DNA of 64,000 nt, taken from assembly GCF_001412655.1 (NCBI RefSeq), contig NZ_CP012996.1:3596001-3660000 (forward strand). Direction: 5' to 3'. The stretch comes from Pedobacter sp. PACM 27299. Lineage in GTDB: Bacteria; Bacteroidota; Bacteroidia; Sphingobacteriales; Sphingobacteriaceae. The notes under the pieces were generated by a model. It was not told the DNA's origin, searched no databases, and saw nothing but the letters and a program-made list of their open reading frames with translations. Position numbers and translations under genes: made by a program. Numbering within the stretch: the first letter of the stretch is position 1; each line of letters begins with the position of its first letter. Positions 1 to 64,000 of the stretch are shown here, one piece after another.

Positions 1-1744
1 ATCTTTTAATGAAATTCTCATTATAAGAGTCAAAAGAAAACATTCCTGTTGCTGTCAAACCTTCAGTCAGCATCCCCAGGTCTTGTGTTAACCTCAAATT
101 GCTGTACAATTGGTTTTTAAATTCCGTCCTGTACCCTCTTCTGGTTAAATCTGCGTATGGATTTCTTTGTCCACCATTAGATGCTTTTCCTGGTATAAAA
201 TTACCCGGATACATCACTGGATAAATGACTGGAGAAACGTCCATTGCCGTACCGAAAATGTCCTGTGTATTTTCACCAGGGTAGTTTCCGGTAGAAGCAT
301 AACCTTGTAAGCCCAGGTCTAATTTGGTGGTCTTGGTCAGTTTAAGGTTTAAATTACTCGTAAAATTATACCTGTTATAATCTAAAGAGGAATTGTATTG
401 TTTAAGGTCGTTTGTTTTCAAAAACCCGCTTTCATTGAAATAGGCCAAAGACACATAATACTGCGCTTTGTCTACACCACCACTTGCATTCAGATTCGCA
501 CGCCTGTTGTTACTGTATTTATTCAGGATGGCATCCATCCAGTTCACATTTGGATACAGCAATGGGTCTGCATTTGATGCAGTTTTATTGATATAATCCT
601 GAGTATACTGCACAATTCCACCTCTGCCGACACTGGCTTCATTGGCCATGTTCATATAGGTGAGTCCTTCTGCCATTTCCGGTCTTTTGGTAAAAGTGCT
701 CATGCCCTCATTGTAGTCGAACAGAATGGTATTCTTACCTACTTTACCCGTTTTTGTTTGCACTAAAACGACTCCATTTGCTCCTCTAACCCCGTATACC
801 GCGGTTCCGGAAGCATCCTTCAGCACGGTAAAAGATTCAATATCTTCAGGATCAATGTTATCAATTGATCGTTCTACTCCATCTACTAAAACCAATGGGT
901 TGCTCTTGTTTCCTCCAAAAGTGGAGATACCACGAATCCAGATGTCTGCGGTACTTCTACCTGGTTCACCGCTTCTCTGCACACCTACCACACCGGCAAT
1001 ACGTCCTGCCAGCGACTGAGTCACACTGGCGACCGGCTGTTTCAGTTCTTTTGAGCTGATGGTAGACTGTGCACCGATTAAGGAAACTTTTCTTTGCGTT
1101 CCAAAACCAACTACTGCGACTTCCTCCAGTGCTTTTTCACTAGGTTTAAGGGTAATGCTGAGGTTTTTATCATTGACCACCGTTACTTCCTGTGTTTCAT
1201 AACCGATATAGGTAATCACCAATACCGAACCTGGACCTGGAACGTTAATACTGAAACTACCATTCACATCTGTGGAGGTGGACACCATGCTTCCCTTCAG
1301 CTTAACGCCAACACCGGGAATACTTTGTCCTTTTTCATCCAGTACAATTCCTCTCAATAAGATCTCTTTCTTTTGATCCGATAAATCAGTCTTCCTGGTT
1401 AAAAAAATCGTTTTATCAATAAGAACATAATGAATGGCCAATCGTTTAAAACAAGCTTCCAGCGCTTCTTCTAAAGAGGCATTGGTGACTTTAATAGAAA
1501 GGTTTTCTTTTGCCGGATCAAAGTCGCTGCTGAAGAATACATATCCTGTTTGTCTCTTTATTTCTTTTAGTATCGTTGAAAGTGGTTTGTTATTTTCTTT
1601 CAGCGTAACGCGCTGTGCTGTGACGGAGGCGCTGGCCTGTACCAAGGCTATCATGAGGATGAAAGTGGTCAATTTCATTATCAATAGCAGTTTAGGGGCT
1701 ATCCGGAAAACGGACAAGCCGGGATTAAAAGCACTTATTTTCAT
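1..1744 (-). CDS. SusC/RagA TonB-dependent receptor with STN domain (3' end outside window)
   Basis: Outer-membrane receptor of the SusC family, which imports glycan fragments with a SusD partner and TonB energy. About 581 residues are visible and the reading frame runs off the left edge. The start is ATG at 1742-1744; a second in-frame ATG at 1676-1678 begins a cleaner signal peptide (MKLTTFILMIALVQASASVT). After the signal come an STN domain (about residues 50-120), a carboxypeptidase-regulatory-like beta domain (about 125-210) and the start of the TonB plug, with the usual LVLVDGVERSIDNIDPEDIE stretch. An STN domain in a SusC receptor is the signalling extension that contacts a FecR anti-sigma factor. 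The fecR and sigma genes lie directly upstream on the same strand, so this is a trans-envelope signalling set. The SusD partner is presumably beyond the left edge. The substrate cannot be told. Confidence 0.93.
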   Translation of the reverse strand, partial: MKISAFNPGLSVFRIAPKLLLIMKLTTFILMIALVQASASVTAQRVTLKENNKPLSTILKEIKRQTGYVFFSSDFDPAKENLSIKVTNASLEEALEACFKRLAIHYVLIDKTIFLTRKTDLSDQKKEILLRGIVLDEKGQSIPGVGVKLKGSMVSTSTDVNGSFSINVPGPGSVLVITYIGYETQEVTVVNDKNLSITLKPSEKALEEVAVVGFGTQRKVSLIGAQSTISSKELKQPVASVTQSLAGRIAGVVGVQRSGEPGRSTADIWIRGISTFGGNKSNPLVLVDGVERSIDNIDPEDIESFTVLKDASGTAVYGVRGANGVVLVQTKTGKVGKNTILFDYNEGMSTFTKRPEMAEGLTYMNMANEASVGRGGIVQYTQDYINKTASNADPLLYPNVNWMDAILNKYSNNRRANLNASGGVDKAQYYVSLAYFNESGFLKTNDLKQYNSSLDYNRYNFTSNLNLKLTKTTKLDLGLQGYASTGNYPGENTQDIFGTAMDVSPVIYPVMYPGNFIPGKASNGGQRNPYADLTRRGYRTEFKNQLYSNLRLTQDLGMLTEGLTATGMFSFDSYNENFIKR

Positions 1745-2067
1745 TTAGCTTAAAAATTGCCCAAATGATAGGAATAGCAGAGAATTTTGATCACAGCGAA
1801 GGGATGTAATCTCGATACCGTTTCTTACATTTGGTTGGTTTGGGTTAATACAGAAATTGTTCAGATTTTATTTTCCGATGATATCATCGGATGGGTTAGC
1901 TCAAATTCATTTCCAGGCAATGGCTCGAATCATTGTCTGGTTTTTTCATTAGAGACCCTTAGCTACACTCAGCTACGCCATCGTATCTTTCTTTCCATGT
2001 TCAGTTTAGTTTAGTTATTTGGTTAAAATTAAATTGCTCGGTTAATGCTTTTGCCACGGGGGCGGAA
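1745..2067. other. Intergenic leader between fecR and susC
   Basis: This 323-base gap holds no convincing gene. It contains a perfect 18-bp palindrome at 1874-1891 (centre GATATC), described separately. The rest is AT-rich leader sequence that probably carries the ECF-sigma-dependent promoter of the receptor gene; I could not pick a promoter with confidence. Confidence 0.5.
1874..1891. promoter_or_regulatory. 18-bp perfect palindrome between fecR and susC
   Basis: TCCGATGATATCATCGGA is its own reverse complement. It lies about 130 bases upstream of the SusC start and about 175 bases downstream of the fecR stop. No T-run follows on the minus strand, so an operator-like site is a little more likely than an intrinsic terminator. 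Its function is not known. Confidence 0.4.
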
Positions 2068-3291
2068 CTATTGATTAGAGGTAATGACTATTTTTTTTCT
2101 TTCTGGTTCTTTACTATTGATTTCCACACGGAACCTGATATCGGCATAACTCAGCATCTTCAGTGCTTTTGAGGCGTTCAGGTTCCTATAGATTTCGCCG
2201 TTAAACTTATTGTCAGGTGCCTTTCCTTCATAAACGACTTCGAAATTATACCACCTGGCAAATTGGTTCATCACGGTATAAATATTGGCATCTTCAAATT
2301 TAAAAAGGCCATTTTTCCAGGCTACAGCGGTGGTCGTGTCGACCTTGCGGACTGCTATCCCTTTCCCCACCAGACTTTGTTCTCCTGGCTCAAGTATGCT
2401 TTCAAAAGCACCGCTCCGTTTTACTTTCACACGGCCTTCCAATAAAGTTGTTGCAACGACTGGTTCCTGTGCATAGCTGCTGATGTTAAAATGGGTGCCC
2501 ATCACTTCTACTTCCTGGTTTCCTGATTTCACCACAAAAGGTTTTCTAAATTGATCTTTGGCTACTTCGAAATAAGCTTCTCCGGTCAGCGTCACGCTAC
2601 GTTCTTTTAAGCTGGCCAATGAAGTCGCATAGGTCAGGGAGGATGCCGCATTTAACCAAACCCGGCTGCCATCTGGTAACACCACCTGATATTGTCCGCC
2701 CGCAGGTGTAGAAATAGTATTGTATAAAACTTCTCCATTTTGACTGCCCTTTCCTGCCGGATCTTCTTTGAGCTCATACCGTAATTTCCCATCTGCCATT
2801 TTGGTGATGCTCAATCCTGCCTGTTCGGCAACTTTCCCATTTTCCAGATCATTCAGCACAATCTGCTTTCCATCTGCAAGGGTGAGGTAAGCTTTATTCC
2901 CCCCCGCTTTAATATCCTGTTTTGCCAGGTCCTGAATGATGATTCTTGGTTTAGCCGCATATTCTGCATAAAAATAGAATCCGGTCGCACAGCAGATCAG
3001 TATTACTGCTGCAGTAGAGATCAGTTTTTTCCATAGCGGAAAAACTGGATTGGGAGCAGCATTTATTCTTTTCTGCAAAGCCAGCCAATCTTCTTCCTGA
3101 TGACTTTCCTCCATAAACTGCAGTTCTTCCTCCATCCCTTCCCCGGAACACAAGGCATTTACAAATGTTTGCTGTTCGGGATTTTCGGCTAACCACTGCA
3201 AAAACTCCGCCTCTTCAGTCACACTGAGTTCATGACGGAGGTAACGAAGTAGCTGTTCAGCACGGTTTAATAAAGGAGTATGGTCCTGCAT
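2068..3291 (-). CDS. FecR family anti-sigma factor
   Basis: Inner-membrane anti-sigma factor of 407 residues. The N-terminal cytoplasmic part (about 1-80) would hold the sigma factor. One membrane segment follows at about residues 84-106 (ISTAAVILICCATGFYFYAE). The periplasmic part has the FecR domain (TPAGGQYQVVLPDGSRVWLN, about 195-300) and a C-terminal DUF4974-like region ending near KALKMLSYADIRFRVE, the part that meets the STN domain of the receptor. It lies 54 bases downstream of the ECF sigma gene and upstream of the SusC gene, the standard order for this signalling system in Bacteroidota. Signal from a loaded receptor would release the sigma factor and raise expression of the transport genes. 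Confidence 0.95.
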   Translation of the reverse strand: MQDHTPLLNRAEQLLRYLRHELSVTEEAEFLQWLAENPEQQTFVNALCSGEGMEEELQFMEESHQEEDWLALQKRINAAPNPVFPLWKKLISTAAVILICCATGFYFYAEYAAKPRIIIQDLAKQDIKAGGNKAYLTLADGKQIVLNDLENGKVAEQAGLSITKMADGKLRYELKEDPAGKGSQNGEVLYNTISTPAGGQYQVVLPDGSRVWLNAASSLTYATSLASLKERSVTLTGEAYFEVAKDQFRKPFVVKSGNQEVEVMGTHFNISSYAQEPVVATTLLEGRVKVKRSGAFESILEPGEQSLVGKGIAVRKVDTTTAVAWKNGLFKFEDANIYTVMNQFARWYNFEVVYEGKAPDNKFNGEIYRNLNASKALKMLSYADIRFRVEINSKEPERKKIVITSNQ

Positions 3292-3345
3292 ATTTATAAT
3301 GATCCCCTCGATTGATTTAAGGGTGAAAGAAAATGAAATTTATTT

Positions 3346-3939
3346 TTAATGACGATTAAAATGCTGGATCAGAACCGTCAGCGCAAGGAAAGACTCCGGA
3401 CTAAGTTTCAGTCTCAATAACTGTAATGCTCGTTTTTTCTGTGTTTTTACGGTATTGATGGAGATGCCCAGCTGATCTGCGATTTCCTGGTTTTTCAAGC
3501 CTTCCAGATAGCCCATTCGAGAGATCTTCCGGCATCCTTCCGGCAGCGCAGCGATGGCGGCATAGATTTCAGCCAGCACTTCTGCCTGAATCATTTTATT
3601 CAGTGCCGAGGCTTCTTCCATAGGATCTGGATCTTGCAAACCGATATACTTATCCACTACTTTGTCATGTCTTAAATGTTTCAAACAAGCATTTTTTACA
3701 TTGACATATAGGAAATTCCGGATCTGAACAATATTAGCGGAGACCTGCTCCTTTTGATTCCAATAACAGATAAAAGCTTCCTGAACGAGATCTCTGGAAG
3801 TTTCTTTATCATGAATAATGGTCCAGGCATAATAAAGCAAGCGGTCATAATAGGACTGATGAAGAAGCTCCAGCAATACTTCAGGAGTGCTTTCCAGTTC
3901 ATTCTCCGCTGTTTTTAACTTCCTTTTACCTATAATCAT
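3346..3939 (-). CDS. ECF RNA polymerase sigma factor (sigma-70 family)
   Basis: Alternative sigma factor of 197 residues. Region 2 spans about residues 28-95 (YDRLLYYAWTIIHDKETSRD, then LVQEAFICYWNQ), and region 4 spans about 125-180 with the helix-turn-helix (LKNQEIADQLGISINTVKTQ). The short linker and lack of regions 1 and 3 fit the ECF group IV family. It is the first gene of the sigma/FecR/SusC set and is presumably held by the FecR protein downstream. The ATG at 3939 has a Bacteroidota-type -7 box about 55 bases upstream on the same strand. Confidence 0.95.
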   Translation of the reverse strand: MIIGKRKLKTAENELESTPEVLLELLHQSYYDRLLYYAWTIIHDKETSRDLVQEAFICYWNQKEQVSANIVQIRNFLYVNVKNACLKHLRHDKVVDKYIGLQDPDPMEEASALNKMIQAEVLAEIYAAIAALPEGCRKISRMGYLEGLKNQEIADQLGISINTVKTQKKRALQLLRLKLSPESFLALTVLIQHFNRH

Positions 3940-3993
3940 GGTCGATTAATATCCTATTTAGAATAGCTAATATAAAGCTATGTACCGAACCTG

Positions 3994-4001
3994 CAAACAT
4001 A
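3994..4001 (-). promoter_or_regulatory. Candidate -7 box for the ECF sigma gene
   Basis: On the minus strand this reads TATGTTTG, a full match to the Bacteroidota housekeeping -7 element TAnnTTTG. It would start a transcript near 3988, about 50 bases before the ATG. No clear -33 TTTG was seen, so the call rests on the -7 box and position. Confidence 0.35.
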
Positions 4002-4151
4002 ATTGTGATTTAATCTATCCGCATTTCCAGACCTGCTATAGTCATTATTCCTTCTTTTACTATCATTAAAATGATAGATAGCTAGTAGTCATGTTATTTT
4101 GAGGATAGCCAAATTTTAGGGAATTTTGTGTCCTCAATAATTAACAGCAAA

Positions 4152-5135
4152 ATGGAATATAGAAAATTAGGAAATACAGCATTAGAATTGTCGACAATAA
4201 CTTATGGTGCCTTTGCAATTGGTGGAACAATGTGGGGTGGAAATGAGCAGAAAGATTCAATTGAAGCCATCCATGCCTCCCTGGATCATGGTGTGACGAC
4301 CCTGGACACCGCTCCTTTTTACGGTTTCGGATTAAGTGAAGAGCTGATCGGACAGGCATTAAAAGGAAAAGACAGAACCAAGGTACAGTTGCTGACCAAA
4401 TTCGGTTTAGTTTGGGATGGCAGCAATCAGGGAAAAGGTGAACATTTCTTCGACGTCAATGCAGATGGCAAAAACGTCCCTATCTATAAGTTATCGTCAA
4501 AAGCGAACATCATCAAAGAAGTAGAAGAAAGTCTGAAGCGTTTAAATACAGATTATATTGATTTAATCCAGCAGCATTGGCCAGATGCGACTACCCCTAT
4601 TGATGAAACCATGGAGGCGATGGAAAGCTTGATCCAACAAGGAAAAGTTCGTGCAGCGGCAGTGTCCAACTACAGTTTAGCGCAATTGAAAACCGCAGAA
4701 AAAACCTTTGTTCCTGCTGCAAATCAAGTGGCTTACAGCATGCTGAACCGCGATATCGAAAAGGACCTTGTACCATATACCTTAGAAAATAACATCGGGA
4801 TTATCGTCTACAGTCCGATGGAAAGAGGTTTACTTTCCGGTAAATACTTCCAGCATGAAAAACTGAAAACTGATGACCATAGAAATGGTTATTTCGGACA
4901 GTTTGACCTGGAAAAAGTAAGCGCATTTTTGGAAAATATCCGTCCGATTGCAGCGGAGAAAAACGCCAGTCTGGCACAATTGGTCTTACGCTGGACCACC
5001 GTTCAAAAAGGCATTACCATTGTATTGGCAGGTGCTAGAAATGCGGAACAGGCTATTGCTAATGCGCTGGCAATGAACTTTAATTTAAGCGCAGAAGAAC
5101 TGAGCTTTATCGATACAGAACTGACTAAAATCTAA
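4152..5135 (+). CDS. Aldo/keto reductase
   Basis: NADPH-dependent aldo/keto reductase of 327 residues with a TIM-barrel fold, cytoplasmic. I chose ATG 4152, because the family normally begins MxYRKLGNT; an upstream in-frame GTG at 4128 would only add eight residues. Visible family signatures are DTAPFYGFGLSEELIGQAL (catalytic Asp and Tyr), LLTKFG (catalytic Lys), and IQQHWPD (catalytic His). The C-terminal part carries the NADPH-binding stretch near ITIVLAGARNAEQ. The protein groups with general aldo/keto reductases (YajO/Tas-like), whose natural substrates are rarely known. It stands alone between divergent and convergent neighbours and ends at a strong hairpin. Confidence 0.93.
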   Translation: MEYRKLGNTALELSTITYGAFAIGGTMWGGNEQKDSIEAIHASLDHGVTTLDTAPFYGFGLSEELIGQALKGKDRTKVQLLTKFGLVWDGSNQGKGEHFFDVNADGKNVPIYKLSSKANIIKEVEESLKRLNTDYIDLIQQHWPDATTPIDETMEAMESLIQQGKVRAAAVSNYSLAQLKTAEKTFVPAANQVAYSMLNRDIEKDLVPYTLENNIGIIVYSPMERGLLSGKYFQHEKLKTDDHRNGYFGQFDLEKVSAFLENIRPIAAEKNASLAQLVLRWTTVQKGITIVLAGARNAEQAIANALAMNFNLSAEELSFIDTELTKI

Positions 5136-5165
5136 GCAGATTTATCGGACTGATACGTCATATTT

Positions 5166-5196
5166 AAAGGCATGGAGCAGAAAACTCCATGCCTTT
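5166..5196. terminator. Bidirectional terminator between convergent genes
   Basis: A 12-bp perfect stem (AAAGGCATGGAG at 5166-5177, CTCCATGCCTTT at 5185-5196) with a 7-base loop and a T-run. It separates the plus-strand reductase from the minus-strand acetyltransferase ending at 5201. Confidence 0.85.
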
Positions 5197-5200
5197 TTGT

Positions 5201-5740
5201 TTATCGATTGATCTCGTAAACGAAATTGAACTTAGGCGTTTCACCAAAATAGGTCACTTCCTCTTCCGCTATTTTTACTGCTCCAATTCTGCCAATGGCC
5301 ACCTGCGAACGGAGATTTGTAGCACCGATATGGAACTGTACTTTTGAGACAAACTGAAAGATATAATCCATCATCATCTTTTTTACCGCAGGATTAATTC
5401 CTCTCCCCCAATATGCGGTACCATAGAAAGTATAGCCTATAAAAATCTTATTTTCCAGCTCGTCGTAATCATAAAACCTGGTGCTTCCCATCAATTCATT
5501 GCTGGTTTTGTCTACAATTTTAAAAGCTCCTTTACTTTGCATTGCGCCATCAAAGAAAACCTGAAAAACATCCTTTTTCCAACGGTCTTTGTTTGGATGC
5601 TGCTCCCAGATCTTCGGATCTGAGGCTAGGGTATACAAAGCTTCAAAATCCGTTTCCCTCAAAGGAACCAGCATCAGCGTTTCGTTTTCCAGCAGCGGTT
5701 GAATACTAAAATTTTTAAGTGGGTTCAATGTATTTTCCAT
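5201..5740 (-). CDS. GNAT family N-acetyltransferase (RimJ/RimL-like)
   Basis: Acetyl-CoA-dependent N-acetyltransferase of 179 residues. The fold is recognisable from LVPLRETDFEALYTLASDP near the N-terminus, the middle stretch IGYTFYGTAYWGRGINPAVK (the acetyl-CoA pyrophosphate loop, about residues 106-125), and the later VQFHIGATNLRSQVAIGRIG, typical of the Acetyltransf_3 subfamily where the partner helix reads N-x-xS. The substrate could be a protein N-terminus, an amino acid or a small amine. It lies 12 bases downstream of the PaiB-like gene on the same strand, so the two are probably co-transcribed. Confidence 0.9.
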   Translation of the reverse strand: MENTLNPLKNFSIQPLLENETLMLVPLRETDFEALYTLASDPKIWEQHPNKDRWKKDVFQVFFDGAMQSKGAFKIVDKTSNELMGSTRFYDYDELENKIFIGYTFYGTAYWGRGINPAVKKMMMDYIFQFVSKVQFHIGATNLRSQVAIGRIGAVKIAEEEVTYFGETPKFNFVYEINR

Positions 5741-5752
5741 GATGAGGTATGT

Positions 5753-6358
5753 TTATAATTTTCTGATATAATCTGCTATTGCTTTTTCGGAGCTGTCTTC
5801 GCTTTTTTCTAAATAGTCTGCGATCCTTGCCCGTTCTCTTTCTGTTTTATTCTGGCTTATTTTTTTCTGTCCTTGTAATTCTGACACTTCCAGATCAAAC
5901 GCTACAATTCCTTTCATCATCCCTTTTTTGAACTGATCTGATAAGGTATTCCATTGTTCCAGATAACCTGGTTCAAAAAATAAGATCAGGTGTTCCAATA
6001 CCCTCATTTTAGCCGCCTCCTCCTGAACAATTTTCGCCTTCCCATACGCATGGACGCTCACATAGTCCCAGGTAGGTACACTTTCCACTTGGTCGTAATG
6101 AACCGGAGAAACATAAGCATGAGGTGCGGAGAAAATGACCAGTGAAGTATTTTCCTCAATGTATTTCGCCTGCTCATTCGCTAAAGCAAAATGGGCAGTC
6201 AACACCAGATGCCCATTGCTTTCAGTGAGGATAAAAGGGAGTTGAGTCGCAATAGGAAGGCCAGCTTTAGTGGTCACTATGGTGGCAAAACTATATTGCT
6301 TCATGAAAGCTATCTTTTCCGCTTCCTCCTTAAATTGGAATTGCTTAGGTATATACAT
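5753..6358 (-). CDS. FMN-binding negative transcriptional regulator, PaiB family
   Basis: PaiB-like protein of about 201 residues with a split-barrel flavin-binding fold. I chose the ATG at 6358, which gives the family start MYIPKQFQF; the longer frame to 6397 would add 13 residues that overlap the promoter region. Hallmarks are FATIVTTKAGLPIATQLPF, the HAYVSPVHYDQVESVPTWDY stretch, and a C-terminal ISQNKTERER. PaiB of Bacillus represses sporulation and protease genes together with the acetyltransferase PaiA; here a GNAT acetyltransferase gene follows directly, which mirrors the PaiA/PaiB pairing. It is divergent from a MocR-like regulator. Confidence 0.9.
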   Translation of the reverse strand: MYIPKQFQFKEEAEKIAFMKQYSFATIVTTKAGLPIATQLPFILTESNGHLVLTAHFALANEQAKYIEENTSLVIFSAPHAYVSPVHYDQVESVPTWDYVSVHAYGKAKIVQEEAAKMRVLEHLILFFEPGYLEQWNTLSDQFKKGMMKGIVAFDLEVSELQGQKKISQNKTERERARIADYLEKSEDSSEKAIADYIRKL

Positions 6359-6408
6359 TGCGTTTTGTAAGTTGAGATGATGGATTTGCTGAAACAAAAA
6401 TAACCAAC

Positions 6409-6458
6409 AATTGGATTACCTTTGTAGTCCAATTACAAGATAATGAATAGTCCAATTA
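6409..6458. promoter_or_regulatory. Operator-like repeat cluster in the PaiB/MocR divergent promoter
   Basis: AATTGGATTAC (6409-6419) and GTAGTCCAATT (6424-6434) form an inverted repeat matching at 10 of 11 positions. TAGTCCAATTA occurs twice as a direct repeat, at 6425-6435 and 6448-6458, 23 bases apart; the second copy runs into the MocR coding start. A perfect -7 box, TACCTTTG (6417-6424), sits between the arms of the inverted repeat. This arrangement fits autoregulation by the MocR protein. Confidence 0.6.
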
Positions 6459-7921
6459 TCAACCCCATATTTACAAACCTAAAGATTGACCGTTCAGCGG
6501 AAAGGTCCGTATACCTTCAGGTGGCAGATGAGTTATTGGCAATGATTAGGAGCGGCAAGTTATGTTCGGGGCAGAAACTTCCAGGCAGCCGTGATCTGGC
6601 TAATCTTTTAAAAATTAACCGGATTACCATCTCTAAAGCCTATGAGGAACTGTTGATGCAAGGCTGGCTGGAAACGGCTGTCGGTCGTGGCACTTTCGTA
6701 TCCAGTCATGTGGCAGAGCAGGATCCTGAAAAACTTAAGTCGATCACAAACAGTGCTTTAAAGGTCGCAGGCTTTATTTTCCAAACCAGCAGCTATCCGA
6801 AACCCATTTTAGAAACACCCTTGTATAATTTACATTTAGACGATGGTTATCCTGATCCCAGACTCGCGCCATTGAAGGAATTTTACCGGGCCTATCGCAA
6901 TCAGCTTAGTAGAAGCGGTCTATATCCTAAATTTGGCTGCTACGGGAACCCAGCAGGTCCATACGCCTATCGACAGGCCCTGTCGGACTATCTCAATGCG
7001 AGCAGAGGGCTCAAAACAACCGCAGAGAATATACTTTCGGTCAGGGGTACTTTAATGGGCATGAACCTCGTTTGCAATGCGCTGATCAGTCCTGGGGATA
7101 TAGTTCTGGCTGAGGTTCCAGGATGGAAACGCGCGGAACATAACTTTCTACATGCTGGGGCAGAAATGATTGGGATTCCTGTGGATGAACATGGGATGGT
7201 CGTAGACGAAATCCGCAAGGTTTGCGAGAAACAAAAAGTGAGAATGGTGTACGTCACCCCTCACCATCAATATCCCACAACGGTATCTTTAAGAATAGAC
7301 CGGCGGTTGGAATTGCTCAGACTGGCAAATGAGTACGGGTTCATCATTTTTGAAGATGACTATGATTTTGATTTCCATTTCAAACACCGTCCGCTGTTGC
7401 CTTTGGCTAGTGCTGATGAAAATGGAATGGTCATTTATTGCGGTTCTTTCAGTAAGAGTTTTTCTCCTGCCTTTCGAATGGGGTATTTAGTTGCTGCTGA
7501 AAATGTGATTGAGCACCTCGCTAAAATCCGGATTTTACTGGACAGACAGGGTGATCATGTCCTTGATAATGCAATGGCTGAATTACTGAAAGATGGCACC
7601 GTACAGCGCTACCTTCGGAAAACACTTTCAGTGTATGAAGAAAGACGAAACTTCTTTTGTGATTTACTAGATACAGTGCCAGAAGGCGCCTTAAAGTTTA
7701 GGGTTCCAGAAGGTGGCATGTCTGTATGGACTGAATTTGACTCTTCCATCAACCTGGAAGCGCTGTCAAAAAGAGCTTTAAAAGAAGGATTATACTTTTC
7801 TGACGGAAAACTGCACCAATACCCTAATTATAAAACAAATGGCATTCGTTTAGGCTTCGCGTCTTCCGATCTTGAAGATTTAAGCAGCAGTGTTGAAATT
7901 CTGAAAAAACTGCTGTCATAA
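6443..7921 (+). CDS. MocR/PdxR-like regulator (GntR HTH fused to aminotransferase domain)
   Basis: Transcription regulator of 492 residues. The N-terminal GntR winged helix (about residues 18-88, SVYLQVADELLAMIRSGKL ... GRGTFVSSHV) is followed by a linker and a fold-type I aminotransferase-like domain (about 125-490). The PLP lysine is K338 in CGSFSKSFSPAFRMGYLV, so cofactor binding is probably kept. Related proteins sense PLP or amino-compound adducts and control vitamin B6, taurine, GABA or similar genes, usually a divergent neighbour. The divergent genes here are PaiB-like and an acetyltransferase, and the shared promoter carries repeated TAGTCCAATTA sites. Confidence 0.92.
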   Translation: MNSPIINPIFTNLKIDRSAERSVYLQVADELLAMIRSGKLCSGQKLPGSRDLANLLKINRITISKAYEELLMQGWLETAVGRGTFVSSHVAEQDPEKLKSITNSALKVAGFIFQTSSYPKPILETPLYNLHLDDGYPDPRLAPLKEFYRAYRNQLSRSGLYPKFGCYGNPAGPYAYRQALSDYLNASRGLKTTAENILSVRGTLMGMNLVCNALISPGDIVLAEVPGWKRAEHNFLHAGAEMIGIPVDEHGMVVDEIRKVCEKQKVRMVYVTPHHQYPTTVSLRIDRRLELLRLANEYGFIIFEDDYDFDFHFKHRPLLPLASADENGMVIYCGSFSKSFSPAFRMGYLVAAENVIEHLAKIRILLDRQGDHVLDNAMAELLKDGTVQRYLRKTLSVYEERRNFFCDLLDTVPEGALKFRVPEGGMSVWTEFDSSINLEALSKRALKEGLYFSDGKLHQYPNYKTNGIRLGFASSDLEDLSSSVEILKKLLS

Positions 7922-7981
7922 AATCTGAAAAGAAAAGCCACAGCAGGAGATTTAAAAAAGAAGTGATCTATAAACAAAAAA

Positions 7982-8003
7982 AGGCCGACCAATCGGTCGG
8001 CCT
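7982..8003. terminator. Bidirectional terminator between MocR and ccsBA
   Basis: A perfect 9-bp GC-rich stem (AGGCCGACC at 7982-7990 and GGTCGGCCT at 7995-8003) with loop AATC. An A-run lies on the left, so it reads as a T-run for minus-strand transcripts. Confidence 0.88.
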
Positions 8004-8017
8004 CAAGTATTAGTGGA

Positions 8018-11000
8018 TTACTTACTGCGAAGTTTGAACCTTCTGTAAGAGATGAAAGCCAACACAAAAACTACTCCTACGGTAACATACACCCATGATG
8101 GGATGGGAACAGGATCACCTTGTGCATAAGAATGCAATCCGGTTAAGTAGTAGTTTACCCCGAAATACGTCATGATAATCGTCGAGAAGCTCAACAGCGA
8201 TAATAAGTTAAACAAGTATTTGGTTCTTAATCCTGGGATCAAGCGTACGTGTAAAACGAAGGCATAAACGATCACAGAGATAAAAGCCCAGGTTTCTTTA
8301 GGGTCCCAGCTCCAGTAACGTCCCCAGCTTTCGTTTGCCCAGATACCTCCTAAGAACGTACCTACAGTTAGTAAAAACAGACCTACAGTTAAGGACATCT
8401 CGTTCACAATGGTCAATTCCGTGATCGAAGATTTCACTTTCGCCGAGATCTTATTATTGTCAATAATGTATAAAACTAAGACAACCGTACCCATTAAGGC
8501 ACTCAGTCCAAAGAAGCCGTAACTCGAAGTAATAATTGCTACGTGAATCATTAACCAGTAGGATTTAAGTACTGGAACCAATGGTGTAATCTGAGGATTC
8601 ATCTGTGATCCTCCATGTGCGAAGCCCATTAAAATAACGGCAATTAAACAACCTGCTGCAGGAATAAAGGCGTTACTGTTTCTATACATTCCAAGACCGG
8701 AAAGCACACCAATCCAACTGATAAACAATACTGCTTCATAACCGTTACTCCAGGGCTCATGACCAGAAATATACCACCTTGTGGCCAAGCCAAATCCTTG
8801 CAGGAATGCTGCGATGCTGATTAAAATCAACACGAAAGTCACCATTTTATCCAGCATTTTGGAGCTCTTGAATAGCTTAAAGAAAGCCAATCCAAGAATC
8901 ACTGCGCCTAACATTGCATAAGTAATCATCAGGTTTAGGAACAGGTTCCATGAGTTGTAGCTCACTTCCCAGAAGATCTTCGTATCTGAAGGTAAAACGT
9001 CTTTACCGAACTTCAGCTGAATGTCTTTAATCTGATCTAATGCTTTATTTGCCGCATCCCAGTTTCCTGTTTGCTGACCATCTTTAATGCTTTTCGCATA
9101 GCGATCAATAGGGTTAAGTTCCCCTACCAATGCAGAGCCTGGGAGCGCAGAAGGCATGGCAATCCAGGTATTATTTGCATCACCCTGAATAGGGAAAATA
9201 CGTAAATACTGACCATTGATCAGGGACTGCATCGCCTGTAATTTATCATTCAGGTCAATGATCTCTTTATCGTAATTGTTTTGCTCCGCTGGTTTCTTCG
9301 CAAAAGCTTTTGAATAATCGTCTTTTAATATAAATTGAAGCGTTCCATCTTCTCCTACCTGTAACAGGTTGATCATCGAAGTATAACCATCTTCATTGGC
9401 TTTAACTACTTTTAATAATTCCGGGCCACCTTTAGCACCGATCTTAATCAGCGGAACATTTACCCAGATGAAAGGCGTAGTAGAAACTGACAGGAAGAAC
9501 TGGTTGGCACTTAAGCTATGGAAACGATCTTTACGGTGTAATTTTCTCAGGATTTCCAGTGCCATGGTATTGATTGGCTCTACCCTTCCATCGATATTCT
9601 GTACGGCTAAATGACCAAATTTATCGGCATGTGCAGGATCAATTTTAATGCCTGCAGCGAACTGTACCGGATCTACAGATTTTGCAGAAAGCATCAGCTG
9701 CATTTCTTCCTTTGTTGGCTGTTCGTGATTGTGTGCCTGACCTGGTCCTGCGGGTGCGGCTGCGGAATGGTCATGACCATCATCTGCGGAATGATCGTGT
9801 CCATCACCAGCTGTATGGTCATGCCCATCACCTGCAGGCATCTGCGCCTGTGGCTTTACCAGCCCGGGAATAGCCGTAGAGCCATTCTTGCCATGCATAT
9901 CAATCTTCTGACTAAACGCAGCACCTAAAGGAAGGAATAAAAGCGCCAGTAAAAGTGATTTTGTTTTTGCAGATTTAGAAAGTGCTCTCAATTGTTCGTT
10001 CAGTTTAGAAAAATGCGTTCCTTTCCAGAATAAAGTAACGAACATACCCAGGAACAATAAGGTATAACCGATATAAGTCACGTTTGTGCCCAGTTCATCA
10101 TGATTTACAGAAAGTACGGTTCCTTTCTCATCATCGTCGAAACTAGCCTGGAATAAGCGATATCCTGCTTTATCTAATACGTGGTTCATGTAAATTTTAT
10201 AAGGTGTGTCTTGTCCCCCGTCCTGGATTAACACATCTGAAGAGTAAGAAGCAGGGCTGTTACTACCTGGGTATTTCTCCATTTTGAAATCTACCAGTTT
10301 AATGGAGAAAGGTGTTTTATAGATCTTAGAACCGTAAGCCATAGAAATTCTTAGTCCGCCAATTTCACTTTGATGCTGGAAATTAGTGATTCCTTTTCCA
10401 CCGTAAAACGAAACGGTATCAACGGTATTTGCAGTGGCTACTTCCACTTTAATCAGGTCCAGATCGTGTTCATGCTTGGTTTTATCCCCTTCAAAATAGA
10501 TGATATTACCTGTAACCGGGGCTTCAGGAATTACGAAAGCCAGGTTTCCGAAAGTATATAAACTTCTTAAGTTGAAAGGCTGTGCCGGATTATCCGCAAG
10601 AACAGGTTTCTTTTCCTGAGTCGCCATGATCATATAATCTCCTGCGAAAGGCGTCGCAATTTGCAGGGCATTATTTGCATCTGAAAGGTTGATGGCGCCC
10701 GGTGTTTCTTTGTTATAGCTGATGAGCATATTTGAAATCAGCTGTACGGTACCTGTAGGAATGTATTTATTGACGCGGTTTCCATTTTCTAAAACCACCA
10801 GATGCAGGGTTGATTTACCGGTAGGTGTACGCACCAGGGAATCCTGTGCTCTGGCATAAAAATCAATTACTTTTACTTTAACCCTTTGTCCCTGGTAATC
10901 ATATTCCCCTTTGAAAGTCTTTTTGAAAGGCTTTAAATAAGTAGGAATGCGGTTAGAGATTAATATTGCTGGCTGATCATCATAGGCCAATGCCTGATCA

Positions 11001-11389
11001 TCTTTTCCAATCTGCATCTTGAAAAACGTAGCATCAGAAATGACTTCATCGCTGGACTCCCCTTCTCTGATGTGCATGGAGCCTTCAAAACTCACATATC
11101 TGGTAATGTATCCACCAATAAAGATGATCACAAATGCAAGGTGAAACACCAATAGCGGCCATTTTTTACGCTGTGTGAGTTGGTATCTACCAATATTACC
11201 AATAAAATTGAGTACCAGAATTACCATCACCAATTCAAACCACCAGCAGTTGTAGATTAATGCTTTGGCGACTGCCGTCCCATAATCGTTTTCCACAAAG
11301 GTGGCCATGGCCATGGAGAAAGCGTATAACAATAACATAGCACCCATCGTGCGGGTGGAAAAGAGAATTTTGCCTAACCTTGTAATCAT
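8018..11389 (-). CDS. ccsBA: Cytochrome c biogenesis protein CcsBA (ResB-CcsA fusion)
   Basis: System II cytochrome c synthase of 1123 residues. It moves haem across the inner membrane and attaches it to CXXCH motifs of apocytochromes. The N-terminal ResB/CcsB part has membrane segments near residues 12-32, 50-66, 78-98 and 438-455. After another hydrophobic segment (about 476-493) that looks like an internal signal peptide comes a His-rich linker (about 520-557) with three DGHDH repeats. The C-terminal CcsA part (about 830-1123) has many membrane segments and the WWD haem-handling motif (WGRYWSWDPKETWAF). Fused forms are normal in Bacteroidota and Epsilonproteobacteria. The gene stands alone between two plus-strand genes. 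The His-rich linker is unusual and is discussed as a finding. Confidence 0.95.
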   Translation of the reverse strand: MITRLGKILFSTRTMGAMLLLYAFSMAMATFVENDYGTAVAKALIYNCWWFELVMVILVLNFIGNIGRYQLTQRKKWPLLVFHLAFVIIFIGGYITRYVSFEGSMHIREGESSDEVISDATFFKMQIGKDDQALAYDDQPAILISNRIPTYLKPFKKTFKGEYDYQGQRVKVKVIDFYARAQDSLVRTPTGKSTLHLVVLENGNRVNKYIPTGTVQLISNMLISYNKETPGAINLSDANNALQIATPFAGDYMIMATQEKKPVLADNPAQPFNLRSLYTFGNLAFVIPEAPVTGNIIYFEGDKTKHEHDLDLIKVEVATANTVDTVSFYGGKGITNFQHQSEIGGLRISMAYGSKIYKTPFSIKLVDFKMEKYPGSNSPASYSSDVLIQDGGQDTPYKIYMNHVLDKAGYRLFQASFDDDEKGTVLSVNHDELGTNVTYIGYTLLFLGMFVTLFWKGTHFSKLNEQLRALSKSAKTKSLLLALLFLPLGAAFSQKIDMHGKNGSTAIPGLVKPQAQMPAGDGHDHTAGDGHDHSADDGHDHSAAAPAGPGQAHNHEQPTKEEMQLMLSAKSVDPVQFAAGIKIDPAHADKFGHLAVQNIDGRVEPINTMALEILRKLHRKDRFHSLSANQFFLSVSTTPFIWVNVPLIKIGAKGGPELLKVVKANEDGYTSMINLLQVGEDGTLQFILKDDYSKAFAKKPAEQNNYDKEIIDLNDKLQAMQSLINGQYLRIFPIQGDANNTWIAMPSALPGSALVGELNPIDRYAKSIKDGQQTGNWDAANKALDQIKDIQLKFGKDVLPSDTKIFWEVSYNSWNLFLNLMITYAMLGAVILGLAFFKLFKSSKMLDKMVTFVLILISIAAFLQGFGLATRWYISGHEPWSNGYEAVLFISWIGVLSGLGMYRNSNAFIPAAGCLIAVILMGFAHGGSQMNPQITPLVPVLKSYWLMIHVAIITSSYGFFGLSALMGTVVLVLYIIDNNKISAKVKSSITELTIVNEMSLTVGLFLLTVGTFLGGIWANESWGRYWSWDPKETWAFISVIVYAFVLHVRLIPGLRTKYLFNLLSLLSFSTIIMTYFGVNYYLTGLHSYAQGDPVPIPSWVYVTVGVVFVLAFISYRRFKLRSK
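9719..9832 (-). repeat. His-rich tandem repeats coding the CcsBA linker
   Basis: The DNA encodes GDGHDHTAGDGHDHS followed by ADDGHDHS and then an HNHE stretch: three near-identical DGHDH units in tandem. Such runs usually bind metal ions or haem and are prone to copy-number change. Confidence 0.8.
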
Positions 11390-11693
11390 TCGTGTGTTTT
11401 TCTTTTTCTTTTTACCGGCTTATTACCGACATAAGGAGCTGTTCCTTATCAATCCGACAAAGATGACCCGGAGGAAGCACAAAATTGAAGCTTAATAATT
11501 TTATGGCAAAAAAAAGACGAAACTACTTTTGTCTAATAATGTTACGCGCGGGCTATATGACATCTGTGAATTTTATATTATACTTGTTCTAAGAATTGCT
11601 AAATTGTTTTTAAATTAAATAGAGACAGTTTTTACCTGTTTTACATCAGCTAATTCGACCTTAACCACCAAATATTATTAACCTAAACATTGA
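11390..11693. other. Divergent intergenic region, ccsBA / GH43-type gene
   Basis: These 304 bases hold no gene that I can support. The stretch near 11400-11460 has a pyrimidine-rich run and the remainder is AT-rich. Promoters for both divergent neighbours should lie here, but I found no full -7 box. Confidence 0.4.
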
Positions 11694-12677
11694 ATGAAGA
11701 AATTATTTATGGCGGTACTGCTGCTCTCTGTAGCCAGCGGCAGCTACGCTCAAACTAAAAAATCAACAGCCTACTCTGGCAATCCAGTATTTAAAGGTTG
11801 GTATGCTGATCCTGAGGGCATCGTCTTTGACAAAAATTACTGGATCTATCCAACGTTTTCAGCTGCTTATGAAAAGCAGGTATTTTTTGATGCCTTTTCC
11901 TCTCCTGATTTAGTGAATTGGACCAAACATCCGAGAGTTTTAGATACGGCAAATGTAAAATGGGCGAAGAAAGCAGTATGGGCACCTTCCATCATCAAGA
12001 AAAAGGACCAGTATTTCTTGTTTTTCGGAGCGAACGACATACAAAATGATAAAGAGTACGGTGGAATTGGCGTTGCCGTTGCAAATAACCCTGCCGGTCC
12101 TTTTAAGGATCATATTGGCAAACCATTGGTCGACAAATTTCATAATGGCGCACAGCCGATAGACCAGTTTGTTTTCAAAGACAAAGACGGCAAATATTAC
12201 CTGATTTATGGTGGTTGGAAACATTGCAATATTGCCAGGCTAAATGATCAGTTCACAGGTTTTGTCCCAATGGCGAATGGCAATACCTTCCAGGAGATTA
12301 CTCCTGAAAACTATGTGGAAGGTCCTTTTATGTTCATGAGAAATAATAAATATTATTTTATGTGGTCTGAAGGCGGCTGGACAGGTCCTGATTACAGTGT
12401 AGCTTACGCGATTGCAGATTCACCGATGGGTCCATTTAAAAGAGTGGGTAAAATCTTGCAGCAGGATTCAAAGATTGCAACTGGTGCAGGGCATCATTCT
12501 GTGATTGGAGATGAAAAAAGCAATGACTGGTACATTGTATACCACAGAAGACCATTAGATCAGACCGATGGGAATGCCAGAGAAACCTGCATTGACAAAA
12601 TGTATTTCGATAAAGATGGCTTGATTAAACCTGTGGTGATGACAAATGAAGGCGTTCCACGTAAATTACTGCGTTAA
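11694..12677 (+). CDS. Secreted family 43-type glycoside hydrolase
   Basis: Exported glycosidase of 327 residues with a five-bladed beta-propeller fold. A signal peptide is clear (MKKLFMAVLLLSVASGSYAQ). The three acidic residues of the family are in place: D39 in KGWYADPEG (catalytic base), D157 in GAQPIDQFVF (pKa modulator), and E209 in NYVEGPFMF (acid). Each blade repeats a pattern such as YYLIYGGWKHCN and GIGVAVANNPAGPF. GH43 enzymes are mainly beta-xylosidases, alpha-arabinofuranosidases or arabinanases that trim plant hemicellulose; the exact linkage cannot be read from the sequence. No SusCD pair is adjacent, so it acts alone or with distant genes. Confidence 0.9.
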   Translation: MKKLFMAVLLLSVASGSYAQTKKSTAYSGNPVFKGWYADPEGIVFDKNYWIYPTFSAAYEKQVFFDAFSSPDLVNWTKHPRVLDTANVKWAKKAVWAPSIIKKKDQYFLFFGANDIQNDKEYGGIGVAVANNPAGPFKDHIGKPLVDKFHNGAQPIDQFVFKDKDGKYYLIYGGWKHCNIARLNDQFTGFVPMANGNTFQEITPENYVEGPFMFMRNNKYYFMWSEGGWTGPDYSVAYAIADSPMGPFKRVGKILQQDSKIATGAGHHSVIGDEKSNDWYIVYHRRPLDQTDGNARETCIDKMYFDKDGLIKPVVMTNEGVPRKLLR

Positions 12678-12769
12678 AACAGTCACCGCTATCTCCTTTA
12701 TACAACCAGCGTCTGAATGTGTAAGAAATGTGGTTATATTGGAGCGGTTTAAATTGCAGATAAGTTCAA

Positions 12770-13111
12770 TTGGAAAAGATAATTAGTTTAAGAAAAGCTG
12801 TACTCGCGACATTCGTATTCGTGTGGGGAGTGTTTTTTATACAAAATGCTTTTTATACGGCTTCCTCGAATGCGCCTTCTGTTTTCTTTGACAGTGCTTA
12901 TGACCAGGGGGAACTATTGGAAGATGTTCCCCTCGACAGGGCTTATACTTCTTCGGTTAAAAAGGCCAAGCATTTTCAAAACCGCATTACAAATCAAGCT
13001 GCTATTGTCAGTCCATTACGCCCTCAGGCAGCAGCAAATATTGCTGTTGCCCCATGGAACTGGCCTCAGCATGGAGAACATTCTTTCCTTTTCAGGCTCA
13101 CGCCATTTTAG
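12770..13111 (+). CDS. Small hypothetical membrane-anchored protein
   Basis: Possible protein of 113 residues from a TTG start at 12770. A single hydrophobic segment at about residues 9-28 (KAVLATFVFVWGVFFIQNAF) would anchor it in the membrane with the polar remainder outside. I recognise no domain. The C-terminus reads WNWPQHGEHSFLFRLTPF. The start codon is weak and there is no partner gene, so this is a moderate call; composition and the clean hydrophobic segment favour a real gene over a chance frame. Confidence 0.5.
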   Translation: MEKIISLRKAVLATFVFVWGVFFIQNAFYTASSNAPSVFFDSAYDQGELLEDVPLDRAYTSSVKKAKHFQNRITNQAAIVSPLRPQAAANIAVAPWNWPQHGEHSFLFRLTPF

Positions 13112-13262
13112 ATTACAGCGCATCAGTCTGCTTAATTCCTTCGGAAAAACATTGTCCCCTATCCCGGATATCCAGGAGTAATTGGCTGGCTGGTGATCCT
13201 CCATGGGATTAGGTATTTAAAATAATTATGATCGCTATTAACTATTACAAAAATTTAAGAAT

Positions 13263-13601
13263 ATGAATTGTCCAAGTTGCCAGGAAACCCTATTGATGAC
13301 CGTAAGAAATAATGTAGAAATCGACTATTGCCCAAAATGTCGTGGCATTTGGTTAGATCGTGGTGAGTTAGATAAGTTATTGGCCTTCGACCAGGAAAAA
13401 GGCGGCACAACAAATGATCCTGCCCCTTTCCGTCAAGATTATAGGGAACAGGACCGTCGGGAACAGAATTTCCGTCAGGAAGGATACCGTGGACAAGACC
13501 AACGCGGTCAGGACCAGCGTCATCAGCAAGGTTACGGAAATCAGGGCAATGGTTATCCTAAAAAGAAGAAATCCTTTTTAGAAGACCTGTTTGACTTTTA
13601 A
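13263..13601 (+). CDS. TFIIB-type zinc ribbon protein
   Basis: Small protein of 112 residues with an N-terminal zf-TFIIB (PF13453-like) domain: CPSC at residues 3-6 and CPKCRGIWLDRGELDKLL at about 23-40, giving four cysteine zinc ligands. The C-terminal half is a low-complexity Gln/Arg/Gly/Asp-rich stretch (REQDRREQNFRQEGYRGQDQ and similar) ending in KKKKSFLEDLFDF. Proteins of this build are common in Bacteroidota and Proteobacteria; their role is not established. A hairpin terminator follows at 13669. Confidence 0.88.
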   Translation: MNCPSCQETLLMTVRNNVEIDYCPKCRGIWLDRGELDKLLAFDQEKGGTTNDPAPFRQDYREQDRREQNFRQEGYRGQDQRGQDQRHQQGYGNQGNGYPKKKKSFLEDLFDF

Positions 13602-13668
13602 GCAGTATCCTGCTTCAAACCGCTATAATTTATCATCCTCCATTGATGGTCAATGAAAGGATACTCGG

Positions 13669-13701
13669 CAGGCCGGCTAATATGTATAGTCGGCCTGTTT
13701 T
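13669..13701 (+). terminator. Intrinsic terminator after the zinc-ribbon gene
   Basis: Stem CAGGCCGGCTA (13669-13679) pairs with TAGTCGGCCTG (13687-13697) at 10 of 11 positions and is followed by TTTT. Confidence 0.7.
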
Positions 13702-13925
13702 GCTTCTGAAGCTCTCCTGCTACAGCAAGCTTTTTAAACAACCTATTAATTTTCAGCTGGCAATTTCCTTTAGCCTTTGCATTTCGCCATTTTATCTAAT
13801 GTTTTCAATTGAAATTTTAAAATGCAGTTCGCAGTGTATCAATAAGTTTCGATTATTGCAGTAAATAAGCGCTTAAAAACCTGCATCAAAATCCTCAATA
13901 TAATTCCTAATCTGCCCAAAAAGAG

Positions 13926-13933
13926 TATTTTTG
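13926..13933 (+). promoter_or_regulatory. Candidate -7 box for the RelA/SpoT-like gene
   Basis: TATTTTTG fits the Bacteroidota -7 consensus TAnnTTTG and would start a transcript about 40 bases before the ATG at 13978. No clear -33 element was seen. Confidence 0.35.
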
Positions 13934-13977
13934 AAATAGAAGAACCACCTTAAAAAGAACCAAAAAACCGTTTATAA

Positions 13978-15231
13978 ATGAGTATGATCCCACAAGAAAT
14001 GAGTAAGATCCAACAAGCTGATTTCCTAAGAAAACACAACCTGACTTCAGCAGATTTTAAAGCCGCAAACCTTAATTACGAAAACCTATTGAACATCAGC
14101 TCAGATTTTGAATCAAAAAGAGCTGCTTATGATGAAATTGGCAGCGGAGTTGTCAAAATACTTTTCAAATTTAATGGGGTACATGCGATCAGGTACCAAA
14201 TCAATACTTCAGAAGAACTGATGTATAAACTGGCAGCCTATCAATTGCAAAATCCAGCTATCAATATTGATTTAACCAATTATGAAGCACTAATTGACAA
14301 CCTGATCAGCATCCGGATCATTCCTCTATTCAAATCCGACTGGGCCAGGATTCAGGAAAGCATCCTTGATCAGTTTGTAGTTTTTGACAAGATTACGGCG
14401 AATGTAAGACAAGAAGACAGCGCAGCAGCCAATCAAGAGTTTACTGATAAAGGATTTGAGTTGAAGATTCAGCCAGATGGCTACAGATCTGTCGACTATG
14501 TCATTAAAACAGCACCAAGTAAAAAGGAATACAGAGCAGCTGTTCAAATTCGCAGCATTTTTGAAGAAGGATGGGCAGCAATCGATCATCATGCCCGTTA
14601 CCAGGAAAAAACTGACGACCTGATTTTAAATGATTTCTCTAAAACACTGAATAAATTAGTTGGTGGTGCGGAAGAAATAGGCGAATGTATCCATGGATTA
14701 AAAGCTTATCTCAACGAAAAGGAGCTGCTGATTCAGGAGCAGCAAGCCCTGGTTTTAGACCAGCAGCAGCAATTGGAAGCATTGAAGGCAGAGCTTGCTC
14801 AGGCCAATCTGGATAAAAAAGTAAACTTTTCAAATGATATCCTGGGGAAAAGCATCATTGAAGATTTAGCAAAAACAGCAGCTCATGTTAGTGGTGGCTC
14901 TGTTCCGGTCGCAGTTCATAGCTCGCAGGCAGCAGTTCAACCCGAAGAAGTACCTGTTGAAGCTAAGCAGGCGCACATAGAAAGCGAGCAAACACCAGCA
15001 AAGACTAAATCTACCACAGTAGAAAAAGCCATTGAGGAAAAACCTAAGCCCATTAAAAACAGCTCCGATAGTCCAAAAGCAGTCAGGCTAAAGGAAGAAA
15101 AAATCAAAGTGGAAAAGCATAAGGAAGAAAAACAAAAATTAGAAACAGTGCTGCCGCTTGAAGAAGATTTATTCGGGCAAATGCGCATCCCTGATGCTCC
15201 TCCCCTTAAACCTTCCGGTACCAATGCCTAA
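13978..15231 (+). CDS. RelA/SpoT-like nucleotidyltransferase-fold protein, probably catalytically inactive
   Basis: Cytoplasmic protein of 417 residues. Residues about 40-215 resemble the (p)ppGpp synthetase domain: VHAIRYQINTSEELMYKL (68-85), LIDNLISIRII (105-115), PDGYRSVDYVIK (167-178) and AAVQIRSIFEEGWAAIDHHA (187-206). By eye, the key residues are changed: the Arg and Lys of the RxKxxxS motif are Q74 and N76, the metal-binding Asp before L-I-x-I-R is N108, and the catalytic Glu before VQIR is A188. The nucleobase-stacking tyrosine (Y170) is kept. A coiled coil follows (about 243-282, Gln/Glu-rich), then a long Lys/Glu-rich tail. There is no hydrolase domain and no TGS or ACT domain. It stands alone. 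It is likely a binding or sensing pseudo-enzyme, but the alignment needs checking. Confidence 0.8.
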   Translation: MSMIPQEMSKIQQADFLRKHNLTSADFKAANLNYENLLNISSDFESKRAAYDEIGSGVVKILFKFNGVHAIRYQINTSEELMYKLAAYQLQNPAINIDLTNYEALIDNLISIRIIPLFKSDWARIQESILDQFVVFDKITANVRQEDSAAANQEFTDKGFELKIQPDGYRSVDYVIKTAPSKKEYRAAVQIRSIFEEGWAAIDHHARYQEKTDDLILNDFSKTLNKLVGGAEEIGECIHGLKAYLNEKELLIQEQQALVLDQQQQLEALKAELAQANLDKKVNFSNDILGKSIIEDLAKTAAHVSGGSVPVAVHSSQAAVQPEEVPVEAKQAHIESEQTPAKTKSTTVEKAIEEKPKPIKNSSDSPKAVRLKEEKIKVEKHKEEKQKLETVLPLEEDLFGQMRIPDAPPLKPSGTNA

Positions 15232-15287
15232 ATAAATTAATCATTCCCCTTAATTAATCATTCCCCCTTTCCAATTTAATATCCCAG

Positions 15288-15317
15288 AGCCAGTTCCTTA
15301 AATCAGAACTGGCTTTG
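15288..15317 (+). terminator. Intrinsic terminator after the RelA/SpoT-like gene
   Basis: AGCCAGTTC (15288-15296) pairs perfectly with GAACTGGCT (15306-15314), followed by a short T-run. Just upstream a 16-base unit, TAATTAATCATTCCCC-like, occurs twice in tandem (about 15235-15267). Confidence 0.7.
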
Positions 15318-15414
15318 CTGTAGAAAAGAAAATTTCCGCAAACGTTTGTGTAAACAAAAACATTAAGAATCACCAATTTAATCTGGTTATTTGATTAAAC
15401 AACCAAACACACAA

Positions 15415-16818
15415 ATGAAACCAAATTCACTAAATCCTAAAACCGGCCTCAGCACCCTCCTATTGATAGCGGCCACACTTTCGGGCTTTGCACAAAGTAA
15501 AAGCTTCAAGGAAGTATTTACTGTACCGGCAAACAAAGCCTACATTGAACCTTTTAACCCCAATGACCGAGGGGTTTCGGTACCAGTTGGCTATCCGGAA
15601 GATAAAGGCATCGTTTCCAAATGGCGCGACAAGAGTAAAAGCGTAGTCTGGTATCTTTATCAAAAACCCGGACAGTATGATTTTTACTTCGACAATACCG
15701 TTGAAAACGGTAAAAAGCTCAGCTTCGAGTTGATCATCAGTCCGACTGCTCCTAATAAAGGATTCAAAAATATCACTAAAAAAATAACCTTTAATGGTAA
15801 TGGACAAGCCAATTCTTTGTTCGCAGGAAATGTAGCAGTGCCAGAAACAGGGTATTTCAGGTATGAGCTAAAACCGGTTACGGATCCGCAATCTGCGATC
15901 AAAATAGAGGCACTGACCTTCAAATCCTTAAAGGATGGCGGACAGGTTAATCAGACTGAATATCAGTCCTCTCCTTCCGTTCATTTAAGTTTCAGCAGTA
16001 CCGAAGCGACAACCAAATCTTACAACTGGATTTATCAGGAAATTATGGTTCCAAAAGGCGCCGATCCATTGGCCACCTATTACATGAGCTTAGGCTTTTA
16101 CCGTGGCTATATGGGGATACAAACGAACTCCAATACGGAACGCAGGGTGCTTTTCTCGGTTTGGGACAGTAAAGATGCCGAAAACGACAAAACCATTACC
16201 GCACATGATTACGTCTCATTTGTAGACAAAGATAAATCGACAACTGTCAACACTTTTGGTGGTGAGGGTACTGGCGGACAATCGTATGTGAAAACGGCCA
16301 ACTGGAAAACTGCGGAACCTGTGAAATTTTTAATGAATGTATTGAAACAGGATAACAATTCTGTGGTGTTATCTGCCTGGTATAAACTGGAAGCTGAAGA
16401 CTGGAAATATATAGCAACCTGGAGAGCCCCAAAAGAGCAGCGCATGTTTGATGGTTTCTATTCTTTCCTGGAGAATTTCGGTTATACAAATGGCCAGGTT
16501 CGAAGAGCAGCGTATTATTACAATGCCTGGGGTATGGAAGATCAGACCGGAAAATGGGTCAACTTTAATAAAGTAAGGTTTTCCAATACAGATGGTAAAC
16601 CTGGTCAGCGGGTAGATTACGAACAAGGTGTTTCTGCGAATTATCCCGATATGTTTTACATGTCTTCTGGTGGGTATACGCCTACGCTGAAAACAGCCAA
16701 TGAAATACCTGTTTCCAAGCAGCAGTTGAATCTTAACCTGAAGCCTTTTGAGGAAAGAGTACTGACTGCATTGAAAAATGAAGAATCTAATAATAAGGAC
16801 TTCAAAACAAAGAAATAA
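15415..16818 (+). CDS. Secreted DUF3472 family protein with N-terminal DUF5077
   Basis: Exported protein of 467 residues. I chose ATG 15415, which starts a signal peptide (MKPNSLNPKTGLSTLLLIAA, cleaved near GFAQ); an upstream TTG at 15391 is less likely. Residues about 30-160 match the DUF5077 beta-sandwich, and about 180-420 match DUF3472 (RRVLFSVWDSKDAEND ... GGEGTGGQSYVKTANW ... YSFLENFGYTNGQ). DUF3472 proteins are found in Bacteroidota and Planctomycetes near carbohydrate-acting genes; a role in binding or cleaving polysaccharide is suspected only. No catalytic residues can be named. It stands alone, convergent with the DUF6266 gene. Confidence 0.85.
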   Translation: MKPNSLNPKTGLSTLLLIAATLSGFAQSKSFKEVFTVPANKAYIEPFNPNDRGVSVPVGYPEDKGIVSKWRDKSKSVVWYLYQKPGQYDFYFDNTVENGKKLSFELIISPTAPNKGFKNITKKITFNGNGQANSLFAGNVAVPETGYFRYELKPVTDPQSAIKIEALTFKSLKDGGQVNQTEYQSSPSVHLSFSSTEATTKSYNWIYQEIMVPKGADPLATYYMSLGFYRGYMGIQTNSNTERRVLFSVWDSKDAENDKTITAHDYVSFVDKDKSTTVNTFGGEGTGGQSYVKTANWKTAEPVKFLMNVLKQDNNSVVLSAWYKLEAEDWKYIATWRAPKEQRMFDGFYSFLENFGYTNGQVRRAAYYYNAWGMEDQTGKWVNFNKVRFSNTDGKPGQRVDYEQGVSANYPDMFYMSSGGYTPTLKTANEIPVSKQQLNLNLKPFEERVLTALKNEESNNKDFKTKK

Positions 16819-16866
16819 TCGCGATTAATGCCCTAAATTTTAAGGATAGTAGTAGTTTAATAGTAG

Positions 16867-16897
16867 CAAGGTCTCACAGTAATGTGGGGCCTTTGCT
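16867..16897. terminator. Weak hairpin between convergent genes
   Basis: GCAAGGTCTCACA and TGTGGGGCCTTTGC form an imperfect stem with loop GTAA. It overlaps the end of the minus-strand DUF6266 gene and could end both transcripts. Confidence 0.4.
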
Positions 16898-17722
16898 TTT
16901 TCCGGGTAAATGATCCAACTTCTCTTTAAGTACCTTATATTCCTTTTCCAGTACCTTGAAAGCCTTATTACCTGGTGGAGTACGATCATTTTCTTTTAGT
17001 TGGGTTAGATAACTGCCAGATACCTGATCAAACCGCTCTTTTACTTGCTGATACTTTTTTTGCTCCTGTTTTTCTGCCTCTGTATGACCTTCACCGTTCA
17101 AATTACCCAGATAAACACTATTCGACACCCTTTCCCCATCGGCAGAGATAAAGGAAATATAGGGTTCAATCTGTTGATTCAGTGCTTCCTCCCCCATCGG
17201 AATAAAACATTTCCCTTCAGATCTTCTGGCTATATTTAGGTATTCCCCGTCGTTTCCGGTTTCCGGGCAGCAAATCATCACCATGACACTGTCGTTGTGC
17301 TGTAACACCTCATCATATGCCGCATCCCAGCTGATTTCCAGTCCAGCTGCAACCTTTTTTATGGCCATTTTTTTGGTCTCCGGCATCTCACCCTGACTCA
17401 GTTTCACCTTACTATAATCTACACTTAGATTAGGGTATTCCCCTTTTAAAGCGTGTTTTTTATGATAGGAAGTGGCCAGGTTATGCGCATTGCACACCGT
17501 CCCTTTTGCCTGTAAGCCATAGCCAAGTTTAATAAAGCTGCCCATTCTGTTGAGCAATTTCATCGTAACGGCCATCGCCTGGTAATTGGCCAGTTGAAGC
17601 TTGCTGGATTTTCCTTTTTTACCAATTAACCGGACTACCGGCTGCCCATTGAGCATATAAAAAACAAGATTTCCTATTTTTCCAGTAAAGTGACCATGCG
17701 GTCCGTTTGCAGCTATTGCCAT
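16874..17722 (-). CDS. DUF6266 family protein
   Basis: Protein of 282 residues with the DUF6266 opening (MAIAANGPHGHFTGKIGNLV, then GQPVVRLIGKK), a short Gly-rich start followed by basic residues. The middle (about 120-210) looks like a fibronectin/Ig-like beta region (LEISWDAAYDEVLQHNDSVM, then MICCPETG). No signal peptide or membrane segment is visible. These proteins occur in several copies in Pedobacter and relatives; the function is unknown. An unusual inverted-repeat element lies just upstream. Confidence 0.8.
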   Translation of the reverse strand: MAIAANGPHGHFTGKIGNLVFYMLNGQPVVRLIGKKGKSSKLQLANYQAMAVTMKLLNRMGSFIKLGYGLQAKGTVCNAHNLATSYHKKHALKGEYPNLSVDYSKVKLSQGEMPETKKMAIKKVAAGLEISWDAAYDEVLQHNDSVMVMICCPETGNDGEYLNIARRSEGKCFIPMGEEALNQQIEPYISFISADGERVSNSVYLGNLNGEGHTEAEKQEQKKYQQVKERFDQVSGSYLTQLKENDRTPPGNKAFKVLEKEYKVLKEKLDHLPGKSKGPTLL

Positions 17723-18078
17723 GTATGAGTGATTAAGAGCCGTTAATTAATTGATATTAAAAAGAATAACATCCGATTCAATAAGATAAACCTACGGATT
17801 ATATCTGAGGTATTGTTCGCATTGAGTTTTTAATTATCAGTGTATTATCACAAGGCTTAAAGGTATTCCATAGGACTTTGATAGGGCTACAGACTTATAT
17901 AGGCCCTATCAACCTCCATACAATACTGGATTAGTACACTGATAATTAAATAGTCATTCCGAGGCCTACCAGTCAGGTGATCCTGTAATATTTTAACTCA
18001 TCTCCTTTTCTATTGAAAATACCCTGTATCACTGCATTAAAAGCAGGCAATAATTATTAGCGCAAATTAATTTCGATA
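17723..18078. other. Divergent intergenic region with inverted-repeat element
   Basis: These 356 bases between the DUF6266 gene and the CocE gene have no coding frame of note. The central part (17829-17950) is a nested inverted repeat described separately. The remaining flanks are AT-rich and probably hold the two promoters. Confidence 0.5.
17829..17950. repeat. 122-bp nested inverted-repeat element
   Basis: Outer arms TTTAATTATCAGTGTA (17829-17844) and TACACTGATAATTAAA (17935-17950) are perfect 16-bp inverted repeats. Inner arms TTGATAGGGC (17878-17887) and GCCCTATCAA (17903-17912) are perfect 10-bp inverted repeats. No transposase is encoded, and no clear target-site duplication is visible. 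It could be a small non-autonomous element or a structured regulatory RNA. Confidence 0.65.
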
Positions 18079-20427
18079 ATGATTTTTCCCTATATTAGCT
18101 CAAGAGAAATTACACTCACCATATTATTCCAATCCCTCTTGAAATTAACCCTGCTCAAAAACAAAATCACAGCGATCCTCCTTTTACTGTTCTTTTTATC
18201 AACTTCCCTAAAAGCCCAGCAGCTCTACCTCCCAGACAAAATCATTAAAGATACGCTTGCGCTGGAAAAATACATGCCTATCCTGGCGACCTCAGTTCTT
18301 AGTCGGCTCAGCACAACAGCGGCTGCAGAAAGAGATATGGAATACTTCGGCTGTCTGTTCTCTTTACAACTTTTGGCTGGTCAGCACCAGCAGAGCCTAC
18401 AAAGCATAGATACCCTCATCAGCAAAATCGGGCTATCACCGGATTTCATTTCTGATCGTGCAGAAGCTTTGTTTTGTCTTTACAGTACCTACAATCACAT
18501 CCAATTGATGAGGCAAAGCGGCGACCCATCCTCCACTGTGAAAATTTTCAAATTGGTATTTCCTGAGGTATTGGCAGGATATAAAGGAAAAGCGCTGGAA
18601 TATGCGACGCAAACTTTTTTAAACGAGCATGAAGATTTAACCAGGGAATGGCAGCATGCTTTAACTAAAATACAGGCCAAGGCTGGCGACAGTGTAAGCC
18701 TGGACGAGGCCATCATATTTTCTCAAGCTTTTGCAAAATATCGGGTATATCGGCCTTTCTTATCTCCTGGAAAAATTTTAATCCGCCAATCCAATCCCGA
18801 GAATTACCTCATTCAGGACAGTACCATGATCACCATGCGTGATGGTGTACAGCTTGCTGCCGTCATTGTACGCAATAAATCCTTCGGGGAACTGCAGCCC
18901 GTAGTGATGATGAGCAGTATTTATGCAGATGCCAATGAGCTGGCTAAGGCGAAGGAAATTTCAAACCAGGGTTATATCGGCATCATCTTAAACACGCGTG
19001 GAAAATACGCTTCTACCGCTGCTATCGAACCCTGGGAGCATGATGCAGAGGATACTTATGATGCGATAGACTGGATCAGCAAGCAAAGATGGTGTAATGG
19101 AAAAATTGGCATGTATGGAGGAAGTTACCTTGGATTTAGTCAGTGGGCAGCCACTAAAAAGCTACACCCTGCATTAAAAACCATTGTTCCACAAGTTGCA
19201 GCAGCACCAGGTATAGACTTCCCCTATACAAATGGAATAGCCACCACTTATTCCTTACGCTGGTCCCGTTACGTTACGAATCACAAATTGACTGATCATG
19301 CCGATTTTGGAGATTCTGATCATTGGTATGAATTTAGTAAGCAATGGTTCATCAGCGGAAAGGCATTTAACAGTCTGGATAGTATGAAAGGTAAGCCTAA
19401 TGCCTCATTTCAGAAATGGCTTAACCATCCATCGTATGATAAATACTGGCAGAAAATGACCCCTTACCAACAGGAGTTTAGTAAAATAAACATCCCGGTC
19501 CTTAGCATAACCGGGTATTTCGACGGAGAACAGGATGGCTCTCTGCACTATTTTGACCAGCACTACAAGTGGAATCGTTCCGCCAATCATTATTTATTAA
19601 TCGGTCCTTACGATCATTTTGGTGCGCAGTATATGCCCTCTGCTGTTGTTAACGGCTATGAAATTGACCCAACTGCTATGATAAACATCAATGACCTTGT
19701 TTTTCAATGGTTCAACTATACCCTAAAAGGAGGAATAAAACCGGAGCTCTTAAAGGATAAAATTAATTATCAGGTGATGGGTACAGATACCTGGGCCCAT
19801 GTGGCCTCCTTTCCAGAAATGAACAACGATGTATTGAATTTTTACTTTTCTGAGGAAAAAGATGGCCAGGCGTATAAACTGAAAACTAAGGCATCCAGCC
19901 AGCATATCCAGCAGCAATTCGATTATTCAAAACGTATACCAGGCAAGAGATCATCACCATCGAGTTTATGGTGCGATTCCCTCAGCGTCCATAATGTCGT
20001 ATTCAGTTCTGAAATACTAACCGCAGACTTTTCCATCAACGGAACTTTTAAGGCTACTTTATTCGCTGCCAGCAATAAGAAAGATATGGATTTAGAGATC
20101 AGCTTGTATGAACAGCAGTCTGATGGAAGATATTTTGAACTGTCCAATTCTATCCATAGGGCTAGTTATGCAAAGAATAGCAGTAAAAGAACGTTACTAA
20201 GGCCTGGAAAGATGGAATCTATTCCTATTAAAGGGAAGTTTATCAGTAAGAAGATTGCTAAGGGGAGCAAAATAATTCTGGCAATAAGCCCTTTAAACAA
20301 TGTCTATGCAGAGGTAAATCACGGCACAGGAAAACCTGCATCCAGTGAAAGTATAAAAGATGCCGGCATGCCTTTAACCATACAATGGTCTGGCAAAAGC
20401 AACCTGCAAATACCGATCAAAAGATAG
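18079..20427 (+). CDS. CocE/NonD family hydrolase (X-Pro dipeptidyl-peptidase S15-like)
   Basis: Serine hydrolase of 782 residues. A hydrophobic segment at about residues 30-46 (KITAILLLLFFLSTSLKAQQ) is a signal peptide, so an internal start may be used instead of the ATG at 18079. An N-terminal helical region is followed by the alpha/beta hydrolase domain (about 245-560). The nucleophile is S349 in YGGSYLGFSQWA. The acid is probably the Asp in TGYFDGEQDGS, and the histidine is in LIGPYDHFG. The C-terminal jelly-roll domain (about 580-780) is typical of S15 and cocaine-esterase-like enzymes. Likely substrates are acyl esters or N-terminal Xaa-Pro peptides in the periplasm; the sequence does not decide. 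Confidence 0.9.
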   Translation: MIFPYISSREITLTILFQSLLKLTLLKNKITAILLLLFFLSTSLKAQQLYLPDKIIKDTLALEKYMPILATSVLSRLSTTAAAERDMEYFGCLFSLQLLAGQHQQSLQSIDTLISKIGLSPDFISDRAEALFCLYSTYNHIQLMRQSGDPSSTVKIFKLVFPEVLAGYKGKALEYATQTFLNEHEDLTREWQHALTKIQAKAGDSVSLDEAIIFSQAFAKYRVYRPFLSPGKILIRQSNPENYLIQDSTMITMRDGVQLAAVIVRNKSFGELQPVVMMSSIYADANELAKAKEISNQGYIGIILNTRGKYASTAAIEPWEHDAEDTYDAIDWISKQRWCNGKIGMYGGSYLGFSQWAATKKLHPALKTIVPQVAAAPGIDFPYTNGIATTYSLRWSRYVTNHKLTDHADFGDSDHWYEFSKQWFISGKAFNSLDSMKGKPNASFQKWLNHPSYDKYWQKMTPYQQEFSKINIPVLSITGYFDGEQDGSLHYFDQHYKWNRSANHYLLIGPYDHFGAQYMPSAVVNGYEIDPTAMININDLVFQWFNYTLKGGIKPELLKDKINYQVMGTDTWAHVASFPEMNNDVLNFYFSEEKDGQAYKLKTKASSQHIQQQFDYSKRIPGKRSSPSSLWCDSLSVHNVVFSSEILTADFSINGTFKATLFAASNKKDMDLEISLYEQQSDGRYFELSNSIHRASYAKNSSKRTLLRPGKMESIPIKGKFISKKIAKGSKIILAISPLNNVYAEVNHGTGKPASSESIKDAGMPLTIQWSGKSNLQIPIKR

Positions 20428-20467
20428 GTATTTGCAGGTTTAACGATGCTGGACTATTCCTGTTTGA

Positions 20468-21434
20468 TTAGCCCAGTTTCCTATCTGAAATATAGGGCAC
20501 AATCGGATAGATATAATCGTCCATCCTGACCCCCAGTTTTTCCGGTGATGAACCTACAAAAACCGTTTTCTTTCCTTTAATCGTAATTTTCCCTTTTCCT
20601 TCAATTTCTATCAGCGCCCATATTGGGCCCTGATAAGGAACGGTATATTTAATATTCGGATGTGATTTATCTACAGCTTCGGAATAGCGGCTTTCTTTAT
20701 AATCATCGCCTAGCCATTGGTAGGAAGCGCTATTGATTTGCACATAATGAATCTTGTTGATGTAATTGTAATAATCACGGTGATGATGGCCACTGATCAC
20801 CAGCACTACCTTCTGCTGACCAGATTGTTCATTTTCCTGCTCCAGCGTATACCTCAACATTGTTCCATTTTCCAGACCACCGGAATCATCATCCAAGCCC
20901 TGGTGGCAAAAAACCACCGTTGGTAAAGCCGTCTCCTTCAAATCTTTTTTCAGCCAGTCCAACTGTACCGGAGAAATGTAAAATGCATAACCCTTCGGCC
21001 GGTATTCACTTGGGTTCTGTTCATTACCATCCAGAACTACAAAATGAAAAGCATCACATCAAATGGATGTATTTTCCTTTCGCATTCCAAAATTCGACCA
21101 CCTGCTCCCGCGTATAGCCACCATCTGTATCATGGTTACCAATTACATGGTATTTTGGCCCTTTGAATTTGTTCCAGACCTCCATCAATGGAAGGTTTTC
21201 TTTTTTTGGAAAGCACAAATCACCACCCTGTATGATAAAATCCGGCGATTCAATATTCATCTCCTTAATAAAGGCCGACAAGCGATCCATGCCGTCATGC
21301 ATGATATCATGGTGTAAATCTGTGATCATCCCAAATCTGACTTTATTTTTTGCTGGATTCAGTTCAGGCAACTTTGCAAAAAGCAGCGTACCTCCTGCAA
21401 GTCCGGAATTTTTGAGAAATTCTTTCCTATTCAT
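20468..21434 (-). pseudogene. Metallophosphoesterase, disrupted by a frameshift
   Basis: Two reading frames together make one calcineurin-like phosphoesterase. The 5' part (from ATG 21434) has a Tat-like leader (MNRKEFLKNSGLAGGTLLFA) and the metal motifs TDLHHD, GGDLC and GNHDTDGG, then stops soon after GKYIHLM. The 3' part resumes in another frame with HFVVLDGNEQNPSEYRPKGY and continues with VFCHQGLDDD and SGHHHRDYY, the last metal motif. The break is at about 21045-21064. Reading through needs two extra bases (for example one T and one G) or loss of one. All catalytic motifs survive, so this is a recent lesion or a sequencing error. As written, no full enzyme would be made. Confidence 0.85.
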
Positions 21435-21444
21435 TAGCGTTTAT

Positions 21445-21470
21445 ATATTTGGTTGGGTTCAACCAAATAT
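21445..21470. promoter_or_regulatory. 11-bp perfect inverted repeat upstream of the metallophosphatase
   Basis: ATATTTGGTTG (21445-21455) and CAACCAAATAT (21460-21470) flank a 4-base loop, 11 bases upstream of the ATG at 21434. The position suggests an operator rather than a terminator. Confidence 0.45.
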
Positions 21471-21541
21471 GTAAATACTAAACAAAAGTTTACCTAATGA
21501 ATTTAGCATTACAAGCAAAAAAACCAAGTTTTCTGTTTCAG

Positions 21542-22513
21542 CTATTTAAGTTCAAGAATAATCTTACCAAGATGCGCACTGCTTTCCATCAGCTCATGTG
21601 CTTTGCTGGCTTCAGCCAATGGAAAAACTTTAAAAATCGTGGGATTATATTTTCCTTTGGCAAACATTGGCCATACGTTTTCTAGAATATCCTGAGTCAG
21701 GGCGGTTTTAAATGCTGCTTCTCGATTGCGCAAAGTACTTCCGGTGATGCTCAGTCTTTTGCGCATCATCTGCATAATGTTTAGAGAAACTGTGTTCCCT
21801 TCCATGGCATTGATGTATACCAATCTGCCATCCGGCTTTAGAATTTCGATGTTCTTTGGAAAATAAGCCCCACCAATCATGTCCAGCACCACATCAACCG
21901 GCTGATCTTTCAATTCAGCTTCAAAATCATGCGTTTTATAATTGATAAAGCGATCTGCTCCTAATTCCAGACAATACTGTCCTTTTTCTTCGGAGCCGAC
22001 AGTAACCACGACTGCTGCACCTGTATATTTTGCCAATTGAATGGCGGTTGTTCCGATCCCGCTGCTGCCACCATGAATCAATAAACGCTCTCCTGATGCT
22101 AAGTGACCGCGCTGAAACACGTTGCTCCAGACTGTGAAAACAGTTTCGGGCAAGCCAGCTGCTTCAATGAAAGTTAGTCCTTCCGGGATGGGCAAACAGT
22201 GTCCGGCGTTAACTTTTACATATTCTGCATAGCCGCCACCGGCCACTAATGCACATACCTTGTCATTTACCTTCCAATGTTTCACATTTGCGCCCAGTGC
22301 TTCAATCTCTCCTGCCACCTCTAACCCTGGAATATCCTGTGGCGCATCAGCAGGTGGCGGATAACTGCCTTTTCGCTGAAATACGTCGGGACGATTCAGT
22401 CCGGCCGCCTTTACCCTGATCAACACTTCATTTTCATTGATCATTGGTTTTTCCCGTTCTTCCAGCTTCAATACATCTGGCGTTCCAAATGAGGTAATTA
22501 CAATTGCTTTCAT
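21542..22513 (-). CDS. NADPH:quinone oxidoreductase, zinc-independent MDR family (PIG3-like)
   Basis: Medium-chain reductase of 323 residues. I chose ATG 22513 (MKAIVITSFGTPDVLKLEER), the normal family start; a longer frame to 22546 is unlikely. The N-terminal GroES-like domain has LNRPDVFQRKGSYPPPADAP and the nucleotide domain has the loop HGGSSGIGTTAIQLAKYTGA (about residues 140-160). Zinc-binding cysteines are absent, as in quinone oxidoreductases and the TP53I3/PIG3 group. It probably reduces quinones or enones with NADPH in the cytoplasm. Confidence 0.92.
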   Translation of the reverse strand: MKAIVITSFGTPDVLKLEEREKPMINENEVLIRVKAAGLNRPDVFQRKGSYPPPADAPQDIPGLEVAGEIEALGANVKHWKVNDKVCALVAGGGYAEYVKVNAGHCLPIPEGLTFIEAAGLPETVFTVWSNVFQRGHLASGERLLIHGGSSGIGTTAIQLAKYTGAAVVVTVGSEEKGQYCLELGADRFINYKTHDFEAELKDQPVDVVLDMIGGAYFPKNIEILKPDGRLVYINAMEGNTVSLNIMQMMRKRLSITGSTLRNREAAFKTALTQDILENVWPMFAKGKYNPTIFKVFPLAEASKAHELMESSAHLGKIILELK

Positions 22514-22710
22514 GATTTTATGGCAACATTTATCCTGCCAAAACAAATCAGTGCCAGCTTCAAAATTGTTTATTCCCTAATAGCGGTCAATAAAAAAATA
22601 GATGCAAACAACTTGGACAGTTAAGTGTTATCTCATTCTATACAAAATTTTAATAGCCCTTCCATTACTATAATGTATGCGCGCAAAATTTTTCAAATCA
22701 ACTATCGAAA

Positions 22711-22875
22711 ATGGAAGATACAGTTCAACAACAAATCAGGTTATCTCTGCTTCAGATGGCATTGGATAACGCGGTAACTATTGAAGATTATGAAGAATGT
22801 CAGCAGTTATTAGAGTTAAAGCTTTCTGAGGAAAGCCAAAACCAATTAGCTGTTAACATGGCGGAAGCTAAATGA
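22711..22875 (+). CDS. Small hypothetical protein, 54 residues
   Basis: ATG at 22711 to TGA at 22873-22875. The sequence begins MEDTVQQQIRLSLLQMALDN and is rich in Leu, Gln and Glu, so a short helical protein is likely. No domain is recognised. Codon use resembles the neighbouring genes. It is a moderate call because of its size. Confidence 0.5.
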   Translation: MEDTVQQQIRLSLLQMALDNAVTIEDYEECQQLLELKLSEESQNQLAVNMAEAK

Positions 22876-23234
22876 TTCGGCAAAATCTGCTGTAATTTGT
22901 AAACTCTCCCCATCACATCGTCTATCTCCGTCATCTTTACCTGAGTCTCAGCAGTCACCGAATCATCTCCAACAGTTTTCTTTGCTCCTAAATGCGTTTC
23001 AGGTCTTGTATCTGAGGCATTTTTATGGTGTCAAAAAAGCGTTTTCTTTTTAAGCCTGGAGCCATGACGACTGCGGAAAATCCATATCAAATAAAACTAT
23101 AAGTTCAAAATGAGGTCGCAGGACGATGCTTTTAAATGAAAATCTCAAAAGAAAGCACAATTTCTTAGCTGTCAAAAGTATAAATAACCAAAAAAGCACA
23201 TATATTTGGACTCAAATTTTACAATTACATTTAT
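22876..23234. other. Intergenic region upstream of efp
   Basis: I see no gene in these 359 bases. A good -7 box for efp is at 23201-23208; the rest shows no structure that I could recognise. Confidence 0.5.
23201..23208 (+). promoter_or_regulatory. Candidate -7 box for efp
   Basis: TATATTTG matches TAnnTTTG and would start a transcript about 20 bases upstream of the efp ATG at 23235. Confidence 0.45.
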
Positions 23235-23795
23235 ATGGCAAAGGCATCTGAAATTAAAGTAGGAAACATTTTACGTTTTAACGGCGAACTGGTAACAGTT
23301 ATTGAAATCTTACACCGTACCCCAGGTAAAGGTGGCGCATTCTACTTAGGTAAATTTCGCAACATTAAAACTGGAAAAATTGTGGAAGCCCGCTTAGGAA
23401 CTGATGAGCAAGTAGAAATTTGCCGCGTAGAGACTAGTGACTACCAATATTTATATGAAGAAGGTGATTATTTTGTAGTAATGGACAATGAGTCTTTCGA
23501 GCAGTTCAGTGTTGCTAAAGAATTATTCGGTGAATCAGCAAAATTCCTTAAAGAAGGAATGGATGTGATCGTTTCTTTTGAAAGTGAAGAACCAATCATG
23601 GCTCAGGCTCCAAATTTCGTTGAATTGATGGTTACTTATGCAGAACCAGCGGTTAAAGGCGATACTTCTTCTGGTGCTCAGAAAATGGTTACGACAGAAA
23701 ATGGTATCGAAATCAGAGTTCCATTGTTCGTTAACGAAGGTGATAAATTAAAAGTAGATACACGCACAGGTGAATATGTGGAGCGTGTGAAATAA
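23235..23795 (+). CDS. efp: Elongation factor P
   Basis: Translation factor of 186 residues that binds between the P and E sites and helps ribosomes through polyproline stretches. Three beta-barrel domains are visible: KOW-like (about 1-64), central OB (about 68-128) and C-terminal OB (about 130-186, ending in the family signature GDKLKVDTRTGEYVERVK). The modification loop reads RTPGKGGAF, with K32 in the position that is lysylated or otherwise modified in other bacteria. No modification enzyme gene is nearby. A strong terminator follows. Confidence 0.98.
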   Translation: MAKASEIKVGNILRFNGELVTVIEILHRTPGKGGAFYLGKFRNIKTGKIVEARLGTDEQVEICRVETSDYQYLYEEGDYFVVMDNESFEQFSVAKELFGESAKFLKEGMDVIVSFESEEPIMAQAPNFVELMVTYAEPAVKGDTSSGAQKMVTTENGIEIRVPLFVNEGDKLKVDTRTGEYVERVK

Positions 23796-23815
23796 GGAAT
23801 TTCATTTCTAAAAAA

Positions 23816-23845
23816 GGCGGCTTAAAAAATAAGCCGCCTTTTTTT
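23816..23845. terminator. Intrinsic terminator after efp
   Basis: GGCGGCTTA (23816-23824) pairs perfectly with TAAGCCGCC (23830-23838), followed by a run of T. An A-run on the left makes it usable from both sides. Confidence 0.92.
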
Positions 23846-23855
23846 ATGTGAAAAA

Positions 23856-24839
23856 TCAGGGGGTTGAGGAAAGCGCTGCTGGCAGAATTTCGTCAATGAT
23901 GACCTGCTGCAGTTTTTCTGGTTCACTATTAAAAACGGTATGTCCTGATTTTTCAAACCAAAACAAGGCTTTCTTTGGCGCTTTTATAAACTTATAGTAG
24001 TCTTCAACCAGGTAATGGGATTTTTGCTTGTCCCCGATTCCTTCTATGAAATATACCGGGCAATTTAATACCGGCAGGGTTTTGAAAAGGTTATTGGTCA
24101 CTGTTTGTTTCCACATAGGGAACCAAATGGCCAGCCAATCATGATATTTTGCTTTGAAAGCGGCTTCTTTGGCGAAATCGACCCCATTATGGATGAACAG
24201 CCATTTTTGTGAATAGAATAAATCATCTTCCTTCTCGAATGGCAATTTTACCAGGGCCAGTTCTTTTACTGCGGTCGCATTCTGAGTTTCCTTTGCCCAT
24301 TTATTCAACATTTCCATCGTTAATTTCTCACTTTTCCGTTGGTCTACGATCGCACTAATTGGAATATAAGCATATAGTGATTCCGGATGTTTAGCTGCAA
24401 AATCAAACCCCAGCATCGAGCCAAAAGAATGGGAAACCAGAAACAGTTTTTTACGATTGAAACGCTGCAATAGATAATAGATCAGCTCCTCTGTATCTTT
24501 TTGCAATAAGCCCAGTGATAGCTTTTCAGGAGATGAGTTGAGTTTTAAGGTTTCTCCGCTCTGCCTTTGGTCCCATTGAACGACCACAAAATTTGATTTT
24601 AGCTGGTCGGTGAAAGTATCCGCCACTGGAATCAATGAAGTACCTGGTCCGCCATGAAGGAACAGCAGCAAGGGTTTTTCTTCATCTACGCCCTGCAGCT
24701 TAATAAACTGCTTCATCCCACCGATCTCTACCACTGCTGTAGTATCTATTTTCATCGGGACGACCTTCTCGAGTGGGCTGCTTTTTCCCATTGCAATCGA
24801 AGCGATCAATACAAAAAGTAGGGTCAATTGCTTTATCAT
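23856..24839 (-). CDS. Secreted alpha/beta hydrolase (proline iminopeptidase-like)
   Basis: Hydrolase of 327 residues with a signal peptide (MIKQLTLLFVLIASIAMGKS). The oxyanion-hole motif is LFLHGGPGTS (about residues 59-68), the nucleophile serine is in LVSHSFGSMLGF, and the C-terminal histidine is in EKSGHTVFNSEPE. HGGPGTS and WDQRQSGET are typical of the prolyl iminopeptidase (S33) branch, but substrate cannot be fixed. It lies 32 bases downstream of the SGNH hydrolase gene and probably belongs to the sulfatase/SGNH operon. Confidence 0.9.
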   Translation of the reverse strand: MIKQLTLLFVLIASIAMGKSSPLEKVVPMKIDTTAVVEIGGMKQFIKLQGVDEEKPLLLFLHGGPGTSLIPVADTFTDQLKSNFVVVQWDQRQSGETLKLNSSPEKLSLGLLQKDTEELIYYLLQRFNRKKLFLVSHSFGSMLGFDFAAKHPESLYAYIPISAIVDQRKSEKLTMEMLNKWAKETQNATAVKELALVKLPFEKEDDLFYSQKWLFIHNGVDFAKEAAFKAKYHDWLAIWFPMWKQTVTNNLFKTLPVLNCPVYFIEGIGDKQKSHYLVEDYYKFIKAPKKALFWFEKSGHTVFNSEPEKLQQVIIDEILPAALSSTP

Positions 24840-24871
24840 TTTAAATATTTAGGTTGAAACTTGTTTAAGGA

Positions 24872-26632
24872 TTAATTGATCTGGCCAGCAAGGATTTTCC
24901 CTAATCGCTCGTATCCTGTTGCATTTGGATGCAGACCATCAGAAAACAAGGATTCATCAATTTGTTTTTTAGGGTTCAGGAAAACCGCTGAAGCATCTAT
25001 AAATTTAAGGTCTTTGCCTGCAGCTATCCTGGCGATTAGTGGATTCAGCTTTGCAATTCTGAGCTCCATGCCTTTTCTTGGCAGGATGCCTACCACCACT
25101 ATTTTTGCATTATGCTGCTTATACCTAATGGTTTTCAGCAACGTTTTAAGCCCTTGCAAAATTTCATCATCTGTATTGAATTCCAGGTTATTGGTACCGA
25201 TCATCAGCACAATTTGTTGAGCAGAAAAACCATCCAGTTCTCCGTGATTAACGCGCCAAAGTACATTCTCAATACGATCCCATCCAAAGCCCATATTCAC
25301 TGCATTTTTATTTCCAAAGTATTTAAGCCAGGCCTCTTTTCCATTTACATGCGGTGCAGCGGGTTGCCCTCCCCAGTAATGAGTGATGGAGTTCCCGATA
25401 AAAACCAGTTTTGGCTGATGTGCTGCTGTATAGGCTAAAACTTGGTTGTGCCTGGTTTCCCAGTCGTACGTATTGGCATCTCTCCGCTGCGTAACCGGGA
25501 TAATGGTAGAAATACGACCTTCTTCTTCTTTAAAAATGCTTTTGATCTTCTTTTCATACGCGCTGGCATAGTTCATCATGCCGATATCATTGGGATGTAC
25601 GCCATCTACCATGCTTTCAATATCTTGTCCAATCGCTGCTTTGGAAAGCAGGTACAGGTTTTTAACTCCTGTATTTGTTAGGGAATCTACGGTGTTTCTA
25701 AGGATTCCATTGATCGTTTCTACTTCAGTTTTCCTGATCGGCTGCATTTCAGCCTCTGCAAAACCATCATGTTCTGTAAGTAAGATCGGAACTCCTGGCC
25801 TTTTCTGTTGAATCTGTCTGATGGCATTTACGATCTTTTTACTCAGTGTGGCATTCATGTCTTTGCTGATCAGGTTGGGCAGGCAATCTAGCACGTATAG
25901 ACTGGCATCTACTTGCCTGAGGTAGTCCAATACTTCGGGCTCCAGCTTCCCGTTTCCGGAGAAACCCAGGTTTACCATTGGCCGGTCCAGTTTTCTTCCG
26001 GTAATGGAGGTCCAGGCCAAACCTGGTCTTGTGGCACAGGCACCCTGAGCGATAGAAGTACCATATACTACAATTGGCTTTTCCTGCTGTACAGGGATTT
26101 TGGTTAAGCTGGCTTCTTTTGGAAGCCCAATTTCCATCCATTTCACACTATTGTACAGTGGCAGGTATAACTTATATTCCCAGTCTTTCACCTGGCCTTC
26201 TTTTCCTAAAATATTCGAGAAGCGATATTGAATGGTGTCTCCGAAGGCGAATTTACCGGCACACCAGAGCCATTTCCCGTTGATATCCTTAACGTATAAA
26301 TCTACACCGCTCACCCCAGTAGCCGGCATGTGTGGCATCTGGAATGCCCCTTTAACTGTAAATTTAACGACGATCTCTTCTGCATCAGTTTTGAACCTCA
26401 GGTTTAGTCCAGCGCTATTTTCCGCCAGATTCCACACTGCAGTACGTACCTTTTTCTCTGCCTCTGCGGGGAGTCGGTCGTAGCTGTTCTTATAGCCATT
26501 TGACCAGCCTCTGCCATGAATCATACTGAGGCTGTCTGCTGCTGGATTCCAGGTTTTCTTTTCTTGTGCCAGCGCTGATTTAAAATCTGTTAAAGCCATG
26601 ATAATGAGCATGGATATCAGGTATCTTTTCAT
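24872..26632 (-). CDS. Secreted protein with two tandem SGNH/GDSL hydrolase domains
   Basis: Exported esterase-like protein of 586 residues with a signal peptide (MKRYLISMLIIMALTDFKSA). An N-terminal jelly-roll region (about 40-175) is followed by a first SGNH domain (about 185-365; VVYGTSIAQGACATRPG with the nucleophile Ser, NLGFSGNG, and the end HPNDIGMMNYA) and a second one (about 395-585; LVFIGNSITHYWGG, NMGFGWDR, LMIGTNNLEF and LHPNATGYERL). Both copies keep the Ser, Gly, Asn and His blocks. Such enzymes remove acetyl or other acyl groups from glycans. It lies 27 bases downstream of the sulfatase gene. Confidence 0.9.
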   Translation of the reverse strand: MKRYLISMLIIMALTDFKSALAQEKKTWNPAADSLSMIHGRGWSNGYKNSYDRLPAEAEKKVRTAVWNLAENSAGLNLRFKTDAEEIVVKFTVKGAFQMPHMPATGVSGVDLYVKDINGKWLWCAGKFAFGDTIQYRFSNILGKEGQVKDWEYKLYLPLYNSVKWMEIGLPKEASLTKIPVQQEKPIVVYGTSIAQGACATRPGLAWTSITGRKLDRPMVNLGFSGNGKLEPEVLDYLRQVDASLYVLDCLPNLISKDMNATLSKKIVNAIRQIQQKRPGVPILLTEHDGFAEAEMQPIRKTEVETINGILRNTVDSLTNTGVKNLYLLSKAAIGQDIESMVDGVHPNDIGMMNYASAYEKKIKSIFKEEEGRISTIIPVTQRRDANTYDWETRHNQVLAYTAAHQPKLVFIGNSITHYWGGQPAAPHVNGKEAWLKYFGNKNAVNMGFGWDRIENVLWRVNHGELDGFSAQQIVLMIGTNNLEFNTDDEILQGLKTLLKTIRYKQHNAKIVVVGILPRKGMELRIAKLNPLIARIAAGKDLKFIDASAVFLNPKKQIDESLFSDGLHPNATGYERLGKILAGQIN

Positions 26633-26659
26633 TTGTTTATTTAGGTTCTTTTACAGGTA

Positions 26660-28210
26660 TTATTTATCGGTCTGATCTGGCCATACTGCTGGTTTTCCAG
26701 TGCTTTTAACAATCGGCATCGGTGCTTCCCATTTCCTCAATTGCCCAGCTAGTAAGGCAGACAATTCTTTTACTTTCCCTGGGTTTTCCAGCGCCAGATC
26801 TTTGAGTTCTCCGATATCCGTTTTCAGGTCATAGAGTTCTTTGCTGCCGTCGCGCATGTTATAAATCAATTTCCAGACTCCTTTTCTGACCGCAGATTTA
26901 TAATTGATTCCTGGCCCATCTTTAGGGATCCATTTATTCGGGGTATGCCAATAGAGTGCACGTTCGTTATCGGTATAATTTACATTTTTCAAGATCGGCA
27001 CTATACTTTTTCCATCTAGTTCCTGAATGGTTTTATAGTGTTTTAGCCCTGCCATTTCCAGTATGGTTGGAAAGAAATCTTCGATGATGACGTATTGGTT
27101 TGCCGTTGCAGCAGGTTTTACCACACCGGGCCATTTCACGATCATCGGCTCGCGGATACCCCCTTCATTTACAGAGCCCTTACCAGCCTTCAAAGGTAGG
27201 TTTTGTGTATGTGGCAAACCACCTCTCGGTGGTGTCAGACTGAGTCCGCCATTGTCGCTCATAAAGATGATGATGGTATTTTGAGCCACATCATTTGCTT
27301 TTAAATAGTCCATGATATCCCCCAGACTTTTATCCATTCCTTCTATTAAAGAAGCGTATTTAGCTTCCTGCAGGTCTATACCTTTATCTATATATTTCTG
27401 ATAGAAACGAGGATCAGCCTGTAAAGGATCATGTACGGCATAGTGCGCCATATTTAAATAAAAAGGCTGCTTGTTCTTTATCGGGCCATCCAATACTTTC
27501 ATCGCTTCCAGTGTAAGTGCTTCTGTCAGGAAAGTATCTGAACCATAATATTTTTCTAAATCAGGTACCGATTGCATGGTATTTTTCCCAGGCTTGTTGC
27601 CATAATAATCCTGCGCAAAATAGCTTTGAGGATGACCAGCGGCATGCCCGGCCACGTTTACGATAAAACCGAGGTTGTACGGACTTGCCCCAGGCGTACC
27701 CACTGATGCCCAGTGTGCTTTTCCAACATGAACGGTGAAATATCCGGCATCTTTTAGCAATTGCGGATATGGAGTGGCGTAGATCGTATTTGAAATGCCT
27801 GCTTTAGGACTTAGACCGGTATAATTCCAGGTGGCAGCTGCAAACTGCTCATCTGTGTTATCGGAAGAAACATTGAGCTGCGGCGACGTCCAGTTGGTTA
27901 CTTTATGGTGTGCTGCGTTCATTCCGGTGATCATGCTCACCCTGGTTGGTGTACATACCGGGGTGGCATAGGCATTCGTGAATTTGACACCATCTTTCGC
28001 CAGTCTTTCCATATTTGGCGTATGGTAACGTTCATTTAAAGGTGTTTTTTGTGTCCAGAAAGGCAAAGAAGTGTCTTGCCAACCCATATCGTCGACAAGA
28101 AACACGATGATATTCGGTTTTTTCTGGGCATAAATACTGCCGGCAGTGCCGATAAAAACAAGGGAAACGCTAAGGAGAAAACGCTGGAGCTTCGGACGAT
28201 ACAATTTCAT
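26660..28210 (-). CDS. Secreted type I sulfatase
   Basis: Sulfate-ester hydrolase of 516 residues, with an N-terminal signal peptide (cleaved near SIYAQK). The formylglycine-generating motif is C86-T-P-T-R (TPVCTPTRVSMITGMNAAHH), so the cysteine type is used and needs an FGE enzyme that is not in the window. Metal ligands are the DD pair in VFLVDDMGWQDT and a later MSDNGG motif. The S1-type fold is typical of sulfatases acting on glycosaminoglycan or algal sugars. It is the first gene of a minus-strand set with the SGNH and alpha/beta hydrolases, divergent from the GH20 hexosaminidase. Confidence 0.94.
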   Translation of the reverse strand: MKLYRPKLQRFLLSVSLVFIGTAGSIYAQKKPNIIVFLVDDMGWQDTSLPFWTQKTPLNERYHTPNMERLAKDGVKFTNAYATPVCTPTRVSMITGMNAAHHKVTNWTSPQLNVSSDNTDEQFAAATWNYTGLSPKAGISNTIYATPYPQLLKDAGYFTVHVGKAHWASVGTPGASPYNLGFIVNVAGHAAGHPQSYFAQDYYGNKPGKNTMQSVPDLEKYYGSDTFLTEALTLEAMKVLDGPIKNKQPFYLNMAHYAVHDPLQADPRFYQKYIDKGIDLQEAKYASLIEGMDKSLGDIMDYLKANDVAQNTIIIFMSDNGGLSLTPPRGGLPHTQNLPLKAGKGSVNEGGIREPMIVKWPGVVKPAATANQYVIIEDFFPTILEMAGLKHYKTIQELDGKSIVPILKNVNYTDNERALYWHTPNKWIPKDGPGINYKSAVRKGVWKLIYNMRDGSKELYDLKTDIGELKDLALENPGKVKELSALLAGQLRKWEAPMPIVKSTGKPAVWPDQTDK

Positions 28211-28351
28211 ATTCTAAAAATAGGGTGTTCTTTTAATAAAAAAAGCATTTAGAGTAATTAATTAGGGAGGAGCTGAGGGCAAACTCTGCCTTTTTATAGC
28301 CTTAGTACGGATATTTTTTAGTTAATTTGAAACACACACAACACTATTTAA

Positions 28352-30625
28352 ATGAACCTAAAACGATTTTTACTAGTTTCTTTCTTAGCGGTAAGCACCA
28401 GTTTTTCGGTGCTGTCACAGGAAGCTAGTTACCCGATTATCCCTAAGCCTGCGCAGCTGGAAAAGATGCCAGGCCAATTCAACTGGTACAAGAACACGGT
28501 GATCCGCAATGGCGGAGGAGCTGGTTTTGCAGCTGCCACCAAAGAACTTCAGCAAGTTACTGCTGGTTTAAAGAGCAGCACTAAACGTCCTAATTTTATC
28601 CTGATCAAGAAAGATCAGGGAATTACTGCTGCAGAAGGTTATCAGCTGCTGGTAGAACCTAGTCAGATCACCATTTTGACGGCAAATCCGGAAGGCGCTT
28701 TTTGGGCGATCTCCACATTAAAACAACTGATTGGCAGCTCTGCATTAAAACCTGGTGCGGCTTCTTTTGTGGTTCCAGCGCTGAAGATTGCTGATGCCCC
28801 AAAATTCGCCTGGCGCGGGATCCACCTGGATGTATCCAGACATTTCTTCGATATGGCTTATTTAAAGACCTTTATCGACCGTATGGTCTTGTATAAATTT
28901 AACAAATTCCACATCCACCTGACCGATGATCAAGGCTGGCGTATAGAGATTAAGAAATACCCGGAACTGACTTCAAAAGGGGCCTGGAGGAAATTAAACG
29001 CTCATGATTCCGTTTGTTTGAAGCTGGCGAAAGACAATCCTGACTACGCTTTGCCGGAAAAACATTTCAAGACTATTGATGGTGAGCGGATGTACGGTGG
29101 ATTTTATACTCAGGATGAAATGCGCGATCTGATTCGCTATGCGAGTTCCCGTGGCGTAGAGATGATTCCTGAAATCGACATGCCGGGCCACATGATGGCT
29201 GCTACGAAGCTCATGCCATGGCTGACCGCTTCTGGAATCAGTCAGCAGGGAAAAACCTTCTCCGAACCGCTATGTCCTTGTAAAGAGACGACCTATGAGT
29301 TTGCTGAAAACGTATTTTCAGAGATTTTCGCATTGTTTCCAAGCAAATATGTGCATTTAGGTGCTGATGAGGTAGAAAAAGACAGCTGGGCTAAATCTGA
29401 GGAATGCAAGGAAATGATGAAACGCGAAAACTTAAAGAGCGTAGAGGAGTTACAAAGCCATTTCGTGCACCGCATGGAGCGTTTTTTCAATAGCAAAGGT
29501 AAAAAGATGATCGGCTGGGATGAGATTCTGGAAGGTGGCGTATCTCCTACTGCGACCATGATGTATTGGAGAGCATGGGTACCAAAAGCACCTAAACATG
29601 CGGCAGAAAAAGGCTTGAATATGATCATGATGCCTGGTGAGTACTGCTATTTTGATTTTCAGCAGGATGCGGGATCGTTAAAAAAGGTATACGGATTTGA
29701 TCCTTACAATTATGGATTTACCAAAGCAGAAGAGAAATTGGTATTGGGCGTTCAGGCGGGCATCTGGACAGAATACATCCCTTCGGAAGCACGTTTGGAA
29801 TACATGATTTTCCCTAGAATGCAGGCACTATCTGAAGTGGCCTGGAGTACTGGAGAAAAAGATTGGGCTTCTTTTGAGAAGAGAATGAATGCACAATATC
29901 CTTTATTGGATGCAATGAACATCAATTACCGTCAGCCGGACCTGACTGGCTTTTCTCCGAAAAGTGTTTTTGTAGATCAGACAACCTTAAAAATTATCAA
30001 CCCCTTAGCTGGTTCTATTTTGCGTTACACGACAGATGGCAGCCATCCAACGGTCAATTCTAAGGTATATAATGGTCAGCTCCTGATCAATAAACCTACT
30101 CAGGTGAAAATTACAGCCTTCCGTCCAAATGGAAAGATGGGTGAAGTTTATACCATTGATTACGACCAGCAAGCCTATTCAAAAGGACTATCCTTAAGTA
30201 AAGCGGAAAAGGGATTGAAATTCTCTTATTATCCTAAATCATATAAATCAGTTGTTGAAATTAAGGAAGCGGATAAAAAATCTGATGCCATTACTGCGGC
30301 AATAGAGATTCCGCTGAAAGAACAGGCGCCTACTTTTGGAACGCAGCATGAAGGTTATTTCTATGCTGATGAGGATGGTGTTTACACGTTTTACCTTCGT
30401 GCGGATGATGGCAGCAACTTGTATTTGAACAACAAGTTACTGGTTGACAATGATGGTTTACACAGCGCGATTGAAAAGTCGGCCCAGGTTGCTTTAGGCA
30501 AAGGCTACCACCCTTTCAAACTGCTGTTTATTGAAGGTGGAGGCGGTTATACGCTTGCTTTGGATTATGTTGGTCCGAATGGTCATCGTAAAACGGTAAG
30601 TGCAACTGACTTTGCACATGAATAA
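28352..30625 (+). CDS. Beta-N-acetylhexosaminidase, GH20 with C-terminal PA14 domain
   Basis: Exported exo-enzyme of 757 residues that releases terminal GlcNAc or GalNAc by substrate-assisted catalysis. Signal peptide at 1-22. Domains: GH20b-like (about 25-150), the GH20 barrel (about 152-510; HLTDDQGWRIEIKKYPEL, and the catalytic D339-E340 pair in HLGADEVEKDSW), a chitobiase C-terminal-like domain (about 545-605) and a PA14 carbohydrate-binding domain (about 615-755; EGYFYADEDGVYTFYLRADD). Divergent from the sulfatase operon, with which it may share an amino-sugar substrate. Confidence 0.96.
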   Translation: MNLKRFLLVSFLAVSTSFSVLSQEASYPIIPKPAQLEKMPGQFNWYKNTVIRNGGGAGFAAATKELQQVTAGLKSSTKRPNFILIKKDQGITAAEGYQLLVEPSQITILTANPEGAFWAISTLKQLIGSSALKPGAASFVVPALKIADAPKFAWRGIHLDVSRHFFDMAYLKTFIDRMVLYKFNKFHIHLTDDQGWRIEIKKYPELTSKGAWRKLNAHDSVCLKLAKDNPDYALPEKHFKTIDGERMYGGFYTQDEMRDLIRYASSRGVEMIPEIDMPGHMMAATKLMPWLTASGISQQGKTFSEPLCPCKETTYEFAENVFSEIFALFPSKYVHLGADEVEKDSWAKSEECKEMMKRENLKSVEELQSHFVHRMERFFNSKGKKMIGWDEILEGGVSPTATMMYWRAWVPKAPKHAAEKGLNMIMMPGEYCYFDFQQDAGSLKKVYGFDPYNYGFTKAEEKLVLGVQAGIWTEYIPSEARLEYMIFPRMQALSEVAWSTGEKDWASFEKRMNAQYPLLDAMNINYRQPDLTGFSPKSVFVDQTTLKIINPLAGSILRYTTDGSHPTVNSKVYNGQLLINKPTQVKITAFRPNGKMGEVYTIDYDQQAYSKGLSLSKAEKGLKFSYYPKSYKSVVEIKEADKKSDAITAAIEIPLKEQAPTFGTQHEGYFYADEDGVYTFYLRADDGSNLYLNNKLLVDNDGLHSAIEKSAQVALGKGYHPFKLLFIEGGGGYTLALDYVGPNGHRKTVSATDFAHE

Positions 30626-30701
30626 CACTTTAGTTAAGGAACATTCTACTTTTGGGGAACCTCAACATACACCTGTCGGTTAACCAACATCTATAAAAAA
30701 G

Positions 30702-30731
30702 GCGGCGATCTAGATTTTTTTAGATCGCCGC
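30702..30731. terminator. Bidirectional terminator after GH20
   Basis: GCGGCGATCTA (30702-30712) pairs perfectly with TAGATCGCCGC (30721-30731); an A-run on the left and Ts on the right serve either direction. Confidence 0.85.
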
Positions 30732-30752
30732 TTTAATACATTAGTATTTTGG

Positions 30753-30893
30753 CTATACTTCCTCGGGCACCTGCGGTCTCCATAGGTTTGCATAGGCAGA
30801 ATTCGGGTTGTGCTTTAATTCCTGATGACTTCCCTCCTCAACGACTACTCCTTTATCAAGCACAATGATTTTATCCGCATTGCTGAGTGTGCT
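30753..30893 (-). pseudogene. 3' remnant of an ABC transporter ATP-binding gene
   Basis: The minus strand encodes STLSNADKIIVLDKGVVVEE followed by GSHQELKHNPNSAYANLWRPQ and a stop at 30753-30755. This is the classic C-terminal end of an exporter-type ABC ATPase, after the H-loop. The codon just upstream is a stop (30894-30896), and no Walker motifs exist beyond it. The gene is therefore lost except for its last 47 codons. Confidence 0.8.
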
Positions 30894-31051
30894 TTATGTT
30901 TAATAAATGGTAATGCGGCAAAAGTGAGGAGGATAACCAGGACGGTTACCTGATAAATAATTTGGAAAGACTTACTAATTTGTGAACGGTAGACAATTGA
31001 AGTTATCATAGAATCAGTAAAGAAATTATGGGAGAGAATTGAAGAATACTT
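30840..31051 (-). pseudogene. Membrane-transporter-like fragment
   Basis: In a second minus-strand frame, the sequence reads SQISKSFQIIYQVTVLVILL followed by TFAALPFIKHKAHSA. It holds one long hydrophobic segment followed by basic residues, like the C-terminal membrane segment of a major-facilitator-type transporter. The frame opens only after a stop at 31052-31054 and then runs into the ABC remnant. The family assignment is weak; the fragment state is clear. Confidence 0.35.
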
Positions 31052-31409
31052 CTATTCAGCGAAGATTTACCACAAAATCAGGCGCCATTTATCAATGAAA
31101 CAGGATTTTACGAGGGAAAAGAATGATTAATCAAGAGATTATTCAATCTATTCATTTCATTCAGAAAAATGAACCAATAAATTTAAACAAAACGATTAAA
31201 ACATTAAAAAACCAATAAATAGTCGATTTTTCCATAAAATAAGAAAGCAATACCCCTATTTAATTCAATATTTTGTTTCAACTGAAAAATAAATACGAAT
31301 TTTAGTCAAAACACCTCTAAACAAATCAAAAAAAACACAGCATTTACACCTTCTAATTTCTGTGGTCTTTGCATTCATATTTTTACCTGAAAATTCAGGA
31401 TGGACCGTT

Positions 31410-31417
31410 TACCTTTG
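31410..31417 (+). promoter_or_regulatory. Candidate -7 box for the amidohydrolase gene
   Basis: TACCTTTG fits TAnnTTTG, about 25 bases upstream of ATG 31442. It lies inside the longer frame that opens at 31400, which argues for the later start. Confidence 0.4.
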
Positions 31418-31441
31418 TCCTTATCATATTTATCAATACCC

Positions 31442-32785
31442 ATGATTCATCAAGAGCTGACACGTAAAAAATTCATACAACAAACAATGGGCGCAATTGG
31501 ATATGGCATCGCTGCCAGCGCTATTCCTACTTCAACTTATGCTATGGAAACACCAGAACGCCTACTCTCTTCAAAGGCATTAATTTTTAAAAATGTATTG
31601 CTGGAAACTGGGTTTGAGCGCGACGATTTCGAAATCACCGGCACCAAAACTGCTTTATTCTCTATGGTGGTTGAAGATGGAAAAATCAAGTCTATCGGGC
31701 CAAATAGCAATATAAAAGGAGCTATAGATGCTAAAGGATACCTCTTGTTACCTGCCATGAAGGACATGCACATTCATTTAGACAAAACCTATTATGGTGG
31801 AAAATGGAAAGCGACCTCCAAACGTCAGCGATCTGTGCAGGACATGATTTCATTGGAGGAGAAGATCCTGCCGGAAATGCTAAAGACTTCCACAGCCCGC
31901 GCTGAAAGTCTCATTGAATTACTACAATCCAAGGGAACTGATTTTGCGAGAAGTCATGTAAATATTGAACCCAGTTCTCAATTGAATTCTTTAAAGCATC
32001 TTTATAAAGCTATTGAAAACAAGAAGGGAAGTTTTGGAGTGGAAATCGTTGCGTTTCCTCAGCATGGGCTTTTCAAATCAAAATCCGAAGGCTTAATGAG
32101 GGAAGCAGCGCAGATGGATATTGATTTTATCGGTGGATTAGACCCGCAAAACATTGATGGTGATATCGAGAAATCCATAGATTTTACGGTACAGCTGGCA
32201 TTGGATTACAAACGCGGAATTGATATCCATTTACATGAATCTGGGGAAAGTGGTTTTAAGACTGTTCAATATCTGATTAAAAAGGTAAATGAAAACCCGG
32301 AACTTAAAGGAAAAACATTCCTTAGTCATTGCTTTGCATTGGGTAAACTTCAGGGTAAAGTACTGGAAGAAACTTGCGAACAATTGGCTGCTGCCAGAAT
32401 CGGGATCATTTCTACTATTCCTTTTGGCGGATTGATCATGCCAATTCCTACTTTATACAAACATGGTGTATCTGTGATGACCGGTACGGATAGCGTAGTA
32501 GACCATTGGAGTCCATTTGGGACTGGCAGCATGCTGCAAAAAGCTAACTTGATGGCACAGCTTTATGGTTATTCCACAGAACTGGAGCTTTCCAGGTGTC
32601 TGAAAATTGCGACGAATAATGTGCTGCCTTTAGATGAGCAGGGCAATCAGCAATGGCCAAAACCGGGTGATCAGGCAGATTTCAACCTAGTAGAGGCCAG
32701 CTGTTCTGCAGAAGCGGTAGCCAGACAATCAACGATAAAAGCATTGTATCACAAAGGGAGCTGTGCTTATCAAAATCTGGCCTAG
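31442..32785 (+). CDS. Amidohydrolase family protein (cytosine deaminase-like), exported
   Basis: Metal-dependent hydrolase of about 447 residues, starting at ATG 31442. The N-terminus is Tat-like (TRKKFIQQTMGAIGYGIAAS, with RK in place of RR), so export is likely. The barrel has the metal motif DMHIHLDKTYYGG, then DIHLHESGES, LSHCFAL and TGTDSVVDHW with the final metal Asp. DKT after HxH and the HLHE block point to the cytosine-deaminase/atrazine-hydrolase-like branch that acts on cyclic amidines or amides. The true substrate is unknown. A patatin gene follows 68 bases later on the same strand. Confidence 0.88.
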   Translation: MIHQELTRKKFIQQTMGAIGYGIAASAIPTSTYAMETPERLLSSKALIFKNVLLETGFERDDFEITGTKTALFSMVVEDGKIKSIGPNSNIKGAIDAKGYLLLPAMKDMHIHLDKTYYGGKWKATSKRQRSVQDMISLEEKILPEMLKTSTARAESLIELLQSKGTDFARSHVNIEPSSQLNSLKHLYKAIENKKGSFGVEIVAFPQHGLFKSKSEGLMREAAQMDIDFIGGLDPQNIDGDIEKSIDFTVQLALDYKRGIDIHLHESGESGFKTVQYLIKKVNENPELKGKTFLSHCFALGKLQGKVLEETCEQLAAARIGIISTIPFGGLIMPIPTLYKHGVSVMTGTDSVVDHWSPFGTGSMLQKANLMAQLYGYSTELELSRCLKIATNNVLPLDEQGNQQWPKPGDQADFNLVEASCSAEAVARQSTIKALYHKGSCAYQNLA

Positions 32786-32853
32786 TTATAAATACGTAAT
32801 TATAGTAAGGTATGATTCCACTAAAAAATCATTAAATTAATCATCAAAAATAT

Positions 32854-33762
32854 ATGGTTAGAGCTTTAGTAATTTCCGGTGGTGGTAGTAAGGGTGCCTT
32901 TGCAGGCGGCCTTGCTGAATATTTAATTACGGTTTGCCAGTATGATTACAAAATATTTATTGGCAGTTCTACCGGAAGTTTACTGGTGCCTTTACTTTCT
33001 ATTGGTAAAATAGACAAGTTAAAAGCCGTCTTTACTGCAGTCACACAGGATCAGATTTTCAACATAGATCCTTTTATTATCAAAAAGAAGGATGGGATCG
33101 TCAAAACCACCATCAATCATCTGGGGATTTTAAAGATGTTTTTAAAAAAACGGATGACCTTTGGAGAAAGTGAAAATCTACGGAATCTCATCAAAAAAAC
33201 GATCAGCCGGGTTGATTATGAAAACATACAGAATTCTGGCCGTGATGTCATTGTGACCGTTTCGAATCTCACAAAAATGACGGTAGAGTATAAACTGGCA
33301 AAAGAGCATAGTTATGAGGACTATTGTGACTGGATTTGGGCTTCTACTTCTTTAGTTCCATTTATGAGTTTGGTGACCAAAAACGGCAATGATTATGCAG
33401 ATGGGGGAATGGGCGATTTGATTCCCATCTATGAAGCCATACAAAGAGGCGCAACAGATATTGATGTGATCGTTTTAAAATCAGACCGGAATCTATTGCA
33501 AGCTCCCGCGATCCATAATGCGCTGGATTTAACCTACCGGATTTTCGGTTTTATGCTCAATCAAATTGGCCTTGATGATTTAACCATCGGAAAATTGGAA
33601 GGGCTGAATAAAAAGGTGAAACTGAATTTTTACCGCCCATTAGATGCGCTTACCTCCAATTCCTTGATATTTGATCCAGAACAGATGAAACATTGGTGGG
33701 ATTTGGGCTATAAATGCGGTGAAGAAAATGCTTTAAATCCTAAAGTGATCGAGATCAATTGA
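32854..33762 (+). CDS. Patatin-like phospholipase
   Basis: Lipid acyl hydrolase of 302 residues with a Ser-Asp dyad. The oxyanion loop is GGGSKGAFAGGL (about residues 7-18), the nucleophile elbow is GSSTGSL (about 38-44), and the dyad aspartate lies in YADGGMGDLIP (about 183-193). There is no signal peptide or outer-membrane barrel, so the enzyme should be cytoplasmic. Single-domain bacterial patatins cleave phospholipids or other acyl esters. Same strand as the amidohydrolase, probably an independent unit. Confidence 0.92.
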   Translation: MVRALVISGGGSKGAFAGGLAEYLITVCQYDYKIFIGSSTGSLLVPLLSIGKIDKLKAVFTAVTQDQIFNIDPFIIKKKDGIVKTTINHLGILKMFLKKRMTFGESENLRNLIKKTISRVDYENIQNSGRDVIVTVSNLTKMTVEYKLAKEHSYEDYCDWIWASTSLVPFMSLVTKNGNDYADGGMGDLIPIYEAIQRGATDIDVIVLKSDRNLLQAPAIHNALDLTYRIFGFMLNQIGLDDLTIGKLEGLNKKVKLNFYRPLDALTSNSLIFDPEQMKHWWDLGYKCGEENALNPKVIEIN

Positions 33763-33794
33763 TGTGTATAAAGCTTAGACCTCCAAGATCAGTA

Positions 33795-34187
33795 TCAGAT
33801 ATCCAGGGTATTAAAGAGCGCTCCCCTGCTGAGTTTATCATTCACCTTTGCGACCACGTCTACCTTTGCTTTCAGACATAATGCCTGATCCGAGCTGCGG
33901 ATAATTTCCTGGAAAAACACGAGTTTTACGCCCTGACGTTCCGTTCTAAGCTGAACTGTAAATACATCGGTACTGCTGAGCGATCTTTTAAAATCCATCT
34001 CTATACGCGCTACCATTAACAGAATTCCTTGCGCGGTGAGTTCTTTAAAGGACTGCGATTTAGACAGCAGATATTCATGTCGGGCATGCTCTAAATAAGA
34101 TTGATATACCGCATTGTTCACCACACCCTGGATATCACATTCGTAATCTCTCACTTTTAACTGAATTTCAAAAACATAATCCTTCAT
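33795..34187 (-). CDS. Acyl-CoA thioesterase (4HBT, YbgC-like hotdog)
   Basis: Hotdog-fold thioesterase of 130 residues. The family signature is VRDYECDIQGVVNNAVYQSY LEHARHEYL (residues about 12-40), where the Asp in CDIQGVVNNAVY is catalytic in YbgC-type enzymes. It would cleave short-chain or hydroxybenzoyl-type acyl-CoA in the cytoplasm. It stands alone with convergent patatin on one side. Confidence 0.9.
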   Translation of the reverse strand: MKDYVFEIQLKVRDYECDIQGVVNNAVYQSYLEHARHEYLLSKSQSFKELTAQGILLMVARIEMDFKRSLSSTDVFTVQLRTERQGVKLVFFQEIIRSSDQALCLKAKVDVVAKVNDKLSRGALFNTLDI

Positions 34188-34237
34188 AGCGGCTAAAGAT
34201 CGTGATCTTATCGATTATTCAAATGGATTTTTAAAAA

Positions 34238-34272
34238 AGAAACGCTGAAATATGAGGTATTTCAGCGTTTCT
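34238..34272 (-). terminator. Strong terminator after the XRE gene
   Basis: A perfect 15-bp stem, arms 34238-34252 and 34258-34272 (core AACGCTGAAATA / TATTTCAGCGTT) with loop TGAGG. On the minus strand it is followed by a T-run. Confidence 0.88.
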
Positions 34273-34353
34273 CTGTGTAATTCAGTTTATATCCCATTGT
34301 GATATCGATATTCTTCTAGTGCAAATACGACTATAATTCTGGAATCAATATAC

Positions 34354-34554
34354 CTAATCCTCTGGCTCCAACTCAAATATCTCCTCCACAGGAACATTGA
34401 ATACTTTGGCCATTTTTAAAGCGAGTACGGTAGAAGGTACATATTTACCGGATTCGATGGTGTTGATGGTTTGTCTGGAGACCTGTATCAAGTCACTAAG
34501 TTCTGCCTGGGTAATATTCTTTATCGCTCTCAGGACCCTCATTTTATTTTTCAT
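34354..34554 (-). CDS. XRE-family HTH regulator (short)
   Basis: DNA-binding protein of 66 residues that consists only of a Cro/CI helix-turn-helix: MRVLRAIKNITQAELSDLIQ, then VSRQTINTIESGKYVPS, ending with EEIFELEPED. Its start overlaps the upstream membrane-protein gene by 11 bases, so the two are translated together. Short XRE proteins of this type paired with small membrane proteins are frequent in Bacteroidota and Firmicutes (YozG-like). A 54-bp palindrome upstream of the operon is a likely binding site. Confidence 0.9.
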   Translation of the reverse strand: MKNKMRVLRAIKNITQAELSDLIQVSRQTINTIESGKYVPSTVLALKMAKVFNVPVEEIFELEPED

Positions 34555-35014
34555 CGACCAACCTTTCTCTATCTAACTTAAACAAACTATAATAAAATTT
34601 CACAATGAACACGAAAAATATAGTGAGCACATTATACAATGAAAAAATTGAAAACTCTATTCCATAAACTAATAAATTCACGAAAAACAAAATACCAAAA
34701 TAAAATAGTACTGCCCATTGCCAGGATCGTAATCTAATTAAGGAAATATATTCGTCTTCGTTTTTTTCCCTGGAGAAACAGATCATCAATAAGCCAATTA
34801 ATACACCACTGGAAAATATTGCCGTCGTCAGTTCATTATCTCCAAAAGTAAACAGACTGGGATAAGTCCAGGTAAAGCCAGGGATACCTAAATTTTTACC
34901 ATCATGCATACTAGGATATATAGAACAGCAATAAATGTATAATGCTGCGGATACTAAAAAAAGGATCCAGCCAAATACCTTGTACTTACTGGGTAATAAG
35001 AGATTATTTTTCAT
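34544..35014 (-). CDS. Small four-helix membrane protein paired with XRE regulator
   Basis: Integral membrane protein of about 156 residues. I chose ATG 35014 (MKNNLLLPSKYKVFGWILFL); the longer frame to 35065 would run into the palindrome. Hydrophobic segments lie at about residues 11-30, 63-81, 95-115 and 120-140. No domain is recognised (DUF2178-like proteins have the same build and the same XRE partner). It may sense the membrane or a ligand and pass the signal to the XRE protein, but this is inference from pairing only. Confidence 0.75.
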   Translation of the reverse strand: MKNNLLLPSKYKVFGWILFLVSAALYIYCCSIYPSMHDGKNLGIPGFTWTYPSLFTFGDNELTTAIFSSGVLIGLLMICFSREKNEDEYISLIRLRSWQWAVLFYFGILFFVNLLVYGIEFSIFSLYNVLTIFFVFIVKFYYSLFKLDRERLVDEK

Positions 35015-35049
35015 AAAGCGTTTTTTTGCTAAACATAGGATATAAATAT

Positions 35050-35103
35050 CAAACAAACAAGACACAAAGTAAAGTAAACTTTACTTTGTGTCTTGTTTGT
35101 TTG
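35050..35103. promoter_or_regulatory. 54-bp near-perfect palindrome upstream of the membrane protein/XRE operon
   Basis: Two 26-bp arms (35050-35075 and 35078-35103) are exact inverted repeats around a 2-base centre. The arms run from CAAACAAACAAGACACAAAG inward and carry a second AAAGTAAA/TTTACTTT layer at the middle. It is low in GC and lacks a T-run, so it is more like a large operator or cruciform than a terminator, although it also lies 85 bases after the stop of the upstream gene. Confidence 0.7.
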
Positions 35104-35187
35104 TCCATTTTACTCGTATATATGCTGAAAAACGGCCATTATATTATTAAAAATTGTGATTCTATCACCAATGGTCTTTCTTCAAAC

Positions 35188-36192
35188 TCAGTAGATATTC
35201 ATCACTATTTTTTTTCCATTCGTATTATTTTCTTCCAGAATGCGATGGGCATCTGCAACAGACTGGGTACTAAATGATTCAAAAAGTAAAATTGGAGGCG
35301 CAGTAATACTTTTGTTTTCCATCATTTCTGCGATACGATCTAATTGAGCTCCATACCATTTGAAATTACCAGAAAGGGAGTAAGCATAGTTTGAAATATG
35401 ATATACTGTTGCTCCTTTATCAAAAAAGTCCGATCTGGCTTTTGCAGTTTCGAAGGCCGTTACATCTGCATAGCTGCCATTTACCCGGATTACCTGAGCA
35501 CATAATTCCGACATCTCCAAGCCTACCAGATCAATACATACATCAAAGGGTGCTCCTTGATTTTTAATGAGCACCAGCTGCGCTAGATCTTCGTGATGGT
35601 AGTCGACAATCTGTGATGCCGATGCTCCGTTAGCGATAAGGACATCCTGACTTTTAGGATTTCCTGCAGTGAGTACCAGATTGGTATGTCCGCCAGCAAG
35701 CAACAATTTCATCAGGGATAGCCCAACCCCTCCGGCTGCTCCTGTCAGCAGAATACTGGGTGTTGGATCGAGCGGCAAACGGTCTAGGATCTGAAGCGCC
35801 GTTAAATAAACTACGGGAATAGCAGCTGCTTCCTGAAAACTAATGTTTCTGGGTTTCAGGGCCAGGATACTTTCTGGAACGACAATATATTCTGCATAAG
35901 TGCCATTAGAACCCATGCTGCCAGATCCAGCAAATACCGCTTGTCCCGGAATAAATCGAGTAACCGCAGCACCAACACTGACCACAATGCCTGAAAACTC
36001 TCTGCCTAAAACAGGAGAATGTATCCTATTGCTTTCTGGCATCCCTTTTCTCATTTGATAATCTATTGGATTGAATGCTGTGGCTTCAATCTTCACTAAT
36101 ACGTCTTCCGGGCCGACTTCTGGAACTGCTATATCCTCGGTAAATTCAAAGTTTTCGGTTCCACCGAAGCCTTTTAAGACGATTGCTTTCAT
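35188..36192 (-). CDS. NADP-dependent alcohol dehydrogenase-like oxidoreductase (MDR family)
   Basis: Medium-chain reductase of about 334 residues. I chose ATG 36192 (MKAIVLKGFGGTENFEFTED) because a -7 box at 36213-36220 would start the transcript near 36207; starts at 36207 or 36267 are possible. GroES-like domain to about residue 120, then the nucleotide loop LLTGAAGGVGLSLMKLLLAG. Zinc cysteines are missing, as in quinone or enoyl reductases. It is divergent from an HxlR regulator, a pairing seen for electrophile- or quinone-inducible reductases. Confidence 0.9.
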   Translation of the reverse strand: MKAIVLKGFGGTENFEFTEDIAVPEVGPEDVLVKIEATAFNPIDYQMRKGMPESNRIHSPVLGREFSGIVVSVGAAVTRFIPGQAVFAGSGSMGSNGTYAEYIVVPESILALKPRNISFQEAAAIPVVYLTALQILDRLPLDPTPSILLTGAAGGVGLSLMKLLLAGGHTNLVLTAGNPKSQDVLIANGASASQIVDYHHEDLAQLVLIKNQGAPFDVCIDLVGLEMSELCAQVIRVNGSYADVTAFETAKARSDFFDKGATVYHISNYAYSLSGNFKWYGAQLDRIAEMMENKSITAPPILLFESFSTQSVADAHRILEENNTNGKKIVMNIY

Positions 36193-36212
36193 TTTAACCT
36201 GTTTCATGGGTA

Positions 36213-36255
36213 CAAAACTATTCTCGAAAAGCTTATTTTTGCTATGGGTTAACCC
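36213..36255. promoter_or_regulatory. Divergent promoter and operator between oxidoreductase and HxlR genes
   Basis: On the minus strand, 36213-36220 reads TAGTTTTG, a full TAnnTTTG -7 box for the oxidoreductase. GGGTTAACCC (36246-36255) is a perfect palindrome in the -33 region, and CGAGGTAAC follows. This is where the HxlR protein could bind to block both genes. Confidence 0.5.
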
Positions 36256-36286
36256 GAGGTAACTCATCGCTTAGTTAAAATCCATT

Positions 36287-36667
36287 ATGGCCACCATCAA
36301 AGATAAAGGCATCACAACAGAGGCGACCTGCGCGCAGGAAAGGCTTGCCATACACGACACTTTCGATATATTAGGCGGTAAATGGAGGCTCAGGATTTTG
36401 CGTTATCTGAATGGCAGACTGGAGGAAAACAATACGTTCAAAAAGATCCAGCGGGAGGTTGAAAACATATCTGCGAAGATGCTGACCAAAGAACTGCAAG
36501 AATTGGAGCGCAATGGCCTGGTTAGTAGAACCCCTCAGGATACCCGCCCCATCACCGTGAGTTATGCCATTACGGAATATGGTAAAACTGTAGTCCCTTT
36601 AACGGAGCGCATTGCACAATGGGGATTAGACCATAGAATGAAAATAAAAGAAGAGACAAAATCATGA
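36287..36667 (+). CDS. HxlR-family transcriptional regulator
   Basis: Winged-helix regulator of 126 residues: CAQERLAIHDTFDILGGKWR, then LRILRYLNGR and the recognition region ENISAKMLTKELQELERNGL followed by VSRTPQDTRPITVSYAITEY. Family members respond to quinones, aldehydes or hypochlorite, often through a conserved cysteine; here one Cys lies in the N-terminal arm (about residue 11), ahead of the HTH. It is divergent from the reductase that it probably controls. Confidence 0.93.
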   Translation: MATIKDKGITTEATCAQERLAIHDTFDILGGKWRLRILRYLNGRLEENNTFKKIQREVENISAKMLTKELQELERNGLVSRTPQDTRPITVSYAITEYGKTVVPLTERIAQWGLDHRMKIKEETKS

Positions 36668-36912
36668 GCAAGTACCAACAGGAATGGAAAAAAATGATCC
36701 AAACTGAGGAAGCATTTAAGGGCTGGAAAATCAGATCCAGTGGCGGTGATTTATTGATTCGTGTACCTGAGGACACTGATATGGACGTTTTAAAGATGCA
36801 GTTTTCAGACCTCATTGGCCCCTATGCGCCATTATTAAAATCCCCAAAAACGACGCTTAAGTTTTATGTCGGCAATAGTGCTGCTTCGGACTTCATCTTT
36901 ACCTTAAATTAA
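36664..36912 (+). CDS. Small conserved-looking protein coupled to HxlR
   Basis: Protein of 82 residues whose ATG overlaps the HxlR stop (ATGA). It starts MSKYQQEWKKMIQTEEAFKG and has no membrane segment. I recognise no family. Translational coupling suggests that it acts together with the regulator, perhaps as a partner. An imperfect GCATGC-based hairpin follows at about 36914-36943. Confidence 0.6.
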   Translation: MSKYQQEWKKMIQTEEAFKGWKIRSSGGDLLIRVPEDTDMDVLKMQFSDLIGPYAPLLKSPKTTLKFYVGNSAASDFIFTLN

Positions 36913-36963
36913 GCATGCAGCCCAGTGAAGGGCCGCATGCAGCTATTTCTATTTCCGACCTCC

Positions 36964-37692
36964 TTAATCAGGCGCCGTACCATTTTTATAAAACTTCACA
37001 TCCCTCCATTGTACCACAGCTTTACCAGTTTTCATGGTCCCATAACATCCGTATTTCATATAATTGGTTGCACTTTCAGCATCTGGTTTTTCAAACTTCT
37101 TTTCTCCATCTATATAAACGATCATTTTACTCCCGGCATCTTCCTGCAAGTGGATCACATTGACATGAACTTCTTTATCGTACACCCCAGTAGCTAAAAC
37201 GAAGCTATTAGAGATTTTTAGTGTCCCGCCGTTCTCTGCAAATCCACGAATCATGAGTTGAGTTGCATTTTCTGAGGTGCTGCCAAAAATCTGCATCAGG
37301 CTTTCATCATTCAGCGGGGCATCAAATTTAAGGTAGCCAGAAAACTGCCTGCTTCCTGTACTATAATTATCCTCAATCCTGATTTCTGAGCGATTCGACT
37401 TTGTCGTTAAAATCTGGAATGTTTCTGTAAATGTGCTGTTGTCATAGCTGTAATCCGCACAGATCACTGGCGAACAAGCCGATTTGTAGGCTGTCCAGGC
37501 ATAAGTTTTCAAACCGACATCATCATCCAGATGAATCTTCTTGACTGGGGTGTATAGTGCCCAACCGCTACCCAAAAAATCGGTAGTTTCATTTACATCG
37601 ACAAGGGTATCTATCACATTTTTCTTGCTGCACGAGGTGCTCAAAGAAAGCGATAAAAGGAGCAGATAAATTAAATAATTTCGCTTCATCAT
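36964..37692 (-). CDS. Lipoprotein with polysaccharide-lyase-7-like (Alginate_lyase2) fold
   Basis: Surface or periplasmic lipoprotein of 242 residues; the lipobox is LSTSC with the acylated Cys at about 21. The rest resembles the beta-jelly-roll of PL7 and plant citrate-binding proteins: NRSEIRIEDNYSTGSRQFSG, then LMQIFGSTSENATQLMIRGF, MIVYIDGEKKFEKPD, YMKYGCYGTM and WRDVKFYK. PL7 enzymes cleave alginate using the R-S-E-(x)-R, Q-I and Y-x-K-(x)-G-x-Y blocks. Here RSEIR, QIFG and YMKYGCY are kept in recognisable form, so lyase or binding activity is possible. No alginate genes are adjacent. Confidence 0.75.
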   Translation of the reverse strand: MMKRNYLIYLLLLSLSLSTSCSKKNVIDTLVDVNETTDFLGSGWALYTPVKKIHLDDDVGLKTYAWTAYKSACSPVICADYSYDNSTFTETFQILTTKSNRSEIRIEDNYSTGSRQFSGYLKFDAPLNDESLMQIFGSTSENATQLMIRGFAENGGTLKISNSFVLATGVYDKEVHVNVIHLQEDAGSKMIVYIDGEKKFEKPDAESATNYMKYGCYGTMKTGKAVVQWRDVKFYKNGTAPD

Positions 37693-38010
37693 TTTATAAA
37701 AAATATAATTAATTGTTTGATAGTTAATTATAAAGTTATAGTTGATGATGAATAAAAATATCTGTGCGATTAGCCATTTGCTGAATCAAATTGGCAAGGG
37801 TTTGATTATTTCTTATAGAAAAGAATTAGAAAAACTGAGGGAGGGGGCGAAAGCAGACTGACAGCGGGCAAATCTAACAACGTTCGGTAGCGCTTTGAAA
37901 TTAATTAGGTAAAATAAAACAAACTCAGTATATTGTATTGTAATTCCTTAACAAAACATTGCAACAAATCAGCAAGTTAGGGGAATGCCGGAAATTTTAA
38001 CCAACCAAAT
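37693..38010. other. Intergenic region, nothing recognised
   Basis: These 318 AT-rich bases separate divergent genes. I found no gene, hairpin or clear -7 box. Confidence 0.4.
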
Positions 38011-38331
38011 ATGAACCAGACAGATTTAGATTTTTCGCATAAATACGATCAATTCATTGCAGAATTGAATGCGGCTATGAACTATAGGGATTCCAGAGGT
38101 TACCTCACTTTAAAATCCGACAATAGACTAGAAGACACTTTTGCTGACTTATTTACCAATTATTGTGATCAGCCACTTCCAGCTACTCATCGTGGAGCAT
38201 TCGATGACGCCACAATTGCTTATTACTATTTCTGCTCGGCTACAGGACGCCATGGCAGCCTTAAACTAATTGTTCAGAAATTTGGGAATAAATTTATCAA
38301 GGATTGTGAGAAACGCCTGAACATGAATTAA
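38011..38331 (+). CDS. Hypothetical protein, 106 residues
   Basis: Soluble protein starting MNQTDLDFSHKYDQFIAELN, with no signal or membrane segment and a mixed helical look. It contains two cysteines in the C-terminal half (DFC-type positions CDQP and YYYFCSAT). No family recognised. A good terminator follows it, which supports a real gene. Confidence 0.6.
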   Translation: MNQTDLDFSHKYDQFIAELNAAMNYRDSRGYLTLKSDNRLEDTFADLFTNYCDQPLPATHRGAFDDATIAYYYFCSATGRHGSLKLIVQKFGNKFIKDCEKRLNMN

Positions 38332-38369
38332 TCATTTTACACTGCCTGTATAATACATGATATACAAAA

Positions 38370-38401
38370 AATTCCGGCGGGCTATAAAAGCTCCCGGAAT
38401 T
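38370..38401. terminator. Terminator between the hypothetical gene and the SMP-30 gene
   Basis: AATTCCGG (38370-38377) pairs with CCGGAATT (38394-38401), with an inner GGGCT/AGCTC pairing. An A-run on the left makes it a terminator for the minus-strand operon as well. Confidence 0.75.
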
Positions 38402-38414
38402 GGTCTAACCAGCA

Positions 38415-39320
38415 CTATTCTATTCCTTTAACATTCATTGCTAAGCTATAGATTGCCTGCCTTGCGGTAATGAATAGGACATTCTTATCTTTCCCAGAAA
38501 AACAGAGGTTACTCGGCTGATGGGGCAGCTTAATTGCAGCTATCTTTTGTCCTTTGGCATTAAAAATTAACACTCCAGCTCCTGTTGTCAAGTAAATATT
38601 GCCTTTTTCGTCCAATGTCATTCCATCAGAACCATATTCCATCATCAACTTTTTGCCAGCCAAATCACCATTTTTTTCAATGGAATACCGATAGGTTTTA
38701 TTTGCTCCAATATCTGCGATGTATAAATATTTTCCATCCGGAGTTCCTACAATACCATTTGGTCTAACCATTCCAGCAGCCACACGTCTAGCCTGTTTTA
38801 CTCCTTTGGGAAGGTAATAAACGTCGTTACTACTTAAATCAGTCGCGGTTCTTGTCCAATAGTCGCGCTTATAAAGAGGATCCGTAAAATAGATCCCTCC
38901 TTTGGCATTGATCCAAAGGTCATTTGGACCATTAAGCTGCTTACCTTCGAAATCTGCCAATAACACTTTTATTTTTCCAGAGGGATTGATTGCCCAAAGT
39001 TCTCCTTTAGCATCAGCACAAACGACAAGATTTCCTTTTGAATCAAAATAAGTGCCGTTGGCTCTGCCAGATTGGTCCAGAAATACTGACAATAATCCTT
39101 CCCTACTGTATTTCCAGATTTTATCATTTGGCTGATCTGTAAAGAAAACATCTCCCTGCTGGTTTGGAGAACAGCCTTCTGTAAAACTAAAATCACTAGC
39201 TATTAATTTGAGTTCATCTTGTTTAAAAAGTCCTGCGGTAGCCGTATCCGGCTCCTGAGCAGCTAGAGTACCCGCACAAAAAAATAAAAGAATAACTAAA
39301 TTGAGTTTAATCGAATTCAT
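38415..39320 (-). CDS. SMP-30/gluconolactonase/LRE family protein
   Basis: Six-bladed beta-propeller lactonase-like protein of 301 residues with a signal peptide (MNSIKLNLVILLFFCAGTLA). Conserved blocks are FTEGCSPNQQGDVFFTDQPN (with the metal Glu), NGPNDLWINAKGGIYFTDPL (metal Asn), and VRPNGIVGTPDGKYLYIADI (metal Asn), then YGSDGMTLDEKGNIYL (metal Asp). All four calcium/zinc ligands of the family look present. Likely to open a sugar lactone in the periplasm. It is the last gene of the utilisation locus behind GH2, which suggests an oxidised sugar product. Confidence 0.9.
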   Translation of the reverse strand: MNSIKLNLVILLFFCAGTLAAQEPDTATAGLFKQDELKLIASDFSFTEGCSPNQQGDVFFTDQPNDKIWKYSREGLLSVFLDQSGRANGTYFDSKGNLVVCADAKGELWAINPSGKIKVLLADFEGKQLNGPNDLWINAKGGIYFTDPLYKRDYWTRTATDLSSNDVYYLPKGVKQARRVAAGMVRPNGIVGTPDGKYLYIADIGANKTYRYSIEKNGDLAGKKLMMEYGSDGMTLDEKGNIYLTTGAGVLIFNAKGQKIAAIKLPHQPSNLCFSGKDKNVLFITARQAIYSLAMNVKGIE

Positions 39321-39375
39321 ATCAAATGGTTAAGGTTCAAATTTAGAAAAAGTACAAACTTAATGGTTCGATCAG

Positions 39376-42063
39376 TTAATTTAGTTTTCTCAGGGATAAA
39401 GCATTCAAAACAGGCTCACCTTTTACTGGAATGAAATCCAATGAAATTCCAGTTCCATCAATAACCTGTATCCTTATGCTCTTTTGAACAGCAGTAGTGT
39501 ATCCATATTCATCCTGAATATTAAAATCTTTGAGCAATGTTTTACCGTTAACGTTCAAATTAAATATCCTTTGTTCCGCCTGATCCTTAACTTCAGAATT
39601 ATCCAGATTATAGGCCAGCGCTTCTTGGTATTCCCCTCCCATCAGCTCAGAAAAATACAGGTTTAGCTCGTAATATCCATCGGGAACATCCAATTTATAG
39701 GCCGATAAGCCGACACGCTGGGTTTGATAAATTGGATCTTCATCGGTGCCAAGGATATTTTTGTCTGAACCATAGCTAATTCGATTGTTTCCGCTGCTAA
39801 AAGCAGTGCCTCCCATATAGCCCCATGAACCTTTATGATAAGCTTGATCCGGAGACCATAGCACATGCGTTTTTTCTTCTATAAAATAACGTTCAGCGCC
39901 TAATAAAACATGCAGAGCATTGAAGTCTGGTTGTTTTGAAAAAAGGTTTGGTAAAATGGTAAAGTCAATTTCAGCCACATCAATGAGCGATGGATATTGT
40001 GCGTTTAACACTTTCAGTTGATTCTTTCCTGCAGTAAAAGGCACATCCCAGGTACAAATACGGTCGATACTTTCCCTGATCCCCAGGCTCTTTCCATTCA
40101 AAAACAACTCCGCCGACTTCAAATTTGTAGCCACTTGAACTGGCTGGGTACTATATAGCGGATCATTTTCGGCAATGCCTGTCCTTTCTTTCCAATTTCT
40201 TGAGGCTATTTTCAGGAAGGGCTGTTTTAACAGATAAGCCTGATACAGATAGTAAGTATCTTTAGGCTCACGTCCAAGGGTTAACAGCCCTTTATTATTA
40301 ATATGAGGCATAGTCTCTGCTCTACTTTCGGAGTTAAAATCTGCCAGGTTCCAAACCATTGCACCATTTACAAATGGGCGGCTCAACATTTCATTTAAAT
40401 ACACCTGACTAAATTTAATCGCGTACTCCACACTTTTATCAAACCTAACTGGCTTAAAAGACCTGATCCTTGGATCAGCGTCCGCTCCGAATTCTGTCAC
40501 CAGTAATGGTTTCTCTGGCAATTCCTTGTGGTGTTTGTCTAAAAACTGTCCGAAACCATCCAAGGTTCCTCCATACCAGCCCTGGTATAAATTCCAGCCG
40601 ATAACCATGGGGATTTTTGTGAGTCCGACCCTATGGTACCGATCGAAATCACCATGTAAGGCCATCATCGTATATCTGGAACTGTCCTCTTTTCGGGTTA
40701 ATTTTTCAAGATCCTCAGCGAGTGCTCTGATGTTTTTAAAATACAATTCCTGACGAGGTTTATCATCTCCAAACTTCGGTCGCAGCAATACTTCATTCAT
40801 ATAGGCCCACATCACCACACTGGGGTGATTAAAATTCTGACGAATCATTTCGATCTGCATATTCTTGCTGTTTTCAGCAAAGGCTTCACTCTCCGTGATG
40901 GCATTTACGATCGGAATTTCTACGGAGGTCAAGATTCCAAGTCGATCACAGGTTTCCAATATAATTGGGTCTTGAGGATAGTGTGCAACCCTCAGGAAAT
41001 TACCGCCCATTTCTTTTAGTAGTTCTACATCCCTGATTTGCAAAGCATCTGGAACAGCATTTCCTAATCCTTCATAGTCTTGATGGCGACTAGCTCCCAT
41101 GATTTTCAGCGCCTTTCCGTTTAAGAAAAATCCTTTCTCTGCATCAAACCTGAACCACCTGAAACCAATTGCATTAGAGACTTCATCAAGCACTTTTGAA
41201 CTCTTGACATCGGTAATGCTTGAGACTACACGATACAAAACAGGCGAATCCGGAGACCATAATTCTGGTTTATTTACCTTCGGCAAATCCAGCTGTACCG
41301 TTTTCTTTTCTCCGGCATTTAAACGAATAAGAGCAGTTCGTTTACTGATTAACAGCCCCTCCTTATTGTACAATGCAGTACTTAATTCTAACTTGCGACT
41401 TTCGCTTGCGGAGTTCTCTAAAACACTCTTTACACTTACAGCCGCACATTCGGCAGATACCTGGGGCGTACTGATGTAAATCCCATCGGCGCCATACGCT
41501 CCATTATAAAAATGAACCGGATCTGTCATCAGCAAACCTACTTTTCTATAAATCCCACCAAAAAAAGTGAAATCCGCGGTTAGCGGAGCGATGTCTTCCT
41601 GGTAACGATTACTCACTTTAACCCTGATCTGGTTATCGAAACCGATGTTAGGGTTTAGAAATTTATGGATTGGAATGATAAAACGGGTATAGCCTCCTGC
41701 ATGTTTCCCGGCAAGCTGTCCGTTTACATAGAGTTCTGCCTCCTGATTTACGCCATCAAAACAAAGAAAAACATCTTTGCCTTTCATCATCGCATTGGTT
41801 TTCAAAACGCGCTGATACCATCCTGTTCCGCGATAATAACCAGGTGTATCCTCCATCACATCCTCGGCGTTCCAGGTATGCGGCAAGGTAATTTTGCTCC
41901 AGTTCTGATCGTCTTTACTAAAACTCCATTGGTCGTTAAAACCAATGTATTGTCGACCAGGGTTACGATTTATGTCTTTTATGTCTTTTGAAAAAGAGGA
42001 ATCAGCAAAAAGAATCAATAATATAAAAAGGTATAAGAGCTTAAAAGAAGGCATAAACGGCAT
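39376..42063 (-). CDS. Glycoside hydrolase family 2 with C-terminal malectin-like region
   Basis: Exported exo-glycosidase of 895 residues. Domains: signal peptide, sugar-binding jelly-roll (about 30-190), Ig-like (about 195-310), TIM barrel (about 315-610), then additional domains including a malectin-like sandwich (about 735-890; DGYYELNLYFSELMGGEYQE). The acid/base is E424 (WAYMNEVLL) and the nucleophile is E524 (LVTEFGADAD). GH2 covers beta-galactosidases, beta-glucuronidases and beta-mannosidases; the lactonase neighbour might favour a uronic or oxidised product, but this is unproven. It follows SusD after a hairpin at 42117-42144. Confidence 0.95.
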   Translation of the reverse strand: MPFMPSFKLLYLFILLILFADSSFSKDIKDINRNPGRQYIGFNDQWSFSKDDQNWSKITLPHTWNAEDVMEDTPGYYRGTGWYQRVLKTNAMMKGKDVFLCFDGVNQEAELYVNGQLAGKHAGGYTRFIIPIHKFLNPNIGFDNQIRVKVSNRYQEDIAPLTADFTFFGGIYRKVGLLMTDPVHFYNGAYGADGIYISTPQVSAECAAVSVKSVLENSASESRKLELSTALYNKEGLLISKRTALIRLNAGEKKTVQLDLPKVNKPELWSPDSPVLYRVVSSITDVKSSKVLDEVSNAIGFRWFRFDAEKGFFLNGKALKIMGASRHQDYEGLGNAVPDALQIRDVELLKEMGGNFLRVAHYPQDPIILETCDRLGILTSVEIPIVNAITESEAFAENSKNMQIEMIRQNFNHPSVVMWAYMNEVLLRPKFGDDKPRQELYFKNIRALAEDLEKLTRKEDSSRYTMMALHGDFDRYHRVGLTKIPMVIGWNLYQGWYGGTLDGFGQFLDKHHKELPEKPLLVTEFGADADPRIRSFKPVRFDKSVEYAIKFSQVYLNEMLSRPFVNGAMVWNLADFNSESRAETMPHINNKGLLTLGREPKDTYYLYQAYLLKQPFLKIASRNWKERTGIAENDPLYSTQPVQVATNLKSAELFLNGKSLGIRESIDRICTWDVPFTAGKNQLKVLNAQYPSLIDVAEIDFTILPNLFSKQPDFNALHVLLGAERYFIEEKTHVLWSPDQAYHKGSWGYMGGTAFSSGNNRISYGSDKNILGTDEDPIYQTQRVGLSAYKLDVPDGYYELNLYFSELMGGEYQEALAYNLDNSEVKDQAEQRIFNLNVNGKTLLKDFNIQDEYGYTTAVQKSIRIQVIDGTGISLDFIPVKGEPVLNALSLRKLN

Positions 42064-42116
42064 TTATGTAAACAGGAAGATCAGTTGATGAGTAAGGTAA
42101 TAATTAGGTTTAAATA

Positions 42117-42144
42117 AAGACCAGGCAAAATATTACCTGGTCTT
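42117..42144 (-). promoter_or_regulatory. Intra-operon hairpin between susD and GH2
   Basis: AAGACCAGG (42117-42125) and CCTGGTCTT (42136-42144) form a perfect 9-bp stem in the 87-base gap. Such hairpins after susCD often reduce expression of downstream enzymes, acting as partial terminators or stabilising the upstream mRNA. Confidence 0.65.
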
Positions 42145-42150
42145 ATCTTT

Positions 42151-44025
42151 TTATTTATCCAATGCAGGCACGTTGGATTCATACCCGATATAACCTTTAT
42201 TTTGGTTGATGTGTCCTTCGGTATTAAATCTTTGTGCACTTGCAGGCACTGGCCACAGCACGTGATATGGTGCTATTCTGTAATTTACACCTTGAAGCGT
42301 TCTTACATTATTCTTATAGAAGTCATTCTTTTCCATAATACGGTCATAGAAGAAATTCTGATCAGAAAAAGCATTCAGGTTATAAGTCTTGCCATTGTAG
42401 GCAGATTTGCCAGTCATTGCAAAAATATAAGCAATCCTGGTCAGTTCAGTCTTTCTTGGTTCTTCCCAAAATAGTTCTCTGGCACGTTCGTCCAGGATGG
42501 TTCCAATATTGATTTTGCTGATGTCTGTTAATAGTGTCGCGTTTGCTCTTGCCCTAACCACATTGATATCACTCATTGCTGAGGCCAAATCGCCTTTCCA
42601 ATAATAAGCTTCTGCTCTTAACAAATAGGTTTCAGCTAATCTGAATACATACCAATCGGTATTGGTACCACGTGGTGGAGACCAGTAAGGATCGTTGGCC
42701 AAGGCATTTGTGGAGTTGATGAACACCTTGTAATGCGGCCATCCAAACCAATGACGAATTGTATCTAAAGCTCCATTTTGGAAAACGGTTGCCACATTCG
42801 CATCTGTATATTGCTGTAATGGTTTTCCAAATAGATCTTTATCGGCTTGTAGTTTTGATGTTTTTAGTGCAGGATTATTGTAAACCAGATCGGTCATATC
42901 CATCCACATCCCTTTTGCGTGTCTGTAATCCGTTTGATCGGTCCAGATGTATTTTGTACTGTATGGCGTACCTCGGTACCTGCCAATTCCACGGCCATAC
43001 ATCTTCGTTAAAGGGATTTCAGCACCCACGGCATCGGTAATCGCCTGGATTCCTGAACCCGTTGGTGTACGCAGGTTTGCAAAATGCCATGCTGGTACCG
43101 TATTACGCATCAGCTGCGATCCATTTGGGGTAAAGCCTTGGAACGCTTCCCTATCGATCACTAAAAACAGGGCTTCTTTATTGGCGCCGATTGCTTTATT
43201 GTCCATTCGGTGTAAGTCCCAAACTACGTTTTTAGTGGCATCGCCGGCAGTACTGCCAAATCTGGTGGTCATCATTCCATATTTGCCCCCGCCAATTACA
43301 TTGGTTGCAGAAACGATCGCATCATCAAATTTACCGAGTGCCAGGTTTACTTTTGTCAGCAAATGGCTCACAGCACCTTTGGTTACTTCTCCTTTATTGA
43401 CATTGTCGGTTACCCAGGTTTGCGCAAATTCTAAGTCAGTTCTCATTTTCTCCAGAATCACTTCTCTTTTTGTGGAATAAAAATCTGCTTTTGGTGCATC
43501 CAAGTCGTTCAATAACAAGGGCACGTCTCCAAATTGATGTACCAATCTGTAATAATAATAGGCACGGAAGAAATACGCGGCACCTAAAATAGCATTTCTT
43601 TCTGCATCAGAAGCATATTTAGGTACATCAATTCTGGTGATGATGGTATTTGCCTGACGAATAGCCGTGAAAGAATTCTCCCAATACCAGCCTACTTTAT
43701 TAAAATCGTCGCTATTTAAGTTGGCATCCGGTGTGATTCTGCTCACCAAATCCTGCGCTGGTGTACTTTTATCGGTTGTACCATCTACGGCTACATCAGA
43801 GAAAAGGGATTCGGTTAACATTGGGGCAGAATCGCCGAAATACTCTTTTCTGAGGATGAGTGCTACACCATTCAGTGCGGCTTTCATGGCATTCGGATTG
43901 TCCAGGTTGTTTGGTGAATAACTGGACAGCTGATCTGAATCCAAGTAACTTTTTTTACATGCAGTATCTGCCATTAATAATGCTGCAGTACATAACAGGA
44001 ATAGTGTTTTATTTATTTTTTTCAT
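42151..44025 (-). CDS. SusD/RagB family glycan-binding lipoprotein
   Basis: Surface lipoprotein of 624 residues that caps the SusC barrel and holds the incoming oligosaccharide. The lipobox is MADTAC (Cys about 23), followed by the helical TPR-rich part (ARAYYYYRLVHQFGDVPLLL-type stretch near 155-175) and the C-terminal end NTEGHINQNKGYIG. The AYYFRAYYYYRLVHQFGDVP block is a strong SusD mark. Its gene lies 12 bases behind susC and defines the pair. Confidence 0.96.
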   Translation of the reverse strand: MKKINKTLFLLCTAALLMADTACKKSYLDSDQLSSYSPNNLDNPNAMKAALNGVALILRKEYFGDSAPMLTESLFSDVAVDGTTDKSTPAQDLVSRITPDANLNSDDFNKVGWYWENSFTAIRQANTIITRIDVPKYASDAERNAILGAAYFFRAYYYYRLVHQFGDVPLLLNDLDAPKADFYSTKREVILEKMRTDLEFAQTWVTDNVNKGEVTKGAVSHLLTKVNLALGKFDDAIVSATNVIGGGKYGMMTTRFGSTAGDATKNVVWDLHRMDNKAIGANKEALFLVIDREAFQGFTPNGSQLMRNTVPAWHFANLRTPTGSGIQAITDAVGAEIPLTKMYGRGIGRYRGTPYSTKYIWTDQTDYRHAKGMWMDMTDLVYNNPALKTSKLQADKDLFGKPLQQYTDANVATVFQNGALDTIRHWFGWPHYKVFINSTNALANDPYWSPPRGTNTDWYVFRLAETYLLRAEAYYWKGDLASAMSDINVVRARANATLLTDISKINIGTILDERARELFWEEPRKTELTRIAYIFAMTGKSAYNGKTYNLNAFSDQNFFYDRIMEKNDFYKNNVRTLQGVNYRIAPYHVLWPVPASAQRFNTEGHINQNKGYIGYESNVPALDK

Positions 44026-44037
44026 GTCGCTAAAATC

Positions 44038-47000
44038 TTATAAGGAAACATTTAAGCCCAGGGTGTAATATCTTGGAGTTGGACCATTGTTCTCCGGATC
44101 CCAGTAATTCCAATCGCGGGTATATACTGCTGCGTTATTTACGTTGGCATATATTTTTGCGGTTTTCACACGAAGTTTAGTCAGCAGATTTTTAGGAATC
44201 GTATACGCTAATGCCACTGAATTTAAACGGATAAATGAGTTGTCGTGAAAAACGTTGAAACTGGTACCACTTGTTCCTGAATTTAACCTGGCATAGTCAT
44301 TAATTGGGTTATCTGGTGTCCAGTACGGCAGCACATAAGAATTTTGACGTGCAAATCCCACACTTCCAGGTTGATTTTTCGCAGAGTTATATTCATTTTT
44401 CTGTCCCCAGTTAGAAAGCAGCTGGAAAGAGAAGTCGAAATTGTCGAAGATATTGAATTCATTCCTTAGTGCGAAGATAAAGCGAGGGCTTTTATAGCCT
44501 AAAAACTGTTTATCTGCATCACTGTACTGATAATCTCCATTGACATCTTCTAACTTGAAATCACCTGGTTTAATCGCCCCTTTTGTATACTTGGCAGCCT
44601 CAGCCATTTCATTCTCCTGCCATACTCCAAGGATTTTATAGTTCCAGATCACATCAATATCTTTTCCAATAAACCAGCCATTTCCTGGATCATCAGTTGG
44701 CAATGCCAGACTTATGATTTTATTCCTTGAAAACGAGAAATTGAAATTTGAATTCCATTTAATTTTACCATCGGTAATGTTTCTACTGGTTAAACTGAGG
44801 TCCATTCCTTTATTGCTAATTTCAGCAACATTAGAATACACATAAGCATAGCCCGTCACATTTGGCAGGGTTTGTTTCACTAGTAAATTATTGGTTTTTT
44901 TACTGAAGAAATCAACAGCTCCAGTGATTCTATCTTTCAAAACGGAGAAATCCAATCCTAAGTTGAATGATTTCGTTTGCTCCCATTGCAGGTTTGGATT
45001 CTGCATCTTAGAGGCAAGGGCCAACGTATTTACGGTTGAAGCGGTACCACTTCCATCTACAGTCTGGTATTTATCACTCCCTAAGATGGCCAAAGCCGCG
45101 TAAGGATCAACCGTATTATTGTCTGGGTTTCTCAGGTCTCTATTTCCATTGATACCATAAGAAACACGCAGTTTACCGAAGTCTAGCCAGGTCAAGGACT
45201 TCAAAAAGGATTCTTCTGTAAAAATCCAGGCAAAAGCTGCTGCGGGGAAGGTTGCTCTTTTAAAATTAGCACCAAAAACAGAATATCCATCTCTGCGAAC
45301 AGAAAGCGTCAGGTTATATCGCTGCATCAGGCTATAATTTAACCTGGCCATTAGCGCATCACCTGTATACACTTTATCTTCTGCATTTACGGAAGGCTTG
45401 ATACCAGTAGAAAGATTATGATAGCCTAAGGCATCACTTGGCACAAAGCCTTCGTTCCCTGCCTGAGTCCACCAGGTTTGGTATTTCTCTGCATTTGCCA
45501 ATAGGGTCACATCAAGATTATGAATGTCTGCAATGGTTTTATTCCATTTTAGTAAATGATCAATTTGCCAGTTGTAACGGGTCTCATTGGCTCTGGTTAC
45601 AGAACCACCTGGAGTAGTTACATTTGGATTTTTTGAAGATAAGTGATCAAATGTCCGGTACATATCTACACCTGGGCTGAAGTTTAGCTGGTAGGTAATA
45701 CCGAAAGGCAATTTAATCCTGGTGTAAACGCTTGCAAACAGGGTATTTTGCTTGTTCATCTTGCTATTATAGGTCATATTCAAGAAAGGATTTCTTGCAT
45801 TCAAACCATTGTCATCTGTAGGAATCCGTCTTAGCGTTCCATCTAGATTGTACATATCACCATAAGGCGAAAGGTTGATCAACTGATTCCAATCGGCTTC
45901 AATAGCACCTTCATCGCGATCTGCATATTGTGCGTTGATTCCGATGGTCATAAATTTTGCAGCCTGGCCTTCCAGATTTAATCGCGCTCTGACGGTACTA
46001 AATGCACCTCCTTTGATTAGGTTTTCATTTTTCTGATAACCCAGAGACATGTAATAACTGATTTCATCTTTCTTCCCACTCATACTCAAGGTATGGTCCT
46101 GACGTAATCCAGTTCTAAAAATTTCATCGTACCAGTCTACCGTTTTACCATCGGCATAATTGGCTTTCTCATTTGCAACCAGTCCTAACCTACCCAGCCA
46201 TACCCCTACAAGGTCTGTTGGAACGGGATCTGTAGGTTTAAGGTTTAGCCACTGGTCTAAGCTTACTCCAGCGGGAAGGTTTCTTGGGTCGTTATACAAA
46301 TATGGAGCTGTGGCACCTCCACTTCTCATTACATCTCCTCTCCAGGCTAAAAAAGCTTCTCCGGTATACGGACGCATATTTTGAGCCAGTTGGGCTAATC
46401 CGACATTGGTATTAAAGGTGATGGTAGGTTGATCTCCACGACCTTTTTTAGTGGTAATTGCCACTACTCCCGTAGCTGCTTTTGCCCCATAAACTGCCAG
46501 GGAACTTGCATCTTTCAGTACATCTACGGTTTCAATATCATTTGGATTGATATCAGAAAGCTGACCGTTGTAAATCACTCCATCCAATACAATTAGTGGT
46601 GAACTTCCAGCTGTTAATGTTGATTTACCACGTACGAGTAAGTCTCCTCCACCTTTTGCACTGGTGTTTAAACTGACAGACATACCAGCAATGTTACCTT
46701 TTAGAATGTCGGCCACACTCTGTGGATTTTCATTTTCCAGCTGAGTTGCCTTTATGCTGGAAATTGCTCCGGTAGCATCTTTTTTGGTGGTAGTTCCGTA
46801 TCCGATCACGACCACTTCCGATAAACCCTGAGCTTCTTCAACCAGATTAACATTGATCTGAGTACGGTTATTCACGGAAACTTCTGAGGTGGTATAGCCA
46901 ATAGCTGAGTACTGGAGTATCGCATTTCCCGCAGCAGCGATGCTGTATTTACCCTCCTCATTGGTAGAGCTTCCGGTTTTTGTGTTTTTGATTTTAATGG

Positions 47001-47124
47001 ATACCCCCGGCATTGGTGATCCTTCTTTGTCCTTTACTATTCCGGTCACAGTACGGTCCTGTGCAAAGGACAATACATAGCTAGCTAGAAAGAACACAAT
47101 TAATAGTGTAATTCTTTTTCTCAT
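44038..47124 (-). CDS. SusC/RagA TonB-dependent outer-membrane receptor
   Basis: Outer-membrane importer of 1028 residues, full length. Signal peptide 1-21 (ends SFAQ), carboxypeptidase-regulatory-like domain (about 24-100; TGIVKDKEGSPMPGVSIKIK), plug (about 110-230; VVVIGYGTTTKKDATGAISS and LIVLDGVIYNGQLSDINPND), and the 22-strand barrel to the C-terminus (YYTLGLNVSL). There is no STN domain, unlike the receptor at the left edge, so regulation must come by another route than FecR. The nearest candidate regulator is the 7TMR-DISM fusion protein upstream. Confidence 0.97.
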   Translation of the reverse strand: MRKRITLLIVFFLASYVLSFAQDRTVTGIVKDKEGSPMPGVSIKIKNTKTGSSTNEEGKYSIAAAGNAILQYSAIGYTTSEVSVNNRTQINVNLVEEAQGLSEVVVIGYGTTTKKDATGAISSIKATQLENENPQSVADILKGNIAGMSVSLNTSAKGGGDLLVRGKSTLTAGSSPLIVLDGVIYNGQLSDINPNDIETVDVLKDASSLAVYGAKAATGVVAITTKKGRGDQPTITFNTNVGLAQLAQNMRPYTGEAFLAWRGDVMRSGGATAPYLYNDPRNLPAGVSLDQWLNLKPTDPVPTDLVGVWLGRLGLVANEKANYADGKTVDWYDEIFRTGLRQDHTLSMSGKKDEISYYMSLGYQKNENLIKGGAFSTVRARLNLEGQAAKFMTIGINAQYADRDEGAIEADWNQLINLSPYGDMYNLDGTLRRIPTDDNGLNARNPFLNMTYNSKMNKQNTLFASVYTRIKLPFGITYQLNFSPGVDMYRTFDHLSSKNPNVTTPGGSVTRANETRYNWQIDHLLKWNKTIADIHNLDVTLLANAEKYQTWWTQAGNEGFVPSDALGYHNLSTGIKPSVNAEDKVYTGDALMARLNYSLMQRYNLTLSVRRDGYSVFGANFKRATFPAAAFAWIFTEESFLKSLTWLDFGKLRVSYGINGNRDLRNPDNNTVDPYAALAILGSDKYQTVDGSGTASTVNTLALASKMQNPNLQWEQTKSFNLGLDFSVLKDRITGAVDFFSKKTNNLLVKQTLPNVTGYAYVYSNVAEISNKGMDLSLTSRNITDGKIKWNSNFNFSFSRNKIISLALPTDDPGNGWFIGKDIDVIWNYKILGVWQENEMAEAAKYTKGAIKPGDFKLEDVNGDYQYSDADKQFLGYKSPRFIFALRNEFNIFDNFDFSFQLLSNWGQKNEYNSAKNQPGSVGFARQNSYVLPYWTPDNPINDYARLNSGTSGTSFNVFHDNSFIRLNSVALAYTIPKNLLTKLRVKTAKIYANVNNAAVYTRDWNYWDPENNGPTPRYYTLGLNVSL

Positions 47125-47427
47125 TTTTTGCTTGGTTAGGTTTATAATGGTTCGATAAAACTAGACTAACAAAAGCAAAACAGCAAACAAAAAACAACAC
47201 AACTATCTGTAAAACAATAAGTTAAACATAAACGTGATACGGTTAAAACTCAAAGAATAAATCACATTTCTGCTGATTATCATACGGTTAGGCCATATCC
47301 TAAAATACAGCCTGATACGCTAAAAAAACATTAAAAAAAATACAAGAAAAATTAGCTTTGGGTGCTTCTACGCGGTTTTTTGTGCTAAAAATCGGCGTAG
47401 AAGTAGAGAATATTACTATCTGGAGAG
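47125..47427. promoter_or_regulatory. Upstream region of the utilisation locus with repeated sites
   Basis: This 303-base gap holds a repeated element on the plus-strand reading: GATACGGTTAA (47236-47246), CATACGGTTAG (47281-47291) and GATACGCTAAA (47314-47324), with starts 45 and 33 bases apart. A hairpin just after the receptor gene has arms CTTCTACGC (47365-47373) and GCGTAGAAG (47395-47403). A weak -7 box, TAGTTTTA on the minus strand, lies at about 47157-47164. Confidence 0.5.
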
Positions 47428-49311
47428 CTAGGCGGTTGGTTTTTCGGCGAATGATGCCGTCTCAAAAATCAATTTACTCCAGCCACCTTCCCCGGCATTC
47501 TTCAATTCTTTATTCTTTTCTTCCAGGAGTCTCTGCATTTTACTGTTATAAGCCCAGCAAGTACTCTGCCTGATCAATAACAGTTGAGACAGTTTATGGG
47601 AGGAGATTTTGCCTTTTGTAGAGTATACAAGAAAAAGCATATAGAATGCTTTATTGATGGGGATCCTACTATTTTGAAAGATGGTATTGGCAATGACCGA
47701 CTCATCGTACCCACATTTTGTACACCTCCTGCTGAAAGGCAGGAAACCTGCAAGGTATTGGCTGTTGCTGCACCTCTTACAGGTATAGCCATTGGTCCAT
47801 TTTAATTCCGAAAGGTATTTAAAACAGGTTTCTCTGTCTGGATAGATTTTGCTGAACTCTTCAAAGTCTACGTCCAGGGACATCACCCTGGCCCGACTCA
47901 CTTTTTTGATATTTTCATGCAGTTCCTGATTGTCTTTCTCCAGCATGGCATTCATGAGAGAAATTTCTTCATTCTGTTTCTCAATGGTTGCGGCCTTTTG
48001 GCTCACTTCCTTAGTCCGCTCGTCGACAAGGCTGGTTAGCTCTTTATTCAGCGTTTCTTTTAACTTCTCATTGATCTGAAGCTGCTCGATCATTCTTTTC
48101 TGAGCTCTGTCCTTTTTTTGTCTTAAACCCCTGATATTATCACCAATTGCAAAGGATACCAGAATCATTTCTATCACAAAGCAGAAACTTAAGCTGTAAT
48201 GGGTAATCGGACCATAGGGTAACCAGGAAACGTTCAGCAGGACTAAACCCTTTATGATAAAGCCCAATAGCAGGAAAGTATAGCCAATCACAAAGAATCT
48301 GGCTGGTTTAAAACCACTTTTCCATACATAGATCCCAGAACCTAATGCCAGTAATAAGGGAATCACTTCTACTAACTTATAAGTAAACCAATGATGATTG
48401 TATAAACAGAGCATGAAAAACAATGTCCTGAGTATAATCATGGCTATAATGGCTTTATATAACATTGGCGCTTTGCTCCTTAAATACAAGAAGTTCAAGG
48501 TAAAAAGCAATCCAAACAAACTACTTAAATATAAGGCGACTCCATAGCCATATTGGTTCCAGGCCGGATGATTTGGCCATAAATATTGAAATGCAATTCC
48601 ATCTACACAGGTTTCGTACAGCCCGATACTCAGGTTATAAAGCACATAATATAAATATTGTTTTTGCCTGATGGCGATAAACATTAGCAGGTTATAGAAA
48701 CCAAAAACAACGATCATCCCATAAAAAAGGCCGAAAAACATATATTCTTCAGTGGCATAATGAACAAACCAGCGCATGGTTCTCAATACAATGATCACAC
48801 TGGCTGACTGTGAAGATTTTACCCTGATGTAATAGGTTTCCTCTCCTTCTTTGGTGTTATCCAGGTTCAGCAGAAAGTTTTTATGCTCATATTCTCGATG
48901 CGCAAACCTATATTTTGCTCCAAATTGAAAATGCTGGTATTTATGATCAGTAATTGGTGCATATAAATTAATATCATCAATCGTTTGGTCGAAGAATTCA
49001 AGTATCCAATCCTCTTTAGACGCTGGATTAGACTTGATTTTTACCTTAAACCAGTAGGTAGCGTTGAGTTTGAAAATCTTTGGGGTGTAGATTTTGCTTT
49101 TATTGAACTGTTTATTCAATTCTGGTTTTAGGATGTCCTGAAGACTGAGTATTCCGGAAGTATCTTCCAGGAGCTCAATTTCCCCATAATTAAAGATATG
49201 ATGAGGCACTTTATCATCCATCTTCACTGGGAGCTGAGCTTTAGTATTGAGCTGTAAAAAATTCAGGATAGCAAAAGTAAACAGGAAAATAAGGCGGTAA
49301 AATTTCATCAT
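47428..49311 (-). CDS. 7TMR-DISM receptor fused to an IS1595-type transposase zinc-ribbon domain
   Basis: Membrane receptor of 627 residues. Order: signal peptide (1-25), extracellular 7TMR-DISM-type jelly-roll (about 40-180, with FKLNATYWFKVKIKSN), seven membrane segments (about 190-395), a long coiled coil (about 396-475), and a C-terminal domain (about 482-600). That last domain has four zinc cysteines, C511, C514, C530 and C533 (CX2C-X15-CX2C), preceded by the entry helix DRETCFKYLSELKWTNGYTC and followed by ANTIFQNSRIPINKAFYMLF and KGKISSHKLSQLL. This matches the N-terminal DNA-binding part (Zn_Tnp_IS1595) of IS1595/ISXO2-family transposases; the DDE domain is missing. There is no kinase or cyclase. 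It lies upstream of susC on the same strand and may act as a one-component regulator. Confidence 0.88.
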   Translation of the reverse strand: MMKFYRLIFLFTFAILNFLQLNTKAQLPVKMDDKVPHHIFNYGEIELLEDTSGILSLQDILKPELNKQFNKSKIYTPKIFKLNATYWFKVKIKSNPASKEDWILEFFDQTIDDINLYAPITDHKYQHFQFGAKYRFAHREYEHKNFLLNLDNTKEGEETYYIRVKSSQSASVIIVLRTMRWFVHYATEEYMFFGLFYGMIVVFGFYNLLMFIAIRQKQYLYYVLYNLSIGLYETCVDGIAFQYLWPNHPAWNQYGYGVALYLSSLFGLLFTLNFLYLRSKAPMLYKAIIAMIILRTLFFMLCLYNHHWFTYKLVEVIPLLLALGSGIYVWKSGFKPARFFVIGYTFLLLGFIIKGLVLLNVSWLPYGPITHYSLSFCFVIEMILVSFAIGDNIRGLRQKKDRAQKRMIEQLQINEKLKETLNKELTSLVDERTKEVSQKAATIEKQNEEISLMNAMLEKDNQELHENIKKVSRARVMSLDVDFEEFSKIYPDRETCFKYLSELKWTNGYTCKRCSNSQYLAGFLPFSRRCTKCGYDESVIANTIFQNSRIPINKAFYMLFLVYSTKGKISSHKLSQLLLIRQSTCWAYNSKMQRLLEEKNKELKNAGEGGWSKLIFETASFAEKPTA

Positions 49312-49435
49312 TTGGCATTACAAGATGGAGAGATCAATTCAATGCCGAGGAGGCCAATTGATTCCAATTATATTTAGTTGCTGTAATTATAGGAAAAATT
49401 CCACTGGAATACAGAATGAATTTAAATCATTCCTG

Positions 49436-49470
49436 CCCTACCCAATGAGTTCATTTATGTTTGGGTAGGG
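49436..49470. terminator. Hairpin between the XRE gene and the receptor gene
   Basis: CCCTACCCAA (49436-49445) pairs perfectly with TTGGGTAGGG (49461-49470). It may end the XRE transcript before the receptor gene; no strong T-run is present. Confidence 0.5.
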
Positions 49471-49530
49471 ATCAGTTTACTATTTATTCCAGGACAACAG
49501 CAACTGTTGAAATAAAGAGGCCGCTCATAA

Positions 49531-49827
49531 TTAATTCAATAAAAGCATTCTAGGTCCTTCAATTGTAAGCATGGGCTCCGCTTCCACAATGGGAGTTTCC
49601 AGCACTTTTTTCCCGATGACATCTGTCAAATCGCATTTGAGTCCTTCACAAATTTCCAATAGCGTAGAGAACATATAATCAGTTCTGGCATTTTCAATCT
49701 TACTAATTTTGGCAGAATTCACGGAACACCTATGCGCTAATTCATCCTGAGTTAAGCCTAATGCCTTGCGGATGGCTCTTACATTCTCTCCAACTAACTC
49801 GTAGTCATTTTTGAATAAATCTTTCAT
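49531..49827 (-). CDS. XRE-family transcriptional regulator
   Basis: DNA-binding protein of 98 residues with a Cro/CI HTH at about residues 13-68 (VRAIRKALGLTQDELAHRCS, then VNSAKISKIENARTDYM) and a short C-terminal tail. It has no ligand domain. It is upstream of the receptor gene on the same strand but 220 bases away with a hairpin in between, so a shared transcript is doubtful. Confidence 0.9.
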   Translation of the reverse strand: MKDLFKNDYELVGENVRAIRKALGLTQDELAHRCSVNSAKISKIENARTDYMFSTLLEICEGLKCDLTDVIGKKVLETPIVEAEPMLTIEGPRMLLLN

Positions 49828-50552
49828 CCTTTAAATGTCGCACCTTTTTTAAAATTAATACCTGTTAATATAAACAATAAGTAAAATTATATCGTCACAC
49901 TCACATAAAGTTGCCAATACGACATCAAATAGCGCTAATATTAGTTGAATATTACACCAAAATAAACTTTACACCAATAAATCGTAAGATCAGTTTTAAT
50001 CAATAATGGGTTCTTATGGATTTTCAGCTCTGGTATTCAGGAATTGTTCGTTTCTGTTTGGCCAGAAATCAAACCATAGTCAACGCTAATCGTAAGGAAA
50101 TAGTTCAAGATTTATCAAAATACGTTTCAAATTATCCAGTTAAAACGCTCGGTCAAGAATTTAGAAGATCAGTATAGCAGTTCAAGCAATGCCAATCCTT
50201 CCCGGGCAACAATTACCTATTCATCAATCTTGAATCCGCCTTACTGCGTAAAAAACAGATAGTCAACAGCGATCATGTGCTTGAAATTAATGGCAATTGC
50301 CTCTTATTAACGAAGGGAGGTATTGCGATGAGTAAGGGTTATAAAAACAAGTTTTGCCAGTATATTCAACATAAAACAATCTGTTCCAAAAGACTATCTA
50401 CCTAAGAGGTTACAAAATTTTATCGCCACCTTTTAAAATAATTCTGTTATTTTACATCTTAATTAAAAAAATCTTACCAAGAAAAACACCTTATTTGATT
50501 CATGCTTTCCTCAAAACATTCAGGAAGCGTGATCATTCCTTAAAAAGCAGCC
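49828..50552. other. Region with a decayed regulator gene
   Basis: No intact gene. A broken LytTR-like frame occupies 50016-50405. Upstream of it TTACACCAA is repeated at 49952-49960 and 49969-49977, 17 bases apart. The rest up to the GAF gene is AT-rich without visible structure. Confidence 0.5.
50016..50405 (+). pseudogene. LytTR-like regulator remnant with an internal stop
   Basis: One frame from ATG 50016 to TAA 50405 is open except for a TAG at 50175-50177. It reads VSNYPVKTLGQEFRRSV, the stop, then QFKQCQSFPGNNYLFINLES and KKQIVNSDHVLEINGNCLLL, TKGGIAMSKGYKNKF. The second half resembles the end of a LytTR DNA-binding domain (I-V-N ... I-N-G ... S-x-x-Y-K). The frame seems to be a relic of a LytTR-type regulator. 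The family call is uncertain; the single in-frame stop is plain. Confidence 0.4.
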
Positions 50553-51095
50553 ATGGAAAACATTTTTAACAGAAACATCATCCCTTCCAATGACTTTGAA
50601 CGCATTGCTGCTTTAAACCGTTACCATTTAATCAATGCTTTTGATGAACCAGTATTGGATCAGATCGTACAGCTTACCGCGAAAACATTTGACACCCCAA
50701 TGGCCTTGATTTCATTAGTGGACCTGCATCAGGTGTTCTTTAAATCAGCGATTGGGACAAGTGGAGCCGATTTTACGTCAAGAGGAAGAAGTCTTTGTTC
50801 TATTGCGATTTTAGATACTGAACCCTTAATCATACATTATGCTGAAGAAGAAAAATGCCTATTAACCAATCCTGTAATTGCTGCTGAATATGGTTTTAAA
50901 TTCTATGCCAGTGCCCCATTAATCACTTCAGATGGCTTTATGATTGGTGCTTTATGCATCACTGACACCAAATTGAGGGATTTTACTGCTGAACAAGTGG
51001 AGACCTTAAAAGGCTTTGCAGCAATGGTGATACAGGAAATAGAGAAAAAAATTCAACTGAAAACAGAAAGCCAGCTAGAAGTACTTGAGAAATAA
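50553..51095 (+). CDS. GAF domain protein
   Basis: Cytoplasmic protein of 180 residues that is essentially one GAF domain (about 25-170): LDQIVQLTAKTFDTPMALIS, then LVDLHQVFFKSAIGTSGADF, SRGRSLCSIAILD and FYASAPLITSDGFMIGALCI. No output domain is attached, so it must act by contact with another protein, for example a kinase, or as a small-molecule binder. A histidine kinase gene lies 2.9 kb downstream on the same strand beyond a minus-strand gene. Confidence 0.9.
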   Translation: MENIFNRNIIPSNDFERIAALNRYHLINAFDEPVLDQIVQLTAKTFDTPMALISLVDLHQVFFKSAIGTSGADFTSRGRSLCSIAILDTEPLIIHYAEEEKCLLTNPVIAAEYGFKFYASAPLITSDGFMIGALCITDTKLRDFTAEQVETLKGFAAMVIQEIEKKIQLKTESQLEVLEK

Positions 51096-51098
51096 AGT

Positions 51099-51133
51099 GA
51101 AGCTCAAGAGTTTTCAGCTAACTCTTGGGCTTC
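51099..51133. terminator. Terminator between convergent GAF and GH2 genes
   Basis: GAAGCTCAAGAGTT (51099-51112) pairs with AACTCTTGGGCTTC (51120-51133) at 13 of 14 positions. No long T-run follows. Confidence 0.6.
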
Positions 51134-51177
51134 AGCTCATCTAGCCCCAGCCAACGCTTCCTGATTATTTAAATGAA

Positions 51178-53676
51178 TTATTTCACTTCAATTTTTAGGA
51201 CCGTAGACTTCAACCCCTTTGCAGAGGCCTCAAAGTAAACCACTCCCTGCTTTTCCTCAGACTTCACAATAGCTGTCAGCTGACCACTAAAAGCTTTCAT
51301 TTTTGGCGCCTGAAAAGATTCCAGACTCGCACTGTTTCCATTCGCTACAGCATGAAATTTTCCAGCTCCAGTGGCTTTAAAGCTGATCTCTCTGGTATCT
51401 TCAGAACATAGATTCCCATCTTTATCTACCACACTGACCAATACAAAAGAAAGATCCTTTCCATTTGCAGTCAATTGTGTACGATCAGCTTTCAATTCCA
51501 GGTGATGTGGTTTTCCAGCAGTATGGATCTCTTTTTCTTCTACTGCATTTCCCTTTGCATCATACGCAACCACCTTAACCGCTCCCGGTTTATATTTAGT
51601 ATCCATCCACATTAAACGGTATCTTTTCTGACGGTCAAAATCCTCCAAAGATTTCTTATCTCCGGTATTGTAAACCGTAAACGTCGTATCCTTTGTTTTC
51701 TTCCCCTGACTTTTACCATTGATAAACAATTCGGCAGTAGGATAATTGGTATACACAAAAACTGGTGTAGTTTGCCCTGCTCTATCTCTAAAATTCCAGC
51801 TTGGAAGGATATGAAGTGTGTTTGCGGCAGTATTCCAATGACTTCTATACAGGTAATAGCGGTCTTTGGGAATTCCTGCAAGGTCTACAATTCCAAATAA
51901 TGAGCTATGACTTGGCCAGTTGGTATAATATGGCGTTGGTTCGCCTAAGTAATCAAAACCGGTCCACACAAATTCGCCGATGGCATAAGGCAGGTCATCA
52001 TGCTGAATAAAATTATCTTCTGGCAAGTCAGACCAGCCGCAATGTTCTACATCATAAGATGACACCTGAAGATCCTCATAGATTGGCATAGCACGTCTGA
52101 TTACAGGGAATTTATAAATTCCTCTTGAGCTAATTGTAGAGGCCGTTTCTGTGCCGAGAATAATCTGCTGCGGCAGTTTTTTATAAGCTTCAGGATAGAC
52201 AAAAGGACGATAATTGAAACCTGCGACCTGCATAGTTGCTGCAAAATTATTGTTAATCACAGATCCTGGCTGATCCATTCCCTGTGTGACAAAGCGCGTA
52301 GGATCTTCCCGGAAACAGATGTCCTGAAGAAACTTTGCCGTTTTAGCGGCTCCCAGCATCCCTTGTTCAGGAACTTCATTTCCTATACACCACATCACTA
52401 CACTTGGATTATTTCTATAATGATGGATCAAATTGACCACATCTTTTTCCGCCCATTCCTCAAAATACTTATGGTAACCATTCTTTTGTTTTGGTGCTTT
52501 CCATTCGTCAAAAGTTTCGGCCATCAGCATCATGCCCATTTCATCACAAGCTTTCACAAACTCTGGTGCCGGCATATTATGAGAAGTCCGGATCGCATTT
52601 ACGCCCATATCTTTCATAATGCGAATCTGCCTTCTGATAGCCGCATCATTCACAGCCGCGCCTAATGGACCCAAATCATGGTGTAAACATACTCCTTTAA
52701 ACTGCGTCCTTTTTCCATTCAGAAAAAACCCTTTATTGGGAATAATTTCTATCGATCGGATTCCAAAAGTAGTGCTGTACTCATCTCGAAGTTCATTTTC
52801 CTCGTACAATTTAGAAACTGCGGTGTATAAAACCGGGTGTTCCGTATCCCAAAGTTGCGGATTCAAGACCAGCAGTTCCTGATTAAAAGTATCCTCATTG
52901 TATTTATTTAATAAGGTCTTCGTGCTGGCTACGACCTTCCCATCCGCATCTTTGATTTCGGTTGTCAAATGGAATCCAGCCACATTCCCTGCTCCAGTTA
53001 TCACCTTTGTTTTCAAGTTCACCTTCGCAAACTCCTTATGAATGACCGGTGTAGTCAACTGTGTTCCCCAAACTGGAATGTGTGCCGTTTCAGTCATCAC
53101 CACATGAACATTTCGGTATAAACCGGCCCCGGGGTACCATCTGGATGATTCCGGAAAGTTCTCCAACCTTACAGCTAATATATTTTCTTCCCCAGGCTCT
53201 AAAAATTCAGTAATATCAAAATGAAAAGTATTGTAACCATACGGCCAGAAGCCTACCTTTTTACCGTTTAAGTAAACGGTGGCGTTGCTCATTGCACCAT
53301 CAAAGATAATCGAAGCCTTTTTACCTTTATTAAATCCAGGCACCCTAAATTTATTCCGGTACCAGCCTACGCCAACAAATGGCAAGCCGCCCGTCCTCCC
53401 CGCATGTTCAGACGCTTCCTTCTGCCCATCTTGTGAGATCGCGACATGCTGTTTGTCATTATTAGCACTAAAAGGGCCATAAATAGCCCAGTCATGAGGA
53501 ACGATAACATTTTGCCATTTACTATCATTATATTTAACGTTCGTGAATTCAGGCTCATCTGTTCTCGTAAACTTCCAATTTTTTTCAAGTAACCATTCGG
53601 ACCTGCTCTGAGCAAATACTGCAGTACTCCAAAAACCTAACGACAGTAAAATAACAGCAAAGTAATTCTTTTTCAT
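51178..53676 (-). CDS. Glycoside hydrolase family 2, beta-galactosidase-like with DUF4982
   Basis: Exported exo-glycosidase of 832 residues. Signal peptide (ends VFAQ), sugar-binding domain (about 25-195; NWKFTRTDEPEFTNVKYNDS and VPHDWAIYGPF), Ig-like domain, TIM barrel (about 310-620; KGVCLHHDLGPLGAAVNDAA), DUF4982 (about 645-710) and a C-terminal Ig-like domain (about 725-832; KADRTQLTANGKDLSFVLVS). The acid/base is E434 (IGNEVPEQG) and the nucleophile is E510 (LGTETAST). The HHDLG motif and DUF4982 are typical of Bacteroidota beta-galactosidases. It stands alone, with a GAF gene and a kinase gene on either side. Confidence 0.95.
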   Translation of the reverse strand: MKKNYFAVILLSLGFWSTAVFAQSRSEWLLEKNWKFTRTDEPEFTNVKYNDSKWQNVIVPHDWAIYGPFSANNDKQHVAISQDGQKEASEHAGRTGGLPFVGVGWYRNKFRVPGFNKGKKASIIFDGAMSNATVYLNGKKVGFWPYGYNTFHFDITEFLEPGEENILAVRLENFPESSRWYPGAGLYRNVHVVMTETAHIPVWGTQLTTPVIHKEFAKVNLKTKVITGAGNVAGFHLTTEIKDADGKVVASTKTLLNKYNEDTFNQELLVLNPQLWDTEHPVLYTAVSKLYEENELRDEYSTTFGIRSIEIIPNKGFFLNGKRTQFKGVCLHHDLGPLGAAVNDAAIRRQIRIMKDMGVNAIRTSHNMPAPEFVKACDEMGMMLMAETFDEWKAPKQKNGYHKYFEEWAEKDVVNLIHHYRNNPSVVMWCIGNEVPEQGMLGAAKTAKFLQDICFREDPTRFVTQGMDQPGSVINNNFAATMQVAGFNYRPFVYPEAYKKLPQQIILGTETASTISSRGIYKFPVIRRAMPIYEDLQVSSYDVEHCGWSDLPEDNFIQHDDLPYAIGEFVWTGFDYLGEPTPYYTNWPSHSSLFGIVDLAGIPKDRYYLYRSHWNTAANTLHILPSWNFRDRAGQTTPVFVYTNYPTAELFINGKSQGKKTKDTTFTVYNTGDKKSLEDFDRQKRYRLMWMDTKYKPGAVKVVAYDAKGNAVEEKEIHTAGKPHHLELKADRTQLTANGKDLSFVLVSVVDKDGNLCSEDTREISFKATGAGKFHAVANGNSASLESFQAPKMKAFSGQLTAIVKSEEKQGVVYFEASAKGLKSTVLKIEVK

Positions 53677-53966
53677 ATCAATATTTAAACATTTTAACTG
53701 GTCATCTTCCAGCTGTGTATAGCTATCGACCCTATCAATGGCTAAATATATGCTAAAACGCGATCATTATGACCTTTTACTCGCCATAAACGAGCTAAAT
53801 CAACCGCCATTTTTTATTTGCTCATGAGCTAAACCCAGTTATACTACAACTAATAGGTTTAAAATATAGTTATATGTTCAAAATTCAAACCTTCCATCTA
53901 TTGTTCAAGTTATTTCTTTAAAAGCACATAAATAAAGTAACTTAGAACTCTTATCTCCATCCCCAG

Positions 53967-56576
53967 ATGAACTCTGAAAACGATCTAAAACACTTTAATG
54001 CGCTTATAGAAGCCTACCCTACTGCTACAGCCATTTATTCCGACAGGAACATTACCATAGCAGCTGCAAACCAAGAAATGCTTGCCCTATGGGGGAAAAA
54101 TAATTCCGTTATAGGAAAAGAAATGGCAGCCGCTATTCCCGAACTGATCAACCAACCATTTATCAACTTACTGCAACAAGTTTACGATACAGGAATCACC
54201 TATCATGGAGAACAGGAAGCCGCCGACCTTATTGTAGACGGACAGCTGAAAACTTCTTATTTCAATTTCACCTATAAAGCATTAAAGGATGAACATGGAA
54301 AAACTGTGGCAATTATCCACAATGCAATCGACGTTACAGAGCTTGTACTGACAAAGAAAAAAATCAGCGAAACTGAAGAACGCCTGAGTTTCGCCCTGGA
54401 ATCGGCAGAAATTGGCACCTGGGAAATGAACCCTTTAAATGAAACTGTTTTTTGGGACCAAAGGTGCCGGGAAATCTTCGGATTTGATGGTCATGAGGAA
54501 ATCGAATATAAGTCTGTACTCCACTGTATTCATCCTCTGGACAAACAGAAAGTAGCCATGGCAGTAGCAGCTGCTATTGATCCGAATCGCACAGAAACTT
54601 ACGATTTACGCTATCGAACAGTGAGTCAATCCAATAAAACCCTTAGATGGGTTCACTGTAAGGGGAAAGCGTACTTCGACGATCGCGGAGCAGTTTATCG
54701 CTTTGCTGGAATAGCCATGGACATCACCAAAGAAATTACTGCCAACCTCAGTGAACAACAGCTACTTTCTTTAATCAGGCACAATGCAGATCATATGTCT
54801 ATAGCAGATATGGAAGGCAGGCTCATTTATATGAACCAATCCGGCAGAAAAATGCTGGGCGTTCCTGAAAATGCAGATATCACCACCATGACAGCATCCG
54901 ATTTCTACACCCCTGAAGAATTAGCCCGGGTACAGCAAACTTTAATCCCACAAATTTCTGAGGAAAGTGGTTGGCAAGGGGTCATCCACCTAAGAAACTA
55001 CCAAAACAAACAGGAAATTCCATGCGATGTGAATTATATTCTCATCAAAGATCCATTTTCGGGAGCCACTATTGGAAGAGGCGCTACCGCAAGGGACTTA
55101 CGACCGGAAATCAAAGCGAAAGCAGAACTGAAACGCCTGGCAACAATCGTAGATATCTCTGAAGATTTCTGTAATTATTGCGACCTCGATGGCAATACCA
55201 TTTATATCAATGAAGCCGGGGGTAAATTAATCGGTATCGACCCAAAACATATCAATGGAGCAAACTTGTACCAGTACCATAGTGCTGCTTCCTCAGCGGA
55301 AATCCGAGATAGGATCATTCCAGAACTCTATACCCATGGAAAATGGTCAGGACGATTAGAACTGGTGCATCAGGTTACCGGAGAAATCATTCCTATTCAT
55401 AAACAACTATTCATCATCCGTCAGGAGTTCAGCAACGAACCTGTGGCCATTGCCGGAATCGCCCGGGACATGAGAAGAGAATTGAATGCAAAAAAAGCAG
55501 TAGACAAGAAAACAGAAGAGTTACAGCAAGCCATTAAGGAAATGGAATTTTTAGCAAATACAGTTCCTGCAGTAGTGTGGACGAGCCATCCTGATGGAAT
55601 GCTGGACTATATCAATGACCGCTGGCACGAAAGAAGCGACGTCAGTATCGCCGAATCGCTTGGTCAGGGCTGGATCAAAGTGATGCACCCCGATGATGTA
55701 AAAGGAGTAATACAAAGATGGAAATTAAGTGTCGATAGCGGCAACCCTTATCAAACGGAATTCCGAATGCTGGACAAACATGGTAATTATAGATGGTGGC
55801 TCGTTAGGGCATTAGCGCTAAAAGATGCCAATGATAAAATCATTAAATGGTACGGCACCAACACGGACATTACCGATCAAAAAGAACTGGAAAGACAAAA
55901 GGATAACTTCCTTGCTGTAGCCAGTCATGAGTTAAAAACCCCTGTAACCAGTATTAAAGCGTATGCTCAGGTATTGGAAATGATGTTAAATCGTGCAGGG
56001 GATACTAAAAATGCAGTGTTAATGTCAAAAATGGATGGGCAAATCAACAGATTAACCAGTTTAATTGGAGATCTGCTGGATGTTACAAAAATCAATTCTG
56101 GCAGACTGGAATTTGACAATGTACCCTTTGATTTTAACCAAATGATGCTGGAAATTATTGAAGATATGCAGCTCACTTCCGGCAGGCATCAAATTAAACA
56201 CCAGCTTTCTTTTAAAAGAATGGTAACCGGAGATCGGGAAAGAATCGCACAAGTTGTGATTAACCTGATCACCAATGCGATAAAATATTCTCCTAATGCC
56301 GACCGGATCATCATCTACACCGAAGATCACGATACCGAAGTTCAATTGTGCGTACAGGATTTTGGTATCGGACTAACCAGAGATAAGATGGATCGTGTAT
56401 TTGAACAGTTTTATCGGGTGAGCGGGACTAAAGAACATACGTTTCCAGGGCTTGGGCTCGGTCTCTACATTTCTTCAGAAATTATTAAACAACTTGGCGG
56501 AAAGATATGGGTAAACTCTGTAATTGAAAAGGGTTCCACTTTTTGCTTTGCTATTCCTTTAAATAACGGCAATTAA
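53967..56576 (+). CDS. Soluble hybrid-free sensor histidine kinase with five PAS domains
   Basis: Histidine kinase of 869 residues with no membrane segment. Five PAS domains lie in a row at about 10-130, 140-255, 265-375, 385-500 and 520-640 (for example NADHMSIADMEGRLIYMNQS and VPAVVWTSHPDGMLDYINDR). The HisKA phosphoacceptor is H654 in AVASHELKTPVTSIKAYAQV. The ATPase has the N box VVINLITNAIKYSPNADRII and the G box FPGLGLGLYISSEIIKQLGG. The response regulator gene starts 14 bases after the stop, so they form a pair. Signals are probably internal (redox, small ligands), as there is no sensor outside the cell. Confidence 0.96.
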   Translation: MNSENDLKHFNALIEAYPTATAIYSDRNITIAAANQEMLALWGKNNSVIGKEMAAAIPELINQPFINLLQQVYDTGITYHGEQEAADLIVDGQLKTSYFNFTYKALKDEHGKTVAIIHNAIDVTELVLTKKKISETEERLSFALESAEIGTWEMNPLNETVFWDQRCREIFGFDGHEEIEYKSVLHCIHPLDKQKVAMAVAAAIDPNRTETYDLRYRTVSQSNKTLRWVHCKGKAYFDDRGAVYRFAGIAMDITKEITANLSEQQLLSLIRHNADHMSIADMEGRLIYMNQSGRKMLGVPENADITTMTASDFYTPEELARVQQTLIPQISEESGWQGVIHLRNYQNKQEIPCDVNYILIKDPFSGATIGRGATARDLRPEIKAKAELKRLATIVDISEDFCNYCDLDGNTIYINEAGGKLIGIDPKHINGANLYQYHSAASSAEIRDRIIPELYTHGKWSGRLELVHQVTGEIIPIHKQLFIIRQEFSNEPVAIAGIARDMRRELNAKKAVDKKTEELQQAIKEMEFLANTVPAVVWTSHPDGMLDYINDRWHERSDVSIAESLGQGWIKVMHPDDVKGVIQRWKLSVDSGNPYQTEFRMLDKHGNYRWWLVRALALKDANDKIIKWYGTNTDITDQKELERQKDNFLAVASHELKTPVTSIKAYAQVLEMMLNRAGDTKNAVLMSKMDGQINRLTSLIGDLLDVTKINSGRLEFDNVPFDFNQMMLEIIEDMQLTSGRHQIKHQLSFKRMVTGDRERIAQVVINLITNAIKYSPNADRIIIYTEDHDTEVQLCVQDFGIGLTRDKMDRVFEQFYRVSGTKEHTFPGLGLGLYISSEIIKQLGGKIWVNSVIEKGSTFCFAIPLNNGN

Positions 56577-56590
56577 ACGAAATCCTACAG

Positions 56591-56947
56591 ATGAAAAAGA
56601 TATTTATAGCAGATGATGATGCCGCAATTGTTGATGCAACCAGCTTAATGCTGGAGTTAATGGGTTATGATGTGGCCTCTACTTTAAATGGTGCTGCCAT
56701 ATTAGAAGCGATGAAACCCAGTCCAGATCTTTTAATTCTTGATATCTGGCTTTCAGGTATCGATGGCAGGGACGTATGCAGACAGCTGAAAGCCGATCCG
56801 GCCACTAAAAACATACCGATTCTCATGATTTCTGCTAGCAGAGAGATCAAAACATCTGCAATGGATAGCGGAGCCAATGATTTTCTGGCAAAACCTTTCG
56901 AAATGCAGCTGCTGCTTCAGAAAATTGAAAGTTTAATCAATACATAA
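56591..56947 (+). CDS. Single-domain response regulator
   Basis: Receiver protein of 118 residues with the acidic pair in FIADDDAAIVD, the phosphoacceptor D51 in LLILDIWLSGIDGRDVCRQL, the switch Ser in ILMISASREI, and the lysine in DFLAKPFEMQLLLQKI. No output domain is attached, so it passes phosphate onward or acts by protein contact. It is cotranscribed with the kinase. Confidence 0.96.
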   Translation: MKKIFIADDDAAIVDATSLMLELMGYDVASTLNGAAILEAMKPSPDLLILDIWLSGIDGRDVCRQLKADPATKNIPILMISASREIKTSAMDSGANDFLAKPFEMQLLLQKIESLINT

Positions 56948-56999
56948 ACCTTAAAGCATCGGACTTGTTATAGTGTAAATTACCATCTTCACATCATAA

Positions 57000-57695
57000 A
57001 TGCTATTAAACATCGACTGGACTAAATTTCTAATTGGGGAAGCAGATTGGGAATTCATGGCAGAGATCTGCCTGCGTACCCTCATCATGTATTTTATCAT
57101 CTTAATGGGCTTGCGATTGCTGGGAAAACGTGGCGTAAGACAACTCTCGGTGTTTGAACTTGTCGTGATCATTAGTCTGGGCTCAGCAGCCGGCGACCCC
57201 ATGTTTTACAAAGAAATAGGCTTGTTGGTACCCGTGTTGATTTTTGCAGTGATTGTAAGCGCCTACCGAATGACCACCTTTTTAATGGCCAAAAGTAAAA
57301 AGATGGACGACCTCATTGAAGGAACCTGCGTTTACCTGATTAAAGATGGAGAATTTTCTATTGAAGACTTTGGAAAAGAAGGACTTGCTTATGATGAGTT
57401 TTTTTCAGAAATGCGTCAGCAGAGTATTTCTCATCTCGGACAGGTAGAATCAGTTATTTTGGAAACCTCTGGTAACCTTAGCATCTATTACTTTACTGAT
57501 GAACAGGTTAAATATGGTCTTCCAATATTACCCGAACTTTTTGACGATTGTCACAAAGCTATCAATACTCCTGGAATATACGCATGTGCCTATTGCGGCA
57601 ATGTAAAGGAGCTAGCACCATCCCCAAAGCATACCTGCAGCAAATGCCAGCATGAATCATGGGTAAAGGCAATAAATCGGCTCAGAATAAAATAA
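57000..57695 (+). CDS. DUF421 (YetF-like) membrane protein with C-terminal zinc ribbon
   Basis: Membrane protein of 231 residues. Segments lie at about 24-41, 52-70 and 74-92, followed by the cytoplasmic DUF421 domain (about 95-170; GTCVYLIKDGEFSIEDFGKE). The family mark GLRLLGKRGVRQLSVFELVV IISLGSAAGDPM is clear. After the DUF421 domain, four cysteines (C196, C199, C213, C216) make a CX2C-X13-CX2C zinc ribbon. DUF421 proteins have no known function. It lies 53 bases behind the receiver gene on the same strand and may be cotranscribed with it. Confidence 0.88.
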   Translation: MLLNIDWTKFLIGEADWEFMAEICLRTLIMYFIILMGLRLLGKRGVRQLSVFELVVIISLGSAAGDPMFYKEIGLLVPVLIFAVIVSAYRMTTFLMAKSKKMDDLIEGTCVYLIKDGEFSIEDFGKEGLAYDEFFSEMRQQSISHLGQVESVILETSGNLSIYYFTDEQVKYGLPILPELFDDCHKAINTPGIYACAYCGNVKELAPSPKHTCSKCQHESWVKAINRLRIK

Positions 57696-57708
57696 CGAGC
57701 AAAAAAAA

Positions 57709-57744
57709 GACTTCATCATGATTTCATGATGAAGTCTTTTTTTC
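57709..57744. terminator. Strong terminator after the DUF421 gene
   Basis: GACTTCATCATG (57709-57720) pairs perfectly with CATGATGAAGTC (57725-57736), loop ATTT, then a T-run; an A-run precedes it, so it serves both strands. Confidence 0.92.
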
Positions 57745-57751
57745 TAATTGA

Positions 57752-58126
57752 CTATCTGGTGCAATCTGCAGTCCATGTTGCCCCATCTCTAGTCACCAGC
57801 ATTTTTAGGGTACTGGCATCAATCTTAATACCGGTTAACCCATTGCCGATACTTACATAACTATTATCTCCTGATTTTTCGAATTTCACACCTGTGATAT
57901 CAGGAATACTATTACCGAAATAAAAATTGTAGGTCTCTCCTACTTTACTAACTGTGATTTTTCCGTCAGAACTCTTGGTTAAATTACCATCCTTCAGATA
58001 AGAAACTGAACCGTTGTAAGTGCCTACAAAGAAGTCTGATTCTGCTGGATCTTTGTCTTTCTTACAGGCGATCAAAATCGTCGTAGCGATCAATAGTAAA
58101 CTGAAAATTCTAATTGCTTTTTTCAT
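57752..58126 (-). CDS. Small hypothetical lipoprotein
   Basis: Lipoprotein of 124 residues: signal MKKAIRIFSLLLIATTILIA followed by Cys 21 and a Lys/Asp-rich spacer. The rest is a beta-rich domain (FFVGTYNGSVSYLKDGNLTK, then VGETYNFYFGN) of a lipocalin-like build that I cannot assign. Such small lipoproteins are common in Sphingobacteriaceae. It is followed by a terminator. Confidence 0.8.
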   Translation of the reverse strand: MKKAIRIFSLLLIATTILIACKKDKDPAESDFFVGTYNGSVSYLKDGNLTKSSDGKITVSKVGETYNFYFGNSIPDITGVKFEKSGDNSYVSIGNGLTGIKIDASTLKMLVTRDGATWTADCTR

Positions 58127-58250
58127 AATGGCATGTGTTTTATTTGTAACATACCAGTTACAAAGCCCGTGCCAAAACCCATTAAAACTCTCTTAAAAGC
58201 AATTAAAACGCGAAATCCAGCAGCCAAACACTTATTAGGAAAGCCATATC

Positions 58251-58631
58251 TTAAGCCCCCTCAATGATCGAAAGAATATTTCCTGCCGGATCTTTAAACC
58301 AGGCGATTACGGGACCTTCGCCACGAAATATCCCCTGATCATCTGTTCTAAAACCCGGCTCATTATAATGTTCAAATTTCACACCTTTTTTTGTTAAAAG
58401 TGAGACGGTTTCCTCAACATTTTGAACTGGAAAATTCAACATAGTGAAGCTTGCGGCCACATGATTGGACTTTGGATAGATCACTATAGGTGTTGATCCT
58501 TCCACATGGACTTCCAATATCCCCATAGGATTATCTTTCAATGCTAATCCTAAGACCTCTCCATAGAATGCTTTTGCTTTTTCCAGATGATCCACTGAAA
58601 ACGAGCTGAATGATTTTGAATTTCTCAACAT
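58251..58631 (-). CDS. VOC family protein (glyoxalase/bleomycin-resistance-like)
   Basis: Metalloenzyme-like protein of 126 residues with two beta-alpha-beta-beta-beta modules: KSFSSFSVDHLEKAKAFYGE, then VLGLALKDNPMGILEVHVEG, and PVIAWFKDPAGNILSIIEGA. Canonical metal-binding positions look partly kept. Substrate unknown. It lies 51 bases downstream of egtD on the same strand and could be in the same transcript, though this may be chance. Confidence 0.88.
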   Translation of the reverse strand: MLRNSKSFSSFSVDHLEKAKAFYGEVLGLALKDNPMGILEVHVEGSTPIVIYPKSNHVAASFTMLNFPVQNVEETVSLLTKKGVKFEHYNEPGFRTDDQGIFRGEGPVIAWFKDPAGNILSIIEGA

Positions 58632-58681
58632 GATTCTCTTTTTTTATAAGACAATCTGTCTAGGAATAAAGTTTTCACAAA

Positions 58682-59659
58682 CTATACTACCGTCCAAATC
58701 GCATCAACGAAATAATTATGTTCATCAAAAAAGCGTTGGTTAAATTGAAACCCTGTTGCTATCGCCATCTCCTCTATGTCTTGAAGGGAGTATTTTTGTG
58801 AAATCTCCATGTAAACAGGCTCGTAAGCCTCAAAATGAATGAGCGCCTCCTCTCCAATCCGAACCTCCTGTGATTTTAAACTGATCAGGTAACTTTTACA
58901 GGCACCAGATTCCGGGTCATAGAAAGGATAATGTTCAAAAGCCTCCAGTTTAAAATCCGCATTCAATTCTCTGTTAATACGGGTCAGCAGGTTGAGGTTA
59001 AAGGCTGCAGTAATCCCGTGGGAATCATTATAAGCCGCCAATATCTGCTTTGGATCTTTCTTCAGGTCAAAACCAATAATTAAAATATCACCTTTAGTTA
59101 AAGAAGCTCTTAATGTGCTACAGAAATCCTCTGCTTCGGCAACGTCCATATTGCCAATATTAGCCCCCATAAATAATACCACTTTCCTACGACTGGACAG
59201 TGTAGTGCCTTTTTCAAGCATTTCAAAATAATCACCATTCAACCCTATTACCGACAATCCTGGTAAGGTTTTCGGCAAATGATCTTCCAGTTGACTAATT
59301 ATTCCTGCAGAAATATCTATGGGCATATAGCTGAATTCCAGTTTCCGGTTACTCAGTTCTTTCAGTAGGTGAATAGACTTTGTGGCATCCCCGGCACCTA
59401 GTTCTATCAGGTCAAAGGGAGTATTTTCACTGGTAATCAGATCTGCAATCTTTCCGCTCTGTTTTGTCAGGATGTCCATTTCTGCATTAGTGACATAATA
59501 TTCTTCCAACTTCATAATCTTTTGAAAGAGCAGATCACCTGCCCGATCATAAAAATATTTCGCCTGCATAAACTTAGGGCTGGCTTGTAGGCCTGTTAAA
59601 ATATCCTGCATGAATTGACTTTCTGCAATGATTTGCGCTGCTATTTTGTTGTTGATCAT
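58682..59659 (-). CDS. egtD: L-histidine N(alpha)-methyltransferase EgtD
   Basis: SAM-dependent enzyme of 325 residues that trimethylates histidine to hercynine, the first step of ergothioneine synthesis. I chose ATG 59659, right behind the EgtB stop; the longer TTG start at 59671 would overlap EgtB by 11 bases. Marks are the N-terminal KFMQAKYFYDRAGDLLFQKI, the SAM motif DLIELGAGDATKSIHLLKEL, MPIDISAGI, LFMGANIGNMDVAEAEDFCS, and the C-terminal RFFDEHNYFVDAIWTV. All family blocks are present. Operon with EgtB and a transporter. Confidence 0.96.
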   Translation of the reverse strand: MINNKIAAQIIAESQFMQDILTGLQASPKFMQAKYFYDRAGDLLFQKIMKLEEYYVTNAEMDILTKQSGKIADLITSENTPFDLIELGAGDATKSIHLLKELSNRKLEFSYMPIDISAGIISQLEDHLPKTLPGLSVIGLNGDYFEMLEKGTTLSSRRKVVLFMGANIGNMDVAEAEDFCSTLRASLTKGDILIIGFDLKKDPKQILAAYNDSHGITAAFNLNLLTRINRELNADFKLEAFEHYPFYDPESGACKSYLISLKSQEVRIGEEALIHFEAYEPVYMEISQKYSLQDIEEMAIATGFQFNQRFFDEHNYFVDAIWTVV

Positions 59660-59660
59660 A

Positions 59661-60812
59661 TTATTTGGCAAGTCGTAAGCCTGTAAACTGCCACCTTAAG
59701 TGTGGATGAAAAAAATTCCTGTAACTGATTCTGCTATGTCCTTCGGGCGTGGCGATAGATGCTCCCCGGAGCACTTTCTGCTGGACCATAAACTTGCCAT
59801 TATACTCTCCTATTGCCCCGGGTGCCTTATTAAAGCCTGGATAAGGCAAGTAAGCACTTTCGGTCCATTCCCATCGCTGGCCCCAGTTGAAAGTCTGTGC
59901 TGCCACTTCCCACTCAAATTCCGTAGGTAATCGTAGGCCAGCCCAGCTGGCATAAGCATAGGCTTCATAATAGCTGATGTGGGTCACTGGCTCTTGAAGG
60001 TTCATTGGTTTTAAACCTGAAAGGGTATAACGATGCCATTGTTCATCTATAAAATGCCAGTACATTGGTGCAGTTACCTGGTTATTGTTTAACCAGTCCC
60101 AGCCTTCCGAATGCCAATACTCAAAATTCTGATAGCCTCCGCTGTTTATAAATTCAAGGAATTCTGCATTGCTTACCAGATTTGAACTGATAGAGAATGG
60201 CTGTAAATAAACCTTATGAAGCCCTAATTCATTGTCAAAACAGAATGAGGTGCCTGTATAACCGATCTCATATACGCCTTCTGCTATCCCAATCATTTCA
60301 CGCGTTTTCGTTTGCAGGGGGCTACTTTCTCTAACTTCGGAATGATAAACAGGAAAAAGTGGATTATTTCCCAGAATATACTTGATATCCGTCAGCAAAA
60401 GTTCCTGATGCTGCTGTTCATGGTTGAAACCAAGAAGCAATAATTCTTCGACCTCTTCGGTTACCGGATTTTCCAATAACCTCAGCATTGCTTCATCAAC
60501 ATAAGCCCGATATTGATAAATCTCTTTTACTCCAGGCCGGCTCAGATTCCCCCTGTCCGTACGGATCACTCTGTTTCCTATCGTTTCATAATAACTATTG
60601 AACACATAATTATAAGCGTCGTTATACACCTCATAGCCTAGAGAAAAAGGCTGCAAAATGAAAGTTTCAAAAAACCAGGTGGTATGGCCAAGATGCCATT
60701 TAGGAGGGCTTACATCCACAATTGGCTGCACTACATAATCTTCGGTTTCTAAGGGTTCGCAAATCTGTTCAGAATGTTTTCTAATCTTCAGGTACTTTTC
60801 CGATAGTATCAT
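59661..60812 (-). CDS. egtB: Ergothioneine biosynthesis sulfoxide synthase EgtB
   Basis: Non-haem iron enzyme of 383 residues that joins hercynine with a cysteine-containing thiol using oxygen. The DinB-like N-terminal domain has the iron-binding blocks WHLGHTTWFFE (about 39-49) and FNHEQQHQELLL (about 129-140). The C-terminal SUMF1/FGE-like domain has LRLPTEFEWEVAAQTFNWGQ and VLRGASIATPEGHSRISYRN. The length and the absence of egtA and egtC nearby fit the type II enzymes that take cysteine rather than gamma-glutamylcysteine; this is inference. Its start overlaps the permease stop by one base (TAATG). Confidence 0.95.
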   Translation of the reverse strand: MILSEKYLKIRKHSEQICEPLETEDYVVQPIVDVSPPKWHLGHTTWFFETFILQPFSLGYEVYNDAYNYVFNSYYETIGNRVIRTDRGNLSRPGVKEIYQYRAYVDEAMLRLLENPVTEEVEELLLLGFNHEQQHQELLLTDIKYILGNNPLFPVYHSEVRESSPLQTKTREMIGIAEGVYEIGYTGTSFCFDNELGLHKVYLQPFSISSNLVSNAEFLEFINSGGYQNFEYWHSEGWDWLNNNQVTAPMYWHFIDEQWHRYTLSGLKPMNLQEPVTHISYYEAYAYASWAGLRLPTEFEWEVAAQTFNWGQRWEWTESAYLPYPGFNKAPGAIGEYNGKFMVQQKVLRGASIATPEGHSRISYRNFFHPHLRWQFTGLRLAK

Positions 60813-62386
60813 TAATTGGTCTCTAAGTAGTTTTTAAGTTCTGTAATGGTATTAACACCTAGTGCTTTCGATTGTTTTTCTCTCATCATTAAGGCATAAG
60901 AATTATTAAAGCCTATAGGATTAAGCCATTTGACCCCGTACTGCTGCTGAAAAGTTTTATTCACATAGTCGTACACTTTCTTTTTGTCTTGTCCAACACT
61001 TTTCAGTACGGACTGATCTGGGTTCAATAGTACCAGTAAACCAGTACCAGTATATTCCGGGTAAAAATCAATCTGATCGTTTACTAATGCGTCAAAGCAG
61101 ATTTTTGTACCACCCAACCCGGATTTTGTGGCCACCTGATAATCGGTATTACCTTCTATCAGCATTCGATAAATCTGAGCAAGAATGTATTGTTCACCGA
61201 ATATTTTTGAACCAATCCGTATCAGGGCTCCTTTTCCTCCCCTCGGACTTTTATACAGGCCGGCTGACAGCAAAAAATCTTTGGCCACACGTTCAGGGCT
61301 CTGTTTCATATAATCCGTACGGTAATTTAAGGAAATCATCGTAGAATCATTAATCTTTCCAGCCAAAAGATTCAGTACTTCTTCCAGCTGCGGAAATTTA
61401 TCCAAAGCTGCTTGACGGATGAGAGGCACCGCATCATAAGGCGGAAATATTCCTTTATCGTCTTTCAAAACTACGAGGTCAAAGGCTTTCAAACGCCCAT
61501 CAGTAGAGTAGCCGCTGATGACATCTAAGTCCTTTTCATACGCTGCCTTATACATCACCGCATCGCTGATTACCCGAGTTGGAATCTTTAAGCCGTAAAC
61601 AGATTTTAAACCCAGATTTCCGTCTTGCCGGCCCATAAATTCGGGTGTAAATCCTGCGGTCAATTTATGTGGGCCTACAGCAGCAGGCCAGCATTCATAT
61701 CCGATCAGGCAGATCATCACAAGCACTGCAGCAAAGGCTAATCTTTTAATTTTCAGCAAATTTAGTTTCTGAAGTCCGGAGAGGGAAACGTCAATCAGGA
61801 TTGCCAGTAAAGCTGCTGGAATTGCACCCGCAAGAATCATATTGCTGTTGTTGAGCGAAATCCCTCCAAAAATAAACTCCCCTAGTCCTCCGGCAGCAAT
61901 AAAAGAAGCCAGCGTGGCCACTCCAACATTGATGACGGCCGCAGTTCTGATTCCCGCCAGGATCACTGGCATCGCCAAAGGCAGTTCTACCTTCAAAAGC
62001 ACTTGTTTTTTACTCATTCCCAAGGCATTTGCTGCCTCAACAACATCAACATTTACTCCTGTTAGACCAGTAAAAGTATTTCGGATGATGGGTAATAGTG
62101 CATATACGAGCAAAGCGACAATAGCAGGTTTTGCTCCAATTCCTAATAATGGAATCATAAAACCAAGCAGTGCGATACTGGGAATCGTTTGTAATACACC
62201 TGCAAAGCCCAAAATACCTGATGCCCATTTACGTTTCCCTGCGATAAACATGCCTAAAGGAAGGCCAATTGCAATGGCGAGTATTAAAGCCGTAAAAGTG
62301 AGTCCAAGGTGCTGTAAAGTCTGACTTAAGAGTTTATCCTTTTGCTCCCACATGAAATTCCATAACGTTTGCTGGCGATCATCCAT
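60812..62386 (-). CDS. ABC transporter permease fused to a permuted OpuAC/EgtU-like binding domain
   Basis: Importer subunit of about 524 residues, starting at ATG 62386, which overlaps the ATPase stop (ATGGATGA); a longer start at 62416 is possible. Six membrane segments (about 25-235) carry the permease and the EAA loop (EAANALGMSKKQVLLKVELP). The binding domain (about 240-524) comes in reversed order: first the lobe with GFTPEFMGRQDGNLGL, YSTDGRLKAFDLVVLKDD and IFPPYDAVPLIR, then the lobe with RIGSKIFGEQYILAQIY, GGTKICFDAL, IDFYPEYTGTGL and PIGFNNSYALMMRE. This permease-SBP fusion is like EgtU/OpuCB-CC importers of ergothioneine or betaines; the operon with egtB and egtD favours ergothioneine or hercynine. 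Confidence 0.88.
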   Translation of the reverse strand: MDDRQQTLWNFMWEQKDKLLSQTLQHLGLTFTALILAIAIGLPLGMFIAGKRKWASGILGFAGVLQTIPSIALLGFMIPLLGIGAKPAIVALLVYALLPIIRNTFTGLTGVNVDVVEAANALGMSKKQVLLKVELPLAMPVILAGIRTAAVINVGVATLASFIAAGGLGEFIFGGISLNNSNMILAGAIPAALLAILIDVSLSGLQKLNLLKIKRLAFAAVLVMICLIGYECWPAAVGPHKLTAGFTPEFMGRQDGNLGLKSVYGLKIPTRVISDAVMYKAAYEKDLDVISGYSTDGRLKAFDLVVLKDDKGIFPPYDAVPLIRQAALDKFPQLEEVLNLLAGKINDSTMISLNYRTDYMKQSPERVAKDFLLSAGLYKSPRGGKGALIRIGSKIFGEQYILAQIYRMLIEGNTDYQVATKSGLGGTKICFDALVNDQIDFYPEYTGTGLLVLLNPDQSVLKSVGQDKKKVYDYVNKTFQQQYGVKWLNPIGFNNSYALMMREKQSKALGVNTITELKNYLETN

Positions 62387-63140
62387 GAACATTCTTGTTT
62401 TGATATAGGAATTCAAGGACTAAACGTGAACCATCCAGAAACTGGCGTGCAAAATCATTAACTGGCCGATAGAGCAGGTCTTGTGCCGTACCTATTTGAA
62501 CGACCTCTCCATTACACATTAAACAAATCCGATCTGCCAGTTCAAAAGCTTCCTGCACATCGTGTGTCACCATCACGATCGTTTTTCGCTTGAGTTCTTC
62601 TAACGCTTTAAATTCTACCTGAATATTTGTTCTGGTTACATTATCGAGTGCGCCAAAGGGCTCATCCATCAATAAGATTGCAGGATCGGCGACTAGTGCT
62701 CTTGCCAACCCCACCCGCTGCTGTTGTCCACCACTCAATTCATGAGGAAATAAGGTCAGGCAATCCGGCGATAAATGAAGTTTTTCCAGCAGCTCAAGTG
62801 TGCGGGTCTCAATTTGGGAGGCCAGCCAGTTCAGCAATTTCGGAACAACGGCAATATTTTCCGCAACTGTATAATGAGGAAAAAGACCAATATTCTGCAT
62901 TACATAACCGATTTTTCGTCTTAACATTTCCGGTTTTTCATCAGATGCGGACTGACCATTGATAAGGATTTTTCCGAAGTCTGGTTCGATCAGGCGGTTG
63001 ATCATTTTTAGTGTGGTTGTTTTCCCACAGCCACTCGTTCCTAGAATTACCATGGTTTCGCCTTCCTGTACCGTAAAAGAAACCTCTTTTACCGCTGCTG
63101 TACTTCCAAAATGCTTACTGACGCCCAATAATTCAATCAT
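62379..63140 (-). CDS. ABC transporter ATP-binding protein (OpuCA/EgtUA-like)
   Basis: ATPase of 253 residues that drives the fused permease. Walker A is LGTSGCGKTTTLKMINRLI, the Q-loop is YVMQNIGLFPHYTVAENIAV, the signature is LSGGQQQRVGLARALVADPA, Walker B is ILLMDEPFGALD, and the H-loop is MVTHDVQEAFELADRICLMC. It lacks the CBS domains present in many OpuCA proteins. It starts directly at the stop of the oxidoreductase gene (TAAATG), so the genes are one operon. Confidence 0.95.
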   Translation of the reverse strand: MIELLGVSKHFGSTAAVKEVSFTVQEGETMVILGTSGCGKTTTLKMINRLIEPDFGKILINGQSASDEKPEMLRRKIGYVMQNIGLFPHYTVAENIAVVPKLLNWLASQIETRTLELLEKLHLSPDCLTLFPHELSGGQQQRVGLARALVADPAILLMDEPFGALDNVTRTNIQVEFKALEELKRKTIVMVTHDVQEAFELADRICLMCNGEVVQIGTAQDLLYRPVNDFARQFLDGSRLVLEFLYQNKNVHG

Positions 63141-64000
63141 TTATTTCTCTATCATATTCATAAAAAGGTTGTTTAGGGACTCCGAGAATGTAGGATGTGC
63201 AAAAACACCATACCTTATCGTATCGGCAGTAATATCGCCTTGCATGGCCATCTGCAGGACTGCCATAATCTCACCGCCCTCTGCTGCAAGCATACAGGCC
63301 CCTAATATTTTTCTACTTTTACGGTCTACAATGGCTTTCATAAAACCTAAAGTCTGCCCTGTTTCTATGCCCCTTGCGACCTGCGTCATCGGGATTTTTG
63401 CCACCAGAAAATCCAATCCTTTCTCCTTTGCCTGCGCTGCGGAAAGTCCTACCCTTGCTAACTGCGGATCAGTGAACATGCAGTAAGGAACTTGTCGATT
63501 TGCCGTACTCAGTTTTTCTTTCTCTATCAAATTCCTATATACAATCGTATAATCATTATAAGCAATATGGGTAAAGGCAGGCCCTCCATTTACATCCCCA
63601 AGTGCATAAATCCCTTTTACGGATGTTTCGAGCTTTTCATTGACCAGAACGTAACCGTTCTTATCTATTTTTATACCTGGTATGTCCAGATTTAAAGTAT
63701 CTGTGTTTGGCGTTCGGCCGATGGCCAGTAGCAGATGGCTGGCTTTAATATTTTTCGTTCCATCAGCGGTTTTCAATTGAATACTTAATTTGCCTTGGAC
63801 TCCTTTAACTTCCTCTAACGTGCTTTTTGTCAGCAGCTTCAAGCCTTCTTCTTCTAATATTTCAGTCAGCGTTGAAGAAACATCTTCATCTTCCCCTCCT
63901 ACAATTCTGTATGATTTTTCAAGAACAGTTACTTTACTGCCAAACCGATGAAACAACTGAGCAAACTCCAATCCAATGTAATTGCCGCCAAGCACCACCA
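63141..64000 (-). CDS. FAD/NAD(P) disulfide oxidoreductase, class I (5' end outside window)
   Basis: C-terminal 286 residues or so of a flavin disulfide reductase. Visible are the second Rossmann motif (VLGGNYIGLEFAQLF), the central FAD stretch (SVKGIYALGDVNGGPAFTHI), and the interface domain with AHPTFSESLNNLF, the conserved His-Pro and Glu of dihydrolipoamide, glutathione and mercuric reductases. The N-terminal part with FAD loop and the redox cysteines is past the right edge. As first visible gene of the ergothioneine/transport operon, it could reduce a disulfide of ergothioneine or supply reducing power; this is inference only. Alternatives are a general dihydrolipoamide or mercuric reductase-like enzyme. 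Confidence 0.9.
   Translation of the reverse strand, partial: VVLGGNYIGLEFAQLFHRFGSKVTVLEKSYRIVGGEDEDVSSTLTEILEEEGLKLLTKSTLEEVKGVQGKLSIQLKTADGTKNIKASHLLLAIGRTPNTDTLNLDIPGIKIDKNGYVLVNEKLETSVKGIYALGDVNGGPAFTHIAYNDYTIVYRNLIEKEKLSTANRQVPYCMFTDPQLARVGLSAAQAKEKGLDFLVAKIPMTQVARGIETGQTLGFMKAIVDRKSRKILGACMLAAEGGEIMAVLQMAMQGDITADTIRYGVFAHPTFSESLNNLFMNMIEK

Follow-up and report, generated by a model that had tools for sequence, protein, structure and literature searches.

The window analyzed here, a stretch of 64,000 nucleotides from Pedobacter sp. PACM 27299 (contig NZ_CP012996.1, positions 3,596,001 to 3,660,000), contains a group of genes that are transcribed from the minus strand in the order GH2 hydrolase, REG, a gap of 303 bp, susC, susD and a second GH2 hydrolase (Table 1). 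The plus-strand reading of the interval occupied by REG, the gene on which we focus in this article, is full of stops, and the reading frame lies on the minus strand, which is also the strand of the susC gene that the original prediction had placed directly next to it. The same prediction held that this susC lacks an STN domain, and no STN match is found in it with Pfam or NCBIfam. It further stated that no FecR/ECF or SusR-like regulator is in view; a survey of 36 window ORFs with Pfam finds no other regulator between REG and its susC, in agreement with this statement as far as the locus is concerned, but the window as a whole does contain a FecR/ECF pair.

Table 1. Features of the REG locus and further regulators in the window (positions are those of the window).
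Feature	Position	Strand	Basis and remarks
REG, membrane-bound sensor with transposase-derived putative DNA-binding domain	47428..49311	minus	627 aa
Periplasmic 7TMR-DISMED2 sensor domain of REG, residues 44-176	48784..49182	minus	Pfam 8.7e-30
7TMR-DISM_7TM of REG, seven membrane helices, residues 189-391	48139..48747	minus	Pfam 8.5e-48; AlphaFold2 helices
Long helix, presumed coiled coil, of REG, residues 392-478	47878..48138	minus	AlphaFold2 model
IS1595-type zinc ribbon and helix-turn-helix of REG, residues 480-600	47512..47874	minus	Pfam, NCBIfam and profile comparison; AlphaFold2
Candidate operator, distal site GTTTTTTTAGCGTATCA	47313..47329	minus	Gap alignment, motif search
Further core copy ATGGCCTAACCGTATGA	47280..47296	minus	Motif search; overlaps TGATAATCA
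Palindrome-like TGATAATCA	47274-47282		Overlaps the ATGGCCTAACCGTATGA copy
Candidate operator, proximal site GAGTTTTAACCGTATCA	47235..47251	minus	78 bp from distal site
TTTG, candidate -33 element	47184..47187	minus
TAGTTTTA, candidate -7 element	47156..47163	minus	One mismatch to TAnnTTTG; 80 bp after proximal-site core
susC, TonB-dependent outer membrane receptor, presumed target	44038..47124	minus	Plug, CarboxypepD_reg and barrel matches (Pfam)
susD	42151..44025	minus	Pfam, NCBIfam
GH2 glycoside hydrolase with malectin domain	39376..42063	minus	Pfam
SMP-30/gluconolactonase-like protein	38415..39320	minus	Pfam
Alginate_lyase2-domain protein (PF08787)	36964..37692	minus	32.1 bits, cut-off 29.7
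GH2 glycoside hydrolase upstream of REG	51178..53676	minus	Pfam
FecR/ECF sigma pair	2068-3291 and 3346-3939		About 40 kb from REG locus
GntR/aminotransferase protein	6443-7921		Pfam
PAS histidine kinase	53967-56576	plus	Pfam
Receiver-only protein, partner of PAS histidine kinase	56591-56947	plus	Pfam

The N-terminal part of REG is that of a 7TMR-DISM receptor of the inner membrane. Matches to PF07695 and PF07696 are both above the Pfam cut-off, which places a 7TMR-DISM membrane domain with an N-terminal DISMED domain in the protein, and the start of the chain, judged by eye, is signal-peptide-like. The AlphaFold2 model of the full-length monomer (mean pLDDT 77) consists of a periplasmic beta-sandwich and membrane helices, the last of which is continuous with a helix at residues 373-471; pLDDT is below 50 at residues 463-491. 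The best solved matches found by Foldseek for the model of the sensor domain are to the periplasmic domain of RetS (2xbz and 3jyb, E about 2e-6 to 3e-6), the next ones (E of at least 0.007) being mostly GH2 enzymes together with some carbohydrate-binding modules and unrelated folds, and in a profile search the sensor domain reaches E values of 0.05-0.08. In place of the usual enzymes, the cytoplasmic output that follows the last helix is a zinc ribbon and a helix-turn-helix (HTH). No match to HisKA, HATPase or GGDEF is found in REG with Pfam and NCBIfam, nor, at E up to 1, to a kinase, a receiver (REC), an AraC-type HTH, or a sigma or anti-sigma factor. Sensor, membrane segments and DNA-binding-type domain are all part of one chain, without kinase or receiver.

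By sequence comparison, the C-terminal module of REG is a zinc-ribbon/HTH unit homologous to the DNA-binding part of IS1595 transposases. Zn_ribbon_IS1595 (PF12760) is found at residues 493-535 of the window protein with E 0.0011 and 19.3 bits, below the gathering cut-off of 25.4 (Pfam), and the NCBIfam model transpos_IS1595 (NF033547) aligns residues 547-602 with its positions 1-57 of 215 at E 5e-4, likewise under the cut-off; several other copies, including the second copy in the same genome (32.6 bits), pass the cut-off of PF12760. A profile of the C-terminus, built from 117 REG-family sequences with near-duplicates included (L005-L019 among them), aligns colinearly with IS1595 transposases over 118 columns (hhalign, 99.5 %, E 2.3e-22) and matches all seven transposase ORFs (two of them partial) with 26-75 bits, compared to none of 140 shuffles. 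Despite the weak single-sequence matches, the alignment of the family profile makes the homology clear. The match runs from the zinc ribbon through the HTH behind it and stops short of the catalytic domain, at the point where REG itself ends: there is no DDE domain in REG, whose chain stops 27 aa past residue 600. Cysteines C511, C514, C530 and C533 are present as claimed, the C..C/C..C pair is kept in 102 of the 102 fetched copies, and the segment RQSTCW at residues 581-586, within the HTH, recurs as RQ[SGA]T[CS]W in 100 of the 102 surveyed copies. The AlphaFold2 model of the C-terminal domain (27 sequences, mean pLDDT 85) comprises two short helices, short zinc-ribbon strands and further helices, and has no significant match among solved structures. 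Pfam, NCBIfam and the family profile consequently bear out the architecture originally proposed, in which a 7TMR-DISM receptor with seven membrane segments is joined to an IS1595/ISXO2-type zinc ribbon with its helical part and without the catalytic domain.

IS1595-type transposases also occur in these genomes, as they would if a 7TMR-DISM gene had recently been joined to a piece of a transposase by chance, giving a REG without function. We reject this explanation on conservation and assign it practically no weight: the four cysteines are found in every one of the 102 copies and the RQ[SGA]T[CS]W segment in all but two, and the fusion is present in four families (f1, f15, f25 and f29).

The REG family is common in the order of Pedobacter sp. 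PACM 27299 and is also present in other families. Of 400 genomes of the order, 179 (in 12 of 22 genera) have REG-like matches at E up to 1e-70, and of 59 relatives, 23 have matches at 1e-60; the C-terminal domain was verified in the fetched copies among these. Among 16 loci, those with a named carrier belong to Pedobacter and, in one case, to Mucilaginibacter, and one distant match spans residues 29-419 only. The genome under study (6.1 Mb) itself has two copies, the second of which is 54 % identical to the first and precedes a different susC/susD pair.

Gene neighbors were surveyed for 102 copies in 101 regions (L049 and L072-L171) using ORFs of at least 140 aa. One hundred of these regions were hand-picked, among the matches listed, to spread over genera, and L005-L019, whose genomes are identical or almost identical to some of those in L072-L171, were excluded from the neighborhood and motif counts. 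The control consists of 152 genes in 20 arbitrary regions of the same genome set, located at round coordinates chosen by the analyst, where genes that are glycan genes or lie near region ends were skipped. The next gene is a same-strand susC for 52 of the 102 REG copies compared to 2 of the 152 control genes; a glycan gene is adjacent to 92 REG copies (7 control genes) and lies within three genes of 100 (21 control genes). The counts that use enzyme labels favor REG because the labels were chosen from genes beside REG, and the susC count alone is free of this circularity. The expectation that homologues of REG lie near SusCD genes is therefore supported, glycan genes being far above the control, but the neighbor is not always susC. 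Other next genes include GH16 (9 of the 102 copies), GH2 (7) and alginate lyase (3), the same-strand gene directly upstream of REG is GH5 in 18 copies and PL14 in 5, and the genes directly adjoining REG in L104, L106, L121 and L157 have no glycan label. The possibility that the target is always susC was rejected on account of this variety. In seven of eight further copies, taken from the other families (f15, f25 and f29), REG is directly followed by a same-strand susC or GH gene; in the eighth (L258) two unlabelled genes come first and susC is third.

The type of neighbor tracks the clades on a tree of 103 copies, with 17 changes compared to a mean of 48 when shuffled, and because the neighborhoods are conserved, mobility of the REG loci is disfavored. 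SusC, PL14 and alginate-lyase loci all occur in the larger clade that surrounds the window copy (32 rows). This, together with the Alginate_lyase2 gene in the window, hints weakly that the substrate of the window locus may contain uronate.

The 303 bp at 47125-47427, proposed earlier for DNA binding assays with the C-terminal domain, contain a conserved repeated motif and a candidate promoter at a fixed distance from it. Judging from direct repeats of GnKnnTnAAGCGTATCA, the gap after REG probably holds an operator. The repeat was first seen by aligning the gaps after REG, where the same element appears twice in unrelated loci, and paired repeats are 68-94 bp apart; the cores of the candidate operator sites in the window are GCGTATCA and CCGTATCA. 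The comparison covers 79 gaps from REG to the next same-strand gene (the window and 78 others), leaving out gaps shorter than 60 bp or longer than 900 bp and copies whose next gene is on the other strand. The pattern A[GC]CGTAT occurs in these gaps 100 times in the forward and 7 times in the reverse orientation, dinucleotide shuffles having a mean of 3.2 and a maximum of 10, and there is at least one occurrence in 63 of the gaps and at least two in 36. Positions outside the search seed are also kept: of 95 sites, not all of which are independent, 95 % have G at -8, 91 % have A at -1 and 99 % have A or G at +8. A leave-one-out matrix, from which relatives of the omitted locus are not removed, detects a site scoring 9 bits or more in 67 of the 79 gaps and a second site in 58, compared to 6 on the reverse strand and 3 in shuffles; the remaining 12 gaps have no such site.

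A region-wide search with a site-pair matrix trained on the same gaps yields 76 pairs of intergenic sites 60-100 bp apart in 67 of the 101 regions, all of which point at same-strand genes (susC 50, GH16 12, REG itself 5, other glycan genes 9), and in the 20 arbitrary regions (398 kb) there are 25 single sites and no pairs. The 34 regions without a pair include copies that end GH30/GH5 operons, whose promoters may fall outside the fetched stretch. At the five PL14 loci, two copies of the site are located before the PL14 gene that precedes REG. In the genome of the window a two-site pattern has three matches, two of which are the gaps after the two REG copies, and the control, the reversed pattern, has four. 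With a stricter two-site pattern, 59 genomes yield 31 matches compared to 13 for the control, and for 14 of these 31 a REG gene is no more than 2 kb away. Since the count does not exceed the control in the one genome and does so modestly in the 59, the argument rests on the place of the two-site matches and not on their number. A search for single sites in the same genome gives 18 places, three of them in the two REG gaps and seven with one identical sequence, which we take to be perhaps rRNA operons; given that the control pattern gives 11, single sites are uninformative.

The recognition segment and the DNA motif vary together to some extent among the families. The f25 copy combines RQSTCW with two sites that score 19.3 and 13.0 bits and are separated by 90 bp, and the f29 copies have RQGTCW or RQATSW, two of them with one site of 12-14 bits and the third, which keeps RQGTCW, with none. 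Four newly fetched f15 copies have other residues at the position of RQSTCW, and three of these are siteless and one has a single weak site (9.1 bits); L163, also of f15, has no site. The susC neighborhood is kept in f15 copies without the motif, and repeat scanning finds no shared motif in them. The pattern suggests that segment and motif go together, and the link is suggestive rather than proven because 11 of the 12 siteless gaps belong to copies that keep RQ.TCW and because L171 has RQNTCL and yet a site pair.

The motif might alternatively belong to another regulator, with REG signaling by protein contact and its zinc ribbon serving as a protein-interaction domain. Zinc ribbons can bind proteins, and the f15 copies that keep their neighborhood without the motif, as well as the motif-less copies with RQ.TCW, would fit this explanation. 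Two of the three site pairs in the genome of the window, however, are the gaps after the two REG copies, which ties the motif to REG rather than to a global regulator; moreover, arbitrary regions contain no pairs, the f15 copies without the motif have a different recognition segment, and the module comprises the whole DNA-binding part of a transposase. We therefore consider involvement of another regulator in this manner very improbable.

The primary sigma factor of Bacteroidota is reported (PMC7366714) to read TAnnTTTG at -7 and TTTG near -33. TAnnTTT[AG] is found 79-81 bp after the proximal core in 34 of 63 gaps (shuffles: mean 0.6, maximum 4), and the strict TAnnTTTG at the same distance in 24 of them (shuffles: mean 0.2, maximum 2). 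All 34 gaps have TTG in the matching -33 window, where the background rate is 0.13. In 10 other gaps, 9 of them from one clade, the -7 element is at 91 bp, one helical turn further, and in the remaining 19 of the 63 it is found at neither distance. The two clusters of distances imply a near-constant helical phase, as an activator touching RNA polymerase would need.

The same geometry bears on whether REG could be a repressor that holds the two sites when the glycan is absent, perhaps by looping, and releases them on induction. Two spaced sites are typical of looping repressors as well. However, where the common geometry applies (34 gaps), the proximal core is upstream of the -7 element by about 70 bp and of the -33 window by more than 40 bp, and on account of these distances it is clear of the promoter. 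This separation and the helical phase make repression less likely, and we regard it as improbable.

We consider it very probable that REG is a membrane-bound one-component activator of the neighboring glycan-utilization locus. The architecture, the homology of the DNA-binding module, the conserved adjacency of glycan genes and the operator-like motif at a fixed distance from the promoter are computed; binding of the motif by REG and activation are what we infer. In the proposed mechanism, the carbohydrate-binding-like periplasmic domain would detect a glycan breakdown product, presumably a glycan fragment acting as ligand, and the signal would travel through the seven membrane helices and the long cytoplasmic helix to the zinc-ribbon/HTH module that comes from an IS1595-family transposase. 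This module would bind direct repeats of approximately GnKnnTnAAGCGTATCA in the target promoter, the proximal repeat lying on a fixed helix face upstream of a Bacteroidota -33/-7 promoter, and REG would promote transcription of susC or another lead gene. The coiled coil presumably serves for dimerization. We tentatively add the possibility, which we hold to be rather doubtful, that a coiled-coil dimer of REG grips both repeats (68-94 bp apart) in the manner of transposon ends and forms a membrane-tethered DNA loop, in which the glycan signal would lead to recruitment of RNA polymerase. If this were true, REG would represent a class of PUL regulators where transposon-end synapsis became a signal-controlled promoter switch. 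Inverted repeats with 17-20 matches in 20 bases are found around the IS1595-type elements L205, L237 and L242, none of which contains CGTAT, and L245 has one inverted repeat of 17; the rest of the 16 loci tried have none or weak ones that are probably spurious. The transposase-like copies of G581, which are the closest in sequence, have no common flank outside the reading frame with L231, which by eye seems to be without the usual catalytic stretch. The terminal repeats at the 16 loci, a weak test, give no support for a transposon-end specificity kept in the operator.

Switching of glycan loci in non-gut Bacteroidota is, to our knowledge, known mainly for HTCS, SusR-type and ECF/anti-sigma systems. 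In the PULs of Bacteroidota, HTCS, ECF sigma/anti-sigma and SusR are dedicated regulators encoded beside the glycan locus, and REG resembles them in this respect; it differs in having none of the kinase, receiver, AraC-type HTH, sigma or anti-sigma matches searched for, and the susC of the window differs in having no STN match. HTCS and ECF systems of these PULs are described in PMC10766802. The 7TMR-DISM receptors (PF07695/PF07696), such as RetS and LadS of Pseudomonas, have the periplasmic and seven-helix membrane domains in common with REG, but their output is a kinase, cyclase or phosphatase, whereas that of REG is a DNA-binding-type module. With the IS1595/ISXO2 transposases REG shares the colinear zinc ribbon and HTH (118 columns), and it is distinguished from them by the missing DDE catalytic domain, by the fusion to a membrane sensor and by its conserved position beside chromosomal glycan genes. 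Membrane-bound one-component regulators of the ToxR/CadC type, like REG, combine sensor, membrane anchor and DNA-binding domain in one chain; theirs has a single membrane helix and a winged helix at the N-terminus, in contrast to the seven helices and C-terminal zinc ribbon-HTH of REG. ChiS regulates chitin use. According to PMC8092284, the ChiS family comprises sensory proteins of proteobacteria with a C-terminal DNA-binding domain that are proposed to be transcription factors, and one of the architectures includes 7TMR-DISM; REG is similar in both respects, but the ChiS-family domain is presented there as a cryptic variant of the HTH, whereas the module of REG is of the IS1595 zinc-ribbon type.

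The original prediction had spoken of a new way to control glycan uptake. This appears to hold for the transposase-derived module, for which we found no description in the open-access literature searched, and less so for the combination of 7TMR-DISM with a direct DNA-binding domain, which has a precedent in the ChiS family (PMC8092284). The general kind of protein, a membrane receptor that binds DNA directly, is known, and the transposase-derived output, the linkage to PULs and the operator appear to be new; among the open-access papers listed, none connects 7TMR-DISM receptors to a transposase zinc ribbon or to the regulation of SusC. As an example of a membrane receptor whose output has been recruited from the DNA-binding domain of a bacterial transposase, REG is unusually complete, and because regulator, operator and promoter geometry can be read from the sequence, the targets are predictable and testable at once.

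Proteins of the REG type appear in databases under the names "7TM diverse intracellular signaling domain-containing protein" or "chromosome partitioning protein ParA", and the present analysis proposes a function for these entries.

Site pairs, that is, two intergenic sites resembling GnKnnTnAAGCGTATCA at a distance of 60–100 bp, are not confined to a single promoter in some of the surveyed regions. In L147 an additional pair precedes a divergently placed GH5 gene, and in L113 and L117 an additional pair precedes a GH3 gene further along. The position of these pairs suggests that one regulator may serve several promoters. Alignment of the gaps between the regulator gene and the next gene on the same strand reveals, in many of them, a palindrome-like element, CTGATnATCAG/TGATAATCA, about midway between the two direct repeats, which may represent a third contact. 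A search of the organism's own genome for single sites found the 17-mer GGTTACCAAGCGTATTG seven times (G000:C1); these copies perhaps lie within rRNA operons, and the resemblance of this 17-mer to the motif is probably a chance match.

Locations of the features discussed
Feature	Location
Palindrome-like element	window 47274-47282
Palindrome-like element	group 1 gaps: L049, L109, L111, L115, L122-L124 and others
FecR and ECF sigma genes	window 2068-3939, near left edge
Histidine-specific methyltransferase (EgtD-like) and DinB/FGE-sulfatase (EgtB-like) genes	within window 58682-63140
Free-standing 137-aa protein	L234:1194-1607 (G579:C69)

The free-standing protein consists of the zinc ribbon-HTH module only, without a DDE domain. 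Its short tail is somewhat similar to that of the regulator, and it is possibly a soluble relative. Nine transposase-like ORFs, namely L231 and eight at other places in the same genome (G581), are near the regulator's domain in sequence. L231 seemingly lacks the usual catalytic stretch, as judged by eye, and those of the ORFs that were compared share no flanks with it beyond the reading frame; the nine are perhaps another domesticated set.

Source databases label some homologues of the regulator "chromosome partitioning protein ParA" and others "sensor histidine kinase LadS"; Pfam and NCBIfam searches of the window protein showed no support for either label.

Elsewhere in the window, the EgtD-like and EgtB-like genes have as immediate neighbours one gene for an ABC ATPase and another in which OpuAC is fused to a permease, and the arrangement looks like ergothioneine synthesis beside a transporter. 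Near the FecR and ECF sigma genes, an ORF that runs off the left edge resembles SusC-like proteins from other loci, and together they probably form a second, conventionally regulated locus.
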